Shown one piece after another: positions 1 to 64,000 of a stretch of 64,000 nucleotides of DNA. The DNA lies in the NCBI RefSeq assembly GCF_012844235.1, contig NZ_JABAGR010000001.1, positions 124,001 to 188,000 on the forward strand, written 5' to 3'. The DNA comes from Parafannyhessea umbonata. Lineage in GTDB: Bacteria; Actinomycetota; Coriobacteriia; Coriobacteriales; Atopobiaceae. The position numbers were made by a program, and so were the translations under genes. Numbering within the stretch: the stretch's first letter is position 1; every line of letters begins with the position of its first letter. The notes below the pieces were generated by a model that was not told the origin of the DNA, did not search any database, and worked only from the letters and a program-made list of their open reading frames with translations.

Positions 1-198
1 CGCAAGGAGTACTGGCAGGTCGTGAGCCTGCGGAAGGAGCCCGCGTTCGCCACGCAGTGCGTGCGCTGCGGAAAGTGCGAGTCGCACTGCCCGCAGCATC
101 TGCCCATCCGCGACGCGCTTCCCCAGGCGGACCGTGACCTCAGGCCCCTGCACTACCGCATCGCGGGCGTCGTGGCCAGGAAGTTCGCCCTCGGCTAG
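1..198 (+). CDS. Aldo/keto reductase with C-terminal 4Fe-4S motif (3' end only)
   Basis: This is the last 65 codons of a gene that begins before the window; the stop TAG is at 196-198. The visible part carries a ferredoxin-type cluster motif, C20-x2-C23-G-K-C26-x3-C30-PQHLPI, as found at the C-terminus of the ferredoxin-containing aldo/keto reductase family (CxxCGKCxxxCPQxLPI). The catalytic TIM barrel is outside the window, so the substrate cannot be judged. Its stop codon overlaps the stop of the convergent transporter gene by two to three bases, leaving no room for a terminator between them. Confidence 0.75.
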   Translation, partial: RKEYWQVVSLRKEPAFATQCVRCGKCESHCPQHLPIRDALPQADRDLRPLHYRIAGVVARKFALG

Positions 199-1205
199 GG
201 GCGCTCTCCCTTCCGCGCGGCCTGGCGCGCACGCGGGTCGCGGTTCACGATCACGATGCCCACGGAGACGAGCGCGAGCGCGACCGTGGCGCGAAGCGGG
301 TCGATCGCGGACGCCTCCCCCAGCAGCAGCGCCGAGAGCACCACGCCAAACACGGGGTTCATGAAGCCGAACACGGCAACGCGCGACACGGGGTTTGCCG
401 AGAGCAGCATGGACCACATCGTGTAGGCGGCCGCGGAGATGAAGCCCATGTACGCAAGCAGCGCGAGCGCGGCCGGCCGGGACGGCTGGAGCCTGCCTCC
501 CGTGGCAAGGCCGATCGCCGTCAGCACGACGCCGCCGACGAGGAACTGCCACCCGCTCAGCAGCACGGGGTCGTGGCGCTTCGAGAACTCCCTGATGAGG
601 CAGCTCGACATCGCCGCGGCGATGGTGGAGAGAAACACGAGCCCCTCGCCCGCGAGGCTGAACTCTAGGGTCCCGCCCGACTGCAGGTTCACGAGGAGGA
701 CGCCCGCGAAGCCGACGACGCACCCGATGACCTTGCGTGCGTCGAGCCGCTCCTGCCTGAAGGCGAGCGCGGCGAGCAGGATAACGATGAAGGAGGCGCT
801 CGCCTCGATGATGGAGCTTGCGACGCCCGACGCACGCGACAGGCCAGGGTAGAACAGCCCATACTGGAGCACCGTCTGAAAGAGCGACAGACAGAGGATC
901 GCCTTCCAGTCAGTCGCCCTCGGCAGCAGCGGGCGACCCCTCATGACGCTCATGGCGACGACCACCATGCACCCGGCGACGAAGAAGCGCACGCCCGCGA
1001 ACAGAAGCTGGGAGGACGTCGCGCTTGACGCTATGCCAAACAGGACGTTTCCTATCTTCGTGCATGGGAAGGCGGAGCCCCACAATAGGCAGCTCGCCAT
1101 GGCAAGCGCCAGCACGCCTCCCGTGCTGGAAAGGAAGGAGTTCCTGCGCGACTCGCGCGCGCCTATGGTTGCCTGCGAAGCGTTCTCTGACACCTTTTGC
1201 ACCAA
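195..1205 (-). CDS. EamA/DMT-superfamily transporter
   Basis: A 336-residue integral membrane protein with about ten hydrophobic helices in two repeats, typical of EamA (drug/metabolite transporter) exporters. The first helix includes the motif LLWGSAFPCTKIG, which resembles the W-G-[ST]-x-F start of EamA domains. The likely start is TTG at 1205 (MVQKVSEN), preceded by GTAGGG at ribosome-binding distance and lying 3 nt after the stop of the upstream membrane-protein gene, so the two are probably co-transcribed. The C-terminus ends in a basic tail (NRDPRARQAARKGERP). The substrate is unknown; DMT proteins export amino acids, purines or other metabolites. No regulatory signal was found. Confidence 0.85.
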   Translation of the reverse strand: MVQKVSENASQATIGARESRRNSFLSSTGGVLALAMASCLLWGSAFPCTKIGNVLFGIASSATSSQLLFAGVRFFVAGCMVVVAMSVMRGRPLLPRATDWKAILCLSLFQTVLQYGLFYPGLSRASGVASSIIEASASFIVILLAALAFRQERLDARKVIGCVVGFAGVLLVNLQSGGTLEFSLAGEGLVFLSTIAAAMSSCLIREFSKRHDPVLLSGWQFLVGGVVLTAIGLATGGRLQPSRPAALALLAYMGFISAAAYTMWSMLLSANPVSRVAVFGFMNPVFGVVLSALLLGEASAIDPLRATVALALVSVGIVIVNRDPRARQAARKGERP

Positions 1206-1208
1206 ACC

Positions 1209-1772
1209 CTACCTGCGCGCCTTGCGCATCTCCCTCTTCACGTTCCTGAGCCTTGACTCGCACTGCTCCCGGTACTTCGCATACTCCTGCTGGGAGCGCT
1301 GGTCCCTCCCCACGACCTCGCCAAGCACCTTGAGCTGTCGCCTCGCCTGCTTCTCGTGGCCGGTGTTGACGAGGGCGTCGACCGTCGCCTGCGTGAACTG
1401 CGCGACGAGGCTGGGGTCGTGCTCGCCCCTCGCCCAGGACTCGTAGTCTGAGAGCAGCCTCGCCACGTCGCCCGTGCGGTTGTACCGCTCGAGGATGGGG
1501 TTGCACGTGTCCTTCACGTCGAGCTTCATGCGCGTCTTGCGTATGGTCGTCATCACGAAGAGCCCCGCGAGAACGATGACCACGAGGATCGCGAGACCGA
1601 TGAGGAACGTGGTCGTCGTGTCGAGCCTCGCGACGTTCTGAAGGAGGTAGACGACCACGAGCGTCGCGACGAGGGCGGCGATCACGATCCCCCTCTGGCT
1701 CGAGGCTGTCATCTGGGCGCCTTTGGGGCCGCCGCCCTTGCCGCTCGCCTTGCTCTTCTCGTCCTGCGCCAT
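1209..1772 (-). CDS. Hypothetical two-helix membrane protein
   Basis: A 187-residue protein I do not recognise. I place the start at the ATG at 1772 (MAQDEKSKASGK) because GGGAGG lies seven bases upstream; the longer reading frame to 1832 has no such site. A short lysine-rich N-terminus is followed by two hydrophobic segments at about residues 27-49 and 53-78, separated by a few residues, so the protein looks like a membrane hairpin. A basic, helical cytoplasmic domain follows (residues about 80-187, rich in R, E and Q, ending KREMRKARR). It lies about 95 bp downstream of the TerB/ATPase/helicase operon on the same strand and 3 nt before the DMT transporter. It could be read through from the defence operon, but nothing links it functionally. 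Confidence 0.65.
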   Translation of the reverse strand: MAQDEKSKASGKGGGPKGAQMTASSQRGIVIAALVATLVVVYLLQNVARLDTTTTFLIGLAILVVIVLAGLFVMTTIRKTRMKLDVKDTCNPILERYNRTGDVARLLSDYESWARGEHDPSLVAQFTQATVDALVNTGHEKQARRQLKVLGEVVGRDQRSQQEYAKYREQCESRLRNVKREMRKARR

Positions 1773-1868
1773 GAGAACCTCCCATCCGATTCCTGCCTGC
1801 ACTACCTTAGCGGTTTGCCGCCGGCCGCGCATCCCCTCGGTGATGCGGGGGTGCGCGTCGGCGCACGG

Positions 1869-4280
1869 CTAGCTCGAAAGCCGGCGGGCCATGCCGGGAA
1901 GGAGCCCCTCCTGGTCGCTCTCGGGCGCGTCCGGCCATCCCAGCACGCGATCGACCATCCCCTCGACGTCGAGCACCCCGTATGCGAACCCCTTGCGGAT
2001 GAGCTCCTCCGGGACGAACTCGTCGTACTTGTCGAAGTAGGGCACCTCGCCGGGGTAGACGAGCTCGAGCGGGTCCGAGAGCGACGCCGCCGCGCGCTTC
2101 ACGACCCGGTAGAACGTCTTGGCATCCGCCCTCATGGTGAACTGCATGAAGTAGGGGCGCGAGGAGTCGAGTCCCTTCAGTCCAAGCTCTGTCGCGCACT
2201 TGATCTTGATGAGGCGCTCGAGGGCGAGAAACGCATAGCTTCCGAGCCAGGGGAAGAGGCACCACGCGGTACCGCCAACGCAGATGAGCGGCTCCGCCGT
2301 GACGTGGGCGTTCCTTGCGACGTGGCGCGCCTGCTCAAGCCGTGCGCGGGCATTCCGACGGAGGTATGGGTACAACCTGTCCTCCCGCAGCACGAGGCGC
2401 ATGCGCTCGAGGATGCGGGTGTTCACGTCGCCGGCCACCATGCCGAAGTAGGCGGGCACCTTGCCCTTGATGGGAGAGCACTCGATGAGGTGGCGCTTGT
2501 AGTCGATCTCCTCGATCACCCACGTCGCCCCGGCGATGGCGATGCGCTCCCCGACGGGTGGCGGCTGGACGATGGTGCCCAGCTCCTGCGACTCGCTCCG
2601 TACCGTGAACTCCTCGTCCTCGCTGAAGACGGCGTAGAACTTGAAGTTGTTCGTCACGCGCTCGCCGGCGATGCCGACGATGAGCCCGCCCTCCTCGGTC
2701 TGCTGGACGTGGTCGATTGATATGAGGTGACGCAGGAGCACTCGGTAGTCGTCCGCCGAGACCCTGTGGAACGGCGTCAGCGTGAGCACGCGGCGTGCGA
2801 GCTCGGCGGGGGAGAGCTCGCCGGAGCTTGCGAGCGTGGCCATCGTCTGGTGGTACAGCAGGCTGTAGGGAAGGCCGTCCAACCGTGGCGGCTCGACCCA
2901 GCGGTCCTCGACGTAGAGCTGGACGAGGGCGATTCCTTGGAGGAGCTTCCACGGTATGGTCTCGGGCAGGAGGGCGCGAGACTCCGGCTCGTCCTCGCGC
3001 ATGAGGAACCACATCTCGCTCGGCTGTCCGCGCCTGCCCGTCCTGCCCATGCGCTGCAGGAACGAGCTCACCGTGAACGGCGCGTCGATCTGGAACGCCC
3101 TCTCGAGCCGGCCGATGTCAATGCCGAGCTCGAGGGTGGCAGTCGTGACGGTCGTGAGGTTCGCGTCCTCCTCCCGCATTATCTCCTCGGTCGACTCGCG
3201 CAGGCTCGCGGAGAGGTTGCCGTGGTGAATCAGGAAGCGGTCCGACTCGCCCGTGGCCTCGCAGTACTGCCTGAGCGTGGTGCAGACCGACTCCGCCTCC
3301 TCCCTGGAGTTCGCGAACACAAGGCACTTGTGGCCGCGCGTGTGCTCGAAGACGTATGCGAGCCCCGGGTCCGCATATACGGGGGCGGCGTCGGTGGGGG
3401 CCTCCGCCGCGGGTTGCTCCGGGTCGGGGAGCGGGCGTTCCGCGACGTCCTCCGCCCGCTGCTCGGGGGAGGGAACGCGCTCCTCCCTGGCAAGTCCCGT
3501 CGGCATCTCGTACGTGGGCGCCCCCGCGTCCCTCGCGTCGTGCCCGAGGCCGTCGGACCCACGTTCGGGCGCCTGGGGGCCGGACGTGTAGAAGTGCTCC
3601 ATGGATATGCGCCAGCGCTCCTTCGGGCCCTCGAGCTTTGGGATGACGCAGCCGCGCCCCGTGCCGGCGCTCAGGTACCGTCCGGTCGCGACGGGGTCGC
3701 CGATGGTTGCGGAGAGGCCTATGCGCCTGGGGTTTACCCCGGCGAGCCTACTGAGTCGTTCGATGCAGCAGAGGCACTGGTCCCCGCGGTCCCCGCGCAG
3801 CAGCGAGTGAACCTCGTCTATCACGACGTACCGAAGGTCGCCGAATATGCGCCCTATGGCTGAGTGGCGGTGCAGGAGCATCGCCTCCAGGGACTCCGGC
3901 GTAATCTGGAGTATGCCCGAGGGGTGCTTCATCATCTTTCTCTTGTGAGACTGGGAAACGTCGCCGTGCCAGTGCCAGACCGGTATGTCTGCCTCGGCGC
4001 ACAGGTCCTCGAGACGGATGAACTGGTCGTTGATGAGCGCCTTCAGGGGGCCTATGTAGATGGCGCCGACGGACGCGGGCGGATCCTCCCAAAACTCGGT
4101 CAGTATGGGGAAGAACGCGGCCTCCGTCTTGCCGGACGCCGTGGATGCGGTGAGAAGGACGTTCTCGTCCGTGTCGAATATCGCCTGAGCCGCCGCAACC
4201 TGCACCGACCTCAGGCTTTGCCAGTCGTGCTCGTAGATGAAGTCCTGTATGAAGGGCGCGTAGCGATCGAAGGTGGACAT
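1869..4280 (-). CDS. sngC: DEAH-type superfamily 2 helicase, SngC-like (Shango)
   Basis: An 803-residue helicase with Lhr-like organisation. RecA1 shows Walker A (ASTASGKT, residues 45-52), DEVH (155-158) and SAT (190-192). RecA2 shows the arginine-finger motif QRMGRTGRRG (409-418). A proline/alanine/glutamate-rich insert without obvious fold (about 235-300) separates the two RecA domains. After the core there is a winged-helix and Lhr-like C-terminal region (about 430-800). The gene is last in the minus-strand operon, 14 bp after the ATPase gene, with a weak GGGGAAG ribosome-binding site. TerB protein, P-loop ATPase and helicase in this order is the composition reported for the Shango anti-phage system. 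The exact nucleic-acid substrate is not known from sequence. The motifs are intact, so it should be active. Confidence 0.8.
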   Translation of the reverse strand: MSTFDRYAPFIQDFIYEHDWQSLRSVQVAAAQAIFDTDENVLLTASTASGKTEAAFFPILTEFWEDPPASVGAIYIGPLKALINDQFIRLEDLCAEADIPVWHWHGDVSQSHKRKMMKHPSGILQITPESLEAMLLHRHSAIGRIFGDLRYVVIDEVHSLLRGDRGDQCLCCIERLSRLAGVNPRRIGLSATIGDPVATGRYLSAGTGRGCVIPKLEGPKERWRISMEHFYTSGPQAPERGSDGLGHDARDAGAPTYEMPTGLAREERVPSPEQRAEDVAERPLPDPEQPAAEAPTDAAPVYADPGLAYVFEHTRGHKCLVFANSREEAESVCTTLRQYCEATGESDRFLIHHGNLSASLRESTEEIMREEDANLTTVTTATLELGIDIGRLERAFQIDAPFTVSSFLQRMGRTGRRGQPSEMWFLMREDEPESRALLPETIPWKLLQGIALVQLYVEDRWVEPPRLDGLPYSLLYHQTMATLASSGELSPAELARRVLTLTPFHRVSADDYRVLLRHLISIDHVQQTEEGGLIVGIAGERVTNNFKFYAVFSEDEEFTVRSESQELGTIVQPPPVGERIAIAGATWVIEEIDYKRHLIECSPIKGKVPAYFGMVAGDVNTRILERMRLVLREDRLYPYLRRNARARLEQARHVARNAHVTAEPLICVGGTAWCLFPWLGSYAFLALERLIKIKCATELGLKGLDSSRPYFMQFTMRADAKTFYRVVKRAAASLSDPLELVYPGEVPYFDKYDEFVPEELIRKGFAYGVLDVEGMVDRVLGWPDAPESDQEGLLPGMARRLSS

Positions 4281-4294
4281 GTCTTCCCCGTCTG

Positions 4295-5683
4295 CTAGAT
4301 GCTGAACTCCGCAAAGTCGTCGGTGCGTTCCTCCCTAGACGCGGGAACGCTCTTCGCACGGGGCGAGGCGGCCGCCTCCTCGCGCTGCTCGACGGGAGTC
4401 TGCACGGGGGCGTTCATCTCCTCGCTCTGGAGCATTGCGTCGACGGTGAGCGTGGGGTTCTGGCTCAGGATGTCGAGCATCTCCACGAAGTCGCGAATGA
4501 CCTCGCGGGGAGTCAGGTGGGTGTCCGCGCCGACGCGCCCATACTCGACTTGCAGGAAGCGTACGAGGTCCTCCTGCGTGACGCTGCGCTCGTAGCCGAA
4601 GAGGCCGGCGTGGATGTCCGCGAGCTTCTCGATGAGGACGAGGAGCTCCTCGTGCGTGAGCGGCTGCAGCCTGATGACAGGCGCGAGCATGTCCACGAGG
4701 CCGCCCTGGGCGAAGCGCCCCTGCGTGAGGCGGCTGCGCAGCGCCTCGTACGAGTAGATGCCGCGACGGCGGTCCTCTATGGACTGGGGCGTGCCGCTCA
4801 TGATGATGCCGAGGTAGTGTGCCTTGCCCTGGAGGGTGTCGTTGTACATGGTGAGGATCTTCTCGTAGTTGTACTGGCGACTGATCGCGTTCGGGATCTT
4901 GTAGAGGTTCACGAGCTCATCCACAAGCACGATGAGACCCTGGTAGCCGGCACCGCGCAGGAAGGTGGCGAACAGCTTGAGGTAGTCATACCAGTCATCG
5001 TCCCCTATGGCGATGTTGACGCCAAGCTCCTGGCGCGCCTCCGTCTTGTTGCGGAACTCGCCACGGAACCACTTCGTGACGCTTGCCTTTGTGTCGTCGT
5101 CTCCCTCGAGGTGGGCGCGCCAGTACATGGTGAGCAGGCGCGCGAAGTCGTAGCCGTGCACAAGCTCCTGCAGGTCGCGGATGGTGGTGAGGATGCGGCG
5201 CTCGACGGCGTCCGAGAAGCCGGGCGCGTCCGGGCCTATGCCGTCCTCGAGCGTGACCTGGGACTCCACGTTGGACACCCAACGGTCGAGTATGAGGTTC
5301 AGGGCCCCGCCCTCCGGCTGCGTCTTGGTGGAGAGGTTGCGTATGAGCTCGCGGTACGTGGCGAGGCCCTGGCCGTTGCCGCCCTGCAGGCGACGCTCCG
5401 GCGAGAGGTCCGCGTCGCACACGACGAAGCCCTTGCCCATGGCGTGGTTGCGGATGGTCTGAAGCAGGAAGCTCTTGCCGGCGCCGTAGCGACCCACGAC
5501 GAAGCGGAAGCTTGCCCCGCCCTCTGACACAAGGTCTAGGTCATGCAGCAGGGCCGCGATCTCTCTTTCGCGCCCGACCGTGATGTAGGGAAGGCCGATG
5601 CGCGGGACGACGCCGCCCTTGAGTGAGTTGACGATCACCGCCGCGATGCGCTTGGGCACGCGCCTCTGCTGTTGAGCTGCCAT
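4295..5683 (-). CDS. sngB: P-loop ATPase of the DUF2791/BrxD type, SngB-like (Shango)
   Basis: A 462-residue ATPase. It starts with a basic stretch (RRVPKRIAAVIVNSLKGGVVP) common to BrxD-like ATPases. Walker A is G-R-Y-G-A-G-K-S (residues 64-71) and Walker B is LIVLVDEL with D255-E256. The remainder is mostly helical; a glutamate/glutamine-rich and alanine-rich tail (about 410-455) is likely disordered. The start ATG at 5683 has an excellent TAAGGAGG site. It is the middle gene of the TerB-ATPase-helicase operon and has a 76-bp leader after the TerB gene; that leader contains a LexA-type palindrome. The family is related to BREX BrxD ATPases. The assignment to SngB rests on gene neighbours as well as on the domain. 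Confidence 0.8.
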   Translation of the reverse strand: MAAQQQRRVPKRIAAVIVNSLKGGVVPRIGLPYITVGREREIAALLHDLDLVSEGGASFRFVVGRYGAGKSFLLQTIRNHAMGKGFVVCDADLSPERRLQGGNGQGLATYRELIRNLSTKTQPEGGALNLILDRWVSNVESQVTLEDGIGPDAPGFSDAVERRILTTIRDLQELVHGYDFARLLTMYWRAHLEGDDDTKASVTKWFRGEFRNKTEARQELGVNIAIGDDDWYDYLKLFATFLRGAGYQGLIVLVDELVNLYKIPNAISRQYNYEKILTMYNDTLQGKAHYLGIIMSGTPQSIEDRRRGIYSYEALRSRLTQGRFAQGGLVDMLAPVIRLQPLTHEELLVLIEKLADIHAGLFGYERSVTQEDLVRFLQVEYGRVGADTHLTPREVIRDFVEMLDILSQNPTLTVDAMLQSEEMNAPVQTPVEQREEAAASPRAKSVPASREERTDDFAEFSI

Positions 5684-5735
5684 GGGACCCCCTCCTTATG
5701 GTGTGACCAACCATTGTAGACCATGGAGGAGAACT

Positions 5736-5749
5736 AGAACAGATGTTCT
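5736..5749. promoter_or_regulatory. LexA-type SOS box ahead of sngB
   Basis: AGAACAGATGTTCT is a perfect inverted repeat (6-base arms, 2-base centre) containing GAAC-N4-GTTC, the core of the Gram-positive/actinobacterial LexA box. It lies 11 nt after the stop of the TerB gene and 53 nt before the ATG of the ATPase gene, in the only sizeable gap of the operon. No lexA gene is in the window, so binding is inferred. Confidence 0.55.
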
Positions 5750-5759
5750 TTTGTCAATT

Positions 5760-7871
5760 TTAGAGCCCGCAGATGTCGCGAACGTCCTCGACGTAGTCCG
5801 CAACGAGGCGCGGCTCACCGTCGACGTACTCGATGGCTGTGTCGCCAAGCTCGTCAAACAGCTTCTCGTTAATGGAGTCTATCAGCACGGATGCCATGGG
5901 CTTACCGGGGCCAAGAAGGTCCGAGAAGGGCTTACCCTCGGACACGCGTGCAACGACCTGGAGCTCGAGGTCGTCCAGCCCGCACGGTATGTCGTCGTCC
6001 ACCGCCGTGGTCGGGTCTGGTTGCGTGGCCAGCGTTGCCGCCGCGGGCATGTTGCTTGTGGCGAGCGAAGCCGCGGCGACGGGGGCCGCGCTCTTCTCGC
6101 CTGAGCCGGCGGGCGGGGCGATGGGGAAGCCCTCGGCCGTAGTTGTTGGCTCGTCCTCGATCTCCTCGTCCACGAGGAGGGCCTCGCGCGTGGTTGCCGC
6201 CGCGGCGCGTATGCCACCGAGCTTGGAGAGGTCGATCACTATCTTGCGGCTCTCTGCCTCGAGCTCGCGCTGCCGCTGCTCTGCGGACGCCTGGACGATG
6301 ATCTTCTCGAGGTACTTTGCGAGGGGGCGCGGCTTGAGGGCGCGTGGGTCGTCCCAGTCCTCGCGCATCTGGCGGTCCATGGCGCGCAGGATGCGGCCGA
6401 GGTCGCGGCTCTTACCCGCGTGCTCGTAGCCGCGGCGGATGAACCAGCGCCCGGCGAGCGTGGTCACGCGCGTGCACGCGTCGATGCGGTACGTGGGGGA
6501 GGGCAGCTCCTTGGGCAGCGTGCACGGGAGGTCCGGGAACGGGAACCAGCCGACGTTGGACTCCCATCCCACGAGGCCGTCCACCAGGTTGGTCTTGCGG
6601 CGCTTGCCGCAGTGCCTGGCAAGCGCGCGGAACACGGCCGCGCCGACCGCGGCGGCGGACTGGGGGTTGTTTCGCAGGAACGGTGAGCGCTCCACGTTGT
6701 ACGAGGACAGCACGGCCATCGCCTTCCAGACGTCTGCGTCGGAGGGAACGTGCGCGGGCATGTCCTGCGGCGTGAGGTCGCGGGCGCCGGCCTCGCAGAG
6801 GACCGCCCGTTCCGCCGTGCGAAGCGTGGCGACCGCTTGGGCGAAGGCGCGCTCGTCCGCCGAGGTGGCGAACTCTGCCGGGAGGTTGTGGAGCACCGCG
6901 TAGTCGCGAATCCAGCGGCGCGCGTCGAATGCGAGGCCAGAGGCCATGCCGTCCGCGTCGAGCTCCGCCGCGCGGTCTCGCAGGCGGATCAGCTCCTTCA
7001 GGCAGGGCATGCCGGGCTTTGCGCCGACGCCGTTCACGAGCTCCGCCGCGAGGATGTGGCCGTACGTGTAGGGGATGCGGTCCTCGCGGTGTGCGCGCCA
7101 CGCGGTGCGCCACGCAAAGTAGCCGCGGAGCTCCTCGTTCGAGAGGTCGCGGTACGACACGCTGTAGCGGTACCTAACGCCAAAAGGCGACGGGGCGGAG
7201 TCGTCCTCGTAGTCGGCGGCAAGGCGCGCCTGTGCCACGAACAGGCTGACGCCGGTGAGCCTGGTGCCGTTGGGCTGCGGCTCGGTCTCGAGCCGGCGCA
7301 GCTCGCGCAGGGTCTGGGGCAGGTTTCTGCCGGCGCGCGCGGCCGCCTTGCGGGCGTCTTGCCGCGGGTGGGACGGCGCGACGTCCGGGTGGGGCCACGT
7401 CCAGCCGTCGTACGGCCAGCCGGAGGAGGGTCCGTCCGCATCGAGTGGCGCGTCGAGCTCGTCCAGCCAGCTGCGCTGGCGGAGGGCGTCGTCATGCGTG
7501 GGCCGCGGACGGGGCGGAAGCTCCGCACGCGCCGCGCGGCGAAGGGCGGCGCGCTCTTCTCGCCCGGGGGCGCCGGGCAGCGGGGCGGGGCGTGCGTCTG
7601 CGGCGTCGGCGTGGGTGGCGTGCACATGGGTTGCGGCGGAGGTCGTCTCGGATGCCGCGCTCGCCGCGGCCTTGCGCTCGCGGCGCAGGTCGGCGCCGGT
7701 GCGCAGGATCGGCTCGTCGCCGAAGGTCCTCTGCGAGAAAATCGCGCGCTCCCGCTCGGAGGCGCCCCGCATAATGCGGTCCAGCACCTGGCGCGCACGG
7801 CTGTCGCCCTCGTCGGGGGTGCCGTCACGGCCATCCCGCACGCGCTCGTCCCTCATGGGGTCCTGGTCCAC
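5760..7871 (-). CDS. sngA: TerB-N/TerB-C domain protein, SngA-like (Shango)
   Basis: A 703-residue protein if translation begins at the GTG at 7871; this is preferred over the ATG at 7907 because GGGAGGGAGG lies four bases upstream of the GTG. The first 190 residues are basic and low-complexity (linker with many A, R, P). A TerB-N-like region (about 213-333) includes DLSNEELRGYFAWRTAWR. A TerB-C-like region (about 460-580) includes RWFIRRGYEHAGKSRDLG and SKLGGIRAAAATTREALLV, then a linker and a small C-terminal domain (about 640-703). TerB-N/TerB-C proteins are reported partners of DNA-processing helicases and of the Shango defence system. Copies of the dispersed GGGCGAGAAG motif (one exact, one with a mismatch) fall in the two linkers. 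A possible -10 (TAGAAT on the minus strand, 7954-7959) lies upstream. Confidence 0.8.
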   Translation of the reverse strand: MDQDPMRDERVRDGRDGTPDEGDSRARQVLDRIMRGASERERAIFSQRTFGDEPILRTGADLRRERKAAASAASETTSAATHVHATHADAADARPAPLPGAPGREERAALRRAARAELPPRPRPTHDDALRQRSWLDELDAPLDADGPSSGWPYDGWTWPHPDVAPSHPRQDARKAAARAGRNLPQTLRELRRLETEPQPNGTRLTGVSLFVAQARLAADYEDDSAPSPFGVRYRYSVSYRDLSNEELRGYFAWRTAWRAHREDRIPYTYGHILAAELVNGVGAKPGMPCLKELIRLRDRAAELDADGMASGLAFDARRWIRDYAVLHNLPAEFATSADERAFAQAVATLRTAERAVLCEAGARDLTPQDMPAHVPSDADVWKAMAVLSSYNVERSPFLRNNPQSAAAVGAAVFRALARHCGKRRKTNLVDGLVGWESNVGWFPFPDLPCTLPKELPSPTYRIDACTRVTTLAGRWFIRRGYEHAGKSRDLGRILRAMDRQMREDWDDPRALKPRPLAKYLEKIIVQASAEQRQRELEAESRKIVIDLSKLGGIRAAAATTREALLVDEEIEDEPTTTAEGFPIAPPAGSGEKSAAPVAAASLATSNMPAAATLATQPDPTTAVDDDIPCGLDDLELQVVARVSEGKPFSDLLGPGKPMASVLIDSINEKLFDELGDTAIEYVDGEPRLVADYVEDVRDICGL
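7556..7565 (-). repeat. Dispersed GGGCGAGAAGNNC element in the sngA N-terminal linker
   Basis: An exact copy in the sense strand of sngA, read as G-R-E-E, in the low-complexity linker. It is followed by AGC, keeping the C at position 13. See the finding on the dispersed 13-mer for all positions. Confidence 0.7.
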
Positions 7872-7997
7872 GGTGCCTCCCTCCCGCGCTGGCCCGACGG
7901 TGGGCAAGGGGCCGCACCCACGAGGGCGCGGCCCGATGCGATCGATACCGTAGATTCTAACCGCAACGCATGGCGCGGGCGAACGGCGAGGCCGAGT

Positions 7998-9134
7998 CTA
8001 GTCCTCGCCGCCCCAGACCTTGCGCGCGACGCGCTTGATGAGCGCGACCTTCGCCCACTGCTCGTCCTCCGTCAGCTTGTTGCCGATCTCGCACGAGGCG
8101 AAGCCGCACTGCGGGGACAGGTAGAGGTTCTGGAGCGGCACGTACTGCGCGGCCTCGCGGATGCGACGCTCCAGCAGGTCCTCGTCCTCGAGCCCCGGCT
8201 GCTTGGACGTGACGAGCCCCAGCACGACCTTCTTGCCGGGCGCCACGTGGGCCAGGGGCTCGAAGCCGCCGGCGCGCGGCGTGTCGAACTCCAGGTAGAA
8301 CGCGTCCACGTCCTCCTTCGCAAACAGGTACGGCGCCACGGGGTCGTAGCCGCCCTCGAACGCGTAGGTGGAGTGGTAGTTGCCGCGGCACACGTGCGTC
8401 GTGACGGTGAGGTCGTCCGGCTTGCCCTCCAGCGCGGCGTTGTTGAGCCGCACGCCCAGCTCGCACACCTTCTGGATGTCGACGGGCGCGAGGCCGGTCT
8501 TCGCGACGAAGTCGTGGTCGCAGTAGATGCCCCACGTGCAGTCATCAAGCTGGATGTTGCGGCAGCCTGCGGCGTACAGGTCTGCGATCACGGTGCGGTA
8601 TGCGGCCGCGATGTCCGCCGCGAGCTCCTCGTTGGTGGCGTAGACGCTGCGCAGGCTCTCCACCTGGCCGTCCGTGCGGTCCAGGATGACCTCGCTGTAC
8701 GTCTGGATCGGCGCGGGGATGGTCTGCTTCGCCACCTGGCCGTCGCCCTCGAGCGCCTTCACAAACTCGAAGTGCCGCACGAACGGATGGTTGGCGCCGT
8801 CGATCTTGCCCACGACGACCGCCGTGTCTGCGGTGGTCTCCTCGTCGTGGAACTGGTAGCCCTCGCGGGCGGTGCGGCGCTCGACGCCGCCGAGCCCCCA
8901 CATAAAGTCAAGGTGCCAGTAGCTGCGGCGGAACTCGCCGTCCGTGATCACGTGCAGACCGGCCTCCTTCTGCTTTGCCACGAGGTCGCGAATCGCCACG
9001 TCCTCGACGCAGGTGAGCTGCTCGTCCGTGATGAGGCCGGCCGCGTGGTCCGCGCGGGCCTGCTTGAGGACGTCCGGCCTGAGGAAGCTGCCGACCACGT
9101 CGAAGCGGAAGGGGGAGTTGTGCTTGTAGGACAT
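7998..9134 (-). CDS. MetE-like homocysteine methyltransferase (YxjG/YxjH type)
   Basis: A 378-residue protein similar to the C-terminal catalytic half of cobalamin-independent methionine synthase, the short form seen in YxjG/YxjH. Recognisable parts are the N-terminal DVVGSFLRP, VITDGEFRRSYWHLDFMW (about 62-79), IQLDDCTWGIYCDHDF, THVCRGNYHSTYAFEGGYD with the His/Cys pair expected to bind zinc, and LSPQCGFAS near the end with the second zinc cysteine. It probably transfers a methyl group to homocysteine or another thiol; the short family does not always use methyl-tetrahydrofolate triglutamate. The ATG at 9134 has a weak AAAGG site. The upstream region carries a 7-bp inverted repeat (9232-9250). 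I saw no SAM riboswitch. Confidence 0.8.
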   Translation of the reverse strand: MSYKHNSPFRFDVVGSFLRPDVLKQARADHAAGLITDEQLTCVEDVAIRDLVAKQKEAGLHVITDGEFRRSYWHLDFMWGLGGVERRTAREGYQFHDEETTADTAVVVGKIDGANHPFVRHFEFVKALEGDGQVAKQTIPAPIQTYSEVILDRTDGQVESLRSVYATNEELAADIAAAYRTVIADLYAAGCRNIQLDDCTWGIYCDHDFVAKTGLAPVDIQKVCELGVRLNNAALEGKPDDLTVTTHVCRGNYHSTYAFEGGYDPVAPYLFAKEDVDAFYLEFDTPRAGGFEPLAHVAPGKKVVLGLVTSKQPGLEDEDLLERRIREAAQYVPLQNLYLSPQCGFASCEIGNKLTEDEQWAKVALIKRVARKVWGGED

Positions 9135-9181
9135 GTCAAGACCTTTCGTCTGGGTTGCCGTCTTCTGGCGCGCGGGCGGCT

Positions 9182-9191
9182 CTTCTCGCCC
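9182..9191 (-). repeat. Dispersed GGGCGAGAAGNNC element in the MetE-like 5' leader
   Basis: An exact copy lying 48 nt upstream of the MetE-like start, in the same orientation as that gene, followed by AGC. Confidence 0.7.
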
Positions 9192-9231
9192 GGCGTCCTA
9201 GAGTATCGGGCTTCGCGGGGTAATAGAAAAC

Positions 9232-9250
9232 TATCGGTTATCTACCGATA
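9232..9250. promoter_or_regulatory. Inverted repeat, putative operator of the MetE-like gene
   Basis: TATCGGT and ACCGATA form perfect 7-base arms around a 5-base centre, 98 bp upstream of the methyltransferase start. A further TATCGG half-site lies about 20 bases closer to the gene. The regulator is unknown. Confidence 0.4.
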
Positions 9251-9367
9251 TCTATAGAGAAAAGCTATGGCAACGAGTTGGTACGCGCTTGTGGCTGAAC
9301 GACGCTTCGCCATTGGCGACGCCATCGACTAGCTTTGTGCGGAGCTTTACTTCCCTTTTGCGTGTAC

Positions 9368-9399
9368 TAGCGGAAGTGAACTGTGATTCACTTCCGCTA
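9368..9399. promoter_or_regulatory. Inverted repeat 1 upstream of fic, putative operator
   Basis: TAGCGGAAGTGAA and TTCACTTCCGCTA are perfect 13-base arms with a 6-base spacer. It is the first of two repeats of the same family in front of fic. Because the Fic protein carries a C-terminal winged helix, autoregulation is a reasonable guess. Confidence 0.6.
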
Positions 9400-9408
9400 A
9401 GGTGCTCC

Positions 9409-9440
9409 TAACGGAAGTGAAGTATCATTAACTTCCGATA
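9409..9440. promoter_or_regulatory. Inverted repeat 2 upstream of fic, putative operator
   Basis: TAACGGAAGTGAA and TTAACTTCCGATA pair at 11 of 13 positions around a 6-base spacer. The repeat centre is 41 bp from that of repeat 1, about four helical turns. It ends 33 bp before the fic ATG. Confidence 0.6.
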
Positions 9441-9473
9441 GGGAGTTTCTAGAGGAAGCGATGGGGGGCGTGG

Positions 9474-10679
9474 ATGGACGAGAAGAGCACTTGGCCTTTC
9501 GTTGGGTACGAGGAGCTTGGATGGCATGTGGACGATGATGACCGCGCGCTCATGTCAAAAAGTGCGCGTAGGAAAATAGGGGAGACCTACTGCGCCGCGG
9601 TGCCACCCATGATTGCGCAGCTTACGCCCGAGGCTCCTGCCGACCTGCTTCGCCATGCGATGGAGGTGGAATCGGAGCTCATCCGCTTTGACGCGCTGCT
9701 TTCGGTGCGCGGCTACGACCTGCCAGCCCTGCTGCTCAGGAGCGAGTCCTCCGCGAGCTCGCGCATCGAGAACCTGACTGCAAGCGTGCGAAACGTCGCC
9801 CTGGCGGAGCTCGACGCAACGACGCCCAGAAACTCGCGCGAGATTGCGGGCAACGTCCGCGCCATGCGTGAGGCTATCGAGCTTAAGGGGGAGCCGAGTG
9901 TGGAGGACGTGCTCCGCGTGCATGCGAGCCTCATGAGCGTGACGGGCGAGTCCTTTGGCGGCGAGCTGAGGGACGAGCAGGTGTGGATAGGGGGCAGCGC
10001 CTTTGGGCCGCAGGGGGCTGCGTTCGTGCCGCCGTCACAGGAGCGGGTGCCCGCCCTTCTCGACGACCTCATGGCGTTCGTCCGGCGCGACGACCTCGAT
10101 CCCGTGGTCCAGACGGCCGTGGCACACGCGCAGTTCGAGACCATCCATCCGTTTGTGGATGGCAACGGGCGAACGGGACGTGCGCTGCTACACCGCTGGC
10201 TTTGCTACCACGACGTGCTGAGGCATGCAACCCTGCCCATATCTTCCGGCTTGCTGCACGATGTGGATTCGTACATGGGCGCGCTCCAGAGCTATCACGA
10301 CGGCGACGTGCGGCCGATCGTGGGAGAGCTTGTGGATGCCCTTGAGGTTGCGCTTGCGTTGGCGCAATCCGCGACGCGGCAGATAGACGACATAATCGAG
10401 CGCTGGCAGGAGCAGATGGGCGAGCGCAGGGGCTCTGCCATACGGAGGCTTCCGGCCGTGCTAGTGGCGCAGCCCGTCGTGAGCGTCGCCCATGTGGCGG
10501 ACCATCTGCAGATCACCCCTAGGGCTGCCCGTGACGTTATCGCGCGGGCGTGCGAGTACGGTATGCTCACGCCCATGGGAAACCGCCGTCGCGGGGTGTT
10601 CTACCAGGCGGACGAGCTGCTTGACGTGCTGGAGCAGATGACGTCGCGCCCGGCCATGCGCAGGATGCTCGCTCGCTAG
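9474..10679 (+). CDS. Fic-family AMP-transferase with winged-helix domain
   Basis: A 401-residue Fic protein. A Fic_N region (about 35-110) contains the inhibitory helix motif S95-x3-E99-N100, typical of class II Fic proteins that hold themselves inactive. The catalytic Fic motif is HPFVDGNGRTGR (H225 to R236), complete with the histidine base. A C-terminal winged helix (about 325-390) includes LQITPRAARDVIARA. Fic enzymes transfer AMP from ATP to a hydroxyl of a target protein; the target cannot be told from sequence. The ATG at 9474 is chosen because the ATG at 9461 is out of frame; GGGGGGCG precedes it. Two inverted repeats in front suggest tight control, perhaps by its own winged helix. 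Confidence 0.88.
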   Translation: MDEKSTWPFVGYEELGWHVDDDDRALMSKSARRKIGETYCAAVPPMIAQLTPEAPADLLRHAMEVESELIRFDALLSVRGYDLPALLLRSESSASSRIENLTASVRNVALAELDATTPRNSREIAGNVRAMREAIELKGEPSVEDVLRVHASLMSVTGESFGGELRDEQVWIGGSAFGPQGAAFVPPSQERVPALLDDLMAFVRRDDLDPVVQTAVAHAQFETIHPFVDGNGRTGRALLHRWLCYHDVLRHATLPISSGLLHDVDSYMGALQSYHDGDVRPIVGELVDALEVALALAQSATRQIDDIIERWQEQMGERRGSAIRRLPAVLVAQPVVSVAHVADHLQITPRAARDVIARACEYGMLTPMGNRRRGVFYQADELLDVLEQMTSRPAMRRMLAR

Positions 10680-10711
10680 GCGGGGCCTGCGGCGACGTGT
10701 CCGCAACGCAA

Positions 10712-10750
10712 AGGCGGGGCCGGACGCCATGTGCGCATCCGACCCCGCCT
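10712..10750. terminator. Hairpin between convergent fic and purL
   Basis: AGGCGGGGCCGGA and TCCGACCCCGCCT pair with one mismatch around a 13-base loop. It sits between two convergent stop codons and could act in both directions. There is no long T tract. Confidence 0.5.
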
Positions 10751-10774
10751 GCTGCTACCTTGCGCCGACCGCCT

Positions 10775-13700
10775 CTACTTGAAGTACGCGACGCCGCCCT
10801 CGAAGAGCTTCTGGTACTTGTTGCCCGGCACGTTCTTGTACAGGCCGTTGCCGGAGCGCTCCGTGTGGCCCATCTTGCCCAGCACGCGGCCGTCCGGGCT
10901 CGTGATGCCCTCGATGGAGAGCACCGATCCGTTGGGGTTCACGTCCAGGTCCATGGAGGGCACCCCGTCCTCGTCCACGTACTGCGTGGCGATCTGGCCC
11001 GCGGCCTCCATCTGGGCAAGCAGCTCGTCGGATGCCACGAAGCGGCCCTCGCCGTGGCTGATGGCGATGGTGTCCACCTCGCCCACGGGAACCTGCGACA
11101 GCCAGGGCGAGAGGTTCGAGGCCACGCGGGTGCGAACGAGCCTGCTCTGGTGCCGGCCGATGGTGTTGAAGGTGAGGGTGGGGCACTTCTCGTCCATGGG
11201 ACGGATGTCGCCGTACGGCACCAGCCCCAGCTTCACCAGCGCCTGGAAGCCGTTGCAGATGCCCAGCATCAGGCCGTCGCGGGCCTGCAGCAGGTCGCGC
11301 ACGGCCTCCGTCACCTGCGGCGCGCGGAAGAACGCCGTGATGAACTTCGCGGAGCCGTCCGGCTCGTCGCCGCCGCTGAAGCCGCCGGGGATCATGATGA
11401 TCTGGCTCTTGCGCACCTCCTCCACGAAGGCGTTCGTGCTCTCGGCGACCGCCTCGGGCGTGAGGTTGTTGATGATGAACGTCTCGGCCTCCGCGCCGAC
11501 GCGCTCGAACGCGGCCGCGGAGTCGTACTCGCAGTTGTTGCCCGGGAACACGGGAATCACCACGCGCGGCCTGGGGACCTTCACCAAGGGCGCCGGGCGA
11601 GAAACGCCGTGCTCCGCCGCGTCAAACGTCACGGTCTTGACGGCCTCGCCCTTCTGGCGATACGGGAAGACGGACTCGATGCCCTCCTCCCAGGCCTCCT
11701 GCAGCCCGGCGAGGTCGAGCTCCTGGCCCTCGACCCACATCTTGTACTCCGCGGACGTGCCGCCCAGGTACTCCACGTTAAAGCCCTCGCGGTCCGTCGG
11801 GATGAACGTGCCGTCGGCCACCTCGATCACGAAGCTGCCGTACGCGAGCCTGAACAGCCTGTCGGCCGCGAACTCGTTCACGAGGCCGAAGCCGATGTGG
11901 TTGCCCACGGCGCTCTTGAACAGCTGCTCGGCCAGGCAGCCGTAGCCGGGGGTCGACGCGGACAGCACCACGCCGTAGCCAATGTGCTCGTGCACGAAGT
12001 CGAGCACCTTCAGGAAGCTCTGCGCGTCCGGCGTCACGCCGTCGGCCTTGTACGTGGGGCTCACGAGCCACAGCTGGCTGTCCGGGCGCTTGAACTCCGG
12101 CGACACGATGTCGTCTACGCTGCCCAGGCCGGTTGCGAACGAGACGAGCGTCGGTGGCACGTCCAGGTCCTCGAACGAGCCGGACATGGAGTCCTTGCCG
12201 CCGATGGAGCCGATGCCCAGGTCGAGCTGGGCCATGAGCGCGCCCAGCACGGCGGCCGTCGGCTTGCCCCAGCGCTCCGGGACGTCGCGCAGCTTCTCGA
12301 AGTACTCCTGGAACGTGAGGTACATGGCCTTGCGGTCGATGCCGGCCGCGGCGAGCTTCGCCACGGACTCCACGACCGATAGGTACGCGCCCGTGAACTG
12401 GTTCTCGCTCATGAGGTAGGGGTTGAAGCCCCACGCCATGCCGCTGACCGTCGTGGTCTCGCCAAACACCGGCAGCTTCGCGACCATGGCCATCGACGGC
12501 GTCAGCTGGTACCTGCCGCCAAACGGCATGAGCACCGTCGCCGCGCCGATGGTGGAGTCGAAGCGCTCGGAAAGGCCCTTGTTGGACGCGACGTTCAGGT
12601 CGCCCACGAGGGAGCGCATGCGGGCCTCGAGGGTGTCGCCCGCAAAGTCGGGCTGGTAGGAGCCCTGCCTCTCCACGTGCACGTCCTGGTGCTTCGGGGC
12701 GCCGTTGGACGAGAGGAACTCGCGGCTCACGTCGCAGATCGTCTCGCCGTCCCACACCATACGCAGCCGCGGCTCCTTGGTCACCTTCGCCACGACGGTG
12801 GCCTCGAGGTTCTCCTCGCGTGCGTAGCGCATGAACTCGTCCACGTCCTCGGGCGCAAGCGCCACGGCCATGCGCTCCTGCGACTCGCTGATGGCGAGCT
12901 CGGTGCCGTCGAGGCCCTCGTACTTCTTCGGCACCTTGTTCAGGTCGATGTACAGGCCGTCCGCCAGCTCGCCGATCGCGACGGAGACGCCGCCCGCGCC
13001 AAAGTCGTTGCAGCGCTTGATGAGGCGGCACGCGTCCTCGCGGCGGAACAGGCGCTGGAGCTTGCGCTCGGTCGGGGCGTTGCCCTTCTGCACCTCCGCG
13101 CCGTCCTTCTCGAGGGACTCGACGTTGTGCGCCTTGGAGCTGCCCGTCGCGCCGCCGATGCCGTCGCGGCCGGTGCGGCCGCCCAGAAGCACGATCTTGT
13201 CGCCGGGCGCGGGGCACTCGCGGCGCACGTGGCTCGCGGGCGTCGCGCCCACGACGGCGCCGATCTCCATGCGCTTCGCGACGTAGCCGGGGTGGTACAG
13301 CTCGTCCACCTGGCCGGTCGCAAGTCCGATCTGGTTGCCGTACGAGGAGTAGCCGGCGGCCGCCGTGCGCACGATCTTGCGCTGCGGGAGCTTGCCCTTG
13401 AGCGTCTCGCTCACAGGGACGGTGGGGTCGCCGGCGCCGGTCACGCGCATGGCCTGGTACACGTAGCTGCGGCCGGACAGCGGGTCGCGGATGGCGCCGC
13501 CGATGCAGGTGGCCGCGCCGCCAAACGGCTCGATCTCGGTCGGGTGGTTGTGCGTCTCGTTCTTGAACAGGAACAGCCAGTCCTCGTCCTTGCCGTTCAC
13601 GTCCACCTTCACCTTCACGGTGCAGGCGTTGATCTCCTCGGACTCGTCCAGGTTCTTCAGGATGCCCTTGCTCTTGAGGTACTTCGCGCCGATGGTGCCC

Positions 13701-14503
13701 ATGTCCATCAGGCAGACGGGCTTCTCGTCGCGGCCAAGCTCGTGGCGGACCTCGAGGTAGCGCTCGAACGCGGCCTTCACCACGGCGTCGTCGATCGCGA
13801 CGTTCTCAAGCCGCGTGCCAAACGTGGTGTGGCGGCAGTGGTCCGACCAGTACGTGTCGATCATCTTGATCTCGGTGATCGTGGGGTCGCGCTTCTCGCC
13901 CTTGAAGTACTTCTGGCAGAACTGGATGTCCGCGAGGTCCATGGCGAGTCCGCGCTCGTCGATGAAGTCCTGCAGCTGCTTCTTCGTGAGCTTGCCGAAC
14001 CCGGTCAGGGTCTCGACCATCGGCGGCTTCGGGTAGTCGACCTTCAGGGTCTTGCGGGTGGACAGCGACGCCTCGCGCGCCTCGACGGGGTTGATCACGT
14101 AGTGCTTGATGGCCTCAACGTCCGCGTCGGTCAGCTTGCCCTCGAGGTAGTACAGCTTCGCGGAGGCAACCGTGGGGCGCTCGCCCTGGCTGATGAGCTG
14201 GATGCACTCGCTCGCGGAGTTCGCGCGCTGGTCGAACTGGCCGGGCAGGAACTCGACGGCGAACACCTTCGCGCCCCTCGCCGCGGGGCGGCGCGTGGTG
14301 GCGACGTCGGACTGCGGCTCGCTGAAGACCGTGGGGATGCACTTCTCGAACAGTGACTTCGAGATTCCCTCCACGTCGTAGCGGTTGACGATGCGCAGGC
14401 CCTCGAGGGCGCCCACGCCCAGGGTGTGGCGCAGCTCGTGCCCAAGCTGCTTTGCCTCTACGTCGAATCCCGGCTTCTTCTCTACGTACACACGTGAGAC
14501 CAT
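10775..14503 (-). CDS. purL: Phosphoribosylformylglycinamidine synthase (large, single-chain)
   Basis: A 1242-residue FGAM synthase for step four of purine synthesis: FGAR plus glutamine and ATP gives FGAM. The synthase core has two AIRS-like halves, with KNETHNHPTEIEPFGGAATC and RECPAPGDKIVLLGGRTGRDG in the first and GGKDSMSGSF in the second. The C-terminal glutamine amidotransferase domain (from about residue 975) has VFPGNNCEYD, the nucleophile motif LGICNGFQAL and the histidine in ISHGEGRF. Synthase and glutaminase are in one chain, so purS and purQ are not needed. The start ATG at 14503 follows GGAAAGG. The gene stands alone here, with no other pur gene nearby. One GGGCGAGAAG element (13892-13901) falls in the codons for KGEKRDP. 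Confidence 0.95.
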   Translation of the reverse strand: MVSRVYVEKKPGFDVEAKQLGHELRHTLGVGALEGLRIVNRYDVEGISKSLFEKCIPTVFSEPQSDVATTRRPAARGAKVFAVEFLPGQFDQRANSASECIQLISQGERPTVASAKLYYLEGKLTDADVEAIKHYVINPVEAREASLSTRKTLKVDYPKPPMVETLTGFGKLTKKQLQDFIDERGLAMDLADIQFCQKYFKGEKRDPTITEIKMIDTYWSDHCRHTTFGTRLENVAIDDAVVKAAFERYLEVRHELGRDEKPVCLMDMGTIGAKYLKSKGILKNLDESEEINACTVKVKVDVNGKDEDWLFLFKNETHNHPTEIEPFGGAATCIGGAIRDPLSGRSYVYQAMRVTGAGDPTVPVSETLKGKLPQRKIVRTAAAGYSSYGNQIGLATGQVDELYHPGYVAKRMEIGAVVGATPASHVRRECPAPGDKIVLLGGRTGRDGIGGATGSSKAHNVESLEKDGAEVQKGNAPTERKLQRLFRREDACRLIKRCNDFGAGGVSVAIGELADGLYIDLNKVPKKYEGLDGTELAISESQERMAVALAPEDVDEFMRYAREENLEATVVAKVTKEPRLRMVWDGETICDVSREFLSSNGAPKHQDVHVERQGSYQPDFAGDTLEARMRSLVGDLNVASNKGLSERFDSTIGAATVLMPFGGRYQLTPSMAMVAKLPVFGETTTVSGMAWGFNPYLMSENQFTGAYLSVVESVAKLAAAGIDRKAMYLTFQEYFEKLRDVPERWGKPTAAVLGALMAQLDLGIGSIGGKDSMSGSFEDLDVPPTLVSFATGLGSVDDIVSPEFKRPDSQLWLVSPTYKADGVTPDAQSFLKVLDFVHEHIGYGVVLSASTPGYGCLAEQLFKSAVGNHIGFGLVNEFAADRLFRLAYGSFVIEVADGTFIPTDREGFNVEYLGGTSAEYKMWVEGQELDLAGLQEAWEEGIESVFPYRQKGEAVKTVTFDAAEHGVSRPAPLVKVPRPRVVIPVFPGNNCEYDSAAAFERVGAEAETFIINNLTPEAVAESTNAFVEEVRKSQIIMIPGGFSGGDEPDGSAKFITAFFRAPQVTEAVRDLLQARDGLMLGICNGFQALVKLGLVPYGDIRPMDEKCPTLTFNTIGRHQSRLVRTRVASNLSPWLSQVPVGEVDTIAISHGEGRFVASDELLAQMEAAGQIATQYVDEDGVPSMDLDVNPNGSVLSIEGITSPDGRVLGKMGHTERSGNGLYKNVPGNKYQKLFEGGVAYFK

Positions 14504-14725
14504 TTACTGCCCTTTCCTCGGGAACGTGTGGGGTTGGCCCCTCAATCATAGCCCGCGACCGTGCGCAATGCGTCGCGGCCCCCGTAAATCCCTCGTTACG
14601 CGCAAAGTGCGCCAGCGCGTGCGGCGCGATCGCCACTCCGGGGGAATTAATGTCCACTCGCATTGCTAGAATCGATTCTCACATTCGGCCCGCGCGCCGG
14701 CGCGGGCCCGGGAGCTTTGGGGGCG

Positions 14726-15877
14726 GTGCGATTGAGGCTACTTCACCTGGCGGACCTTCACATTGGCAAGCGCGTGTGCGACTTTCCCATGATCGGCGAC
14801 CAGCGGCACGTCCTGGGGCAGGTGCTGGACCTGCTCCGCACGGGCGCGGTGGATGCGCTCCTGGTCGCGGGTGACGTGTATGACAAGTCGCAGCCCAGCT
14901 CGGAGGCCGTGGCGCTTGTGGACTGGTTCCTCCAGGGGGTGGCAGACTCCGGCGTCCCGGCGATCGTGATTCCCGGCAACCACGACTCCGCGGAGCGCGT
15001 GGCCTACGCGGGCGGGCTGCTGTCGCGCCAGGGCATCCACATGGCGCCGGCGTTCGACGGCCGCATAGAGCCCGTCATGCTCGCGGACGAGCACGGTCCC
15101 GTCGCGGTGTGGCCCATCCCGTTTCTGCACCCGGCGCAGATTCGCCACTTCCTGCCAGACGCGAAGGCGGACACGTACACGGACGCGTTCCGCGCGCTCG
15201 TGGCGTCGCTTCCGCTCGATGCGTCCGCAAGGAACGTCGCCGTGGCGCACCAGTTCGTGACGGCGGCGGGCGTGGCGCCCGAGCGCAGCGACTCAGAGGT
15301 CTCGGTCGGCGGGCTCGACAACGTGGACGCCGGCGTGTTCGACCCGTTCGACTACGTCGCGCTCGGCCACATCCACCGCGCGCAGCGCGTCGGGCGCGAC
15401 TGCGTGCGCTATGCCGGCTCGCTTCTGAAGTACTCGCTGTCAGAGGCGGACTACGACAAGTCCGCGCCCCTCGTGACGCTGGGTCCCAAGGGAGAAGAGC
15501 CCGGCATCGAGCTTGTGCCCCTCACGCCGCTGCACGACCTCAGGCGCATTCGCGGCCCGCTCGCGGAGCTCGTGAGCGCGGACGTCGTTTCCGCGGCGGA
15601 TGCGCAGGACTACCTGCACGTGGTCCTGACGGACCAAGACCCGCAGGTCAACGCCATGGCACGCCTGCGCGACGCCTACCCAAACGTCATGAGCATCGAG
15701 TACGACAACGCGCGCACGCGTGCCGCCGGCGCGCAGGCGGATGCGCCCACGGAGGAGCCGCGGGAAAGCCCGCTCGAGCTCTTCTCGCAGTTCTACGAGG
15801 CTCAGAACGGCGTCGCGCCCACGGAGCGCCAGCTTGCCATCGCGCGGGAGGAGCTCGAGGGGATAGGGGTGATGTAG
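14726..15877 (+). CDS. sbcD: Exonuclease SbcCD subunit D
   Basis: About 383 residues; the Mre11-like nuclease subunit that works with SbcC to cut hairpins and open DNA ends. All calcineurin-like phosphoesterase motifs are present: LHLADLHIGK, AGDVYDKSQPS, IPGNHDSAERV, VAVAHQFV and ALGHIHRAQRV. A C-terminal capping domain follows. The start is uncertain: I favour the GTG at 14726 (VRLRLLHLADLH) with GGGAG upstream; a TTG at 14732 is possible, and the longer frame back to 14663 adds a glycine-rich stretch not expected in SbcD. The TAG directly touches the ATG of sbcC, so the two are translationally coupled. Confidence 0.92.
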   Translation: MRLRLLHLADLHIGKRVCDFPMIGDQRHVLGQVLDLLRTGAVDALLVAGDVYDKSQPSSEAVALVDWFLQGVADSGVPAIVIPGNHDSAERVAYAGGLLSRQGIHMAPAFDGRIEPVMLADEHGPVAVWPIPFLHPAQIRHFLPDAKADTYTDAFRALVASLPLDASARNVAVAHQFVTAAGVAPERSDSEVSVGGLDNVDAGVFDPFDYVALGHIHRAQRVGRDCVRYAGSLLKYSLSEADYDKSAPLVTLGPKGEEPGIELVPLTPLHDLRRIRGPLAELVSADVVSAADAQDYLHVVLTDQDPQVNAMARLRDAYPNVMSIEYDNARTRAAGAQADAPTEEPRESPLELFSQFYEAQNGVAPTERQLAIAREELEGIGVM

Positions 15878-18800
15878 ATGAGGCCGACCAAGCTCACCAT
15901 GAGCGCCTTCGGCCCGTACGCGGGCCAGGCAAGCATCGACTTCTCGCTTCTGGGGACGTCTGGCATCTACCTGATCTGCGGCGACACCGGCGCCGGAAAG
16001 ACCACCATATTCGACGCGATATCGTTCGCCCTGTATGGCGAGCCGAGCGGCAGCTTCCGCAAGGCGCGCACGCTCAGGAGCGACTTCGCGGCACCCGACG
16101 TGAAGACGTACGTGGAGCTGGAGTTCGAGCACCGCGGCCGCCGCTACCGCTTGCTGCGCAACCCCGCGTACGAGCGGCCGAAGCTCCGCGGCGAGGGCAC
16201 CACGACGGAGGGCCCGGACGCGACGCTGTGGGAGCTCGACAGTCCGGAGCGGCCGCCCGTCACGCGGACCGCCGCGGTGAACGCGCGCGTGCTGGAGCTT
16301 CTGGGCATCGACCGCGACCAGTTCTCGCAGATCGTGATGATCGCGCAGGGCGACTTCCGCAAGCTGCTCTCCGCGGACACCAAGGAGCGCGCCGCCATCC
16401 TGCGCAAGCTGTTTGGCACGGAGCCGTACCTCGCCTTCGAGCGCGCGCTCGCAAGGCGCCAGCGCGAGCTCGAGAAGGGCAGCCAGTCCGTCACGGACCA
16501 GCTTCGCGGCATCATGTCGCTTGCGAGCGTGGAGGGCGAGGCCCGCGCGGCGGAGCTCGGGCGTCTGCAGTCGCTTGCGGCGCCGGACGCGGACGCCCTC
16601 GTGGCGCTGCTGGACGCGCAGGAGAAGGACGACGCCGCGGAGGCCGGCTCCCTGGACGGGGAGGCCTCGCGCCTTCGCGAGCGGGAAGACGACCTGAAGG
16701 CGCGGCTCGACCTTGCGGCCCAGACCGACGAGGCGGAAGGCGCCCTCGCGGACGCCACGGCAGGGGTCGGGGCGGCGACGGCCCGGATGTCGACGCGCAA
16801 GGCGGAGCTCGCGAGCGCGGAGGATGCGGCGAAGGGCGCGCCTGAGCTTGCGCGGAAGGCCGCGGCCCTTGCCGCGGAGCTGCCCGCCTACGACGAGCTC
16901 GAGCGCGCGAACGCGGAGGTGGCGACCGCGGAGGGCAAGGCCCGGGAGGCGCGGGCGGAGCTTGGGAAGACGGAGGACGCCCTGGGCGAGAAGGACGCCT
17001 CCCTCGCCCGGGCGCGCGACGCGGCGCGCGAGCTTGCCGGCGCCCCCGCGGAGCTGGAGCGCGCGAAGGCGTCCCGCGCCGAGGCGGGGCGCGCGCAGGA
17101 GGCCGCCGCGAAGGCGGTGCGCGACTGCGAGGAGCTGCGGCGCCGCACGGCGACGGTGGAGGGCCTTTCCGCGAAGGCGACGGCCGCGTCGTCTGCGCTC
17201 GAGCAGGCGGAGGAGAGGCAGGCGGCGGCTCGCGAGGAGGTCGCCGACCTGGAGTCCGCGGAGGCGCTTCACGCGGGGGCTCCAGAGCGCCTCGCACGTG
17301 CGACCGCGGCTTCCAAGGACGTGGAGCGGCGCCTCGCGGAGCTGGAGAGATCTTGCGGGGAGCTGGAAGAGCGTACCCGGGAGGCTGACGAGGCCCGCGC
17401 GGCGTGGGAGAGCAAGAGGTCGCTCCACCTGGACGCGAGGAAGGCGTTCGACGAGGCCCAGGCGCGCTACGCGGCTGCGGAGCGCGCGTTTCTCGACGGC
17501 CAGGCCGGAATCATGGCAAGCGCCCTTGCGCCTGGGGCGGCGTGCCCGGTCTGCGGGTCGACGGAACACCCTCACCTTGCGGCGTCATCCGCGGAGGTAC
17601 CCACGGAGGGGCAGGTCAAGGCCGCGGAGCGGGCGGCCGACGCCGCGAGGGAGAGGTTCCAGGACGCGGCCGCGCAGGCGGCCGACTCCCACGCGCGGCT
17701 CGACGCGTCGCAGGCGGAGCTGTCGCGCCTGGTCGCTGAGACCGGGGGCGAGGGCGCGCTCGCGAAGGAGCGCGCCGCGCTTGCGGCAAAGCGCGACGCG
17801 GCCGGCGGCGAGGAGGCCGCCGCGAAGGCGGAGGTAGTCGCCTTGGCGGACGTGCGGAAGAGGCGGGACGCCGCCCGCAAGAGGCTCGAGGACGCCGGCC
17901 GGGACGTCGAGGAGGCGAGGTCCCGCAGGGTCGCCGCGGACAGGGAGCTTGCGGCGGCGAAATCCGGCCTCGAGGAGTTCTCCTCCGCGCTGGACGAGAA
18001 GGACGTCGAGGCGGCTCGCGCACGGAAACGCGCGTGCGACGGCGCGCTGGAGGCGGCGCTCGAGGCAGAGCGTGACGCCCGCGCCCGCGTGGACGCCGGC
18101 GCCGCCGCGTCGGCGGCAGCGGAGCGACTCGCGGGTGACGTGGAGGACCTTCGCTCCCGGCGCGACGCGCGGCGCGAGGCGCTGGTCGGCCTGGGACGCG
18201 ACGTGGCCTCCGCGACCGCGCGCGCACGTCAGATAGCGACGGGGCTGAGCTTCGGGAGCAGGGCGGAGGCCAAGCGGCAGCTCGATCGCGTGGAGGCCGC
18301 ATGCCGCGCCCTGGAGGAGGGCCTGGCCTCCGCCCGCGACGCCTACGAGGAGGCTCGCCGCGGCGAGGCCGCCGCGAAGGCGGGCCGGAAGTCGGCGCAG
18401 GAGCGACTGGATGCGCTGCTGCGGCGGGGCAGGGTGGACAGGGACGCCACCGACGCGGAGCTCGCCCAGGTACGCGAGGAGCTCGACCGGCTCGTGGGGA
18501 GGCAGGCCGCCCTGACGTCGCGCAGGAGCTCGAACGCGGGAATGAGGAAGAGGCTCCGGCGCCTGGGCAAGCAGGCCCTCGAGGTGGAGAAGAGCTACGG
18601 GGAGGTGAAGGCGCTCGCCCAGACCGCGGCGGGGCAGCTTTCCGGCAAGGAGCGCCTGAGCTTCGAGACCTACCTACAGGCACGGTGGTTCGACCGCGTG
18701 ATCCACGCCGCGAACCGCAGGCTCTCCGTCATGACGAACGGGAGGTTCGAGCTCGAGCGCCACCGCGGCCAGCAGACGGGCACGGGCGGCTCGCAGTCCG

Positions 18801-19150
18801 GTCTCGAGCTGGACGTGCGCGACACGTTCACGGGCAAGCCGCGACCGGCCTCGACGCTTTCGGGCGGCGAGTCGTTCAAGGCGTCGCTCTCGCTCGCGCT
18901 CGGCCTCTCGGACGTGGTGCAGGCCAGTGCCGGCGGGGTCCAGCTGGACGCGATGTTCGTGGACGAGGGCTTCGGCACGCTCGACCAGGAGTCGCTCGGG
19001 CTCGCGGTCAGGACGCTCTCGGACCTCACGGGGTCGAACAAGCTCGTCGGCATCATCAGTCACGTCGAGGAGCTGCAGGAGTCCATCGGCCGCAGGGTCG
19101 TGGTCGAGGCCGGCCGCGACGGGTCGAGCGTGCACGTGGAGCTGGAGTAG
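15878..19150 (+). CDS. sbcC: Exonuclease SbcCD subunit C, SMC-like ATPase
   Basis: A 1090-residue Rad50-like ATPase. The N-terminal half-site has Walker A GDTGAGKTTIFDAI near residue 35 and the Q-loop region MIAQGDFRKLLSADTKER. Long alanine- and glutamate-rich coiled coils surround a zinc hook CPVCGSTEHP near the middle. The C-terminal half-site has the signature TLSGGESFKASLSLALGLSD and Walker B MFVDEGFGTLD. It partners SbcD, whose stop abuts its start. A GGGCGAGAAGGAC element (16984-16993) lies in the coiled coil and is read as LGEKDAS. No regulatory site was seen in front of the pair. Confidence 0.95.
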   Translation: MRPTKLTMSAFGPYAGQASIDFSLLGTSGIYLICGDTGAGKTTIFDAISFALYGEPSGSFRKARTLRSDFAAPDVKTYVELEFEHRGRRYRLLRNPAYERPKLRGEGTTTEGPDATLWELDSPERPPVTRTAAVNARVLELLGIDRDQFSQIVMIAQGDFRKLLSADTKERAAILRKLFGTEPYLAFERALARRQRELEKGSQSVTDQLRGIMSLASVEGEARAAELGRLQSLAAPDADALVALLDAQEKDDAAEAGSLDGEASRLREREDDLKARLDLAAQTDEAEGALADATAGVGAATARMSTRKAELASAEDAAKGAPELARKAAALAAELPAYDELERANAEVATAEGKAREARAELGKTEDALGEKDASLARARDAARELAGAPAELERAKASRAEAGRAQEAAAKAVRDCEELRRRTATVEGLSAKATAASSALEQAEERQAAAREEVADLESAEALHAGAPERLARATAASKDVERRLAELERSCGELEERTREADEARAAWESKRSLHLDARKAFDEAQARYAAAERAFLDGQAGIMASALAPGAACPVCGSTEHPHLAASSAEVPTEGQVKAAERAADAARERFQDAAAQAADSHARLDASQAELSRLVAETGGEGALAKERAALAAKRDAAGGEEAAAKAEVVALADVRKRRDAARKRLEDAGRDVEEARSRRVAADRELAAAKSGLEEFSSALDEKDVEAARARKRACDGALEAALEAERDARARVDAGAAASAAAERLAGDVEDLRSRRDARREALVGLGRDVASATARARQIATGLSFGSRAEAKRQLDRVEAACRALEEGLASARDAYEEARRGEAAAKAGRKSAQERLDALLRRGRVDRDATDAELAQVREELDRLVGRQAALTSRRSSNAGMRKRLRRLGKQALEVEKSYGEVKALAQTAAGQLSGKERLSFETYLQARWFDRVIHAANRRLSVMTNGRFELERHRGQQTGTGGSQSGLELDVRDTFTGKPRPASTLSGGESFKASLSLALGLSDVVQASAGGVQLDAMFVDEGFGTLDQESLGLAVRTLSDLTGSNKLVGIISHVEELQESIGRRVVVEAGRDGSSVHVELE

Positions 19151-19275
19151 GACGCCGCGACACCGCGTCCCGCTCTTGCGCTATCGTTTGTCCATGCGCC
19201 CGTCCCGTGGCGGGGCGGCCCGGCTCACCTTACCCAGTGGCGCGACGCGTCCGCAAGACGAGGGATGGTACCAGC

Positions 19276-21273
19276 ATGATCGAGGACTACAAGAAGGCTC
19301 TGCGCCAGGGCGAGCGCGACAGCAAGGCCGACGTCGCCGCCGGCCGCTACCCGCATCCGCCCGTGCTCGACGAGCTCGTGCCCAACAATCGCTCGCTCGG
19401 CCAGAAGAGCCTCGGCATCATGCAGATTCCGCTGTCCATGGTGGTGGGCACGCGCACCGCGGGCCGGCAGGACGCGTTCTCGCGCACGTTCATGCCCATG
19501 CTCGGCGTGCGCACGGAGTTCGCGACGAAGTGGTCGCACCTCTATGACGCGCAGATGAGCGAGGGCTTCCGCGACCCCGTGAAGGTGTACGAGTACCTGC
19601 ATCGCTTCTACGTGGAGGAGGGCAACAAGAGGACGTCCGTCCTCAAGTACCTCGAGTCCCCCTCCATCGAGGCCGACGTGATCAGGATCCTGCCCGATGA
19701 CCGCCCCGCGCCCGAGCGCGCGTCGGGCGACGCCCCGGCCGAGAATGGCGCGGCCTCCGCGGACGAGGGCGAGGACGTCGCGCCCGGCGTCGACCTCTAT
19801 CGGGAGTTCCTCGAGTTCTGGAACGCGGTCCCAACCTACGACATCGAGTTCACGAGGCCCGGGGCCTACCGTAGGCTCGCGTCCCACCTCGGTCGCGACC
19901 TCGACTCGCCTTGGCCGGAGGAGGCCGTCAGGCAGCTTCGCTCCGTCTACCTCTTCTTCAGGTCCGTGTACCTGAAGGCGGGTGGCGCGCACCTCGACAT
20001 CACGCCTGCGGACGCGATGCTCACCTACATGGACGTGTACGGGTCGAGCCACATGCTCGAGACCCCCTCGCCCCTGCTCAGGGCCAGACTCGCCCGCATC
20101 TGGGCGGAGTTCGCGTCCCGCGGGCCGTCCAGCGCCCCCGTTCTCGTGGGGGAGCCCGTAAGGGAGTCCGGCGGCGCGATGTCCTTCCTCTCGGGAGGGG
20201 GAGGCTACACCGGCCAGCGGCCGCTCGTCGCGGCCTTCGCCTACGCCGGCACGCTCGAGGACGACTACTGGGCGCGTGCGCACGACAGGGGCCGGCAAGA
20301 GCTCGAGAGGCACTACGGCGGCATCGTGCGCACGCTCTCGTACGAGGGCTGCGAGGACGAGGCGACGTTCGCGGCCGCCGTGAGCGACGCCGCCTCCCAG
20401 GGCGCGGAGGTGTTCTTCTCGTGCTCACCGAAGCTCATGGACGTGACGGTGCGGGCCGCGGCGGAGTACCCCCACACAAGCTTCCTCAACTGCTCGGTCA
20501 ACCTCTCTCACGGTCTGGTCCGCTCCTACTACGGCCGCATGTACGAGGCAAAGTTCATCGCCGGCGCCCTCGCGGCGAGCCTGGCGGACAACCACGTCAT
20601 CGCCTATCGGGTGAGCCTGCCCCCGTGCGGCGCCGTCGCAGAGGCGAACGCCTTCGCCGAGGGTGCGGCCATGGTCGACCCAAGGGCAAGGGTGGTGCTG
20701 GAGTGGACCGACCACGGCGTCAGCGGCATAGGGAAGCTGGTGGAGAAGGGCATCACCATGATCTCTGGCGCGGACGTCACCGCACCGTTCGACGACCCGC
20801 TGGCCCACGGCCTCTTCAAGGTGGTCGACGGCAAGGTCAGAAACATCGCCGTACCCACGTGGAACTGGGGCCGCTACTACCAGATCATCGTGGACAGCCT
20901 CCTCAAAGGGGAGCTTCCCGGCATCCTCACCCAGGACGGCGACGGCCTTCCCGCGGGTCCGCGCGCGGTGACGTACCTGTACGGCATGTCGTCGGGGGTC
21001 ATCGACCTCATGCTGTCCCCGGAGCTGCCGTACGGCTCCCGCAAGCTCGCGAGCGTCCTTCGCCGCGCCGTGTCCTCCGGCGCCGTCGGCCCGTTCGACG
21101 GCGAGCTCGTCGACCGCGACGGCATCGTGCGGTCGGGGGCGGCCGACCGCCTCACAAGCAACCAGATCGTGGGGATGGACTGGCTTGCCCAGAACATCGA
21201 GGGCGACTTCCCCGCGAGGCTGCGCCCCGCGCGCGTCGCGGCGTCCGGGCTGGGGGCAGATGCCGATGCCTGA
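19276..21273 (+). CDS. Cytosolic ParB-like / BMP (PnrA-type) solute-binding fusion
   Basis: A 665-residue protein without a signal peptide or lipobox. Residues about 48-140 resemble a ParB/sulfiredoxin-like fold (IPLSMVVGTRTAGRQDAF then VEEGNKRTSVLKYLESPSI, similar to the ParB pattern GNxRxxxL). An acidic/alanine-rich linker (about 141-170) and a helical region follow. Residues about 310-600 match the basic membrane protein (BMP) binding fold of nucleoside-binding lipoproteins: LVAAFAYAGTLEDDYWARAH, FFSCSPKLMDVTVRAAAEYP, GRMYEAKFIAGALAA and ISGADVTAPF. The lack of export signal argues for a cytosolic nucleoside/metabolite sensor rather than a transporter component. It overlaps the following metallophosphoesterase gene by 8 nt. 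The ligand is unknown. Confidence 0.7.
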   Translation: MIEDYKKALRQGERDSKADVAAGRYPHPPVLDELVPNNRSLGQKSLGIMQIPLSMVVGTRTAGRQDAFSRTFMPMLGVRTEFATKWSHLYDAQMSEGFRDPVKVYEYLHRFYVEEGNKRTSVLKYLESPSIEADVIRILPDDRPAPERASGDAPAENGAASADEGEDVAPGVDLYREFLEFWNAVPTYDIEFTRPGAYRRLASHLGRDLDSPWPEEAVRQLRSVYLFFRSVYLKAGGAHLDITPADAMLTYMDVYGSSHMLETPSPLLRARLARIWAEFASRGPSSAPVLVGEPVRESGGAMSFLSGGGGYTGQRPLVAAFAYAGTLEDDYWARAHDRGRQELERHYGGIVRTLSYEGCEDEATFAAAVSDAASQGAEVFFSCSPKLMDVTVRAAAEYPHTSFLNCSVNLSHGLVRSYYGRMYEAKFIAGALAASLADNHVIAYRVSLPPCGAVAEANAFAEGAAMVDPRARVVLEWTDHGVSGIGKLVEKGITMISGADVTAPFDDPLAHGLFKVVDGKVRNIAVPTWNWGRYYQIIVDSLLKGELPGILTQDGDGLPAGPRAVTYLYGMSSGVIDLMLSPELPYGSRKLASVLRRAVSSGAVGPFDGELVDRDGIVRSGAADRLTSNQIVGMDWLAQNIEGDFPARLRPARVAASGLGADADA

Positions 21274-21997
21274 CGCAACGCTCAAGATACTCGCCATCGC
21301 GGACGTGGAGGAGCGCTCGCTGTGGAGCACTGGCGTCGACCAGCGCTACAAGGACGTCGACCTCGTGCTCGCGGCCGGAGACCTCGACGCGGACTACCTT
21401 GAGTACCTGGTCACCGTCATCAACAAGCCGCTGCTGTACGTTCACGGCAACCATGACGAGGGCTACGTTCGCAACCCGCCCCGCGGCTGCATCTGCGTGG
21501 ACGACGCCGCGTACGTGTACCGCGGCCTCAGGATCGTGGGGCTGGGAGGCTCCCGGCGCTACCGCGAGGGGACGTACATGTACACGGAGCGGCAGATGCG
21601 CCGTCGCGTCCGCAGGGTCTCCCGGCAGGTGAGGATGCTCGGCGGGTTCGACCTCCTGCTCGCCCACGCGCCGGTGCTCGGCGTCGGCGACTTGGACGAC
21701 ATCCCGCACCGCGGCTTCGAGTCGCTCGGCCAGATGTGCGAGCGCTGGCAGCCCCAGTACCTGGTGCACGGGCACGTCCACAAGGGCTACTCCGCGCAGT
21801 TCGTGCGCGAGCGCGCGCTGGCGGGCGGCACGCGCTCGCTCAACGCGTTCGGGCACGTCACGTTCGAGGTCCGCGTGCCCAAGTTGTCGTATGGTTGGAA
21901 GCAGTCGGTCATCAACAGACATACGCTCAAGGTGAGCGACGAGCTCACCGCCCAGGAGGAGGGCATCCTGGGCGCCGGGTGGTCGTACGACCTCTGA
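21266..21997 (+). CDS. Calcineurin-like metallophosphoesterase
   Basis: A 243-residue phosphoesterase. It shows ILAIADVEE (DxH motif changed to DxE), LAAGDLDADYL, VHGNHDEGYV, LLLAHAPVLG and LVHGHVHKGY, in the family order. The missing first histidine (A-D-V-E instead of D-x-H) may alter the metal site or substrate. The second ATG (21266) is preferred because GGGGG lies nine bases upstream; the ATG at 21260 is too close. The gene overlaps the end of the BMP fusion by 8 nt, so the two are translated together and may act on the same small molecule. Substrate unknown. Confidence 0.8.
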   Translation: MPDATLKILAIADVEERSLWSTGVDQRYKDVDLVLAAGDLDADYLEYLVTVINKPLLYVHGNHDEGYVRNPPRGCICVDDAAYVYRGLRIVGLGGSRRYREGTYMYTERQMRRRVRRVSRQVRMLGGFDLLLAHAPVLGVGDLDDIPHRGFESLGQMCERWQPQYLVHGHVHKGYSAQFVRERALAGGTRSLNAFGHVTFEVRVPKLSYGWKQSVINRHTLKVSDELTAQEEGILGAGWSYDL

Positions 21998-22030
21998 CGG
22001 CGCCGGTCGCGCCGGGAAGGGACGGTTCAC

Positions 22031-22921
22031 ATGTGGCTCATGGCGGCGGTAGGCTCCGCGCTCTTCGCGGGCGTGACGTCCATACTCGCCAAGCTCGGCA
22101 TCAGGAAGACGGACTCTGACGTTGCCACGGCCGTCAGGACCATCGTCGTGCTGGCGTTCTCGTGGCTCATGGCCCTCGTGACGGGGCAGGTCGGCGCCAT
22201 CGGCACGCTCACGGCAAGGGCGTGGGCGTTTCTCGCCCTGTCGGGCGTCGCGACGGGAGCGAGCTGGATCTGCTACTTCAAGGCGCTCTCCATGGGCGAC
22301 GTCAACAAGGTCGTCCCCATCGACAAGACGTCCTCCGTCCTCACGATACTTCTGGCCATCGTCCTGTTTGGCGAGGTGAACAACCTTGCGGTCAAGCTTC
22401 TGGGCTCCGTGGCCATCCTCGCGGGCACGCTCCTCATGGTCCAGCGCGCGGGCGAGAAGGGCGCGGACGCCTCGGCCGCGGGACGTTCCGGGAACGCCTA
22501 CCTCGCCTATGCCGTGGCCTCCGCCGTCTTCGCGGCGCTTACCTCGATCTTGGCGAAGGTCGGCATCGAGGGGGTGCCGTCGAACCTGGCGACGGCGGTG
22601 CGCACCTGCTTCGTCCTCGCGATGGCGTGGGTCGTGGTCGGCATGCGCGGAAAGCTCCCGCAGGCGCGCCTGGACGCGCTCGACGCCCGCGAGTTCGCCT
22701 TCATCTGCCTGTCCGGCATCGCCACGGGCGCAAGCTGGCTGTGCTACTACTTCGCCATCCAGAACGGCCCCGTGAGCGTCGTCGTGCCCGTGGACAAGCT
22801 GTCCATCCTCGTGTCCATGGCGTTTGCGGCCGCGGTGTTCCACGAGCGCTACACGGCTCGCTCGCTCACGGGCCTCGCGCTCATCACGGTTGCGACCGTC
22901 GCCATGGCCGTCTGGGCGTAG
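22031..22921 (+). CDS. EamA-family transporter
   Basis: A 296-residue membrane protein with two EamA repeats of about five helices each. The repeats share near-identical blocks (LFAGVTSILAKLGI and VFAALTSILAKVGI; LSGVATGASWICYFKAL and LSGIATGASWLCYYFAI), confirming internal duplication. A short linker between the halves (about 138-156) contains the sequence GEKGADASAAG, which is encoded by a GGGCGAGAAGGGC element at 22450. The ATG at 22031 follows AAGGGA. It is 33 bp after the metallophosphoesterase and probably in the same transcript. Substrate unknown. Confidence 0.85.
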   Translation: MWLMAAVGSALFAGVTSILAKLGIRKTDSDVATAVRTIVVLAFSWLMALVTGQVGAIGTLTARAWAFLALSGVATGASWICYFKALSMGDVNKVVPIDKTSSVLTILLAIVLFGEVNNLAVKLLGSVAILAGTLLMVQRAGEKGADASAAGRSGNAYLAYAVASAVFAALTSILAKVGIEGVPSNLATAVRTCFVLAMAWVVVGMRGKLPQARLDALDAREFAFICLSGIATGASWLCYYFAIQNGPVSVVVPVDKLSILVSMAFAAAVFHERYTARSLTGLALITVATVAMAVWA

Positions 22922-22992
22922 CGCCCGCGCCGGGCCCGCGCCAGGTCTCGCGCGCGCCGCCCGCCCAAGCGGCGCCTTCGGCTTGCGCCTTG

Positions 22993-23038
22993 TCCGATTT
23001 CGGATTAGCATGTCAAAAGCTGTACGAATTCGGATATA
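22993..23038 (+). promoter_or_regulatory. MarR promoter with two direct repeats (putative operator)
   Basis: TCCGATTTCGGATTA (22993-23007) and TACGAATTCGGATAT (23023-23037) are related 15-base repeats 30 bp apart, each with a CGA-n-TTCG palindromic core. A promoter can be read as TGTCAA (23011-23016) then GATATA (23033-23038) with 16 bases between, so a protein bound here would block it. It lies just upstream of marR. Confidence 0.5.
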
Positions 23039-23056
23039 CGTTACGCGGGAGGAAAG

Positions 23057-23560
23057 GTGTCATCACACCAAGAGGGGGAGCCGCCCCAGGGCGACGTCCC
23101 CAGCGTCAGGACGATAGACTCCATCTTTCGAGAGTCTGACCGCCTGTACTACGAGGTGGCGCGCGGCTGCGGCCTCTCCAACGCCGCGTTCTGGTCGCTC
23201 GTCACCATCGTCATCCGCGGCGGGGCCACCCAGGGCCAGATCGCGGAGGACACGGCGTACTCGCGCCAGACGGTGAACTCCGCCGTCAAGTCGCTCGAGT
23301 CACGCGGGCTCGTCGCCATCGCCTTCGAGGAGGGAAGCCGTCGCAACAAGATGGTGTCCCTCACCGCGGAGGGCACGGCGTTCTGCGCGCGCAACGTCCG
23401 CCCCGCCATGGACGCGGAGGAGCGCGCGTTCGCCTCGCTGTCGCTGCGCGACCGCAGGGAGTTCGCCCGCCTCGTCCGCATCTACGTGGACGCGATCGAC
23501 GTCGAGCTCGGGCACGTCATGGAATCAAGGTCTAAGCACAGGGAAGGGGGTGGCAGATGA
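23057..23560 (+). CDS. MarR-family transcriptional regulator
   Basis: A 167-residue MarR protein starting with GTG at 23057, preceded by GGGAGGAAAG. The winged helix (about 55-115) contains TQGQIAEDTAYSRQTVNSAVKSLESRGLV and the wing EEGSRRNKMVSLT. Its stop overlaps the start of the first ABC exporter gene (ATGA), so it is the first gene of a marR-exporter-exporter operon. MarR proteins of this arrangement usually repress their own operon and release it on binding a toxic ligand. The direct repeats at 22993-23037 are a likely operator. Confidence 0.88.
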   Translation: MSSHQEGEPPQGDVPSVRTIDSIFRESDRLYYEVARGCGLSNAAFWSLVTIVIRGGATQGQIAEDTAYSRQTVNSAVKSLESRGLVAIAFEEGSRRNKMVSLTAEGTAFCARNVRPAMDAEERAFASLSLRDRREFARLVRIYVDAIDVELGHVMESRSKHREGGGR

Positions 23561-25353
23561 GCAAGGACGCATCGGGCGAGAAGGGCGTGGAGAAAGACTA
23601 CAGCAAGTCGGCCTCGTTCCGGCTGCTGCTCAGGCTCGTCGCCCCGTACAGGCGGCTCGCGCTTCTCACCGTCCTCGCGCTTCTCTGCGACATAACGGGC
23701 ATGCTCTACATCCCGACGGAGCTCTCTGCCCTCATCAACACCGCCGTGTCCTCCACGGACGCCGGCGGCATGCTCGCCCACGGCATCTCGATGCTCGTCG
23801 CGGCCGTTGTGGGGTCGGGCGGCTGCCTCGTGTCGTACTGGCTGGCAAGCCGCCTGGCCGCGCGCGTGGGCAGGGACATGCGCGTCGCGGTGTACGAGAA
23901 GTCGCTCGAGCTCGGCGGATACGACTTCGACCAGCTTGGGACGGGCTCCATGATCACCCGCACGCTTTCGGACGCGAACGTCGTGCAACAGACGTTTCTC
24001 ATGACGTTTATCATGCTCGCGCCCGTTCCCGTCATCTGCGTGGTCGCCATCGTGCTCGCGTTCGGGATCGACTACGTGATGGGATGGCTCCTTCTGGCCA
24101 TCACCCTGGTCATGGGCGCGGTCATGGTCGTGGCGGTCAAGGTGAGCGCCCCGATCTTCCTGGTGCTCCAGGGGTTCATCGACAACATGAACACGCGCCT
24201 GCGCGAGACGATAACGGGCATCCGCGTCATCCGTGCGTTCGGCCGCGAGGACGCGGAGCGCAGGAACCTCGACGCCACGTTCGAGGACTACGCGAGAAAC
24301 GCCATCCACGTGAACCTCGTGTTCGCCACGGCCGACTGCATGACGTTCTTCCTGATGAACGTGGTCGAGGTCCTGGTGGTGTGGCTCGGCGCAGACCGCG
24401 TCGGCGTGCACGCCATGCAGATAGGATCGATATCCGCGCTGGTGGAGTACGCGATGCTCATCATGTTCTTCATGATGATGGGGCAGTTCGCCATCCTGCA
24501 GCTGCCCCGTGCCATGGCGTGTCTCACCCGCGCCTCCGAGGTGCTTGCCGTCGAGCCCCGCGTGAGGGACCGGGAGGCTCCGGCGGCGCTTGTCGCGGCG
24601 GACCCGACCGTCCCCGTCGCGCGCTTCGACCACGTGAGCTTCCGCTTTGCGGACGCGGACGAGGACACCCTGCGCGACCTCAGCTTCAGCCTGAGTCGCG
24701 GGGAGGTTACGGCCGTCATAGGGTCGACGGGCTCCGGCAAGTCGACCATCGCGAAGATGCTCCTGCGCTTCCACGACGTGACGGACGGCCGCGTCGAGTT
24801 CCTCGGCCGGGACGTGAGGGGCGTGGGCCAGCACGAGCTGAGGGACCACATAGCGTACGTCCCCCAGAAGGCGTGGCTCTTCTCGGGCACCATCGCCCAG
24901 AACCTGAGGGACGGCAACCCCGACGCGACGGACGAGGAGCTGTGGCACGCCGTGGACGTGGCGCAGGGCGCGTTCGTGCACGAGCTTCCCGACGGCCTGG
25001 ACGCGCGCGTGTCCCAGGGCGGCTCGAACTTCAGCGGCGGCCAGCGACAGCGCCTGGCCATCGCACGCGCGCTCGCGCGCAAGGCCGACCTGTACGTGTT
25101 CGACGACTCGTTCAGCGCGCTCGACTACAAGACGGACGCCCGGCTGCGCCACGCCATCCGCGCGGAGCTTGCCGACGCGGCGGTGCTCATCATCGCGCAG
25201 CGCGTGAGCACCATACGCGACGCGGCGCAGATCGTGGTGCTGCGCGACGGAGAGGTCGTGGGCCTAGGCACGCACGACGAGCTGCTTGCCACGTGCCCCA
25301 CGTACCTGGCAATCGCAGAGTCCCAGGAAAGGGGAGGTGACGACGATGAGTGA
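23557..25353 (+). CDS. Heterodimeric ABC exporter, subunit with degenerate site
   Basis: A 598-residue half-transporter: six membrane helices (about 25-320) then an ATP-binding domain (about 350-590). Walker A is GSTGSGKSTIAKM and the signature is NFSGGQRQR. After Walker B the catalytic glutamate is replaced by aspartate (VFDDSFSALD), which is typical of the subunit contributing the degenerate ATP site in heterodimers such as TM287/288 or BmrCD. It follows marR with a 4-nt overlap and overlaps the partner gene by 8 nt. A GGGCGAGAAGGGC element at 23574 encodes part of the N-terminal tail (ASGEKGVEKD). Substrate likely a drug or toxic metabolite, inferred from MarR linkage. Confidence 0.88.
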   Translation: MSKDASGEKGVEKDYSKSASFRLLLRLVAPYRRLALLTVLALLCDITGMLYIPTELSALINTAVSSTDAGGMLAHGISMLVAAVVGSGGCLVSYWLASRLAARVGRDMRVAVYEKSLELGGYDFDQLGTGSMITRTLSDANVVQQTFLMTFIMLAPVPVICVVAIVLAFGIDYVMGWLLLAITLVMGAVMVVAVKVSAPIFLVLQGFIDNMNTRLRETITGIRVIRAFGREDAERRNLDATFEDYARNAIHVNLVFATADCMTFFLMNVVEVLVVWLGADRVGVHAMQIGSISALVEYAMLIMFFMMMGQFAILQLPRAMACLTRASEVLAVEPRVRDREAPAALVAADPTVPVARFDHVSFRFADADEDTLRDLSFSLSRGEVTAVIGSTGSGKSTIAKMLLRFHDVTDGRVEFLGRDVRGVGQHELRDHIAYVPQKAWLFSGTIAQNLRDGNPDATDEELWHAVDVAQGAFVHELPDGLDARVSQGGSNFSGGQRQRLAIARALARKADLYVFDDSFSALDYKTDARLRHAIRAELADAAVLIIAQRVSTIRDAAQIVVLRDGEVVGLGTHDELLATCPTYLAIAESQERGGDDDE

Positions 25354-27142
25354 GGAAGAGGAGAAGGACGTGCCGACCAACGGTCGGGCCACCGCGCTGA
25401 GGCTCTGGAGGTCCGCGGCCGGCATACGCTGGCGCCTTGTGGTCGCCGCCGTCGCGGCTGTGCTGTACGTCGCGACCGACCTCGCGACACCCGTGTACGC
25501 CGCAAGCCTCATCGACCACCTGTGGGCTGGCATCCAGAGGGCGTTCGCGAGCGGGCGGACGTTTCGCGTCACCATGGAGAACGGTGGCGTTGACATCCTG
25601 GTCTACCTGGGCATCTGGATGCTTGCGTGGGCGTTCTACAGCGTGCAGTCCCTGGTGATGGCAAGCTTCGCGGAGCGGCTGAACCTGAAGCTGCGCGAGG
25701 AGATATCGCGCAAGGTCGAGCGCCTGCCGCTCCGCTACTTCGACTCGCACAAGCCGGGTGACACCATCAGCCGCGCCACGAACGACCTGGACAAGGTGTC
25801 AGAGGTCCTGCAGCGCGGCCTGCTGCAGATCATCATCTCGGCAATCACCCTCGTGGGCGCGCTCGTCCTCATGGCACGCATGAGCCTGCTGCTCACGGGC
25901 GTGTTCCTGGCGTTCGCGGTGCTGTCGGCCGTCCTCACGAAGGTCGTGGCCGCGCGGACGCTCGCCGTGGCGGCAAGGCGCCAGGACGTGCTCGGCCGCC
26001 TGACGGGTCGGGTGGAGGAGGCGTACAGCGGCCGCGCCGTCATCAAGGCGTTCGGCCGCGAGGAGGAGTCCCTCGCCCGGGTGCGCGAGGACGCCGAGGA
26101 GCTTGCGCAGGTGAGCGCCCACGCGGACTTCCTCACGAACGCCATCTCGCCGGCCATCCGCTTCCTCATGAGGCTGGCGCAGGTCATCTGCGGCGTGCTC
26201 GCGGGCGGCATGCTCGTGGCGGGCCGGATCACCGTCGGCACGTTCCAGGCGTTCTTCCAGTACGTCCTCAAGGCGTCCGAGCCGCTGACGCAGCTGTCTC
26301 TTACCCTGAACATGCTGCAGGGCGCCCTCGCGGCGGCGGAGCGCGTGTTCGTCCTGCTTGACGAGGAGGAGGTCGTGCCGGATCCCAAGGAGCCGGCGAC
26401 GCTTGCGGAGCCCGTCCGCGGCCGCGTCGCGTTCGAGCACGTGCGCTTTGGCTACGCGCCGGACAAGCCGCTCATGCGCGACGTGAGCTTCGTGGCGAGG
26501 CCCGGCCAGAAGGTGGCCATCGTGGGCCAGACCGGCGCCGGCAAGACGACCCTCATCAACCTCCTCATGCGCTTCTACGAGGTGGACGGGGGCCGCATCA
26601 CGCTGGACGGGACGGACACGAGGAGCCTTGCCCGCGCGGACCTGCGCCGCCAGTTTGGCATGGTGCTGCAGGACTCGTGGCTGTTCGAGGGCACCGTTGC
26701 GCAGAACATCGCGTACGGCCACCCCGGCGCCACGCGCGAGGAGGTGGAGGCCGCCGCCCGCGCCGCGCACGTGGACTACTTCGTGCGCACGCTGCCGGAG
26801 GGCTACGACACCATGCTCGCGAACGACGCGGAGAACGTGAGCCAGGGCCAGCGCCAGCTGCTCACCATCGCGCGCGCGATGCTCACGGACCCGGCGATCC
26901 TCATTCTGGACGAGGCGACCTCGAGCGTGGACACGCGCACGGAGCAGTACATCACCCGCGCGATGGAGGCGATCATGGCGGACCGCACGAGCTTCGTGAT
27001 CGCGCACCGGCTCTCGACCATCGTGGACGCGGACCTCATCCTGGTGATGGACCACGGCGACATCGTCGAGAAGGGCTCGCATCGCGAGCTGCTGGAGCAA
27101 GACGGGGTGTACGCGGACCTCTATCGCAGCCAGTTTGCCTAG
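25346..27142 (+). CDS. Heterodimeric ABC exporter, catalytic subunit
   Basis: A 598-residue half-transporter with six membrane helices and a C-terminal ATPase. Walker A is GQTGAGKTTLINL and Walker B keeps the catalytic glutamate (ILILDEATSSVD). Its signature motif is NVSQGQRQLL instead of LSGGQ, complementing the degenerate Walker B of the partner. This reciprocal pattern supports a heterodimer. The true start is the ATG at 25346 (MSEEEEKD), overlapping the previous stop by 8 nt; GGGGAGG lies upstream. It ends the marR operon. A short GC hairpin between 27152 and 27173 precedes the convergent ecfT. Confidence 0.9.
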   Translation: MSEEEEKDVPTNGRATALRLWRSAAGIRWRLVVAAVAAVLYVATDLATPVYAASLIDHLWAGIQRAFASGRTFRVTMENGGVDILVYLGIWMLAWAFYSVQSLVMASFAERLNLKLREEISRKVERLPLRYFDSHKPGDTISRATNDLDKVSEVLQRGLLQIIISAITLVGALVLMARMSLLLTGVFLAFAVLSAVLTKVVAARTLAVAARRQDVLGRLTGRVEEAYSGRAVIKAFGREEESLARVREDAEELAQVSAHADFLTNAISPAIRFLMRLAQVICGVLAGGMLVAGRITVGTFQAFFQYVLKASEPLTQLSLTLNMLQGALAAAERVFVLLDEEEVVPDPKEPATLAEPVRGRVAFEHVRFGYAPDKPLMRDVSFVARPGQKVAIVGQTGAGKTTLINLLMRFYEVDGGRITLDGTDTRSLARADLRRQFGMVLQDSWLFEGTVAQNIAYGHPGATREEVEAAARAAHVDYFVRTLPEGYDTMLANDAENVSQGQRQLLTIARAMLTDPAILILDEATSSVDTRTEQYITRAMEAIMADRTSFVIAHRLSTIVDADLILVMDHGDIVEKGSHRELLEQDGVYADLYRSQFA

Positions 27143-27163
27143 CGCCTCTTGCCCGGCGCTCCG

Positions 27164-27964
27164 CTATGCGGCGCCGAGCGCGAGCAGCGCCGCGACGTAG
27201 GCGGCGCAGACGGCGCAGGCGAGCCAGTCGGCGCGGCGCATGCGCAGCGGGTGCCAGTGCGTGCGGCCGGAGCCGCCCTCGTAGCCGCGGGCGTCGAGCG
27301 CGCGCGAGAGCCCCTCCGCGTGGTGGGCGGAGCTTGCGAGCAGCGCCACGAGCACGGGGCCGATCGCGCGCACGCGGTGCGCGAACGAGCCTTCCGACAC
27401 GGCGCCGCCGCGCGCGGTCTGGGCGTCCAGGATCGCGGAGGCCTCGTCGGCGATGGTGGGGATGAAGCGCAGCATGAGCGAGAAGACCATGGCGAGCTCG
27501 TGCCCGGGCAGGCCCACGCGCGAAAGCGGCGACAGGCACGCCTCGAACGCGTCCGTCAGCTGGGTGGGGGTGGTGGTGAGCAGGATGAGCGCGCCCATGA
27601 GGATGGCGATGGTGAAGCGCAGCGGGTAGCACACGGCCCACCACAGGCCCATGCTCGTGACGCGCGCGGGGCCAAGCGAGAAGAGCGTGGCGCCTTCGCC
27701 CACGTAGAAGAGGTTGAAGAGGCCGAGCACGCACAGCAGCACCACGAGTGGGCGGATGGACTGCGCCACCTGGCGAAGCGGCACCTTCGAGAGCGCGACG
27801 ACCTCGAGCGCGAACGCGAGGCCGAGCGCCAGCTGGAGGGGCGTCTGGATGAAGAACACAGTCACCATGACCGCGAGGGCGCAGGCCAGCTTCGCGCGCG
27901 GGTCGAGCCGGTGGATGCGGGAGTCGCGGGGCAGGTACTGTCCCATGCGAATGCGAAGTGCCAT
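27164..27964 (-). CDS. ecfT: ECF transporter transmembrane component T
   Basis: A 266-residue membrane protein with five or six helices and the two ECF-T coupling motifs (TARGG, about 185, and LDARGYEGG, about 220), which contact the ATPases. The start is the ATG at 27964 (MALRIRMGQYLP) with GGGAGG upstream, overlapping the stop of the ATPase gene (TGATG). The longer frame to 28171 is only overlap with the ATPase gene. It is the last gene of the riboflavin ECF operon (S component, fused ATPases, T component). Confidence 0.9.
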   Translation of the reverse strand: MALRIRMGQYLPRDSRIHRLDPRAKLACALAVMVTVFFIQTPLQLALGLAFALEVVALSKVPLRQVAQSIRPLVVLLCVLGLFNLFYVGEGATLFSLGPARVTSMGLWWAVCYPLRFTIAILMGALILLTTTPTQLTDAFEACLSPLSRVGLPGHELAMVFSLMLRFIPTIADEASAILDAQTARGGAVSEGSFAHRVRAIGPVLVALLASSAHHAEGLSRALDARGYEGGSGRTHWHPLRMRRADWLACAVCAAYVAALLALGAA

Positions 27965-29919
27965 CAGCGCGCCTCCCGGTGATTGCCCAGGTCGCCTGGC
28001 GCGGGAGCTGCGGCCGAGGCGCCCGCCGCGGCGTGCGTGGCGAGCGCCGCGAGGGCGTCTGCCAGCGCGTCCGTCGTGAGTGGCGCCGCGTGGGGCGCAA
28101 GGTCGAGCGCAAGGCCCGCCTCCGTGAGGTCGCGCGCCCACGAGAGCGGGCGCGGCAGCCCCAGGCCGCACGTGCGGAGCCTCTGCTCGTGCGCGACGGC
28201 GAAGACGTCGCGGGGCGCGCCCTGGGCGAGCACGTGCGCGTTGTCGAGCACGATCACGTGGTCACAGCGGGCGGCGTCGTCCATGGAGTGCGTGACCTGG
28301 ACGATGGTGACGCCGCGTGCCGAGAGCGCGCCGAGTATGGCACGGAGATCCTCTCGCCCGCGGGGGTCGAGGCTGGCGGTGGGCTCGTCCAGCACCAGGG
28401 TCTGCGGGCGCATGGCGAGGATCCCGGCGATGGCGCACAGGCGCTGCTGGCCACCGGAGAGGTCGAACGGGGAGGCCTCGCGCAGGTCTGACAGGCCCAC
28501 GAGCTCGAGCGCGCGTGCGACGCGGCGGTCGACATCGGGGGAGGACAGGCCCATGTTGCGCGGGCCGTACGCGACGTCCTGCGCGACGGTTTGGGCGAAG
28601 AGCTGCCGCTCCGGGTGCTGCATGACGTAGCCGATCCTCTGGTGCACGAGGCGGCGGTCGCGCTTGCGGGCGGTGTCGACGCCGTCGACCACAATGTGCC
28701 CGGCGTCCGGCACCTCGAGTGCGCACATGAGCCTGACGAGCGTGGACTTGCCGGAGCCCGTCTGGCCCACGATGGCCGTGACCAGCCCGCGCGGGATGGA
28801 GAGGCTGACGCCGTCGAGCGCCTGGCGGCGCACGCCCCGTGCCGTGACGTCGCCGGCGTAGCTGTAGCTGACGTTCGCGACGATGACGGCGCCCTCGGGC
28901 GCGGCGGACGTCCGTGCCGCCGAGGGGGACGCGCTCTTCTCGCCCGCGGCGTCCGTGGCGCCTGGGGCGGCCGGTGCGCACGTGCGCAGGATGGCGCCCC
29001 TGAGCACGCGTGCGTCGCATGTCCAGGGGACGCTCACGCCGCGGGCCCGCAGGCGCTCTGCCAGGCGCGCGGCAAACGGCGCCTCCAGCCCCATGCGGCG
29101 CAGCTCCTCTGCGTGCGAGAAGACCTCCTCCGGCGTGCCGGAAAGCGCGACTTTTCCCTTGAGCATCACGATGACGCGGTCCGCGGCGAGGGCCTCCTCC
29201 ATGAAGTGCGTGACGTGGACCTGCGTGCAGCCGGCCTTCTGCAGCCGCGCCATGACGTGCATGACGCCGCGCCGCCCGCGCACGTCCAGAAGGGCGCCGG
29301 GCTCGTCCAGCACGAGCACCGCCGGCTCCAGCGCGAGCGCGCCTGCCAGCGCGACGCGCTGCTTCTGCCCGCCGGAGAGCCTGGTGGGGTCCGCCTTCGC
29401 AAAGTCCTGCATCGCGACGCGCGACAGCTCGCGCCGCACGCGCTCGCCGATCTGGCCCGCCGGGACGCCCAGGTTCTCTGGGCCGAAGGCGACGTCCTCC
29501 TCCACGACGGTCGTCACGATCTGGTCGTCCGGGTTCTGGAACACCAGCCCCAGGCTGCGGCGCGCGCGTCGGTATGCCGCGAAGTCCGGCCGGCCGTCCG
29601 CCATGACGCGCTCGCCCACGAGGTCGACGGTGCCCTCGTCCGGCGCGAGCAGCCCGCACAGCACGGACGCGAGCGTGGACTTGCCCGAGCCGTTTGGCCC
29701 GAGCACGCACACGCGCTCGCCGGGCGCCACGGAAAGGCTCACGTCGCGGAGCGCCTGCACGCCGCCGTCGAAGTGAAGGCTCACGTGCGAGAGCGAGAGC
29801 GCCGGCGCGGGGGAGAGGCGCCGCGCGGGCGAGAGGGGCGCGGCGGCCCGAGGCCGAACGTCCTTCTCGCCCGCGACGCTACGCCCCGTGGGCGTGGTGG
29901 TGTCCTGCGTGGCAGACAA
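27964..29919 (-). CDS. Fused ECF transporter ATPase (EcfA1-EcfA2 type)
   Basis: A 651-residue protein with two complete ABC ATPases in one chain. Domain 1 (about 40-270) has GPNGSGKST, LSGGQKQR, LVLDEPGALLD and the H-loop VHVTHF. Domain 2 (about 345-580) has GQTGSGKST, LSGGQQRL, LVLDEPTASLD and VQVTHS. Both sites look catalytically competent. Most ECF systems use two separate ATPase genes; here they are fused by a linker of about 75 residues. GGGCGAGAAG elements encode part of the N-terminal tail (29863) and the linker (28936). The predicted start is a TTG at 29919, three bases after the S-component stop; this start is less certain than the rest. It powers riboflavin uptake with EcfT and the S component. 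Confidence 0.88.
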   Translation of the reverse strand: MSATQDTTTPTGRSVAGEKDVRPRAAAPLSPARRLSPAPALSLSHVSLHFDGGVQALRDVSLSVAPGERVCVLGPNGSGKSTLASVLCGLLAPDEGTVDLVGERVMADGRPDFAAYRRARRSLGLVFQNPDDQIVTTVVEEDVAFGPENLGVPAGQIGERVRRELSRVAMQDFAKADPTRLSGGQKQRVALAGALALEPAVLVLDEPGALLDVRGRRGVMHVMARLQKAGCTQVHVTHFMEEALAADRVIVMLKGKVALSGTPEEVFSHAEELRRMGLEAPFAARLAERLRARGVSVPWTCDARVLRGAILRTCAPAAPGATDAAGEKSASPSAARTSAAPEGAVIVANVSYSYAGDVTARGVRRQALDGVSLSIPRGLVTAIVGQTGSGKSTLVRLMCALEVPDAGHIVVDGVDTARKRDRRLVHQRIGYVMQHPERQLFAQTVAQDVAYGPRNMGLSSPDVDRRVARALELVGLSDLREASPFDLSGGQQRLCAIAGILAMRPQTLVLDEPTASLDPRGREDLRAILGALSARGVTIVQVTHSMDDAARCDHVIVLDNAHVLAQGAPRDVFAVAHEQRLRTCGLGLPRPLSWARDLTEAGLALDLAPHAAPLTTDALADALAALATHAAAGASAAAPAPGDLGNHREAR

Positions 29920-29922
29920 CTG

Positions 29923-30507
29923 CTAGTTTCCCAGCGCCTTGGTGACCGGCTTGTAGATGAGGGCGCACACGACGGCGTTGATGACGACCTTCAGCACGTT
30001 GAACGGCAGGAGTGCCGGCACGATGAGCGCGATGACGTCTGCGGTGGCCATGTGCGCGTACAACGGCGTCACCACGATGTTAGCCAGGATGCACGCGCAG
30101 ACGCTCGCGACGGCGCCCAGCACCATGCCGACGATGGCGCCGCGCAGGGTGGTGTCGCGCTTGTAGACGAGGGAGGCGGGCAGCACCATGGAGATGGTGG
30201 CGACGATCGCCATGACCATGCCCCAGAAGCCAGACGCGGTGGCGATGTGGGGCAGGTAGCTGATGACGCTCACGACGGCGCCCGTGGCCGGGCCAAACGC
30301 GAAGCCCGCGATGAGGCAGACGATGGCGGACGGGTCGTACTTGAGCCAGGGGACGGCCGGCAGGATCGGGAACTCCACAAACAGCGTGCAGATTGCCGCA
30401 AGCGCGCAGAACAGCGCCGTTACGGCGATGCGCTTGGTGCTCCAGCCCGAGCCCTGCTCGGTGGTGGAGTGAGAGTCGTGACGTGCGACGGAAGAACTCT
30501 GTGCCAT
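29923..30507 (-). CDS. ribU: ECF transporter S component, riboflavin-specific (RibU-like)
   Basis: A 194-residue membrane protein with six hydrophobic segments after a polar N-terminus. The motif FPILPAVPWLKYDPSAIV is characteristic of RibU, the riboflavin-binding S component. The start is the ATG at 30507 (MAQSSSVARH) because CGGAGG precedes it; the in-frame ATG at 30528 lies inside the riboswitch. The FMN riboswitch directly upstream confirms the substrate. The 3' arm of the riboswitch base stem touches the ribosome-binding site, so FMN probably blocks translation initiation. Confidence 0.92.
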   Translation of the reverse strand: MAQSSSVARHDSHSTTEQGSGWSTKRIAVTALFCALAAICTLFVEFPILPAVPWLKYDPSAIVCLIAGFAFGPATGAVVSVISYLPHIATASGFWGMVMAIVATISMVLPASLVYKRDTTLRGAIVGMVLGAVASVCACILANIVVTPLYAHMATADVIALIVPALLPFNVLKVVINAVVCALIYKPVTKALGN

Positions 30508-30517
30508 GGTGGCCTCC

Positions 30518-30644
30518 GTTTCTTTCATCCGGACTATAACCGTTGGTCCTGGACTTTGACCAGGTCAGCCGCTCTTTTTGTTGCGGCGCGCGGACTTGGG
30601 CCTTGCCCCTACCGCCAGTGGGGAATCTCACCCCGCCCTGAAAC
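30518..30644 (-). promoter_or_regulatory. FMN riboswitch (RFN element)
   Basis: On the minus strand the element runs from GTTTCA (30639-30644) through the conserved blocks GGGGTGAGATTCCCCA, CTGGCGGT, AAGTCCGCG, AAAGTCCAGGACC and ACGGTTATAGTCCGGATG to GAAAC (30518-30522). GTTTC and GAAAC close the base stem P1. The last base of P1 is also the first base of CGGAGG, the ribosome-binding site of ribU, which favours translational control. Confidence 0.93.
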
Positions 30645-30733
30645 TGACACGTTGACCATAGCACGTGACGCTGGCGCGTGGCGAGAAATCTTTTTACGTG
30701 TGCGTGGCGTGTGATCGGTGAAAAGCGGGCGAT

Positions 30734-30761
30734 TTGTGGGCATCTGACAGGCTGCTATACT
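30734..30761 (+). promoter_or_regulatory. Putative sigma-70-type promoter of murB
   Basis: TTGTGG (30734-30739) and TATACT (30756-30761) are separated by 16 bases. The following leader holds a perfect palindrome GCCGCACGTGCGGC before the murB ribosome-binding site. The 30645-30865 gap also has to contain the divergent promoter of the riboflavin operon, which I could not place. Confidence 0.45.
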
Positions 30762-30865
30762 TTTGAGGATGCTTACACAGCAGAGAAGAGCAGCGCTTTG
30801 ACATGCGACGCCGCACGTGCGGCGACCTTACGCGTGCGGCGACTTTTGAGGAGAGTGATTGCGGC

Positions 30866-31789
30866 ATGTCCGACGGTGACTACCACTTGGATACGCTGAA
30901 CTGGCGACTTCGCGCCATCGTGGGCGAGGAGAACGTGAGCCAGATGGAGCCCATGAGCGAGCACACGACCTTCCGCATTGGGGGTCCGGCGGACCTCTAC
31001 GTGGTTCCAGACGACGTTGAGGAGGTGGCGGACGTCATCGCGGCGTGCAGGGAGGAGCACGTTCCCTACTTTGTGCTGGGGTGCGGCAGCGACCTTCTGG
31101 TGAGCGACGACGGCTACCGCGGCGTGATCGTCGCCCTGGCCGACGGCCTCACCAACGTGAGCGTCGACGGCGAGGAGATGACGTGCCAGGCGGGCGTCAC
31201 GCTCAAGGAAGCGTCCGAGATGGCCTGCGAGCTGGGGCTTTCTGGACTTGAGTTTGCCTGCGGCATCCCGGGTTCCGTTGGCGGCGCCTGCTTCATGAAC
31301 GCCGGCGCGTACGGCGGCTGCACGGCGGACGTGCTCCAGAGCGTGCGCGCCCTCATGCCGGACGGCTCCGTGCAGACCATCCCCGCGGACGAGCTGAACC
31401 TGGGCTACCGTCAGAGCCGCGTGAAGGACGACGGGCTGGTGGTGCTTTCCGCCACGTTCTCCCTGCGCGAGGACGACCCGGAGGACATCCGCGCGCGCAT
31501 GGACGACTTCACGCAGCGCCGCGAGGATAAGCAGCCGCTGGAGCTTGCGAGCGCCGGCTCGACGTTCAAGCGGCCGGAGGGCTTCTTCGCGGGAAAGCTC
31601 ATAACCGACGCCGGGCTGAAGGGCTACCAGGTGGGGGACGCCGCCGTGTCGAAGAAGCACGCCGGTTTCGTGGTGAACCTGGGCAACGCCTCCGCGGCGG
31701 ACGTGCACGCCGTGATCGAGCACGTTCAGGACGAGGTCGACAGGCAGTTTGGCGTTCGGCTGGAGCCTGAGGTGCGCTTCCTGGGATAG
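30866..31789 (+). CDS. murB: UDP-N-acetylenolpyruvoylglucosamine reductase
   Basis: A 307-residue FAD enzyme reducing UDP-GlcNAc-enolpyruvate to UDP-MurNAc in peptidoglycan synthesis. The FAD-binding part has TTFRIGGPADLYV and LGCGSDLLVSDDGYRG. It also has CGIPGSVGGACFMNAGAYGG, the arginine in GYRQSR, the proton-donor serine region SAGSTFKRP and the C-terminal glutamate in EPEVRFLG. Start at the ATG at 30866 (MSDGDYHLD), with GAGGAG some 13 bases upstream, a rather long spacing. Its last 64 bases overlap, in antisense, the end of the convergent serine hydrolase gene. Confidence 0.93.
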   Translation: MSDGDYHLDTLNWRLRAIVGEENVSQMEPMSEHTTFRIGGPADLYVVPDDVEEVADVIAACREEHVPYFVLGCGSDLLVSDDGYRGVIVALADGLTNVSVDGEEMTCQAGVTLKEASEMACELGLSGLEFACGIPGSVGGACFMNAGAYGGCTADVLQSVRALMPDGSVQTIPADELNLGYRQSRVKDDGLVVLSATFSLREDDPEDIRARMDDFTQRREDKQPLELASAGSTFKRPEGFFAGKLITDAGLKGYQVGDAAVSKKHAGFVVNLGNASAADVHAVIEHVQDEVDRQFGVRLEPEVRFLG

Positions 31790-32808
31790 CAGACGGCTGC
31801 GTCCACGGCCTGGGGCATCGCCTGGTCGACGGCCGCGGCGATGCCCTCGACCGCGCCGAAGTCCTCGGGCGCGTTCGAGAGTATCGAGACCACGTACGGG
31901 CCGCGCGGGCCCATCACGATGCCGGCGTCGTTCGTGACGGGGTCCGCGATGCCCTCGTCCACCGGGTACCATCCCGCCTTCGAAAGCGTCTGGCGCTTCT
32001 CGCCCAGCGCGTCCTTAATGGGCGACACGGCGCGGTTCGAGAGAAGCTCGAGCAGCGTGGCGCTGTGGCCCTTGCCGGAGGCCAGGTAGGCGTAGGCGTG
32101 CGCCCACTCCTGCGCAAGCTGGCGCGCCGTGCTGTGCGGGTAGTGCGGCGCGGCGTACGCGTCCACGCTGGGGTAGGCGCCGGATCCCACGTTGCCCCGG
32201 CGCAGCCACGCGGCAAAGCACGAGCGGCCCAGCCGGTCGGAAAGCGCCACGTAGGCGTCGTTGTCCGAGTTCAGGATGATCGGCGCCGCGTAGCGGTACG
32301 CGTCCGCGGCGTCCAGCGAGCCCGCATCCACCAGCTCCTGGTAGACGGATATGACGTACGGCCCCTTTATGGCGCTCGCGGTATAGAAGTCCGCGTCCGC
32401 GTCGTAGGTCACGGTCACGCCCGTGCGCAGGTCGCGCGCGCAGACTCCCACGACGTAGCCCCGCGCCTCGAGCGCGGATATCGTCTGGCGAAGCGACGCC
32501 ACGGACGGCGCGGCCGAGAGGGACACGTCGCCGTCGATCGCGAGCTCGCCCTTGGGCGCGGGTGCGTCCTGCCCCTGGGCCTGGGGGGCTCCCACCTGCC
32601 GGCCGTGCGCGTGGCGGACGTGGCGCGCGACCGTGGCCTTGCCCGCGTCGACCCGTGCGGCGGCGCGCAGCGCGGGCTCGATGGAGTTCGCCCACGCCCC
32701 GCAGTACGCCGCGGCAACAAGAAGCGACGCCACGGCCACCTCGGCAAAGCCGTAGGGGAGGCCGTGGCGCCCTCGACCGTTTGCGTCTGGCACCTGCCTG
32801 TGGGTCAC
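31726..32808 (-). CDS. Membrane-anchored class A beta-lactamase-like serine hydrolase
   Basis: About 360 residues starting at a GTG (32808) with a poor ribosome-binding site. One N-terminal membrane helix (about 20-42) is followed by a basic/alanine linker and a beta-lactamase-fold domain (about 105-340). The nucleophile motif is S-A-I-K (YTASAIKG) and the second motif S-D-N (NSDNDAY) is intact, but the third motif KTG is replaced by K-A-G (LSKAGW). It may be a penicillin-interacting or cell-wall enzyme rather than a resistance enzyme. The final 20 or so residues (CYPRKRTSG... ) are encoded in antisense to murB and look like a C-terminal extension. It lies 19 bp after the UPF0210 gene on the same strand. 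Confidence 0.7.
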   Translation of the reverse strand: MTHRQVPDANGRGRHGLPYGFAEVAVASLLVAAAYCGAWANSIEPALRAAARVDAGKATVARHVRHAHGRQVGAPQAQGQDAPAPKGELAIDGDVSLSAAPSVASLRQTISALEARGYVVGVCARDLRTGVTVTYDADADFYTASAIKGPYVISVYQELVDAGSLDAADAYRYAAPIILNSDNDAYVALSDRLGRSCFAAWLRRGNVGSGAYPSVDAYAAPHYPHSTARQLAQEWAHAYAYLASGKGHSATLLELLSNRAVSPIKDALGEKRQTLSKAGWYPVDEGIADPVTNDAGIVMGPRGPYVVSILSNAPEDFGAVEGIAAAVDQAMPQAVDAAVCYPRKRTSGSSRTPNCLSTSS

Positions 32809-32827
32809 GCCGTCGGCACCTGGTTCC

Positions 32828-34192
32828 CTAGTTCTTGAGCGAGTTGATCGGCGCGGGGAAGCGGCCGCCGCGGTGCGCGAACACGTGGCCCGCGAACGGG
32901 TTCACGTGCTGCACGGGCGCGGTGCCAAACAGGCCGCCAAACTCCAGCACGTCACCCTCCTTGTGGCCGATGGCCGGGATCAGGCGGACGGCCGTCGTCT
33001 TGGTGTTGATGACGCCGATGGCCATCTCGTCCGCGATGATGCCGGCGATCGCCTCGACCGGGGTGTCGCCCGGGATGGCGATCATGTCGAGCCCGACGGA
33101 GCAGACGCAGGTCATGGCCTCGAGCTTCTCGATCGAGAGCGCGCCGTCCGCCGCCGCGCGGATCATGCCCGCGTCCTCGGACACCGGGATGAACGCGCCG
33201 GAGAGGCCGCCCACGCTGGAGCTCGCCATGACGCCGCCCTTCTTCACGCAGTCGTTCAGGAGCGCGAGCGCCGCCGTCGTGCCGGGGCCGCCGCACTCGC
33301 CGACGCCGATGATCTCCAGGATCTTCGCGACGGAGTCGCCCGCGGCGGGCGTGGGCGCCAGCGACAGGTCCACGATGCCCTTCTCCACGCCCAGGCGCCT
33401 GGACGCCTCGCGACTCATGAGCTCGCCGGCGCGGGTGATCTTGAACGCCGTCTGCTTGATCTTCTCGGCCACCTCCATGAGGCTCGCGTCCTCCGGCAGC
33501 TGCTCAAGCGCGGCCGCCATGACGCCGGGGCCGGAAACGCCCACGTTGATGACGGCGTCCGCCTCGCCGGAGCCGTGCGTGGCGCCCGCCATGAACGGCG
33601 AGTCCTCCACCATGTTCGCGAACACCACGAACTTGGCGGCGCCGTAGCAGTCTATGTCCGTGGTCGCCTTCGCGCAGTCGATCATGGTCTGCGCCGAGAG
33701 GAGCACGGCGTCCATGTTGATGCCCGCTCGGGTCGAGGCGATGTTCAGGGAGGAGCAGATGCGCTCCGTGCTCGCGACGGCGGAGGGGATCGATGCGATG
33801 AGCCGGCGGTCGGCGGACCCCATGCCCTTCTGCACCAGTGCGGAGAAGCCGCCCATGAAGTCGACCCCCAGCGTCTCGGCCGCGCGGTTCATGGCCTGGG
33901 CGATGGGGGTGAGGTCCTCGTCGTCGCACGCGGCGGCGATCTGCGCTATGGGCGTGACGGACACGCGCTTGTTCGCGATGGGGATGCCGTACTCGCGCTC
34001 CAGCTGCTCGGCCGTGGGGACCAGGCGCTCCGCCGTCTTCGTGATGCGGTCGTACACCTTGGTGCACATGCGGCCCATGTCCTCGTCGGCGCAGCCGAAG
34101 AGCGAGACGCCCATGGTGATGGTACGCAGGTCGAGGTTCTGCTGCGAGACCATGCTCAGGGTCTCTGCGACCTCTTCTGGGGTGATTGCCAT
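32828..34192 (-). CDS. UPF0210 (PFL family, DUF711) protein
   Basis: A 454-residue member of the UPF0210/DUF711 family, starting [31 protein letters not shown]. Conserved blocks such as [50 protein letters not shown] and [22 protein letters not shown] are present and the length is normal. Start at the ATG at 34192 with AAGGAGC upstream. The molecular function of the family is not established. In many genomes it is next to a small ACT-domain gene (UPF0237); that partner is not seen here. The serine hydrolase follows by 19 bp. Confidence 0.85.
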
Positions 34193-34355
34193 TACTGCTC
34201 CTTGCCTGTGCCGGCCGCGTCCCGGGTGGGTGCGGCACCGTCGTGTGCTGCTTTCATTATGCAAGCTTAGCGCGCCGGCCATGCGTGCGGACGGCGCGCT
34301 GCAGAATGTTTACCAATGCTTCGTGTCCGGTGCGTGCCGGCATCCGGCTTTTGCC

Positions 34356-35378
34356 CTATGCTCCCGCGCGGAAGGCGAACGCCGTGGTGAAGCGGAACGC
34401 GTGCCCGGCGGCGTACACGCCCTGCGGAAAGTTCTTGTGGTGCACGAAGTCGGGGTAGAACTGCGTCTCGAGCGCGACGCCGGCGGACGGCCCGTAGTGG
34501 ACGCCGTCCTTTCCGTCCTGGTCCAGCGTCGGCGCGGTGTAGAGCTGCAGCCCCGGCGAGTCCGTGTACACGTCCATGGAGATTCCCGTGCGGTCGCCGG
34601 TGAGCGTGCACGCGCGCTCCAGGTGCTCGTCGTTGTGAAGCACGTAGTTTATGTCATACCCGCCCAGCTCCTTCGCGCCATCCGCGAGGGTCGTCGGCGT
34701 GCGCAGGTCGTACGGCGTGCCGTCCACGGGGGCTATCTCTCCGGTGGGGAGCATGCGCTCGTCCACGGGCGTGTACGCGTCCGCCTCCAGCTGCAGCGTG
34801 TGGCCGAGCACGCTTCCGGCCGCGTGCCCGTTCAGGTTCCACATGGCGTGGCACGTGAGATTGATGACGGTGGCGTCGTCAGGCATGGCATCGTAGTCTA
34901 TCCGCAGCTCGTTCTCGTCCGTGAGCGTGTACGTCACGTTCACGTCCACGGCGCCGGGGAACCCCTGATCGCCGCGGCGGCTGCGCAGGTTGAGCGTGAT
35001 GGAGTCCTCGCGCGCCCTCGCAAGCGTCCACAGGCGCTCGAAGTAGAAGTGCGGTCCGGAGTGGATGTTGTCCGGCCCCATGTTCGCGGCCAGGTGGTGT
35101 GTGGTGCCCATGAGGTCGAAGCGCGCCCCCGCGATGCGGTTGGCGTTCCTGCCCACGATGGCGCCCATGCAGAACGTGTTGCCCAGGTAGCCGGTCGCCC
35201 CGTCGAAGCCAAGGCAGACGTCCGGCCTGCCGCCGCGGCCGTCCGGCACGCGCACGCTCACCAGGCACGCCCCGAGGTCGGTCACGGAGACCTTCATCCC
35301 ACGGGAGTTCCTCAGCGTGTGCAGGTGCACTTCTCGCCCGTCCGGCATGCTTCCAAACGCGTATGACTCCAGGCTCAT
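34356..35378 (-). CDS. galM: Aldose 1-epimerase
   Basis: A 340-residue galactose mutarotase. Family motifs include GAIVGRNANRIAGARF, the catalytic histidine in NLTCHAMWNLNGH (about 175) and the catalytic glutamate in GVALETQFYPDFVHHKNFP (about 305). Start ATG at 35378 with GAGGAGGAG upstream. A GGGCGAGAAGTGC element (35330) lies in the first 20 codons, read as DGREVH, and a near match (35453) lies in the leader. It is downstream of the DeoR regulator in the opposite order on the same strand, separated by about 115 bp. It converts beta- to alpha-aldoses in the cytosol. Confidence 0.9.
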   Translation of the reverse strand: MSLESYAFGSMPDGREVHLHTLRNSRGMKVSVTDLGACLVSVRVPDGRGGRPDVCLGFDGATGYLGNTFCMGAIVGRNANRIAGARFDLMGTTHHLAANMGPDNIHSGPHFYFERLWTLARAREDSITLNLRSRRGDQGFPGAVDVNVTYTLTDENELRIDYDAMPDDATVINLTCHAMWNLNGHAAGSVLGHTLQLEADAYTPVDERMLPTGEIAPVDGTPYDLRTPTTLADGAKELGGYDINYVLHNDEHLERACTLTGDRTGISMDVYTDSPGLQLYTAPTLDQDGKDGVHYGPSAGVALETQFYPDFVHHKNFPQGVYAAGHAFRFTTAFAFRAGA

Positions 35379-35494
35379 GGCTCCTCCTCTGGCGGTTGCG
35401 CCGGGCCGTCGCGCCGCGGCGCAACGGCCTTCCTGCTGGCAAGAACCATGGTAGGCGAGAAGGGCGCGCCCCCTCTTGGTGAGTGGACGAGTGG

Positions 35495-36277
35495 CTAGGC
35501 TCCCTCGGGAATCGAGGTCGCGACTACGATTACATCCTTCACGCCCGCCATGTACAGGTGGTCCACCTGCTCGTCCGTGGCGCCGTCGTCCGTTATGACC
35601 GTGTCCGCCATGTGCGCCGGCGCGATGGGGTAGGTGTAGCTCTTGCCGATCTTGAACGAGTCTAGCAGCAGGAAGTGCTCGCGCGACTGCTTCAGCATGA
35701 GCGAGTCAACCGCGGTCTCCGGCACGGTGTTCGACGTGAGTCCGTGCTCCGCGCTGATGCCGCTGCAGCCTATGAAGCACTTCGCGGCCTGGTAGCGGCG
35801 GATCACGTCCATGGCGAGCTCGCCGGTGAGCGAGGCGCGCGGCGGCACGGCGGTGCCGCCCGTGAGCAGTATGGTCTGGCGCAGCGGCCCCTTCAGGAGC
35901 ATGACCTTGCTGTTGTTGGTGATGACGGACACGTCGTCCGCCTCTATCTGCTCTATCATCTCGAGCGCGGTCGAGCTTGCGTTCACGAAGATCGCGTCGC
36001 CGTCCTCCACGTGGCGGGCGGCCTCCGCGGCGATGGCCTTCTTCGCGAGCACGCGACGCGAGCCCGAGGGGCGTCCCAGCGCGTCCGCTATGGTGACGCG
36101 GCCGTACTGGCGGGTCACCATGCCGCGTCCCTCCAGGTAGTCCAGGTCGCGGCGGATCGTGAGCGGCGACACGTCGAAGTGCTCCGCGAGCTCGCCCACG
36201 CCGGCGCTCTCGCGACCCTCCAGGAGCCTCATGATGGCTTCGCGCCTTCTGGTGACGAACGTCTCACTGCGCCTCAT
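35495..36277 (-). CDS. DeoR/GlpR-family sugar-responsive regulator
   Basis: A 260-residue regulator. The N-terminal helix-turn-helix (about 24-56) reads VGELAEHFDVSPLTIRRDLD, the DeoR signature. The C-terminal DeoRC sensor domain has the sugar-phosphate binding pattern (DGDAIFVNASSTALEMI, ITNNSKVMLLKG, AKCFIGCSGIS). The start is the ATG at 36277 (MRRSETFVTRRR), with GAGGAGAAGG upstream. It is divergent from the EIIB-phosphoketolase unit across a 523-bp AT-rich region, and in line with galM. Either could be a target; the effector is likely a phosphorylated sugar. Confidence 0.88.
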   Translation of the reverse strand: MRRSETFVTRRREAIMRLLEGRESAGVGELAEHFDVSPLTIRRDLDYLEGRGMVTRQYGRVTIADALGRPSGSRRVLAKKAIAAEAARHVEDGDAIFVNASSTALEMIEQIEADDVSVITNNSKVMLLKGPLRQTILLTGGTAVPPRASLTGELAMDVIRRYQAAKCFIGCSGISAEHGLTSNTVPETAVDSLMLKQSREHFLLLDSFKIGKSYTYPIAPAHMADTVITDDGATDEQVDHLYMAGVKDVIVVATSIPEGA

Positions 36278-36602
36278 GTGAGCCCTTCTCCTCGCATTCC
36301 GCCGGCACCGCACCGCACCGCTTCGCGTTTGTGCGTGCCTTGCATTTGTATTGATGCCATTTTAGGAACAAATTGAACGTTTGGATGCTTGGCTTTTCTC
36401 GCACAACGTATTTCGTGATGCATTAGAAGTTAAAATTATACATTTGTCGACTTATAGGTCCATTGTGTTCAACTAGGCGCTCACAACGTTCATAAAAGTG
36501 AATCATGTTGATAAATCACCAGTTAAAGCATGGTATGAAAGCTCTTCTCGCGAGCGCTTGATTGTGATGCCAACAGAGTTGCCCCTGTGCGCAGTATCGA
36601 AA

Positions 36603-36631
36603 TTTCAAGAGTAAACGACAAAAAGTATGAG
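36603..36631 (+). promoter_or_regulatory. Putative promoter of the EIIB-xfp unit
   Basis: TTTCAA (36603-36608) and TATGAG (36626-36631) are separated by 17 bases. An alternative is TTGACT (36638-36643) with CACATT (36661-36666), also 17 bases apart. Either would give a leader of about 130-160 nt. Confidence 0.35.
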
Positions 36632-36691
36632 TTTGGATTGACTTTGTTTCTTGCGTGTGTCACATTGCAGCTGTGAAGCACGTCAGGCAGA

Positions 36692-36785
36692 CGGGATGCC
36701 AGGCGGGCAGGCCACCGCGCGCATGCGTCTTTGGCGCGCGAACCGGCACTTCAGGCATCCCGAGGGCGGCGCGGACTGCCGCGCC
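36692..36785 (+). promoter_or_regulatory. Structured 5' leader before EIIB and xfp
   Basis: Three stems can be drawn: an outer pair CGGGATGCC (36692-36700) with GGCATCCCG (36754-36762), an inner pair CGCGCGC (36716-36722) with GCGCGCG (36734-36740), and a separate hairpin GGCGCGG/CCGCGCC (36768-36785) that ends next to the ribosome-binding site GGAAGGGAG. It matches no riboswitch I know. Confidence 0.4.
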
Positions 36786-36800
36786 GGAAGGGAGAAGGCA

Positions 36801-37103
36801 ATGGCAACCTACAAGGCACTCGTGTGCTGCCGTGCCGGAGTCGGCTCGAGCGCGATCCTCGAGACCAGGGTCAAGCAGGTCGTCGCGGACGAGGGGTGGC
36901 CCATCGAGACCACGCACGGCTCCGTCGACCAGATCGCCGGCTTCGACGGCGACCTCATCATCACCATGTCCGACCTCGGCCTCATCCTCGAGGACGAGGG
37001 CAAGAAGGACCTTCCCTACGTTGTGAGCGTCCGCAACATCGTCGACGCCGCAGAGATCAAGGCCGGCCTCGAGGGCTTCCTCAAGGAGAAGGGCGCACTG
37101 TAG
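36801..37103 (+). CDS. Orphan PTS EIIB component (lactose/ascorbate type)
   Basis: A 100-residue soluble EIIB-like protein. The phosphocysteine loop C-R-A-G-V-G-S-S (residues 10-17) matches the CxxGxGSS pattern of EIIB proteins in the ascorbate/galactitol group. No EIIA or EIIC gene is near. It is 111 bp upstream of phosphoketolase on the same strand and probably in the same transcript. The ATG at 36801 follows GGGAGAAGG. It may serve a permease encoded elsewhere, or act as a phosphorylation-dependent regulator; the latter is speculation. Confidence 0.75.
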   Translation: MATYKALVCCRAGVGSSAILETRVKQVVADEGWPIETTHGSVDQIAGFDGDLIITMSDLGLILEDEGKKDLPYVVSVRNIVDAAEIKAGLEGFLKEKGAL

Positions 37104-37177
37104 GGCCCGCACCGTGGCGCCGGCCGCAATGCGGCGCGGAGCCGCCTGCAAGGCAAACGCAAGATACGCCCGCAAGA

Positions 37178-37187
37178 GGGCGAGAAG
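37178..37187 (+). repeat. Dispersed GGGCGAGAAGNNC element in the xfp leader
   Basis: An exact copy followed by AAC, 27 bases before the xfp ATG, in the gene's orientation and upstream of its ribosome-binding site. Confidence 0.7.
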
Positions 37188-37214
37188 AACGTGACAGACC
37201 GAAAGGAAGTCCAC

Positions 37215-39716
37215 ATGGACCTTGGAACCCCCTGGAAGAAGCTCGACGCCCCCGTGTCCGAGGAGGAGCTCGCGTGGGTCGACAAGTACTGGCGCGCCGC
37301 CAACTACATGTCCGTCGGCCAGATCTACCTGCGCAGCAACCCCCTCATGCGCTCTGACTGGGTGGACGAGAAGACCGGTGAGACCCGCGATTTTGGCCGC
37401 GCGGACGTGAAGCACCGCCTCGTTGGCCACTGGGGCACGACGCCGGGCATCAACTTCCTGATGGGCCACGTCAACCGCCTCATCCACGACCACGACCAGA
37501 GCGTCGTGTTCTTCATGGGGCCGGGCCACGGCGGACCCGCCGGCACCTCGCAGTCCCTGCTTGACGGCACCTACCGCGAGATCCGTCCGGACATCACCGA
37601 CGACGAGGCCGGCCTCCAGAAGTTCTTCCGCCAGTTCAGCTACCCCGGCGGCATCCCCAGCCACTTCGCGCCCGAGACCCCCGGCTCCATCCACGAGGGC
37701 GGCGAGCTTGGCTACACGCTGTCCCACGCGTACGGCGCCGTGCTCAACAACCCCAGCCTGCTCGCGTTCGCCGTCGTGGGCGACGGCGAGGCCGAGACCG
37801 GCCCGCTCGCCACGTCCTGGCAGACCAACAAGCTCGTGAATCCGCTCACGGACGGCATCGTCCTGCCGGTCCTGCACCTCAACGGCTACAAGATCGCCAA
37901 CCCCACGATCCTTGCCCGCATCTCCGACGAGGAGCGCAACGAGTTCTTCCGCGGCATGGGCTACCACCCCTACACGTTCGAGGCCGGCTTCGACGACGAG
38001 TCCCACATCTCGATCCACCGTCGCTTCGCCGCCCTGCTTGAGCAGGTCTTCAACGAGATCTGCGACATCAAGTGGCGAGCGCTCGCCGGTGAGACCGCCC
38101 GTCCCGCGTACCCCATGATCATCTTCAGGACCCCGAAGGGCTGGACCTGCCCCAAGTACATCGACGGCAAGAAGACCGAGGGCAGCTGGCGTGCGCACCA
38201 GGTGCCCCTGACCTCCGCCAAGGACACCCACGAGCACTTCCGCGTGCTGCGCGGCTGGCTGCGCTCCTACAAGCCGGCCGAGCTCTGGAACGAGGACGGC
38301 TCCCTCAAGCCCGAGGTCACGGAGTTCATGCCCCAGGGCGAGCTGCGCCTGGGCGCCAACCCCAACGCCAACGGCGGCCTGATCCGCGAGGACCTCGAGC
38401 TCCCCGACATCCACGACTACGAGATTCCGGTTGCCGAGAAGGGCCACGGCTACGGCACGACCGAGGCGTCTCGCGTGTTCGGCAACTACACGGCCGACGT
38501 GCTTAAGCTGAACCTCACGAAGTTCCGCGTCTTCGGCCCGGACGAGACCGCGTCCAACCGCCTGCAGGCCGCGTACAAGCTCACGGACAAGCAGTGGGAC
38601 GCCGGCTTCAACGCCGACCCCGAGAACGACTCCTACCTCAGCAGCACGGGCGGCGTGATCGAGCAGCTGTCCGAGCACCAGTGCGAGGGCCTGCTCGAGG
38701 GATTCCTGCTCACCGGCCGCCATGGCGTCTGGAGCTCGTACGAGTCGTTCATCCACGTGGTCGACTCCATGATCAACCAGCACGCGAAGTGGCTCGAGGC
38801 CACCGTGCGCCACATCCCCTGGCGTAAGCCCATCGCGAGCCTCAACATCCTGCTGTCCAGCCACGTCTGGCGCCAGGACCATAACGGCTTCAGCCACCAG
38901 GACCCCGGCTTCGTCGACCTGCTGCTCAACAAGAACTTCCATAACGACCACGTCGTCCAGATCTACTACCCGGCAGACGCGAACATGCTGCTGTGCGTGG
39001 GCGAGGAGGCCTACAAGTCCACCAACAAGATCAACGCGATCTTCGCCGGCAAGCAGCCCGCGCCCACGTTCCAGAGCATCGACGAGGCTCAGCTCGAGCT
39101 CAAGAAGGGCGCTGCGACCTGGGATTGGGCCGGCAACGTCAAGGACGGCGAGCAGCCGGACATCGTTCTGGCCTGCTGCGGCGACGTCCCCACGCTCGAG
39201 ATGCTCGCGACGTCCGACGCCCTGCAGGACCTTGGCATCAAGGTGCGCTTCGTGAACGTCGTCAAGCTCCTGGCCATCCAGGACCACGATGAGAACGACG
39301 CCTCCCTCACCGACGAGGAGTTCACCAAGCTCTTCGGCGAGAACGTGCCCGTGCTCTTCGCGTTCCACGCCTACGCGCACACCATCTACGGCCTCATCCA
39401 CGGCCGCCCGAACCACGACAAGTTCCACGTGCACGGCTACATGGAGGAGGGTTCCACCACCACCCCGTTCGACATGCTGCGCCTGAACGAGATGGACCGC
39501 TTCGCCCTTGCCGCCCACGCCCTCGAGATCCTCGACGCGGACAAGTACGCCGAGAAGATCAAGGAGTACCGCGACTTCCGCGAGGAGGCCTTCCAGTTCG
39601 CCGTGGACAACGGCTACGACCACCCGCGCTTTACCGAGTGGAGCTGGCGTGACGTCGTGGGCCAGGACAACTCCGCTGCCGCCATGTCCTCCACCGGCGG
39701 CGACAACGACGAGTAG
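37215..39716 (+). CDS. xfp: D-xylulose 5-phosphate/D-fructose 6-phosphate phosphoketolase
   Basis: An 833-residue thiamine diphosphate enzyme cleaving xylulose-5-P or fructose-6-P with phosphate into acetyl-P plus glyceraldehyde-3-P or erythrose-4-P. Catalytic-site blocks are [29 protein letters not shown] and the ThDP motif [19 protein letters not shown]. The start is the ATG at 37215 (MDLGTPWKK) with AAAGGAAG upstream; the GTG at 37191 lacks a proper site. It indicates a bifid-shunt or heterolactic type of sugar use. A UUCG-loop terminator follows. Codon use looks biased toward C- and G-ending codons, as expected of a highly expressed gene. Confidence 0.97.
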
Positions 39717-39791
39717 TCGCACCTAGCTTTCTCCTTGGATCGCGGGCCCGTCGCACCGCGCGTCCATCTGCTTCCTAGGCCGCAAGGCCAG

Positions 39792-39819
39792 AAGGGCTCC
39801 GGCTTCGGCCGGGGCCCTT
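39792..39819 (+). terminator. Intrinsic terminator after xfp
   Basis: AAGGGCTCCGGC and GCCGGGGCCCTT pair with one mismatch around a TTCG tetraloop, 75 bases after the stop codon, followed by a short pyrimidine run. Confidence 0.75.
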
Positions 39820-39961
39820 CTCTCGTAGGCGCCCCGCCCGGTGTCACGCGTTCCTTGTGGGCGGAAGGCGTATTTGCCGCGTGGGCGGCGGCCAGGGTAT
39901 ATGCTCTTCTCACCTGTGCCGCCCGCCGGGCGGTCGACGCGCCCGGGGAGGGACCCATAAC

Positions 39962-40846
39962 GTGATTCAGGACATTGGCGACCATGGCTTCGACAACGCG
40001 TACGCTCCGAAGGAGCCGACGCCTGAGGCGTATGCCCTCGCATACCAGGGCGACAACGTCCTTCTGGCCGAGAAGGACGGCAACCTCGTGCTGCCGCGCA
40101 TCCGCGACTGGCAGGCGGTCCTTGGCCCGGAAGCCTGCGGGGTGGACGCGCTGGCGCCGCGCTACCTCTTCCGCGTCGACGGGAACGACTTCTTCCTGGT
40201 GGACGAGGCGGCGCTTCAGACGGGCAGTGTGGGCATGCCGCGCGGCTTCGTGTTCGCTTCCGTGCAGACCATGCGCTTCTACCAGCCTCGATGGCTCGCG
40301 TTTGCTGCTGTCACCGGGCTGCAGCTCTCGAGGTGGTACCTCAACAACCGCTACTGCGGCCGCTGCGGCTGCGAGTTGGGGCACGTTGCCACCAGCCGCG
40401 AGCTTGCGTGCCCCTCGTGCGGGAACGTCGTGTACCCGCGCATCAATCCTTGCATCATCGTGGGAATCACGCGAGGCGACAGCCTGCTGCTTACTAAGTT
40501 CGCCCAGGGGCGCTACAAGAACTATGCCCTCGTGTCGGGCTTCTGCGAGGTGGGCGAGACGCTGGAGCAGACCATCGAGCGCGAGGTCATGGAGGAGGTG
40601 GGCCTGCGCGTCCGCAACATCCGCTACTACAAGAGCCAGCCGTGGTCGTTTTCAGACTCCCTGCTCATGGGGTTCTTCGCGGACGTGGACGGCGACCCGA
40701 CGGCACGCCCCGACCACGTCGAGCTCTCCGTCGCGCGGTGGGTGGCGAGGCGCGACCTTCCGCGCGAGCACGAGGACACGTCAAGCCTTACGAACGAGAT
40801 GATCGAGCTCTTCGCCCGTGGCGAGGAGCCGATGCCCAACCGATAG
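39962..40846 (+). CDS. nudC: NAD(+) diphosphatase (NADH pyrophosphatase / deNADding enzyme)
   Basis: A 294-residue NudC. The start is the GTG at 39962 with GGGGAGG upstream. An N-terminal domain is followed by a zinc ribbon (CGRCGCELG ... CPSCGNVVYPR, about 125-150) and the Nudix domain with box GFCEVGETLEQTIEREVMEEVGL (about 187-209). The NudC-specific motif SQPWSFSDSLLMGF follows. It hydrolyses NAD(H) to NMN(H) and AMP and removes NAD caps from RNA. It is 9 bp from the LCP gene, so probably co-transcribed. Confidence 0.93.
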   Translation: MIQDIGDHGFDNAYAPKEPTPEAYALAYQGDNVLLAEKDGNLVLPRIRDWQAVLGPEACGVDALAPRYLFRVDGNDFFLVDEAALQTGSVGMPRGFVFASVQTMRFYQPRWLAFAAVTGLQLSRWYLNNRYCGRCGCELGHVATSRELACPSCGNVVYPRINPCIIVGITRGDSLLLTKFAQGRYKNYALVSGFCEVGETLEQTIEREVMEEVGLRVRNIRYYKSQPWSFSDSLLMGFFADVDGDPTARPDHVELSVARWVARRDLPREHEDTSSLTNEMIELFARGEEPMPNR

Positions 40847-40855
40847 GGGGATGCG

Positions 40856-42088
40856 ATGGCGCAGTACAGGCCGGACGGAGGCCGCGACGATGGCGTGGAC
40901 GCCTACGACTACGATGACCCGCGCCGTTACACCTCGCGTCAGCGGCGACGCCAAGGGCAGCCTGAAGCCAGGAACGGCGGCGCCGTGGTGAGTCGCCGCT
41001 CTCGCCTGGGAGACGCCCTCCGCGGCATCGGCCGGGAAGAAGGACGTCGCTCCCAAGATCAGGGTCAGGCGGCATCGCAGCAGTCGTACTACCCACGGCA
41101 GCAGACGTACGGCCAGCAGGGATATCCACAGCAGTATGGCTACTCCGAGCAGCTGGTCTATCAGGAGGGGCCCAAGAGGCGCCCGCACCGCGCCCGGAAC
41201 GTCCTTCTCGTGATTCTGGCAATACTGGTTGGGCTCTACCTCCTTATATGCGTTCCCATAGACAGAAGCATTGCGTTTTCCGACGACGTTGCGACGAGCC
41301 TTTCGGGCGAGCTGTCCATGCACGTCCCGCTCACTCCCTACTACGTGCTCGCCCTTGGCTCGGACGCGCGGGAAGGCGACACGGTAAGCAGGACGGACAC
41401 GATGATCCTGTGCCGCATAGACCCTCTGGCTGCCAAGGTGACCATGGTTTCCATACCACGAGACACGATGGTGCAGATAGACGGCCATGGCACACAGAAG
41501 ATCAACGCGGCATACGCGTTTGGTGGCGCAGCGGGTGCCGTGAAGGCGGTGAAGAACCTCACGGGAGCGAGCGTCAACCATGTGGCGCTTGTCAACTTCG
41601 ACGGCATCGAGACGCTGGTGAACGCGCTCGGCGGCGTTACGGTCGACGTGCCCGTGGACGTGAACGACCCTGGGTATACGGGGCTCGTGCTTTCTGCGGG
41701 CACGCATGAGATGGACGGGCATACGGCAATGCTCTTCTCGCGCGTTCGACATGGGTTTGCGAACGGCGACTACCAGCGGCAGGAGGATCAGCGGATACTC
41801 ATCTCGGCGATAATGAAGAAGGCCTTGTCGAATCCGCTGTCGCTGCCTGCCGTCGGGAAGGCCATGGGTGGGCTCCTATCCACAACCATGCGCTGCTACA
41901 ACATCATTCCGCTCCTTACGCGCTTTGCAATTGGTAGCCCAACTATATACAGTGCCTCCATTCCCTCGAGTCCGCAGACGATTGGCGGCGTTTCATACGT
42001 CGTGGCGGACGAGCAAGCCACGGCGACCATGATGCAGGTGGTCAACCAGGGAGGGGATCCCTCGACGGTCGCGAATGGTGTTCAGTAG
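40856..42088 (+). CDS. LytR-CpsA-Psr (LCP) family glycopolymer transferase
   Basis: A 410-residue membrane protein with an unusually long cytosolic N-terminus (about 1-113) rich in R, Q, Y and G. One membrane helix (about 115-134) follows, then an extracellular LCP domain (about 160-350): VLALGSDAREGDTVSRTDTMI, SIPRDTMVQI, QKINAAYAFGG, FSRVRHGF and the arginine-rich DYQRQEDQR. LCP enzymes attach teichoic acids or polysaccharides from lipid carriers to peptidoglycan. The ATG at 40856 follows GGGGG; an out-of-frame ATG lies five bases upstream. It is followed 39 bp later by a histidine phosphatase. Confidence 0.92.
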   Translation: MAQYRPDGGRDDGVDAYDYDDPRRYTSRQRRRQGQPEARNGGAVVSRRSRLGDALRGIGREEGRRSQDQGQAASQQSYYPRQQTYGQQGYPQQYGYSEQLVYQEGPKRRPHRARNVLLVILAILVGLYLLICVPIDRSIAFSDDVATSLSGELSMHVPLTPYYVLALGSDAREGDTVSRTDTMILCRIDPLAAKVTMVSIPRDTMVQIDGHGTQKINAAYAFGGAAGAVKAVKNLTGASVNHVALVNFDGIETLVNALGGVTVDVPVDVNDPGYTGLVLSAGTHEMDGHTAMLFSRVRHGFANGDYQRQEDQRILISAIMKKALSNPLSLPAVGKAMGGLLSTTMRCYNIIPLLTRFAIGSPTIYSASIPSSPQTIGGVSYVVADEQATATMMQVVNQGGDPSTVANGVQ

Positions 42089-42127
42089 CGACTGCCGACC
42101 TAACGATTTCGATAAGGATGTGCGTGC

Positions 42128-42754
42128 ATGAAAAAAGTCACCTTCTACTATGTTCGGCACGGAAGGACCGAGTTCAACCGCGACAAGGTAATCCAAGGCG
42201 GGAGGGTCGATTCGCCCCTTGTGCCCGAGAGCGTCCCCACGATCGAGAGAAGTGCAGAAGCTCTTTCGCAAATAGAGTTCGCGAGGTGCTATGTCTCACC
42301 CCTAAATCGCACGCATCAGACGGCGGAGGTGCTGCTTGCGGGGAGGGATGTCGAGACAAAGGTGAACGCGAATCTCCGTGAGTTCGACTTTGGTGACATC
42401 GACGGTAAGCCCTATAAGGGCAACAGGGGGGCATTTGCTCGCTGCTTCCTGCGCCAGGACTTCTCGTCCGTGGGTGGCGAGAGCGGGAAAGAGGTGCGCG
42501 AACGTGTGAAGCGTGCATTCAAGAAGATGTACAAAGAGAGTGCCGACGGAGATGACGTCCTGGTAGTGGGACATGGCGCCTACCTGCGGTATGTGGTGCT
42601 CGAGTTTGCCAAGATGTCCGGTTTCTCCCGGAGGTTGGTCAGCACTACCATGCGCGTGCCAAATGCAGGCATTGCGACCATCGTGGCGACGGATGGCGAA
42701 TTCGAACTCGTGTGTATGCCAGTAAAGGCGGAGAAGTTCAGGCCAATCGATTAG
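42128..42754 (+). CDS. Histidine phosphatase family protein
   Basis: A 208-residue phosphoglycerate-mutase-like phosphatase. The catalytic motif is YYVRHGRTEFNRDKVIQG (RHG at about 10-12) and the second histidine lies in VVGHGAYLRYVV (about 144). REFDFGDIDGK carries the usual acidic partner. Start ATG at 42128 with AAGGATG upstream. It has a lower GC content than most neighbours, as does the following Rpn gene. Substrate unknown; the family acts on sugar phosphates, nucleotides or phosphoproteins. Confidence 0.85.
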   Translation: MKKVTFYYVRHGRTEFNRDKVIQGGRVDSPLVPESVPTIERSAEALSQIEFARCYVSPLNRTHQTAEVLLAGRDVETKVNANLREFDFGDIDGKPYKGNRGAFARCFLRQDFSSVGGESGKEVRERVKRAFKKMYKESADGDDVLVVGHGAYLRYVVLEFAKMSGFSRRLVSTTMRVPNAGIATIVATDGEFELVCMPVKAEKFRPID

Positions 42755-42756
42755 CA

Positions 42757-42787
42757 AGCTGGGGGGGCGGCATGCCGCCTCCCAGCT
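42757..42787. terminator. Bidirectional terminator between the phosphatase and Rpn genes
   Basis: AGCTGGG pairs with CCCAGCT and GGCGGCA with TGCCGCC inside it, giving a long GC stem between two convergent genes. Confidence 0.7.
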
Positions 42788-42839
42788 AGTTGCTACGTGC
42801 GTGCCCATATGCGACACGGCGGCCTATGGATACTTCGCG

Positions 42840-43790
42840 TTATTCCGAGCCGATGGAGTACTCGCTATACAGGTTTGCCCTAAACGTAGGATCTGTAGCC
42901 GCGCGAACGATATCGTCTTGTCGCCCATCCTCGTTAAGACGTGCGACAAGCTTCGCAAGCCGCTCCTCGCCGACTGTCTGGCCTTCTTCGAGTCCGATCT
43001 TGCGACCCTCGTCCAAGCCCAGCTTGTGTCCCTCGTCGAGTCCCAGCTGGCGACCTTCCTCAAGGCCAAGCTTGCGGCCCTCTGCGAGACCGAGCTCGCG
43101 ACCCTTGTCGACATTGAGCTGATCCTTGATTGCCTGCACCATGAACTCAAGCCTCCATTTGCGGTTGTCGAGGACGTGCTCCACGGCCTCGTTGAGCCTT
43201 GAGGAGAGCTCTCCCGTGACCTTTCGAGAGGAAATGTAGTCAAGGAGCTCGTTAACCCGTGGGCCCTCCTGCGGTTCCGTGGGTGAAGTGGCTGCGAGAA
43301 AGATGGTGTGCACCCCGTCGTCTAGGCAGAGGTCTGGGTCGTCCTCGCAACGGCTTTGGAAAGAGTATACCCTGCGTCCCAGCCCAAATAAATCGAACCC
43401 GCAGATGAATATGACGTAGGAATCCCTGAGGGAGCGATAGGGGGCACCCCGGCTAATCTGGGAAAGGGCAAGCATTGCGTGATAGTAGCGCGAGCGCTGC
43501 GGAAGCTCGTGCGTGTCAGTTGCCTGCATCTCGACGCTGTAGACCGTTCCCCTGGCGTCACGGACGTAGACGTCAAGGCGTACGCCGTGTCCGTCTTCGG
43601 TTACGTCGATGGCATCCTGACGTCCAACGTACTCGATCTTCTCGATGTCAGTGGAGAGAATTGCCTCGAGCACCTCCTTGCAGAGGTCCTCATCAAGCAT
43701 CACCTTTCCGAAGACGAAGTCGTTCGCGATGGTGAGAGATTTCCAACGGACCTCGAGCTCCTGAACCAGATTTCTGACGTCCTGCTCCAT
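42840..43790 (-). CDS. Rpn-family PD-(D/E)XK nuclease / transposase-like protein
   Basis: About 316 residues. The PD-(D/E)XK core lies at about 50-165, with D73 (VRLDVYV) and E87-M-Q89 (YSVEMQ) as the likely metal-binding residues and the family phrase FKSLTIANDFVFGKVM-like at the start (WKSLTIANDFVFGKVM, 16-31). Residues 230-269 are five tandem octapeptides G-x-x-[LI]-G-L-x-E, then a degenerate sixth. I choose the ATG at 43790 (MEQDVRNL) because GAGAGGAG precedes it; the ATG at 43808 has no site. A LexA-type box lies 23 bp upstream. Rpn proteins are nucleases that promote RecA-independent recombination; no transposon ends are visible here. Confidence 0.8.
   Translation of the reverse strand: MEQDVRNLVQELEVRWKSLTIANDFVFGKVMLDEDLCKEVLEAILSTDIEKIEYVGRQDAIDVTEDGHGVRLDVYVRDARGTVYSVEMQATDTHELPQRSRYYHAMLALSQISRGAPYRSLRDSYVIFICGFDLFGLGRRVYSFQSRCEDDPDLCLDDGVHTIFLAATSPTEPQEGPRVNELLDYISSRKVTGELSSRLNEAVEHVLDNRKWRLEFMVQAIKDQLNVDKGRELGLAEGRKLGLEEGRQLGLDEGHKLGLDEGRKIGLEEGQTVGEERLAKLVARLNEDGRQDDIVRAATDPTFRANLYSEYSIGSE
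42974..43103 (-). repeat. 24-bp tandem repeats in the Rpn gene
   Basis: Five to six 24-base units encode G-x-x-[LI]-G-L-x-E. The nucleotide sequences differ at third positions, so the array is not freshly duplicated. Such repeats are common in this family's C-terminus and probably vary in number between strains. Confidence 0.75.
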
Positions 43791-43812
43791 GTGCGCGCTC
43801 CTCTCCATGAAT

Positions 43813-43826
43813 CGAACAAACGTTCT
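43813..43826. promoter_or_regulatory. LexA-type SOS box upstream of the Rpn gene
   Basis: CGAACAAACGTTCT has the core GAAC-N4-GTTC; with one flanking base on each side it matches TCGAAC-N4-GTTCGA of actinobacterial LexA boxes at all but two positions. It lies 23 bp ahead of the chosen start codon, between promoter and gene. Confidence 0.55.
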
Positions 43827-43840
43827 ATAGTTGAACTATA
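43826..43840. promoter_or_regulatory. Palindrome next to the Rpn LexA-type box
   Basis: TATAGTT-G-AACTATA is a perfect palindrome with a one-base centre, touching the LexA-type box. On the minus strand it includes TATAGT and TATAGA, plausible -10 elements, so it may be promoter rather than a second operator. Confidence 0.4.
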
Positions 43841-44046
43841 CCATGCCGTATACCCCTTTGCAACAGGGAATTTGCTGCAGATAAATGCAAGATAGTCAAG
43901 GCTCGGTCATTGCAGTGGGGACGTTTTCCGGCCAAATGTTTCCGCTTGGAGAAGCGGGGGGAGTTTTTCTCGACCTGCGTCCTACGCTGTGGCATATTGT
44001 CCATCAACGCATCCGTGTGGATGCGAATGTCTAAGGAGCGAAAGCG

Positions 44047-44148
44047 ATGACCAACGACTTCGTCGCATACAAGGACTTCACCGACCTCGCGGCCAGCCGC
44101 GTGGTACTTGGTGTCGTTTCCTCGCTCCTACTAGCGAGCGCGCGCTAG
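44047..44148 (+). CDS. Leader peptide of the leuA-ilvBNC operon (Val/Leu)
   Basis: A 33-residue open reading frame with an excellent AAGGAG site eight bases before the ATG. It begins MTNDFVAYKDFTDLAASR and then has VVLGVVSSLLLASAR, with four valines and four leucines close together just before the stop. Clusters of regulatory amino-acid codons before a terminator define ribosome-mediated attenuation. The peptide overlaps the first hairpin segments of the attenuator and ends 158 bp before leuA. Confidence 0.85.
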   Translation: MTNDFVAYKDFTDLAASRVVLGVVSSLLLASAR

Positions 44149-44223
44149 ACTGCACACAGGTTGCTGCTAGCGCGTAATGTTTGACCCGCCGGAACGTGGG
44201 TTTGGCGCTCGCATCCCTTTTTT
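44121..44223 (+). promoter_or_regulatory. Transcription attenuator of leuA-ilvBNC
   Basis: Four segments can pair in exclusive ways: segment 1 CTCGCT (44121-44126) with segment 2 AGCGAG (44133-44138); segment 2 CGCGCTAG (44141-44148) with segment 3 CTAGCGCG (44167-44174); segment 3 GCTAGCGC (44166-44173) with segment 4 GCGCTCGC (44205-44212) with one mismatch. Segment 4 is followed by ATCCC and six T's (44218-44223), a terminator. Stalling at the Val/Leu codons would free segment 2 to pair with 3 and prevent termination. Confidence 0.75.
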
Positions 44224-44306
44224 CACATAGCGCGGCGTCGGCTCTATCCGGTGGATGGTTGTTTGCGTATCTATTGACGTGCCACACCGTCCGAGAGGAG
44301 TCTTTC

Positions 44307-45842
44307 ATGACCCGCAAGATCAACATCTTCGACACCACATTGCGAGACGGCGAGCAGTCGCCTGGCGCATCGATGAACACCGAGGAGAAGCTCGTTATTG
44401 CCCAACAGCTGCTCAGGATGCACGTGGACGTAATCGAGGCCGGGTTCCCCATTTCGTCTCCCGGCGACTTCCGCTCTGTTCAGGAGATTGGGCGCCTGGC
44501 GGGTGACGATGCCGTGGTCGTCGGACTCACGCGAGCGGTGGACAAGGACATTGACCGCGCTGCCGAAGCCCTGAAGACCGCTAAGCGCCCCCGCATTCAC
44601 ACCGGTCTGGGCGTTTCTCCCCAGCATTTGCGCGAGAAGCTGCGCATTAGCGAGGACGAGTGCGTCGAGCGTGCGATTCACTGCGTCAAGTATGCGAAGA
44701 AGTACGTGGACGATGTCGAGTTCTACGCCGAGGACGCGGGCCGCGCGGACCAGAAGTTCCTGGAGCGCGTGATACAGGCGGCCGTAGACGCCGGCGCCAC
44801 CGTCGTGAACATTCCCGACACGACGGGATACCAGCTGCCTGACGACTTCGGTGCGCGAATCAAGGGCCTCGCGGACAACGTTCGCGGCATCGAGAACGTG
44901 ACCATCAGCGTGCACACCCACAACGACCTCGGCATGGCGACGGCGCTGGCGCTCGCCGGCGTGAAGAACGGTGCGACGCAGATCGAGTGCACGATTAACG
45001 GTCTTGGCGAGCGCGCAGGCAACACCGCCCTCGAAGAGGTCGTCATGGCCATAAAGATGCACGGCGACGAGCTCGACGCGCACACCGGCATCGTCACGCA
45101 GGAGCTCACGAGGGCGAGCCACCTCGTAAGCCGCATCACCGGCATGAACGTGCAGGCAAACAAGGCCATCGTCGGCTCCAACGCCTTCGCGCACTCCTCC
45201 GGGATCCATCAGGATGGCGTGCTGAAGGCGCGCGACACCTACGAGATTCTCGACCCCGCGGACGTTGGCGCGGCCGGTTCGGAAATCATCCTGAGCGCGC
45301 GCAGCGGTCACGCGGCATTGAAGCACCGTCTGGCGGAGCTGGGCTACACGTTCCCGGACGACGAGTTCGACGAGATCTATCAGCGCTTCCTGGAGATTGC
45401 GGACCAGAAGAAGGAAGTGTACGACGAGGACCTCGAGTCCATGGTGCAGGAGCGTCAGCGTGACGCATCCGCCATCTACACCCTCGATGCGCTCCAGGTC
45501 TCCTGCGGTGACCCGCTGGTCCCGACGGCAACGGCGACCATCAGCGACGAGTCGGGCGAGAAGCACGTGGTGTGCGCGACCGGCACCGGTCCCGTGGATG
45601 CCGCATACAAGGCGGTCGACCAGGTTGTCAGCGTCCACGGTGACCTGCAGGAGTTCTCTGTCAAGGCCGTCACGCGCGGCATCGACGCGCTGGGGGAGGT
45701 GACCGTACGCATCCAGGCCGAAGACGGTCGAGTATTCACCGGGCGAGGCTCTGACAACGACATCGTCGTATCTTCCGCGAAGGCATACGTTAACGCAATC
45801 AACCGCATGATTCAGACGCAGCGCTCGAACGAAGGAAAGTAG
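44307..45842 (+). CDS. leuA: 2-isopropylmalate synthase
   Basis: A 511-residue enzyme condensing acetyl-CoA with 2-oxoisovalerate, the first step to leucine. The catalytic TIM barrel has [15 protein letters not shown] (D9, R13) and the metal motif H203-T-H205-N-D ([10 protein letters not shown]). The C-terminal domain (about 380-511) is the leucine-sensing dimer domain. The ATG at 44307 follows GAGAGGAG. It is the first structural gene after the Val/Leu attenuator and its stop is one base from ilvB. A GGGCGAGAAGCAC element at 45554 encodes part of a loop in the regulatory domain (ESGEKHVV). Confidence 0.95.
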
Positions 45843-45843
45843 T

Positions 45844-47556
45844 ATGAGGCGAATCTCTGGCGCACAGGGCATTGTCGAGACCCTCGTCTCCGAGGGCGTC
45901 GACACCGTGTTTGGCTATCCGGGCGGGACCGTGCTCGAGCTCTTCGACGCTCTCTACGACGCCACGGACAAGATCAGGGTCATCGAGCCGACGCACGAGC
46001 AGCATGGCTGTCATTCGGCGGACGGCTACGCTCGCGCGACCGGAAAGACGGGCGTCGTGATCGCAACCTCTGGTCCGGGTGCAACAAACCTCGTGACGGG
46101 CATCGCCACGGCGTACCTGGACTCCGTACCGCTGGTGGCCATCACGGGCAATGTCTCGAACCAGATGATCGGGACGGACGCGTTCCAGGAGCTCGACATC
46201 ACGGGCGTCACGCTGCCTATCACGAAGCACAACTACTTCGTGCGCGATGCGAGCCGCCTGCAGGAGGTGCTGCGCGAGGCGTTCCGGCTTGCGAACTCCG
46301 GCAGGCGGGGACCCGTCCTCGTGGACATTCCCGCCGACGTCCAGCGCACGATGATTGACTGGCAGGATGCGGAGCCGCTTCCCGCCGTAGAGCCTCCCCG
46401 TGCGTCCAGAGATGAGCTTGAGGCTGCTGCCACAGCTATAAACAGGTCTCGCAGACCGTTCGTGTACTTTGGCGGCGGAGCCGTCTGGAGCGGCGCGTCG
46501 CAAGAGATCGTCGACTTCGCAAAGAAGATCGGAGCTCCCATAGGGTGCTCGCTCATGGGCGTCTCGGGTGTCCCGACGGACGCACCCGGCTTCCTGGGCA
46601 TGGAGGGCATGCACGGGCACTTTGCCAGTACGAGGGCGATGTACGAGTGCGACTGCCTGATCGCTCTGGGGGCCCGCTTCAACGACAGGTCTACGGGCGA
46701 CCGTACGAAGTTCGCTCCGAGTGGCAAGGTCGTGCACGTGGACGTCGACTCGTCCGAGTTCTCGAAGAGCCTGGAGGACCAGGTAGAGGTCAAGAGCGAC
46801 GTGCGTGCCTTCCTGGAGGACGTGGCCGAGCTCATAGAGCCCAATACCCACGAGGAGTGGGTGCGTCACGTGCGAGAGCTTCGTGCACAGGAGCGCGGCT
46901 ACGCGGACTACCGAGAAGGGCTGACCCCAAAGAACGTGATGGAGGCCATAGATGCGGCGCGTTCCGAGGACATGGCGGTCGTGACCGACGTTGGTCAGCA
47001 CCAGATGTGGGCGGCGCAGTATCTGCGCTTCGCGAAGCCGAGGACGTTCATCACCTCTGGCGGTCTGGGCACCATGGGCTTTGGCCTCGGGGCGGCGAAC
47101 GGGGTTGCGCTTGCGACTGGTAGGCCCTCCATCCTGGTGACTGGCGACGGGTCCTTCGCCATGGACATGGCGGAGATGATCACAGCGGCGGACAACCACA
47201 TACCCGTGTGCATCGTGCTATTGAATAACGGTGTGCTCGGCATGGTCCGTCAGATGCAGTCGCTCTTCAAGGAGCAGCGCTATTCCATGACCACCTTGAG
47301 GCATGGCGGCGCCGACTTCTGCGCCATTGCGCGTGGGATGGGGGCCGAGGCGACGAGGGTCCAGACGATCGAGGAGCTCTCCGAGGCCCTGGATCGGGCA
47401 CTTCTCGCCCAGGGCGACCCGACGACGGCAGGGCCGAAGCTCATTGAGGTGCCGATAGACAAGGACGAGTTCGTTACGCCCGTTTTGCGGATTGGGGCGT
47501 CCATGGACGAGCTGATCGTGAACATGGACGACGTTCGCGCCAGGATGGGGAGGTAG
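45844..47556 (+). CDS. ilvB: Acetolactate synthase large subunit 1
   Basis: A 570-residue thiamine diphosphate enzyme forming acetolactate (valine/leucine path) or acetohydroxybutyrate (isoleucine path). Motifs are FGYPGGTVLELFDAL, the catalytic glutamate in IEPTHEQHGCHSADGYARATG, SGPGATN and the ThDP-binding GDGSFAMDMAEMITAADNHIPVCIVLLNN. FAD/quaternary-structure regions are of the usual length. It lies one base after leuA and four bases before the small subunit ilvN, so the holoenzyme is encoded together. It is under the Val/Leu attenuator. A second large subunit occurs at 49636. Confidence 0.95.
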   Translation: MRRISGAQGIVETLVSEGVDTVFGYPGGTVLELFDALYDATDKIRVIEPTHEQHGCHSADGYARATGKTGVVIATSGPGATNLVTGIATAYLDSVPLVAITGNVSNQMIGTDAFQELDITGVTLPITKHNYFVRDASRLQEVLREAFRLANSGRRGPVLVDIPADVQRTMIDWQDAEPLPAVEPPRASRDELEAAATAINRSRRPFVYFGGGAVWSGASQEIVDFAKKIGAPIGCSLMGVSGVPTDAPGFLGMEGMHGHFASTRAMYECDCLIALGARFNDRSTGDRTKFAPSGKVVHVDVDSSEFSKSLEDQVEVKSDVRAFLEDVAELIEPNTHEEWVRHVRELRAQERGYADYREGLTPKNVMEAIDAARSEDMAVVTDVGQHQMWAAQYLRFAKPRTFITSGGLGTMGFGLGAANGVALATGRPSILVTGDGSFAMDMAEMITAADNHIPVCIVLLNNGVLGMVRQMQSLFKEQRYSMTTLRHGGADFCAIARGMGAEATRVQTIEELSEALDRALLAQGDPTTAGPKLIEVPIDKDEFVTPVLRIGASMDELIVNMDDVRARMGR

Positions 47557-47560
47557 GCGG

Positions 47561-48067
47561 ATGACCACGTACAACATCGCCATCATGGTCAGGAACGAGT
47601 ACGGCGTCCTCAATCGCGTTACCAGCATGTTCAGGCGCAGGCAGTTCAACATCCTGAGCCTGACGGTCTCCGAGACCGAGACGGAGCGGCTGAGCCGCAT
47701 TACGGTGCAGTACGAGGGCGAGGAGCGCTCGAAGCGCCAACTGGTGGCACAGCTTGCCAAGCTGCCCGACGTCATCTCGTGGAAGGAGTTCGACCCGGAG
47801 GACTCCATCAGCTGCGAGCTGCTGCTCATCAAGATGGCGAACCGCAACGAGACGAGATCGCAGGTGCTTGACGCTGCGGATGCGTTCAGGGCGAAGATCG
47901 TGGACTACACCCGCGACTCCATCGTCTTCAGGATTGCCGGGGGAAGCAGGCGCATCGACAACTTCATTGACCTGATGCGCGACTTCGAGATTCTCGAGGT
48001 GTGTCGCACGGGGGTCGTGAGCCTGGAGCGCGGCCCGAGCGTGATGAGGGACGTGGCGAGCGTCTAG
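47561..48067 (+). CDS. ilvN: Acetolactate synthase small (regulatory) subunit
   Basis: A 168-residue regulatory subunit with an N-terminal ACT domain (TYNIAIMVRNEYGVLNRVTSMFRRRQFNILSLTV-like, about 3-78) that binds valine for feedback inhibition, and a C-terminal ALS_ss_C domain. GGGGAGG precedes the ATG. It is the only small subunit in the window and may serve both large subunits. Confidence 0.93.
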   Translation: MTTYNIAIMVRNEYGVLNRVTSMFRRRQFNILSLTVSETETERLSRITVQYEGEERSKRQLVAQLAKLPDVISWKEFDPEDSISCELLLIKMANRNETRSQVLDAADAFRAKIVDYTRDSIVFRIAGGSRRIDNFIDLMRDFEILEVCRTGVVSLERGPSVMRDVASV

Positions 48068-48191
48068 GCGCGATTTGAAGGAAATGTGCCACACATCGCA
48101 AGCGTGTTAACAAAGGGAGACCCAGACTCCCCATGGGAGCCTCTGTCACATAGAGTTTCCGTACCGTCCATCAAGCGAAAGGAAAGAACAG

Positions 48192-49211
48192 ATGGCATTC
48201 AGGATGTTCCACGAGCAGGACTGCGACGTCAGCAAGCTCGACGGCAAGAAGGTCGCAATCATTGGCTACGGCTCTCAGGGTCACGCGCACGCGCTGAACC
48301 TGAAGGATTCCGGCGTGGACGTGAAGGTTGGTCTGCGCCCCGGTTCCAAGTCCAAGGCGAAGGCCGAGAAGCAGGGCATCGAGGTCGTCTCCAACGCCGA
48401 GGCCGCCAAGTGGGCCGACATCATCATGATCCTGATCAACGACGAGTATCAGGCCAAGATGTACAAGGAGGACATCGAGCCGAACCTCGCACCGGGCAAG
48501 ACCATCGCCTTCGCGCACGGCTTCAACATCCACTACGGCTGCATCACCGTCCGCCCGGACTGCAACGTGATCATGGTCGCTCCCAAGGCTCCCGGTCACA
48601 CCGTCCGCTCCACCTATCTCGAGGGCAAGGGCACCCCGTGCCTGGTCTGCGCCCACCAGGACGCCACCGGCGACGCGTTCGACCTCGCCCTGGCCTACGG
48701 TGCCGCCATCGGCGGAGCCCGCGCTGCGCTTCTCGAGACCGATTTCAGGACCGAGACCGAGACTGACCTCTTTGGCGAGCAGAACGTCCTCTGCGGCGGC
48801 GTGACCGACCTGATGGAGGCTGGCTTCAACACGCTGGTCGAGGCGGGCTACGATCCTCGCAACGCCTACTTCGAGTGCATCCACGAGATGAAGCTGATCG
48901 TCGACCTCATCTACGAGAGCGGCTTCGCCGGCATGCGCTCCTCCATCTCCAACACCGCTGAGTACGGCGACTACACCGCCGGCCCGCACGTGATCACCGA
49001 GGCCGCCAAGGAGGGCATGCGCTACAACCTGAAGCGCATCCAGAACGGCGAGTTCGCCAAGGAGTTCCTGCTTGACATGTCCGAGGAGAGCCACCAGGTC
49101 CACTTCAAGGCGATGCGTCGCCAGCAGGCCGAGACCCTGATGGAGGAGACCGGCAAGAAGATTCGCGCACTGTATGCGTGGAACGACGAGGACAAGCTCC
49201 TGAACAACTAG
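48192..49211 (+). CDS. ilvC: Ketol-acid reductoisomerase
   Basis: A 339-residue class I enzyme. The NADPH Rossmann motif is IIGYGSQGHAHALNL (about 23-37), followed by MVAPKAPGHTVRS and, in the helical knot domain, metal/substrate residues in TDLFGEQNVLCGG and AYFECIHEMKLIVDLIYE. It converts acetolactate/acetohydroxybutyrate to dihydroxy acids. It lies 124 bp after ilvN; the gap has a small hairpin (CTCCC/GGGAG near 48130) and could hold an internal promoter. A terminator follows at 49253. Confidence 0.96.
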   Translation: MAFRMFHEQDCDVSKLDGKKVAIIGYGSQGHAHALNLKDSGVDVKVGLRPGSKSKAKAEKQGIEVVSNAEAAKWADIIMILINDEYQAKMYKEDIEPNLAPGKTIAFAHGFNIHYGCITVRPDCNVIMVAPKAPGHTVRSTYLEGKGTPCLVCAHQDATGDAFDLALAYGAAIGGARAALLETDFRTETETDLFGEQNVLCGGVTDLMEAGFNTLVEAGYDPRNAYFECIHEMKLIVDLIYESGFAGMRSSISNTAEYGDYTAGPHVITEAAKEGMRYNLKRIQNGEFAKEFLLDMSEESHQVHFKAMRRQQAETLMEETGKKIRALYAWNDEDKLLNN

Positions 49212-49252
49212 GGATTTCCCGACGGTCGGATCGACTGCGAGAAAAGCGTGGG

Positions 49253-49290
49253 GACACGGCTTGGGCATCTGTCCTGGGCCGCGTCTTTTT
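49253..49290 (+). terminator. Intrinsic terminator after ilvC
   Basis: GACACGGC (49253-49260) pairs with GCCGCGTC (49278-49285) with one mismatch, followed by five T's. It ends the leuA-ilvBNC unit. The stretch from here to 49439 shows no gene and no promoter I could place with confidence. Confidence 0.65.
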
Positions 49291-49439
49291 AGGCATCAAC
49301 CTGCTGAAATGCTACTTGCTTGATTGCAATGCAACCACTTTGTTACGAGCGCACGGCATCTCTGGAGAAGCGTGCCGTGGTGTGCAAATATAGGGACTCA
49401 CGGTTCGTAACGATTCAGACGTTTGGAGGAGGATGTCCG

Positions 49440-49508
49440 ATGACAGAGGCAAGATCTAACGCTCGCGGACGCATGAACTTCTCCGCTGAAATCCTAGCTA
49501 TTATTTAG
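49440..49508 (+). CDS. Leader peptide of the ilvB2 operon (Ile)
   Basis: A 22-residue open reading frame with GGAGGAGG upstream of its ATG. It reads MTEARSNARGRMNFSAEILAII: three isoleucines and one leucine in the last six residues, two of them directly before the stop. Position and composition suit an isoleucine-sensing attenuation leader for the following ilvB2-ilvA operon. Confidence 0.8.
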   Translation: MTEARSNARGRMNFSAEILAII

Positions 49509-49578
49509 TTGCAGCCTCTTTTTACAAAGGGGGTTGCAACGCATATGGGTCTTCGCCAGGGGCGGGGACTCTTTTTTT
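49508..49578 (+). terminator. Attenuator hairpins of the ilvB2 operon
   Basis: The first hairpin pairs GTTGCA (49508-49513) with TGCAAC (49535-49540), extended by CCTCTTT with AAAGGGG. The second pairs GTCTTCGCC (49549-49557) with GGCGGGGAC (49561-49569), two G-T pairs, and is followed by T-C and seven T's, a strong intrinsic terminator. It ends 57 bases before ilvB2. Which upstream segment disrupts the terminator is not obvious by eye. Confidence 0.75.
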
Positions 49579-49635
49579 AGACGTCAGACAAGGCTCGAGG
49601 AAGCGACGCGACAGGGCAAAAAGGGAAGGGGACCG

Positions 49636-51354
49636 ATGGAACTGCAGCTGACAGGGGCTCAGATTCTGCTGGAATGCCTCAAGGAGCAGGGAGTGGACAC
49701 CGTCTTTGGGTATCCTGGCGGCACGATCCTGGACGTGTACGACGCTCTGTACCAGACGAGCGGCATCAACCACTATCTTGTGAGCCACGAGCAGGGCGCC
49801 GCTCACGCCGCGGACGGCTACGCGCGCTCCACGGGGCGCGTTGGCGTGTGCTTTGCGACGTCCGGCCCTGGCGCCACGAACCTGACGACCGGCATCGCGA
49901 CCGCAATGGCGGACAGCTCTCCTGTGGTTGCCATCAGCTGCAACGTCACCTCCCAGCTTCTGGGCAAGAACTCGTTCCAGGAGGTCGACAGCACCGCGGT
50001 CATGAAGCCGATCACGAAATGGACGCACCAGGTGTCCGACGTGAGCGAGCTCGCCTCCGTCGTGCGCGCGGCGTTCTTGGTGGCGCGTTCCGGCAGGCCG
50101 GGTCCCGTTTTCCTGGACATCACGAAGGACGTCACCCAGACGTTTACCTCGTACGCGCCCGTCCACCTCTCCGAGCACCTCTCGCACCTTGCCCCCGGTC
50201 TTCTGCCCGACGAGCTTCGCGCCTCGCTTGAGCCACCCGCGGTCGACGCGGCGGACGTAGACGAGGTCGTTCAGATGGTGCTGGAGTCGAAGCGCCCGAT
50301 GATCATCTGCGGCGGCGGTGTGGTGCGCAGCAGGGCCAACGGCGAACTCAACCGCTTTGCGAACCAGATCGATGCGCCCGTTGCCATCACGGTCATGGGC
50401 GGTGGCGGCTTCAGGGGACGCGATTCCCTGACCACGGGCATGATCGGCATGCATGGCTCCCAGGCCTCGAACATGGCCGTCGACAACTGCGACCTGCTGC
50501 TGGCGCTTGGCTGCAGGTTCTCGGATCGCATCGCCCTCAAGCCTGACACGTTTGCCTCGAAGGCGAAGATCGTCCAGATCGACATCGACCCGTCCGAGAT
50601 CGGCAAGAACGTCCACTGCGAGAAGGGCATCCAGGGCGACGTGCGCCAGGTGCTCCAGCTGCTGCTCAAGCGACTCGAGTCCGCGGGGCAGCTCGACCAC
50701 TCCGAGTGGAAGGAGTTCGTGTTCTCGTATCCCACCGAGACGGTGTACGACGAGGAGGAGGGCCACCTCACTCCGAAGCAGGTGGACGACGTAGTCGCGC
50801 GTCTGTGCCCGCAGGACACCATCGTCACGACGGATGTCGGCCAGCACCAGATGTGGGCGATTCAGCACTTCCACTACGACTATCCGGGCCAGCTGCTCAC
50901 GTCCGGCGGCTTCGGCACCATGGGCTTCGGTCTGGGCGCTGCCATCGGCGCGCAGGTGGGCAACCCCACGAAGCGCGTCATCCACGTCACGGGCGACGGC
51001 TCGTTCCGCATGAACTGCATCGAGCTCGCGACCGAGGAGCACTACAAGCTGCCCATCATCACCATCATCTACGACAACGAGGTCCTGGGCATGGTGCATC
51101 AGTGGCAGACGCTCATCTACAACGGCCACTACTCCCAGACGAACCTTGACAGGCCGCCCTCGTGGCCGGACCTGGCACGCGCCTACGGCCTGGACGGCAG
51201 GCGCGTCTCGACCGTCGCGGACTTCGAGGCGGCGCTGCGCGAGGCGCTCGACTGCGGTCACGGCTACGTGATCGACGTGGTGCTCGACCGCGACGAGATG
51301 GTGCGCCCCATGGTCCCCGGCGGACAGCACATCACGAACTTCCTCGCGGTCTAG
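49636..51354 (+). CDS. ilvB2: Acetolactate synthase large subunit 2
   Basis: A 572-residue second large subunit. It has FGYPGGTILDVYDALYQ, the catalytic glutamate region VSHEQGAAHAADGYARSTG, SGPGATN and the ThDP motif GDGSFRMNCIELATEEHYKLPIITIIYDN. It is clearly diverged from the copy at 45844, so it is not a recent duplication. The ATG at 49636 (MELQLTGAQ) follows AAGGGG; the longer frame to 49534 overlaps the attenuator. Placement behind an Ile leader and before threonine deaminase suggests a role in acetohydroxybutyrate formation. No small subunit follows; it may use IlvN. Confidence 0.92.
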   Translation: MELQLTGAQILLECLKEQGVDTVFGYPGGTILDVYDALYQTSGINHYLVSHEQGAAHAADGYARSTGRVGVCFATSGPGATNLTTGIATAMADSSPVVAISCNVTSQLLGKNSFQEVDSTAVMKPITKWTHQVSDVSELASVVRAAFLVARSGRPGPVFLDITKDVTQTFTSYAPVHLSEHLSHLAPGLLPDELRASLEPPAVDAADVDEVVQMVLESKRPMIICGGGVVRSRANGELNRFANQIDAPVAITVMGGGGFRGRDSLTTGMIGMHGSQASNMAVDNCDLLLALGCRFSDRIALKPDTFASKAKIVQIDIDPSEIGKNVHCEKGIQGDVRQVLQLLLKRLESAGQLDHSEWKEFVFSYPTETVYDEEEGHLTPKQVDDVVARLCPQDTIVTTDVGQHQMWAIQHFHYDYPGQLLTSGGFGTMGFGLGAAIGAQVGNPTKRVIHVTGDGSFRMNCIELATEEHYKLPIITIIYDNEVLGMVHQWQTLIYNGHYSQTNLDRPPSWPDLARAYGLDGRRVSTVADFEAALREALDCGHGYVIDVVLDRDEMVRPMVPGGQHITNFLAV

Positions 51355-51408
51355 CAGGCTGCGACGCGCAGGAAAGCCCAAGCCCAAACCCAAGAAAGGA
51401 ACCTCAGG

Positions 51409-52605
51409 ATGCTCTCACTGGACAAGGTGTACAACGCCGCATACGCGCTACGCGGGGTCGCGCGAAAGACCGACCTCATCGCGGCACCCAACCTGGTCGA
51501 AGGGATGGACCTGCACCTGAAGACGGAGAACCTGCAGGTCACCGGTTCGTTCAAGATTCGCGGTGCGTACTACAAGATCAATCGCCTCAGCAAGGACGAG
51601 CTGTCCCGCGGCATCATCGCGTGCAGCGCGGGCAACCATGCGCAAGGCGTCGCGCTTGCGGCGACGCGCCTGGGTGTCAAGAGCGTCGTGTGCATGCCGG
51701 ACGGCGCCCCCATCATGAAGGTGGAGAACACGCGCAGGCTTGGCGCGGAGGTGCGCCTGGTCAAGGGCACGTACGACGACGCCCACGACGAGGCCGTCCG
51801 CCTGCAGGAGGAGACGGGAGCCACGTTCATCCACCCGTACGACGACGAGGACGTGATCGCGGGCCAGGGCACCATCGGACTCGAGATCCTTGACCAGCTC
51901 GATGGCGTGGACGCCGTCGTCGTTCCCGTCGGTGGCGGCGGACTCATCTCCGGCGTCGCGCTCGCCATCAAGAGCCTGCGCCCGCAGTGCAAGGTCTACG
52001 GCGTCCAGGCAGAGGGTGCCTCCGCGTTCGCGGATGCGTTCCACCAGGACAAGTGGGCCGCCTCCGACTCCGCCGTCACGTTCGCGGATGGCATCCAGGT
52101 CAAGGTTCCCGGCACCCTGAACTTCGAGATGGTCGAGAAGTACGTCGACGACATCGTGACCGTCTCGGACGACGAGATCGCCGCCGCGATCCTTGCGCTC
52201 ATGGAGCGCCAGAAGCTCGTCGCGGAGGGCGCGGGGGCCACGCCGGTCGCGGCCTGCATGTTCGGCCACCTGCCCGTCGAGGGCAAGCGCGTCGTCTGCG
52301 TTATAAGCGGCGGCAACATCGACGTGAACATCCTGTCCCGCGTCATCAACCGCGGCCTTGCCATGAGCGGCCGCAAGGTCACGCTCTCGCTGAAGCTCAC
52401 GGACAAGCCGGGCCAGCTTGAGCAGGTCAGCCACATCATCGCGGAGCTCGGCGCGAACGTCGTCTCCGTCGACTACGACCTGACCGACCCCGACCTGCCC
52501 ATCTCGAGCTGCATCCTGCGCGTGGGCATGGAGACCCGTGACAACGACCAGATAGAGGAGATCCGTCAGCATCTGCAGGACGCGGGCTTCTCGCTTGCGA
52601 ACTAG
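51409..52605 (+). CDS. ilvA: Threonine ammonia-lyase (short, ACT-containing type)
   Basis: A 398-residue PLP enzyme making 2-oxobutyrate from threonine, the entry to isoleucine. The PLP lysine is in TGSFKIRGAYYKI, the glycine loop is VVPVGGGGLISG and the PLP serine/cysteine region is CVISGGNID. A single small ACT-like domain (about 325-398) follows, so this is the shorter class rather than the 500-residue biosynthetic form with two ACT-like domains. Its position in the ilv operon argues for biosynthesis. Spaced 54 bp from both neighbours. Confidence 0.93.
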   Translation: MLSLDKVYNAAYALRGVARKTDLIAAPNLVEGMDLHLKTENLQVTGSFKIRGAYYKINRLSKDELSRGIIACSAGNHAQGVALAATRLGVKSVVCMPDGAPIMKVENTRRLGAEVRLVKGTYDDAHDEAVRLQEETGATFIHPYDDEDVIAGQGTIGLEILDQLDGVDAVVVPVGGGGLISGVALAIKSLRPQCKVYGVQAEGASAFADAFHQDKWAASDSAVTFADGIQVKVPGTLNFEMVEKYVDDIVTVSDDEIAAAILALMERQKLVAEGAGATPVAACMFGHLPVEGKRVVCVISGGNIDVNILSRVINRGLAMSGRKVTLSLKLTDKPGQLEQVSHIIAELGANVVSVDYDLTDPDLPISSCILRVGMETRDNDQIEEIRQHLQDAGFSLAN

Positions 52606-52634
52606 TTCAAATAGAAATGACACGCGCCCTCGGT

Positions 52635-52644
52635 GGGCGAGAAG
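52635..52644 (+). repeat. Dispersed GGGCGAGAAGNNC element before ilvD
   Basis: An exact copy followed by AAC, ending 15 bases before the ilvD ATG and directly upstream of its GAGGAGG site. A GTG at 52633 would translate it, but the ATG at 52660 is the better start. Confidence 0.7.
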
Positions 52645-52659
52645 AACGAGGAGGAACCA

Positions 52660-54351
52660 ATGGAGGGAACCCCGGATCGCAAGCACTTTGCGAGCGACGA
52701 GATAAAGTTTGGCGCGCGTAACGCGGCACATCGCTCGCTGTTCCACGCGCTTGGCTGGACCGAGGAGGAGATGCACCGTCCCATCGTGGGCATCGTGAGC
52801 TCCCAGAACGAGATCGTCCCCGGCCACATGAACATCGACAAGATCGTCGAGGCCGTCAAGATGGGCGTCGCCATGGCCGGCGGCATGCCCGTCGTGTTCC
52901 CCGCGATCGCCGTGTGCGATGGCATCGCCATGGGCCACACCGGCATGAAGTACAGCCTCGTCACGCGCGACCTCATCGCGGACTCCACGGAGTGCATGGC
53001 GCTCGCGCACGGCTTCGACGCGCTCGTGATGGTCCCGAACTGCGACAAGAACGTCCCTGGCCTGCTGATGGCCGCGGCTCGCGTGAACGTGCCCACCGTG
53101 TTCGTGTCTGGTGGCCCCATGCTCGCCGGTCACGTCCATGGCTGCAAGACGAGCCTCTCGTCCATGTTCGAGGCGCAGGGCAGCTACTCCGCCGGCAAGA
53201 TGAGCGAGGAGGACCTGGAGGACTACGCGCGCAAGGTGTGTCCGACGTGCGGCTCGTGCTCCGGCATGTACACCGCGAACTCCATGAACTGCCTGACGGA
53301 GGTCATCGGCATGGGTCTCTCCGGCAACGGCACCATCCCCGCCGTGTACTCCGCGCGTCTGGAGCTCGCGAAGCACGCGGGCATGGCCGTCATGGAGATG
53401 CTGCGTCGCGACATCCGCCCGCGCGACATCATGACGAGGGAGGCGTTCGCGAACGCACTCACCGTCGACATGGCGCTCGGCTGCTCCACCAACACGATGC
53501 TCCACCTGCCCGCCATCGCGCACGAGTGCGGCATCGAGCTCAACCTCGACAACGCGAACGAGATGTCGGCCCGCACGCCGAACATCTGCCACCTCGCACC
53601 CGCAGGTCGCACGTACATGGAGGACCTGAACGAGGCGGGTGGCATCTACGCCGTCATGAACGAGCTCTCCAAGAAGGACCTGCTCAACCTCGACTGCATG
53701 ACAGTCACTGGCAAGACCGTGGGCGAGAACATCGCTAACCACCCCGTGCTCGACCACGACGTCATTCGTCCGGTGGACGACCCGTACTCCGCCACCGGCG
53801 GCATCGCGGTGCTGCGCGGCAACCTCGCGCCGGACGGATCGGTCGTCAAGCGTGCGGCCGTCGCGCCGAACATGCTCGTCCATGAGGGCCCGGCCCGCGT
53901 GTTCGAGAGTGAGGAGGCGGCGCAGCAGGCCATCGACGAGGGCAAGATCGTCGCGGGCGACGTCGTGGTCATCCGCTACGAGGGCCCGAAGGGCGGTCCC
54001 GGCATGCGCGAGATGCTGAACCCCACCTCCGCGATCATGGGACGCGGCCTCGGCGAGTCCGTCGCGCTCATCACGGACGGCCGCTTCTCCGGCGCGACGC
54101 GAGGCGCCTGCGTGGGCCATGTCTCCCCGGAGGCGGCAAGCGGCGGCCCGATCGGCATCGTCGAGGAGGGTGACACGATCCTCATCGACATCCCGAACAA
54201 CCGCATCGAGCTGAAGATCGACGACGCGGAGTACGAGCGTCGCATGGCGGCGTTCGTGCCCAAGTCGAAGGAGCTCCACGGCTACCTCAAGCGCTATGCC
54301 GCGCTCGTGGGCTCCGGTGCGAACGGCGCCGTCCTCTCGGCGGGGGAGTAG
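52660..54351 (+). CDS. ilvD: Dihydroxy-acid dehydratase
   Basis: A 563-residue iron-sulfur dehydratase making 2-oxo acids in the valine/leucine and isoleucine paths. Cluster cysteines are in PNCDKNVPG (about 127) and [18 protein letters not shown] (about 195-212); substrate/Mg regions are [21 protein letters not shown] and [14 protein letters not shown]. The ATG at 52660 follows GAGGAGG. Its stop is one base before the DUF815 ATPase start. Confidence 0.96.
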
Positions 54352-54352
54352 C

Positions 54353-55609
54353 ATGGCCGCTTGGGACGCGGAGGCGACGTTCAGGAGGCTCCGCCTTGGC
54401 CTGCTCTCGCTTGCGGTCTTCCGGGGCGTGCTCGAGGATGACGTGATGGCCGCGCTCGCGCGCTGCATCGAGCTGGGCGACCGGCTCGAGGAGGACCCCG
54501 CGCGCCCGGGTCTGGAGCACGAGTACGCCGACGCGTACGCACGGCTCGTGGCGGCGCTGCTCGAGGCGGGCGACGCCGACCTCGCCACGCACGTGCGCAC
54601 CGTGGTCCTCGACGACGAGAACGCCTACCTCAGGCGCCTTGGCGCTGGCGGAGGCGTCGCGCCTGAGCTCGAGGACGCCGCCGCGAGCGAGCTCAAGACG
54701 CTTGGCATGATGGCGAACCTCACGGCGGACGACCTTCTCGCCCCGGTGGGCGAGAAGGACCTTCGTGCGCTGCTGCCGCGCTTTGCCAACTCCAGGATCG
54801 ACCTTCCCGCGGCCTATGCGGAGAGGGCGGCGAGCATCGGTCGCACGGGCTGGGGCATGTACGCCCGCTACCACGTGTTTCGCGTGGACGGGGGCCAGAT
54901 CGTTCCCGTGCGCTACCCAGACCCGCAGTGCCTGGAGGACCTCGTGGACTACGAGCGCCAGCGCAACGCCATCCTGGAGAACACCCGCGCGCTGCTGCGC
55001 GGGCTTCCCGCCGCTAACATCCTGCTCACGGGGGATGCCGGCACGGGCAAGAGCTCCACGGTCAAGGCCGTGGCGAACGCGCTCGCGCCGGAGGGGCTGC
55101 GCATCCTGGAGGTCCGCAAGGAGCAGCTGCGCGACATCCCCGCGATCCTGGACCAGCTCACGCAGAACCCGCTGAAGTTCGTGATCTTCATCGACGACCT
55201 GTCGTTCTCGGCGGACGACGACAACTTCGCGGCCCTTAAGGCGATTCTTGAGGGCTCCGTGTCCGCGAAGTCCGACAACGTCGTGATCTATGCGACGAGC
55301 AACCGACGTCACCTGGTGCGTGAGCGCTTCAGCGACCGCGACGGCGACGACGTGCACCAGCGCGACACGATCCAGGAGATCGTCTCGCTATCCGACCGCT
55401 TTGGCATCCACCTTACGTTCTACAAGCCCGACAAGGGCGTCTACCTCGACATCGTCCACAAGCTCGCCGCGGACAGGGGCATCTCCATGGACGAGGGCAA
55501 GCTCGACCTCGCCGCGGAGCGCTTCGCCACCAGGCGCGGCGGCCGCTCCGCCCGCGGCGCGCGGCAGTTCGTGGACTCGCTTCTGGCGACGCCCGACACG
55601 CTCAACTAG
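54353..55609 (+). CDS. DUF815-family AAA+ ATPase
   Basis: A 418-residue ATPase of the DUF815 family. A helical N-terminal region (about 1-195) precedes the ATPase core: Walker A GDAGTGKSSTVKA (about 227), Walker B FVIFIDDLSF (about 280), sensor-1 YATSNRRHLV, then a lid with the pattern RFGIHLTF. The ATG at 54353 follows GGGGGAG and is one base after ilvD; leuC follows by 12 bp, so it is firmly inside the branched-chain amino-acid operon. No known role of DUF815 in this pathway. Two dispersed motifs in opposite orientation (54734, 54748) form a perfect hairpin in the N-terminal region. Confidence 0.85.
   Translation: MAAWDAEATFRRLRLGLLSLAVFRGVLEDDVMAALARCIELGDRLEEDPARPGLEHEYADAYARLVAALLEAGDADLATHVRTVVLDDENAYLRRLGAGGGVAPELEDAAASELKTLGMMANLTADDLLAPVGEKDLRALLPRFANSRIDLPAAYAERAASIGRTGWGMYARYHVFRVDGGQIVPVRYPDPQCLEDLVDYERQRNAILENTRALLRGLPAANILLTGDAGTGKSSTVKAVANALAPEGLRILEVRKEQLRDIPAILDQLTQNPLKFVIFIDDLSFSADDDNFAALKAILEGSVSAKSDNVVIYATSNRRHLVRERFSDRDGDDVHQRDTIQEIVSLSDRFGIHLTFYKPDKGVYLDIVHKLAADRGISMDEGKLDLAAERFATRRGGRSARGARQFVDSLLATPDTLN
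54734..54757. repeat. Inverted pair of the dispersed motif inside the DUF815 gene
   Basis: CTTCTCGCCC and GGGCGAGAAG face each other across CGGT, giving a perfect 10-bp hairpin within codons for DLLAPVGEKDL. It is the only such pair in the window. It has no T tract. Confidence 0.8.
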
Positions 55610-55621
55610 GAAGGAGCAACC

Positions 55622-56893
55622 ATGGCACGTCCCATGACGATGGCAGAGAAGATCCTCGCCGACCACGCAGGCCTCGACGAGGTCGTCCCCGGCCAGCTTA
55701 TCGAGTGCGACCTCGACGGCGTGCTCGCGAACGACATCACGGCTCCGATCGCCATCAAGACGGTGCGCGAGATTGGCGCGGGCGTCTTCGACCCGACGAA
55801 GATCTTCCTCGTACCCGACCACTACAGCCCGAACAAGGACATCAAGAGCGCGGAGCAGACGAAGGTTACTCGCGACTTCGCCCACGAGATGGGCATCACC
55901 CACTACTTCGAGCAGGGCTGCATGGGCATAGAGCACGCCCTTCTCCCCGAGAAGGGCATCGTCGGACCCGGCGACCTCATCATCGGCGCGGACTCCCACA
56001 CCTGCACGTACGGTGGCATCGGTGCGTTCAGCACGGGCGTGGGCTCCACGGACGCCGGCGTCGGCATGGCAACCGGCCGCGCGTGGTTCAAGGTGCCCGA
56101 GACCATCCGCATCCAGGTGGACGGCGAGCTGCCAGCCGGTGCCTCCGCGAAGGACATCATCCTGTACGTGATCGGAAAGATCGGAGTGGACGGCGCTCTG
56201 TACTGCGCCATGGAGTTTGCCGGATCCACCATCAGTAACCTCTCCGTCGAGGGTCGCCTCACCATCGCGAACATGGCGATCGAGGCCGGCGGCAAGGCGG
56301 GTCTCTTTGAGGTGGACGACGTCGCGCGCGCCTGGCTGGATGGCCGCTGCGAGCGCCCGTACAAGGAGTACCACTCTGACCCCGACTGCACGTACAAGCA
56401 GGTCGTGAAGATCGACGCCGCAGACGTTGTTCCCCAGGTCTCCTGGCCGCACCTGCCCAGCAACACGCACCCGGTCGCGGAGAGCCGCGACATCAAGATC
56501 GACCAGGCCGTCATTGGCAGCTGCACCAACGGCCGCATCGAGGACATGCGCGCCGCCGCCGACGTCCTGCGCGGGCGCACCGTGGACCCGAACGTGCGCT
56601 GCATCGTGATTCCCGCGACGCAGGGCGTCTGGCTGCAGTGCGTGCATGAGGGTCTCATGGACGTGTTCATCGACGCGCACTGCGTCGTGTCCACCCCCAC
56701 GTGCGGCCCGTGCCTTGGCGGCTACATGGGCATCCTCGCCGCGGGCGAGCGCTGCGTGAGCTCGACGAACCGCAACTTCGTCGGCCGCATGGGCGACCCC
56801 ACGTCCGAGGTGTACCTGGCAAGCCCCGCCGTGTGCGCCGCGTCCGCCGTCGCCGGGCACATCGCGCTGCCGTCCGACCTCGACCAAGCCTAA
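55622..56893 (+). CDS. leuC: 3-isopropylmalate dehydratase large subunit
   Basis: A 423-residue aconitase-family subunit of the shorter LeuC type. Cluster cysteines are in [12 protein letters not shown] (about 300) and [13 protein letters not shown] (about 360-363). [10 protein letters not shown] and FSTGVGSTD are substrate-region blocks. It isomerises 2- to 3-isopropylmalate with LeuD, 13 bp downstream. Good AAGGAG site upstream. Confidence 0.95.
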
Positions 56894-56906
56894 GGGAGAT
56901 AGCATC

Positions 56907-57410
56907 ATGAAGTTCAAGGGAACCGCATTTCGCTACGGGCGCGACGTCGACACGGACGTGATCATCCCCGCCCGCTACCTCAACACCTCCGATCCGGCGG
57001 AGCTTGCGAAGCACTGCCTGGAGGACCTCGACCCAACGTTCGTGAACAGGGTCAAGAAGGGCGACATCATAGTCGCGGACGAGAACTTTGGCTGTGGCTC
57101 TTCTCGCGAGCACGCGCCCGTGGCCATCAAAGCGGCCAGCGTGAGCGTGGTCATCGCGAAGAGCTTCGCGCGCATCTTCTATCGCAACGCCATCAACATC
57201 GGCCTGCCCATCATGGAGTGCCCGGAGGCCGCGGACGCGATCTCTGACGGCGACGTGGTGTACGTGGACGCGGACACCGGTGTCGTGAGGGACGAGACCA
57301 CGGGCGCCACGTTCCAGGCGCAGCCGTTCCCGCCGTTCATCCAGGAAATCATCAACGAGGGCGGCCTGGTGGCGCGCACGAAGCGCCAGATGGCCGAGAA
57401 GAACGCGTAG
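56907..57410 (+). CDS. leuD: 3-isopropylmalate dehydratase small subunit
   Basis: A 167-residue partner of LeuC. It has [13 protein letters not shown] and the swivel-domain motif [12 protein letters not shown] (about 57-68), with normal length for the short LeuD type. AGGGAGA precedes the ATG. It is followed 68 bp later by leuB. Confidence 0.95.
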
Positions 57411-57478
57411 ACGGGGTGGGTTGGCCCCTCGGGAAGTAATCGACGGCGCGCCGCACGGGTGCGCCGAAGGAGGTTGTA

Positions 57479-58630
57479 ATGGCGTCGAAGACGTACAGGA
57501 TATGCACGCTTCCGGGTGACGGGATCGGCCCGGAGATCATCGCGGAGGCGAAGCGGCTGCTCGAGGCGGTCGGCACCGCCTACGACGTGGAGTTTGCGTG
57601 CGAGGACCAGCTCATAGGTGGCGCCGCGATCGATGCGACCCGCGAGGCCGGCGAGGACGTGAGCGCGCTTCCGCCCGCGACGCTCGCCGCGGCACAGGCC
57701 GCGGACGCGGTGCTGCTTGCGGCCGTCGGCGGCCCGAAGTGGAACGACACCCGCCCCGGTGCCGTCCGTCCGGAGCAGGGCCTGCTTGCCATCCGCAAGA
57801 ACCTGGGCCTGTTCCTCAACCTGCGCCCCGTTCGCGTGTACGAGGCGCTGCGTGACGCGTCGCCGCTGCGCGAGGACAGGCTCGACGGCGTCGACCTGCT
57901 CATCGTGCGCGAGCTGACGGGCGGCCTGTACTTTGGAGAGCACCGCCGCGAGCACGGCGTCGAGGGCGCGGGCGTCGCCGGTGCGGCCGGCGACAAGGCC
58001 GTCGACACCATGGAGTACTCCGAGTACGAGATAGAGCGCGTCATCCGCTGGGCGTACGAGGCGGCCGGCCGCCGCGACGGCATCGTGACCTCCGTGGACA
58101 AGGCGAACGTGCTCGAGACCTCCCGCCTGTGGCGCGAGGTGAACCACCGCCTGAACGAGGAGTACCCGGACGTCGAGGGCGAGGACATGCTCGTGGACAA
58201 CTGCGCCATGCAGCTGGTCGCGAACCCGTCCCAGTTCGACGTCCTCGTGACGGAGAACACGTTTGGCGACATCCTCTCGGACGAGGCGTCCATGCTGACG
58301 GGCTCGCTCGGCATGCTCGCGTCCGCCTCGCTCGGCACGGGCACCGCCCTGTACGAGCCGAGCCACGGCTCCGCGCCCGACATCGCGGGCAAGGGCATCG
58401 CGAACCCCATCGCGCAGATTCTCTCCGTCGAGCTGATGCTGCGCTACAGCTTCCAGATGGACGGCGCGGCGGACGACGTCGCCGGTGCGGTGGAGGACGT
58501 GCTGAACGCCGGCTGGCGCACGGCCGACCTTGCGGACGACGACACTCCTGAGGACAAGCGCCTGAACACCTCGCAGATGGGCGACAAGATCATCGCGGCG
58601 TTCCAGGCACGGGCCCAGGCAAGGGCATAG
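57479..58630 (+). CDS. leuB: 3-isopropylmalate dehydrogenase
   Basis: A 383-residue NAD enzyme for the third leucine step. Motifs are LPGDGIGPEI at the start, RELTGGLYFGEHR, the metal site DNCAMQLVANPSQFDVLVTENTFGDILSDEASML and the NAD-binding SHGSAPDIAGKGIANP. AGGAGG precedes the ATG. It is the last gene of the ilvB2 operon and is followed by a strong terminator. Dehydrogenases for malate and isocitrate are relatives; context fixes the substrate. Confidence 0.95.
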   Translation: MASKTYRICTLPGDGIGPEIIAEAKRLLEAVGTAYDVEFACEDQLIGGAAIDATREAGEDVSALPPATLAAAQAADAVLLAAVGGPKWNDTRPGAVRPEQGLLAIRKNLGLFLNLRPVRVYEALRDASPLREDRLDGVDLLIVRELTGGLYFGEHRREHGVEGAGVAGAAGDKAVDTMEYSEYEIERVIRWAYEAAGRRDGIVTSVDKANVLETSRLWREVNHRLNEEYPDVEGEDMLVDNCAMQLVANPSQFDVLVTENTFGDILSDEASMLTGSLGMLASASLGTGTALYEPSHGSAPDIAGKGIANPIAQILSVELMLRYSFQMDGAADDVAGAVEDVLNAGWRTADLADDDTPEDKRLNTSQMGDKIIAAFQARAQARA

Positions 58631-58660
58631 CGCGACGTAGCAGACGCTCACATACAGAAG

Positions 58661-58703
58661 GACGCGCCCGCACCCAAGCCGACCGGCAGGGTGCGGGCGC
58701 GTC
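58661..58703. terminator. Terminator after leuB, shared with the convergent OPT gene
   Basis: GACGCGCCCGCACCC (58661-58675) and GGGTGCGGGCGCGTC (58689-58703) are perfect 15-base arms with a 13-base loop, placed between convergent stop codons. Confidence 0.85.
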
Positions 58704-58752
58704 TGCCTAGCGCGACGAGCGGGCGAGGCGCAGGACCGACTTGGCGCCGCGC

Positions 58753-60465
58753 CTAGGCTGCGAGCCCCATGATGACGGACGCGAACGCGATGACCACGCC
58801 CACGATGGACTCGCCGCCAAGCACGCCGGACGCGACGACGAGGCCGTTCTGCTCATGCTCCGCAGAGAGTCGCTCGAGCTCCGCATCGTCTGCGCCCGCG
58901 GTGGCCGAGGCGTTCCTGCGGTGCCAGACGGCATCGTAGGCGAGCTTCGCGAGCGCGCCCAGAAACGCGGTAAGGGACATGTAGAACGGCAGGTAGACGC
59001 CAAGGCCCACCATCATGGCAGGGAGCTTTGCCCAATAGAGCGCGATGCCGGCCGCAAGCCCTATCACGAAGGCGGGCACGCTGGGGATGCCAGATATCAT
59101 GGTTGCGACGACGGACGCCTGCGCCGCGACGAACGCCTTGCCCGGACCGAACGCGCCCGGACCGTACGCCGCCACGAGCGCGCACATGACGGCCGCCGCC
59201 ACGACGGCGCCGACGATGCCGCCGAGGGCCTGGCCAAGCCACTGCGCACGCGGGTCGGTTCCCAGCAGATGACCGGCGCGGAAGTCGTTCATCACGTCCC
59301 CGGCGAGTCCGCATGCCACGGCGACCATGCCCGCGACGAAGAACAGCCTGACCTGGCTGTGCTCGCCAAGAGCCGCCACGGCCAGAAGTACGATGAGGCC
59401 GAAGATCTCCATGGGGTCGATGCCGGTCTGGCCGCACGACTGAGCGCTCATGATGGTGGTGACGAAGGTGAGCACCACCACGACGACGGAAGCCAGGGGA
59501 GAAAGGCCAAGCCCCAGGCACGCGAGGACGGCCACGGCCGCGGTGGCCACGCCGAAGATCCCGGCGTCCGTGCGGAGGTTGCCCGACACCAGCGACTGGG
59601 GGTCGTTCTTCTCGCCCGGCGCGTCTTGGCGGGCCTGGCGCACGAACGTGCCCACCTGCGGCAGGATGTCCTTGACGACGGTGGCGATGCCCGAGCCCAT
59701 CATGAGGCCCATGCCGAGGCTGCTCACGATGCCCTGGGCGCTCGTCACGTTCCACAGGCCAAGGGCGCTGCCCGCGCCTATCAGTCCGAAGTTGGCGAAC
59801 ACGGCGCCGCCGAACCAGAATGCCAGCGGCACGAAGCCCACGAGGAAGCCCACGGATAGCATCATGGGCGAGTTGTAGATGCCAAAGCTGACGCCGGGGA
59901 TGGGCAGCTGGGCCAGCATGGTGGGGACCACGCCCAGGGCGTCGCGCAGCACGCTGTACGCGCCGGCGAGCCCCATGGACCAGAACAGCCTGGCGCCGGT
60001 GCTGCCGCCGGCCTCCGTCGCGCGCAGCGTCTCGGCCGCGGCGGTGCCAGTGGGGAACTCGAGCTCGTCCTCCACGATGAAGTGACGGTGTATGAGCGCG
60101 GTGCACACGAGTCCCAGCACGGTGCCGCACAGCGCCACCAGAAACATCTGCACCCAGCCCATCTGGTTGGCAAGGCCCAGCATCCATGCACCGGGCAGCG
60201 TGAACGCGAGGCCGCCCGCGACCATGGCGCCGGCGGACATGATGGTGTGGGTGACGTTGGCCTCGTTCAGGCTGGCGTTGCCCAGAAGCCTGAGGAAGAA
60301 GAGCGAGATGACCGCTGCGAACACGATGGGCCAGGGCAGTGCCCCCAGCTTGAGGGCCGTGTACGCGGACGACGCCGTGATGATGACGCAGCCTATGGTG
60401 CCAATGATCGCTCCGCGCAGCGTGAGCTGCCCGCGCCACGGGGCGCGGCCGTTACCGTTGTCCAT
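58753..60465 (-). CDS. OPT-family oligopeptide/siderophore transporter
   Basis: A 570-residue membrane protein with about 14-16 hydrophobic helices, without signal peptide. It begins LTLRGAIIGTIGCVIITASSAYTALKLG, typical of the bacterial OPT family, and has NEANVTHTIMSAG and EFPTGTAAAETLRA blocks. OPT proteins import small peptides or metal chelates; the substrate cannot be inferred. The ATG at 60465 follows AAGGAG. A GGGCGAGAAGAAC element (59608) falls in a cytoplasmic loop (PGEKNDP). Confidence 0.88.
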   Translation of the reverse strand: MDNGNGRAPWRGQLTLRGAIIGTIGCVIITASSAYTALKLGALPWPIVFAAVISLFFLRLLGNASLNEANVTHTIMSAGAMVAGGLAFTLPGAWMLGLANQMGWVQMFLVALCGTVLGLVCTALIHRHFIVEDELEFPTGTAAAETLRATEAGGSTGARLFWSMGLAGAYSVLRDALGVVPTMLAQLPIPGVSFGIYNSPMMLSVGFLVGFVPLAFWFGGAVFANFGLIGAGSALGLWNVTSAQGIVSSLGMGLMMGSGIATVVKDILPQVGTFVRQARQDAPGEKNDPQSLVSGNLRTDAGIFGVATAAVAVLACLGLGLSPLASVVVVVLTFVTTIMSAQSCGQTGIDPMEIFGLIVLLAVAALGEHSQVRLFFVAGMVAVACGLAGDVMNDFRAGHLLGTDPRAQWLGQALGGIVGAVVAAAVMCALVAAYGPGAFGPGKAFVAAQASVVATMISGIPSVPAFVIGLAAGIALYWAKLPAMMVGLGVYLPFYMSLTAFLGALAKLAYDAVWHRRNASATAGADDAELERLSAEHEQNGLVVASGVLGGESIVGVVIAFASVIMGLAA

Positions 60466-60681
60466 ATGTGAGCTCCTTTGCGTATATCCGCTTCCCCTTG
60501 ACGTGGAATGCGTCGGGAAGTCGGGTTACCGGACCGTCTGCCGTGCCGGACATGCAGGGCAAACGGTTAGAGTATACAGGTGGCGGGCGTGATGCGAAAC
60601 CCTCGGGGACGCATGCCGCTCCCGCGCGGTCGGCTCGCTGCGTCCGCGCAAGACAGGTGCGAGCATGCGGAAGGCGGGGCG

Positions 60682-61551
60682 ATGCAGGTGGGCGAGAAGG
60701 ACGGGCCGTGCGGGTCGCTTGCGGTGGACGTGGGCAACACCAGTACGCGGTTGGGGCTGTTTGCGCCCGACGCCGCGCGCGACGCGGAGCCCGTGGGCAC
60801 GTTCGAGGTCACGACCCCGGAGCGCCTGACCGCGGACGAGGCGCGCCTGCTGGCGGAGCGCGCGCTCGAGGTGCTGGGGCGCGACGCCGGCGCGGCCGCC
60901 GCGGCCACGGGGCGCGTGGGCGCCATACTCTCGTGCGTGGTGCCCTCGCTCACGGAGCCGTGGACGCGCGGCCTTGCCGTCGCGTGCGGCGCACGGCCGC
61001 TCGTGGTCGGGCCGGGACTCAAGACGGGCATCCGCATGGACTACCACGACCCGTCCGAGGTGGGGCCGGACCGCATCGCGGACGCCATCGCGGCGCGCGA
61101 GTCGCTGGGCAGCCCCGCCATCGCGGTCGACCTGGGGACCACGGTCAACCTGGAGGTGGTGGACGCCAGCGGCGCGTTTGTCGGCGGCGTCATCGCGCCG
61201 GGACTGGCGCTTGGCATGCGTGCGCTTGCGGGCGCGGCGGCGCGACTGCCCCAGATAGAGCTGAAGGTCCCCACCCGCGTGATCGGCAAGTCCACGCGCG
61301 AGGCAATGCTTTCCGGCGTGGTGCTGGGCGAGGCCATCCGCATAGACGGGCTCGTCCGCGGCATCGAGCGCGAGCTCGGCAGCGAGGCGCCCGTCGTGAT
61401 GTGCGGCGACGGCGCGCAGGTGATCGTGGGACTGCTCCAGCATCCCGCGACCGTGGATCCCACGCTCACGCTGCGGGGCCTGCACCTGCTCTACCTCGCA
61501 AACGCGCGCCAGCAGAAGACGGGCCCCAGGGCCACCAAGACACGACGCTAG
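60682..61551 (+). CDS. coaX: Type III pantothenate kinase
   Basis: A 289-residue CoaX for the first step of coenzyme A synthesis. ASKHA-fold motifs are LAVDVGNTSTRLGLF (about 14), VVGPGLKTGI, GPDRIADAIAA (about 127) and AIAVDLGTTVNLEVVD. The ATG at 60682 (MQVGEKDGP) has AAGG upstream; the longer frame to 60580 reads an arginine-rich stretch with no homology expected. A GGGCGAGAAGGAC element (60690) makes up codons 3-7. It lies 14 bp ahead of the HAD phosphatase gene. Confidence 0.93.
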   Translation: MQVGEKDGPCGSLAVDVGNTSTRLGLFAPDAARDAEPVGTFEVTTPERLTADEARLLAERALEVLGRDAGAAAAATGRVGAILSCVVPSLTEPWTRGLAVACGARPLVVGPGLKTGIRMDYHDPSEVGPDRIADAIAARESLGSPAIAVDLGTTVNLEVVDASGAFVGGVIAPGLALGMRALAGAAARLPQIELKVPTRVIGKSTREAMLSGVVLGEAIRIDGLVRGIERELGSEAPVVMCGDGAQVIVGLLQHPATVDPTLTLRGLHLLYLANARQQKTGPRATKTRR

Positions 61552-61565
61552 GGGAGAAGAGCCAC

Positions 61566-62363
61566 ATGTCAGAGTGGAAGATCGACCAGAACATCAAGGC
61601 TGCGTTCTTCGACGCGGACGGGACCATGATCTCGTTCGCGACGCATCGCGTGCCGGAGTCCACCCTCGTGGCGCTGCGGGAGCTGCGCCAGAACGGCGTG
61701 AAGTGCTTCCTGTGCACCGGGCGCGCCCCGTACACCGTCGAGGAGGTGCCGCTTGACAGCCTCGAGGCGTTCATCCTGTTCAACGGGCAGTTCATCCTCA
61801 ACCGCGACGGCATCCTGTACCAGGAGACGATGGACAAGGCGGACATCGCCACGATCGTGGGGCAGGTGCAGGACGGCATGTACCAGTGCCTGTTCATGAC
61901 GGCAGAGCGCATGTTCGTGAGCGGCCACGACGACCTGGTGCGCAGCATCGAGGCGAAGGTGGGCCTCACCTACGAGGAGGACGACCCCGCCCTTGCGCTG
62001 GACGCGGACATCTACCAGCTGAACGTCTTTCTTGAGCCCGGCAAGACCGACGTGGTGAAGCGGGCGTGCAACTCCATCAAGATGACCCGGTGGACCCGCG
62101 AGTTCGTGGACGTGTTCCCGCGCGGCGGCGGAAAGGACCGTGCCGTGCGCAAGGTGCTCGAGCTCTACGGCATCGCTCCGGAGGAGGCCATCGCCTTTGG
62201 CGACGGCGGAAACGACCTCGGCATGTTCGGCGTGTGCGGCACCTCCGTCGCCATGGGCAACGGCAACCCCGAGGTGAGGGAGCAAGCGGACTTCGTTACC
62301 GACGACGTCGACCGCGACGGCATCTACAACGCGTGCGTGCGGCTGGGCCTTATCGGCTGCTAG
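61566..62363 (+). CDS. Cof-type HAD-superfamily phosphatase
   Basis: A 265-residue HAD-IIB phosphatase. Motif I is FFDADGTMIS (nucleophile D16), motif II is LCTGRAP and motifs III/IV are KDRAVRKVLE and AFGDGGNDLGMF; a C2-type cap lies between. GGGGAGAAGAG precedes the ATG. It is 14 bp after coaX and its last 14 bases overlap the convergent nitroreductase gene. Substrates are usually sugar phosphates or flavin/PLP-type phosphates. Confidence 0.9.
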   Translation: MSEWKIDQNIKAAFFDADGTMISFATHRVPESTLVALRELRQNGVKCFLCTGRAPYTVEEVPLDSLEAFILFNGQFILNRDGILYQETMDKADIATIVGQVQDGMYQCLFMTAERMFVSGHDDLVRSIEAKVGLTYEEDDPALALDADIYQLNVFLEPGKTDVVKRACNSIKMTRWTREFVDVFPRGGGKDRAVRKVLELYGIAPEEAIAFGDGGNDLGMFGVCGTSVAMGNGNPEVREQADFVTDDVDRDGIYNACVRLGLIGC

Positions 62364-63060
62364 CCAGACGGCTCGCGGCAGAGCCCTCCACGGCGTGCCC
62401 GCTCGCAAGCTCGAAGTGGCACTCCGCGATGCCCAGGTCGACCTTGCTGAAGAAGCCGCCCGTCGACTGCGCACTCACGCGGGTGCGGTCGCGGTCCAGC
62501 GTGAAGATGAAGTGCTGCTGGTTCAGGGCCGTGGGTGCGAGCGCCGCCGCCTGCATGCCATGCTGGAACCAGTCCGGCATCACGAGGCCGTGGGTATTGC
62601 TGAGCTCGCCTATGCCCTTCGACCTGCGGGGACGTCCGTCGTCCACGCCAATGCCCAGCGCGACCACCAGCACGAGCCGCTCTCCCGCGCCAACGTTGCA
62701 GCGGGTCCTCTTGCGGCTGAACGTGCCGCCCACCCAGCAGCTGCCAAGGCCAAGTCGCCGCGCAAGGAGCACGATCTTCTCGCCAAAGTAGCCGCACAGC
62801 TCGTCCAGGTCCGGACCTTTTGGCCCCACCAGCGCAAGGTAGTTGCAGGCGTTCTGGAACTTGCCGTAGTGGGCGAGCATGGTCGCAAAGGCCTCGGGCT
62901 CGTCCCAGGCCAGCTGCATGTGCAGGCCGGAGGCAGCGTTTGCCGAGGCGACGGCCTGCTCGAGCGTGGCTCGGGCGTCCGTAGGCACCGCCTCGCCCGT
63001 GAAGCGCCTGACGGAGTGGCGGTGCTCGATTGCCCAGATGTTGTCCCGTGCCTGGTCCAT
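62350..63060 (-). CDS. Nitroreductase-family protein
   Basis: A 236-residue FMN-dependent nitroreductase-like protein. RHSVRRFTGEAV (about 14-25) is the N-terminal FMN-binding signature. GLGSCWVGGTFSR and the duplicated half ending ALNQQHFIFTLD suggest the single-chain TM1586-like type with internal duplication. The ATG at 63060 has a modest AAGAGGGATAGGG region upstream. It overlaps the HAD gene by 14 bp at the 3' end. Physiological substrate unknown. Confidence 0.85.
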   Translation of the reverse strand: MDQARDNIWAIEHRHSVRRFTGEAVPTDARATLEQAVASANAASGLHMQLAWDEPEAFATMLAHYGKFQNACNYLALVGPKGPDLDELCGYFGEKIVLLARRLGLGSCWVGGTFSRKRTRCNVGAGERLVLVVALGIGVDDGRPRRSKGIGELSNTHGLVMPDWFQHGMQAAALAPTALNQQHFIFTLDRDRTRVSAQSTGGFFSKVDLGIAECHFELASGHAVEGSAASRLASSR

Positions 63061-63098
63061 GTGTTCCCTATCCCTCTTCTGGCGGCGTGGTCGCGCCG

Positions 63099-64000
63099 CT
63101 ATGACACCGTGATCTCAGAGATGGTGGTGTCCTTGTACTTCGATCCCGGCGTCGCCGCCTCTATCGTGAACGTGATGGAGTTGCCGTCGACGGGCTCGGG
63201 CAGCTCGAAGCGGGTGATCGAGCCAAACTCGTTGTCGGGGAGGTCGGCGTCCATGACCTTCTTGCCATCCACGGAGACGCCCAGCTTAGTGGCGCGCGGG
63301 TTCTTGTAGTACAGGCTCTCGGACTTCTGGTAGCCGTTCGCGATGGAGAACGCCGAGAAGGTCTGGCGCCCGTTGCCGGAAAGCGTTACGGACTCCCCGA
63401 TGCCAAGGCCGCTCGCACCCTCCGCCCAGCCGGTCGTGACGTTGCCGTCGATCAGGTTCTGGGCACCGTAGTCCGCGTACTGGTCCGTCGGCAGCGTCGA
63501 GGACGCGCTGACACGGGTGATGCCCTTGAAGCCCGCGTGCTCCTCGCTGGAGCTGGAGTCCGCGTCGTCCTCGTCGGAGCCGCCCAGCGTGATCTTCTTT
63601 GTGCCGCCGGAGCTCGACGAGTCGTCGGTCCTCACGATGGAGGGCTCCCTGTGGTTTGCGCTGAGCATCGGCATCACGACCAGGATCACGCCCGTCACGG
63701 CCGCCGCGCAGAGCGCGAGCACGCCAAGCGCGATGAGGGCGACCTTGCGTCCGCCGCGCTCCGGGTCCGGGCGAAGCGAGCCCGCCTTCGGGCGAGCCGG
63801 CGTCTGCGGCACCTCTCTGGGCGCGACGGCTCCGCCGGCCATTGCCTGCCCAGGCTCCGCCCGTCGCTCGCCCTGGGCGGCCTGGGTGGGATCAGCGCTC
63901 GCAGCCTGCCTTGGCTCCCAGGAGGCGTGCGCGGGAGGCATGGGCTGCGTCAGGTCCTGCGCCTTGTCCGGGGCCTCGCCGGCGACCGGCCTCTTCGGGT
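63099..64000 (-). CDS. Membrane-anchored protein with NADase-type glycan-binding (discoidin-like) domain (5' end missing)
   Basis: The reading frame is open to the window edge, so the N-terminus lies outside; at least 300 residues are present. The visible order is a proline/alanine/glutamine-rich cytosolic region, one membrane helix (VALIALGVLALCAAAVTGVI at about 63690-63750), a serine/aspartate-rich linker and a C-terminal discoidin-like domain: QNLIDGNVTTGWAEG, SIANGYQKSESLYYKNPRA and SITFTIEAATPG. This resembles the NADase-type glycan-binding domain found in actinobacterial surface proteins. The missing N-terminus may hold a zinc ribbon or kinase domain, which are common partners. Probably binds cell-surface glycan. 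Confidence 0.75.
   Translation of the reverse strand, partial: PKRPVAGEAPDKAQDLTQPMPPAHASWEPRQAASADPTQAAQGERRAEPGQAMAGGAVAPREVPQTPARPKAGSLRPDPERGGRKVALIALGVLALCAAAVTGVILVVMPMLSANHREPSIVRTDDSSSSGGTKKITLGGSDEDDADSSSSEEHAGFKGITRVSASSTLPTDQYADYGAQNLIDGNVTTGWAEGASGLGIGESVTLSGNGRQTFSAFSIANGYQKSESLYYKNPRATKLGVSVDGKKVMDADLPDNEFGSITRFELPEPVDGNSITFTIEAATPGSKYKDTTISEITVS

Follow-up and report, generated by a model that had tools for sequence, protein, structure and literature searches.

Shango of Pseudomonas aeruginosa PA14 is a three-gene anti-phage system that was cloned with its native promoter (PMC10250203). It consists of a TerB protein, an ATPase and a DEAD/DEAH helicase, and all three PADLOC models (SngA, SngB and SngC) were matched by adjacent genes, in order, in the 64-kb stretch of Parafannyhessea umbonata DNA analyzed here (the window), which bears out the names sngA and sngB given in the first-pass annotation. 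SngB and SngC also gave weaker matches to the BrxD and BrxHI models of BREX/Pgl systems, but the SngB and SngC models scored far better, and no PglX or PglZ gene was noticed adjoining the operon in the open reading frame list of positions 1-16000. The locus differs from the described system in that sngBC appear to have a LexA-type promoter of their own, whereas the available part of the PA14 text makes no link between Shango and the SOS response or DNA damage (PMC10250203).

Two other phage defences resemble the present locus in being tied to damaged or replicating DNA, as far as the accessible parts of the two reports describe them (PMC10732053, PMC12278908). AbpAB is reportedly activated by mitomycin C independently of RecA and LexA (PMC10732053), and Hachiman is described in the available portion of its report as sensing DNA at the protein level (PMC12278908); the Shango link predicted here would instead be transcriptional.

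Regarding the regulator, the Gram-positive LexA (DinR) box, in the descriptions available in part, shares with the present site the core GAAC-N4-G(T)TC, a position close before the gene and an occurrence at lexA, recA, dinB and ruvC of the same genome. The accessible text on Streptomyces venezuelae gives the LexA consensus tCGAAC-N4-GNNCGa; these boxes and those of the Shango host both tolerate one changed arm base, while the outer bases are TCGA in S. venezuelae and A/T here, and the Shango ATPase-helicase pair is not among the LexA targets given in that portion of the paper (PMC9380542). The same kind of LexA box search as used here had been applied to Firmicutes and Actinobacteria of the human gut, yielding an SOS meta-regulon to which HsdS, MraZ and CodV were newly assigned by prediction; the part of that text available, supplement aside, does not mention Shango (PMC3998124). 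The literature searched, part of which was available only in excerpt, yielded no report that connects Shango with LexA, and the one paper containing both words has them in unrelated passages. The mechanism and timing of Shango are not explained in the Shango literature searched, where a LexA link appears to be unreported.

The features of the locus are as follows:

5760-7907, minus strand: sngA, encoding a TerB_N/TerB_C protein of 715 aa (listed from the first TTG); PADLOC SngA, E = 1.7e-64
5752-5757, minus strand: TTGACA, alternative -35 element directly upstream of the box, from the sequence
5736-5749, minus strand: predicted LexA operator of the sngBC promoter; exact match, matrix score 18.9, 12-mer as at dinB, kept in same-genus genome G018
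5713-5718, minus strand: TACAAT, likely -10 element, separated by 18 bp from the 12-bp core of the upstream box, from comparison with loci L156 and L079
5691-5697, minus strand: AAGGAGG, ribosome binding site of sngB, from the sequence
4295-5683, minus strand: sngB, encoding a BrxC/BrxD-type ATPase of 462 aa; PADLOC SngB, E = 9e-191; Pfam BrxC_BrxD, E = 2.3e-168
1869-4280, minus strand: sngC, encoding a DEAD/DEAH (BrxHI-like) helicase of 803 aa; PADLOC SngC, E = 1.7e-274; Pfam DEAD and Helicase_C

The box in the sngA-sngB gap and the boxes of host SOS genes

The stop of sngA (5760) and the start of sngB (5683), both on the minus strand, are separated by a gap of 76 bp. Within it, AGAACAGATGTTCT was found as an exact match at 5736-5749 (AGAACATCTGTTCT when read on the minus strand), with the GAAC-N4-GTTC core at 5737-5748, in agreement with the position ahead of the ATPase and helicase genes assigned in the first-pass annotation. 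The description of the site as a perfect palindrome held for the arms, AGAACA and TGTTCT, and failed at the central GA, which is not self-complementary, leaving 12 of 14 positions.

The window was scanned with a matrix built from 69 recA, lexA and own SOS sites, Shango sites being excluded, and the Shango site ranked first with 18.9 bits, followed by a runner-up of 17.4 and a third site of 9.1. The window contains 2 exact matches to GAACN4GTTC and the 2.32-Mb genome 21, some of which fall within coding genes, compared with 83 genomic matches to the reversed control pattern. A second LexA box in the window, GAACAAACGTTC at 43814-43825 (17.4 bits), lies 6 bp before a gene for an Rpn-family recombination-promoting nuclease (42840-43808, minus strand).

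Analysis of the host genome revealed recA and one clear lexA; alignment of its product to solved LexA proteins showed the Ala-Gly cleavage site (RVAAG) and the Ser/Lys pair to be retained. The lexA promoter carries two boxes, GAACATATGTTT and GAACATCTGTTT, the latter only one base off the Shango box, while the recA promoter has GAACGGTTGTTC after TTGACA, and the 12-mer of the dinB box (DinB-type polymerase) is identical to that of Shango. The majority of the sites of the form GAACRNNYGTTC in this genome are at promoters of DNA-repair genes; such sites were found at recA, ruvCAB, dnaE, the DinB-type polymerase gene and a uvrA-like gene, and further ones at an AlkA-Ogt fusion, a radical-SAM DNA repair gene, mraZ and the Rpn nuclease gene. 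The LexA-type reading of the first-pass annotation, which had pointed to the host lexA and recA promoters as its check and to a different host box as its weak point, is upheld by the matrix score and by boxes of the same form at lexA, recA and dinB. The identical 14-mer AGAACAGATGTTCT was also noticed elsewhere, at 5520-5533 of L020 (G000:C24:124019), between same-strand genes for a uracil-DNA glycosylase and an aminotransferase. The promoter of the radical-SAM repair gene (L029, about 3735-3750) contains, adjoining TTGACA, another box of variant sequence, GAACACGTGTAC, identical to the one before sngB in L076.

On the minus strand, the box is followed by 18 bp, TACAAT, AAGGAGG and the ATG of sngB, in this order. 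Spacing and -10 element recur in L156 and L079, the element of L079 reading TATACT at the same distance from the box. The Shango box probably covers the -35 region of the sngB promoter. In the same-genus genome G018, box and TACAAT were kept, the flanks differ and TTGACA is replaced by TTGCCA; since this change accompanies an unchanged box, the case for TTGACA (5752-5757) as an essential -35 element is weakened. The sngC gene starts 14 bp after sngB and therefore probably shares its transcript. The region upstream of sngA in the window has no LexA box (best matrix score -9.4), which fits with the ATPase and helicase being controlled by damage separately from SngA.

Position of the box in related loci

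Box position was compared across 160 related Shango loci, including loci added from genus and family searches. In 98 of them sngA and sngB are coupled (gap of at most 20 bp), and 59 are uncoupled with enough upstream DNA. With 11.5 as the minimum score and 200 bp upstream of sngB as the search range, 51 of the 59 uncoupled loci had a box, compared to 0 of the 98 coupled loci (Fisher P = 3e-33, a value that measures association and not independent events, the loci being related by descent). The background elsewhere in the loci was 0.039 boxes per kb, equal to 0.0078 expected per 200 bp. Before sngA, the box was present in 63 of the 77 coupled loci with the sngA 5' end available (1.25 expected) and in 1 of 32 uncoupled loci. 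No box reached the threshold before sngB in the remaining 8 of the 59 uncoupled loci, one of which, L255, has a box before sngA. The closest database loci are coupled and carry the box before sngA instead of sngB. Among the coupled loci of Bacillota, 9 of 18 had a box before sngA, and the other half had none at the threshold used; in a plasmid-borne Shango of Paenibacillus, GAACGTGCGTTC stands immediately before TATAAT. This distribution in coupled and uncoupled loci indicates that the putative operator sits before whichever promoter drives sngBC.

The boxes comprise 22 different 12-mers and lie at three spacings from the -10 element (0, 6-7 and 17-21 bp). This variety of sequence and spacing points towards an operator under selection and away from a single frozen promoter handed down by descent.

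The recA and lexA promoters were searched in 16 genomes, most of them with a free-standing sngB promoter, chosen from 80 SngB loci. The recA promoters of these relatives had the exact box in 13 of 15 cases and a one-mismatch form in the other 2, at -111 to -119 relative to where the RecA domain match begins, while nearly all lexA promoters had two to four variant boxes, e.g., GAACGTCTGTAC, GTACAGATGTTC and GAACAAATGTTT. The sngB boxes of the relatives (GAACACGTGTGC, GTACATTCGTTC, GTACACTTGTAC and others) match their recA and lexA boxes in type, and in G006 the sngB box GTACATTCGTTC is present also in the lexA promoter. Conservation of the palindrome in orthologous loci, to which the first-pass annotation had tied its reading, was observed in the same-genus genome, where the box is unchanged, and 51 of 59 free-standing sngB promoters have a box of LexA type. 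In L038, near 8790, and in its sisters L039-L041 and L045 (Tractidigestivibacter/Olsenella-type), an extra GAACAAATGTTC was noticed just past the end of sngC.

Five Shango loci carried on plasmids of E. coli, Salmonella, K. oxytoca, Azospirillum and Yoonia gave no host-type box, the sngA start of the E. coli locus having been placed by analogy. It may be that only the Gram-positive branch has the SOS link, five proteobacterial loci being too small a sample for certainty.

Predicted LexA control of sngBC and alternative readings

On the evidence of the sequence, we consider it very probable that 5736-5749 is a LexA operator inside the sngBC promoter that gates sngBC by DNA damage. In the undamaged cell, LexA bound over the -35 region would keep expression of the ATPase and helicase genes, sngB and sngC, low. 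Once single-stranded DNA arose from DNA damage or from infection by a phage, RecA filaments would stimulate the self-cleavage of LexA, and sngBC would be switched on alongside recA, dinB, ruvCAB and uvrA. In this lineage, SngA would be made beforehand from its own box-less upstream region, so that gating by damage would fall on the motor pair, while in relatives with sngA and sngB on one transcript the operator before sngA would gate all three genes. The comparisons show the box, the box type of the host, the conservation of the box and its movement with the promoter, and from these we infer that LexA occupies the site, that damage induces sngBC and that the Shango proteins work against phage or in repair.

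That the palindrome is a functionless product of chance would be in line with the 21 exact matches in the genome, of which some fall within coding genes; this reading is scarcely credible, and is contradicted by the conservation of the box at 51 of 59 free-standing sngB promoters against a background of 0.039 per kb and by its exclusive placement before the promoter driving sngBC. It is also very unlikely that another repressor with nearly the same palindrome, a LexA-like or phage-type regulator, controls sngBC. The genome does contain a second, weak LexA-domain match at C24:111495, but this is below the family cut-off and the protein begins like a GntR-type regulator; moreover, the box varies between species in parallel with the lexA and recA boxes of each genome, and no regulator gene adjoins sngA-C in the open reading frame list.

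More weight, if still tentatively, can be given to the possibility that the site is indeed a LexA operator but that Shango of Coriobacteriia, with its BrxD-type ATPase and BrxHI/Lhr-like helicase, is mainly an SOS repair machine and not a phage defence. SngB is unusually common for a defence system, being present in 106 of 140 genomes of the family and in 128 of 298 genomes of the class (class sample), its divergence tracks that of RecA (Mantel r 0.69, 15 genomes), and the regulation of sngBC resembles that of repair genes. However, the PA14 system expressed in PAO1 protects against several phages (PMC10250203), Shango of Enterobacteriaceae is plasmid-borne, and vertical inheritance together with SOS control is compatible with defence.

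A broader reading, of about even probability, places Shango regularly in the SOS regulon, throughout Coriobacteriia and in part of Bacillota, where LexA would gate the ATPase-helicase pair through an operator kept at the promoter driving sngBC. As a machine gated by damage, Shango would in that case join phage defence and DNA repair and answer the RecA signal that also wakes prophages. The retention of the putative operator in many species, where it moves with the promoter, suggests a need for the ATPase-helicase pair after DNA damage. It raises the functional question of whether Shango acts on damaged or replicating DNA, and whether this is the DNA of the phage or of the host, and suggests that the signal that wakes prophages can set the timing of a defence system.

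Apart from Shango, a box GAACGACCGTTC was noticed at 3588 of L028 (G000:C12:225087), about 160 bp before mraZ and after an XerD-like gene; this site matches the mraZ prediction, and agrees with the MraZ and CodV predictions, given for the gut SOS meta-regulon in the available part of that study (PMC3998124).

Follow-up and report, generated by a model that had tools for sequence, protein, structure and literature searches.

The candidate attenuator was found in a window of 64,000 nucleotides, the whole stretch of Parafannyhessea umbonata DNA that was analysed, where it lies between a divergent Rpn-family gene and leuA, which is followed by ilvB, ilvN and a putative ilvC gene (Table 1). Farther downstream, a second acetolactate synthase gene, putative ilvA, ilvD and then leuC, leuD and leuB were recognised, all named from the sequence only. 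The ORF-listing program gave a longer leuA ORF with a TTG start at 44181 (44181–45842), running through the attenuator structure; the true leuA start is the ATG at 44307 with its GAGAGGAG sequence, which is the better of the two. The 33-codon ORF with a ribosome-binding site, pointed out in the original prediction, is present upstream of leuA. Its Shine–Dalgarno sequence is retained as AAGGAGCG or AAGGAGCC in two relatives of the same genus, and the leader peptide is identical in genome G055 and has a 33-aa homologue in G054. Rfam covariance models (T-box and others) run over 43850–44330 gave no matches even at an E-value of 10. Elsewhere in the window, an FMN riboswitch was located at 30513–30649 on the reverse strand (108.9 bits).

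Table 1. Features of the leuA leader region and its surroundings (positions within the window).
Feature	Position	Strand	Remarks
Rpn-family nuclease/putative transposase gene, divergent	42840–43808	-	FliH-like stretch in C-terminal part
Shine–Dalgarno of leader ORF	44033–44038	+	AAGGAG; from sequence
Leader ORF	44047–44148	+	33 codons, 33 aa; MTNDFVAYKDFTDLAASRVVLGVVSSLLLASAR, peptide ending in VVLGVVSSLLLASAR before the stop
P0	44074–44118	+	hairpin within leader ORF; candidate RNA polymerase pause hairpin, putative role
Val codons	44101–44118	+	GTG GTA (44101–44106), GTC GTT (44113–44118)
1:2 stem	44121–44138	+	CTCGCT:AGCGAG, 44121–44126 with 44133–44138
Control Leu codons	44125–44133	+	CTC CTA CTA, 5–7 codons ahead of stop
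Segment 2	44134–44148	+	GCGAGCGCGCGCTAG, overlapping leader stop codon
2:3 stop-codon hairpin (H1)	44141–44174	+	CGCGCTAG (44141–44148) with CTAGCGCG (44167–44174)
Stop codon of leader ORF	44146–44148	+	TAG
Middle hairpin	44183–44202	+	GACCCGC/GTGGGTT, within 3:4 structure
Segment 4	44204–44213	+	GGCGCTCGCA; partners are segment 3, segment 2 or segment 5
T6 run	44218–44223	+	after segment 4
Segment 5	44232–44239	+	GCGGCGTC, complementary to segment 4 with one bulged C
Second terminator hairpin (T2)	44236–44253	+	weak in focal genome, −2.6 kcal/mol
leuA Shine–Dalgarno	44293–44300	+	GAGAGGAG; same in five nearest genomes
leuA	44307–45842	+	2-isopropylmalate synthase, ATG start 44307; sequence, family search
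ilvB	45844–47556	+	family search
ilvN	47561–48067	+	family search
Next gene, read as ilvC	48192–49211	+	named from sequence alone
ilvB2 leader ORF	within 49440–49578		22 aa, MTEARSNARGRMNFSAEILAII followed by stop; Shine–Dalgarno GGAGGAGG
ilvB2 leader stop-codon hairpin	49508–49540
ilvB2 leader candidate terminator hairpin	49547–49571		with T7

The leuA gene was searched for in 140 genomes of the family and matched in 119. Upstream regions were taken from 99 of the 102 genomes over the cut-off (G007, G062 and G102, with leuA matches at or near contig ends, were left out) and from G105 below it, giving 100, to which 80 named loci were added, three of them without the LeuA N-terminus. The anchored upstream regions amounted to 177, 124 of which were distinct. 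A leader ORF was called when it had a Shine–Dalgarno sequence, 12–60 codons and at least five Leu among the last 20 codons, a strict rule under which known leaders poorer in Leu codons go undetected (L011, L012). Such a Leu-rich ORF preceded leuA in 82 of the 124 distinct regions versus 4 of 372 dinucleotide shuffles, and one with at least two CTA codons in 52 regions versus none of the 372 shuffles. The leaders usually ended in LLLASAR, LLALNLLSLPSAR, LLGLELTCASAR or LLTLALLRADAR, with GCGCGCTAG as the commonest end (37/82), and the last Leu codon was placed five or six codons before the stop in 48 of the 82. A conserved Leu run was hence found in relatives, and Val/Ile codons reappear across the five nearest genomes. 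No clear leader was seen at the Adlercreutzia/Eggerthellaceae loci L078, L079, L081 and L083. A second leader type, its GLLLA or GLLLV end preceded by numerous Ile/Val codons, was noticed in L093, L105, L132 and L141 and possibly senses several branched-chain amino acids.

Codon choice in the leaders was marked by the use of CTA. In 39 named leaders, hand-picked from those with a recognisable leader, CTA accounted for 87 of 240 Leu codons versus none of 1246 in their downstream leuA genes, each leader containing at least one; TTA and TTG together were not enriched (4/240 versus 20/1246). The focal leader uses CTA for two of its five Leu codons, and across 11 genes of the window the codon makes up 5 of 321. 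Four distinct leaders used GTA for 5 of their 16 Val codons and ATT for 5 of their 8 Ile codons (21/1840 and 140/1498, respectively, in leuA genes). Codon bias in the leaders was relaxed for other residues, too, GCT representing 55 of 252 Ala codons (118/2442 in leuA genes).

The 2:3 and 3:4 pairings originally proposed were both present in the sequence and in the folds. H1 carries a short inner stem above the 2:3 pairing, the base of 3:4 is formed by AGCGC (44169–44173) with GCGCT (44205–44209), and the middle hairpin is kept in relatives despite a different sequence. A hairpin was also found at the matching place of P0 in all five nearest genomes (−15.4 to −20.1 kcal/mol). The classical role given to 1:2 did not stand: within segment 2 it occupies the 5' half, leaving the 3' half to 2:3, therefore both can coexist, and they fold together (44121–44180). 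By eye, 1:2 is kept only in L088, which has an identical peptide, and is absent from L092, L089 and L090. An additional pairing of 8 bp, 2:4, missing from the earlier list, is formed by GCGAGCGC (44134–44141) with GCGCTCGC (44205–44212) and is the one that appears at minimum energy as long as segment 2 is unoccupied. Segment 4 is invariant across all five nearest genomes. With the extra 2:4 stem, and with a 4:5 stem and a second terminator hairpin added in relatives, the locus departs from the complete classical four-segment set. Concerning the predicted T6 terminator, the T6 run exists, but a gap separates it from the 3:4 stem (GCGCUCGC-AUCCC-UUUUUU) and the run is not conserved in the nearest relatives, being reduced in L088 and missing in L092, L089 and L090. 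An AGG:CCU extension, present in one fold, would close the gap.

The region 44118–44225 was more stable than 197 of 200 dinucleotide shuffles (z = −2.40) and the whole 196-nt region than only 187 of 200 (z = −1.60); 3:4 alone showed no clear excess over shuffles. Single-sequence fold stability is weak evidence for the attenuator, because the GCGC repeats pair in shuffles too.

The co-evolution of the stop-codon hairpin was analysed in leaders hand-picked among the recognisable ones (41 for pairing permutations and 43 for stop-anchored pairs), with the stop-overlapping segment spanning the 14 nt up to the stop-codon end and the 6 nt beyond it. This segment paired with its own downstream RNA at an average of −21.52 kcal/mol versus −18.91 kcal/mol (SD 0.39) with that of other genomes (n = 41), and none of 5000 permutations was as low. 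For two control segments farther upstream in the same ORFs, no matched-pairing effect was observed (p = 0.90 and 0.11). Among the stop-anchored pairs (n = 43), which were picked by a duplex program biased towards pairing and counted without regard to relatedness, position −11 was G-C in 23, A-U in 10, C-G in 3, U-A in 1 and G-U in 5; position −10 was C-G in 28, U-A in 10, A-U in 1 and U-G in 1; and position +2 was U-A in 14, C-G in 10, G-C in 3 and U-G in 1. The covariation anticipated for the stems was thus encountered across genera for 2:3, but was nearly absent within clades because the stems there are almost invariant. Both-sided change affected 1 of 12 pairs in clade C (25 distinct rows) and no pair in the Collinsella-type leaders (10 rows), and all changes in the 4:5 stem (five rows) were one-sided. 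Matched arms were predicted to pair better than swapped ones for T2 (−10.0 versus −5.9 kcal/mol), the inner part of 2:3 (−4.5 versus −2.5 kcal/mol) and the middle hairpin (−10.1 versus −7.3 kcal/mol; n = 5 in each case).

The effect of the ribosome position was modelled by masking the RNA so that the first free base lay 13 nt from the A-site codon, a general figure for bacterial ribosomes, and folding what remained as far as segment 4 reaches. In the focal RNA, the pairing of segment 4 was 0.83–0.95 while the ribosome occupied the Val codons, dropped to about 0.4 for CTC and the first CTA and was back at about 0.75 from the second CTA through the stop codon. The dip at the Leu codons was also seen in L088, L092, L089 and L090, and its score was matched by 0 of 200 shuffles for the focal RNA, 1 for L090, 8 for L089 and 19 for L092. 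Since segment 4 opens at Leu and not at Val codons in this model, the signal of the attenuator is likely leucine rather than valine. The sensing of branched-chain amino acids suggested in the original prediction is accordingly retained for leucine, whereas a modelled stall at Val/Ile codons leaves segment 4 sequestered. For many other clades, the terminator persists in the equilibrium fold wherever the ribosome stands; therefore, the model shows the switch mainly for the focal clade, where the exclusion of the terminator by the antiterminator according to ribosome position was found by folding only. In the Collinsella-type leaders, the 2:3 partner includes the 5' arm of the terminator (CACCCC), as in classical exclusion, and equilibrium folding favours the terminator at all ribosome positions.

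A hairpin with a U-rich tail was identified in 44 of the 82 leader-bearing regions versus 20 of 82 shuffled ones; the other 38 had none by the rule used, and another terminator type or Rho is possible in leader-bearing regions. In clade C (L016–L040, L096, L100, L101, L107 and L183), a stop-codon hairpin of 12–13 bp was observed with an independent terminator immediately after it; the two do not overlap and fold together. A pseudoknot antiterminator considered in this clade (Thermophilibacter/Olsenella; loop-to-terminator pairing, matched versus swapped p = 0.005, 25 distinct rows) was dropped on general geometry, since zero to a few nucleotides do not make a feasible crossing loop for a first stem of 13 bp.

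The 4:5 stretch folds alone in all five nearest genomes (−10.1 to −15.5 kcal/mol), with 97.8% of cells paired. Segment 5 is at the same time the 5' arm of T2, which is strong in L089 (−14.9 kcal/mol) and L090 (−16.4 kcal/mol), with T-runs behind. As a terminator of the focal genome T2 is not supported, 297 of 300 shuffles being at least as stable as its −2.6 kcal/mol. When T2 was included in the fold, L090 and L088 had their 4:5 peak at the Leu codons, and 4:5 won at every ribosome position in the focal RNA and L092, so the relay of 2:3, 3:4, 4:5 and 5:6 is best drawn in L090. The pairing of segment 4 with segment 2 and with a fifth segment suggests a his-like relay. It is conceivable, though we hold it with less than even confidence, that the leader works as a relay sensing leucine only, in which the invariant hub GGCGCTCGCA picks segment 2, 3 or 5 and only a stall at the Leu codons, neither an earlier stall nor completion of the peptide, permits transcription; the terminator would then have changed place from one related species to another, lying behind segment 4 in the focal genome and at T2 in L089 and L090, around a fixed hub.

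The leuA leader is very probably a ribosome-mediated transcription attenuator answering to leucine. Attenuation of the leuA operon by the ribosome, as originally predicted, is strongly supported by the enrichment of the ORF and of CTA among relatives, the codon bias, the conservation, the co-evolved stop hairpin and the switch position computed with the footprint model; from these we infer that the ORF is translated, that termination takes place at 3:4 (or T2) and that leucine is answered in vivo. With ample Leu-tRNA, the ribosome would reach the stop codon and cover segment 2, therefore the 2:3 hairpin could not form; segment 3 would pair with segment 4 and transcription would stop before leuA, presumably at T6 after segment 4 in the focal genome and also or instead at the later hairpin in relatives. 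With scarce Leu-tRNA, a ribosome stalled on CTC-CTA-CTA would hide the 5' half of segment 2 and leave the 3' half free. The 2:3 hairpin would then form, segment 4 would be released (and could pair with segment 5) and RNA polymerase would continue into leuA-ilvB-ilvN. Without a ribosome, or with an earlier stall, segment 2 would pair with segment 4 in a terminating form.

A wider sensor, in which shortage of valine (and isoleucine) also relieves termination, is possible but rather unlikely. The operon serves all three amino acids, the five nearest genomes retain Val/Ile-rich codons right before LLLASAR, and the over-representation of GTA and ATT in the four distinct leaders shows that the Val/Ile codons of the focal clade are skewed to rare ones, which leaves room for such a sensor. 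However, segment 4 stays paired in the focal RNA on a modelled Val/Ile stall, the relaxed bias extends to GCT of Ala, and most other clades have leaders rich in Leu alone. The control of leuA translation initiation by pairing of the Leu-codon run with the leuA Shine–Dalgarno sequence, without a terminator, as proposed for the actinobacterial LEU element, is improbable. That element, as far as the available part of its description goes, includes a Leu-run leader peptide before leuA (PMC1262725). Here, two motifs are invariant in the five nearest genomes, CTCCT in the leader and AGGAG in the Shine–Dalgarno sequence of leuA, and matched pairs reach −10.75 versus −10.06 kcal/mol for swapped ones (p = 0.013, n = 43), a small effect that ignores relatedness. 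Yet pyrimidine-rich Leu codons match any Shine–Dalgarno sequence by composition, about half of the regions possess a hairpin with a U-rich tail, and the leuA Shine–Dalgarno sequence lies ~70 nt beyond T6.

A small hydrophobic protein functioning in its own right as the product of the ORF, with hairpins unrelated to it, is very improbable. Although the C-terminal half is hydrophobic, the codon pattern between the focal leader and G054 speaks for nucleotide rather than protein constraint, because codons 4–11 all differ (seven of the eight change the residue) and codons 12–22 and 27–31 are identical at every base; the CTA bias and the fixed position before leuA also argue against this possibility. 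Hardly any credence is left for a chance meeting of a short ORF with GC-rich self-complementary repeats in a GC-rich genome: GCGCGC repeats do pair easily and the z-score of the whole region is low, but such an origin is contradicted by the ORF enrichment, CTA, the co-evolution and the footprint-shuffle counts.

Attenuators of leu operons are textbook knowledge in enteric bacteria, and the his attenuator acts through a relay of alternative stems. With the leu attenuator of Salmonella and E. coli, the focal leader shares alternative hairpins before the leu genes and Leu control codons in a leader peptide, including the rare CUA, a control codon of the Salmonella leu leader according to the accessible part of that report (PMC1183508). 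Unlike that attenuator, the focal leader has a segment 4 that may pair with any of three partners, a stop codon placed within the antiterminator stem and no conserved U-run. The same part of the source describes an extra hairpin between the pause hairpin and the terminator of the Salmonella and E. coli his attenuator (PMC1183508), a trait shared here. With the proposed 2:3/3:4/4:5/5:6 order, the focal leader would also resemble the his stem relay; the amino acid and the lineage are different, and the focal genome has only a weak final hairpin. The LEU element before leuA of other Actinobacteria, in the available part of its description, comprises a Leu-rich leader, pairing of the Leu run with the leuA Shine–Dalgarno sequence and a pseudoknot (Seliverstov et al. 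2005, PMC1262725). The leader ORF with a Leu run directly before leuA is common to both, whereas the focal leader has a stop-codon hairpin plus a terminator-like stem. The ilvB leader peptides with terminators in Corynebacterium, Mycobacterium and Streptomyces, as far as covered in that part of the source (PMC1262725), likewise combine Ile/Val/Leu codons with a terminator in a branched-chain operon, but their ORF overlaps the terminator hairpin, whereas the present one stops within the antiterminator, ahead of the terminator.

Within the literature searched on leaders, attenuators and leuA of Coriobacteria, Olsenella, Collinsella and Atopobium, the accessible parts of the sources (including PMC9413887) do not describe the element. 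While the principle of attenuation is known, this gut actinobacterial branch appears to have its own RNA layout. The data indicate that a gut actinobacterial lineage (Atopobiaceae and Collinsella-type relatives) reads ribosome position to control branched-chain synthesis, through a leader whose shortness hides it from gene callers. Leaders of this kind can be looked for by a simple signature, a stop-codon hairpin recurring together with CTA control codons. The terminator, which seems to have shifted between close species, offers a case in which attenuator evolution can be tested.

A second, Ile-rich attenuator candidate was noticed in the same cluster at 49440–49578, before ilvB2 (ATG 49636). 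The region 49470–49580 was more stable than all 200 shuffles (z = −4.10). Leaders ending in EILIII, EILAII and VVVLIIS were present before ilvB2 in G055, G054 and G006, respectively, with the same order of two hairpins; including that of the window, an ilvB2 leader was found at 4 of the 13 loci examined. The presence of this additional leader suggests separate sensors for separate branches.
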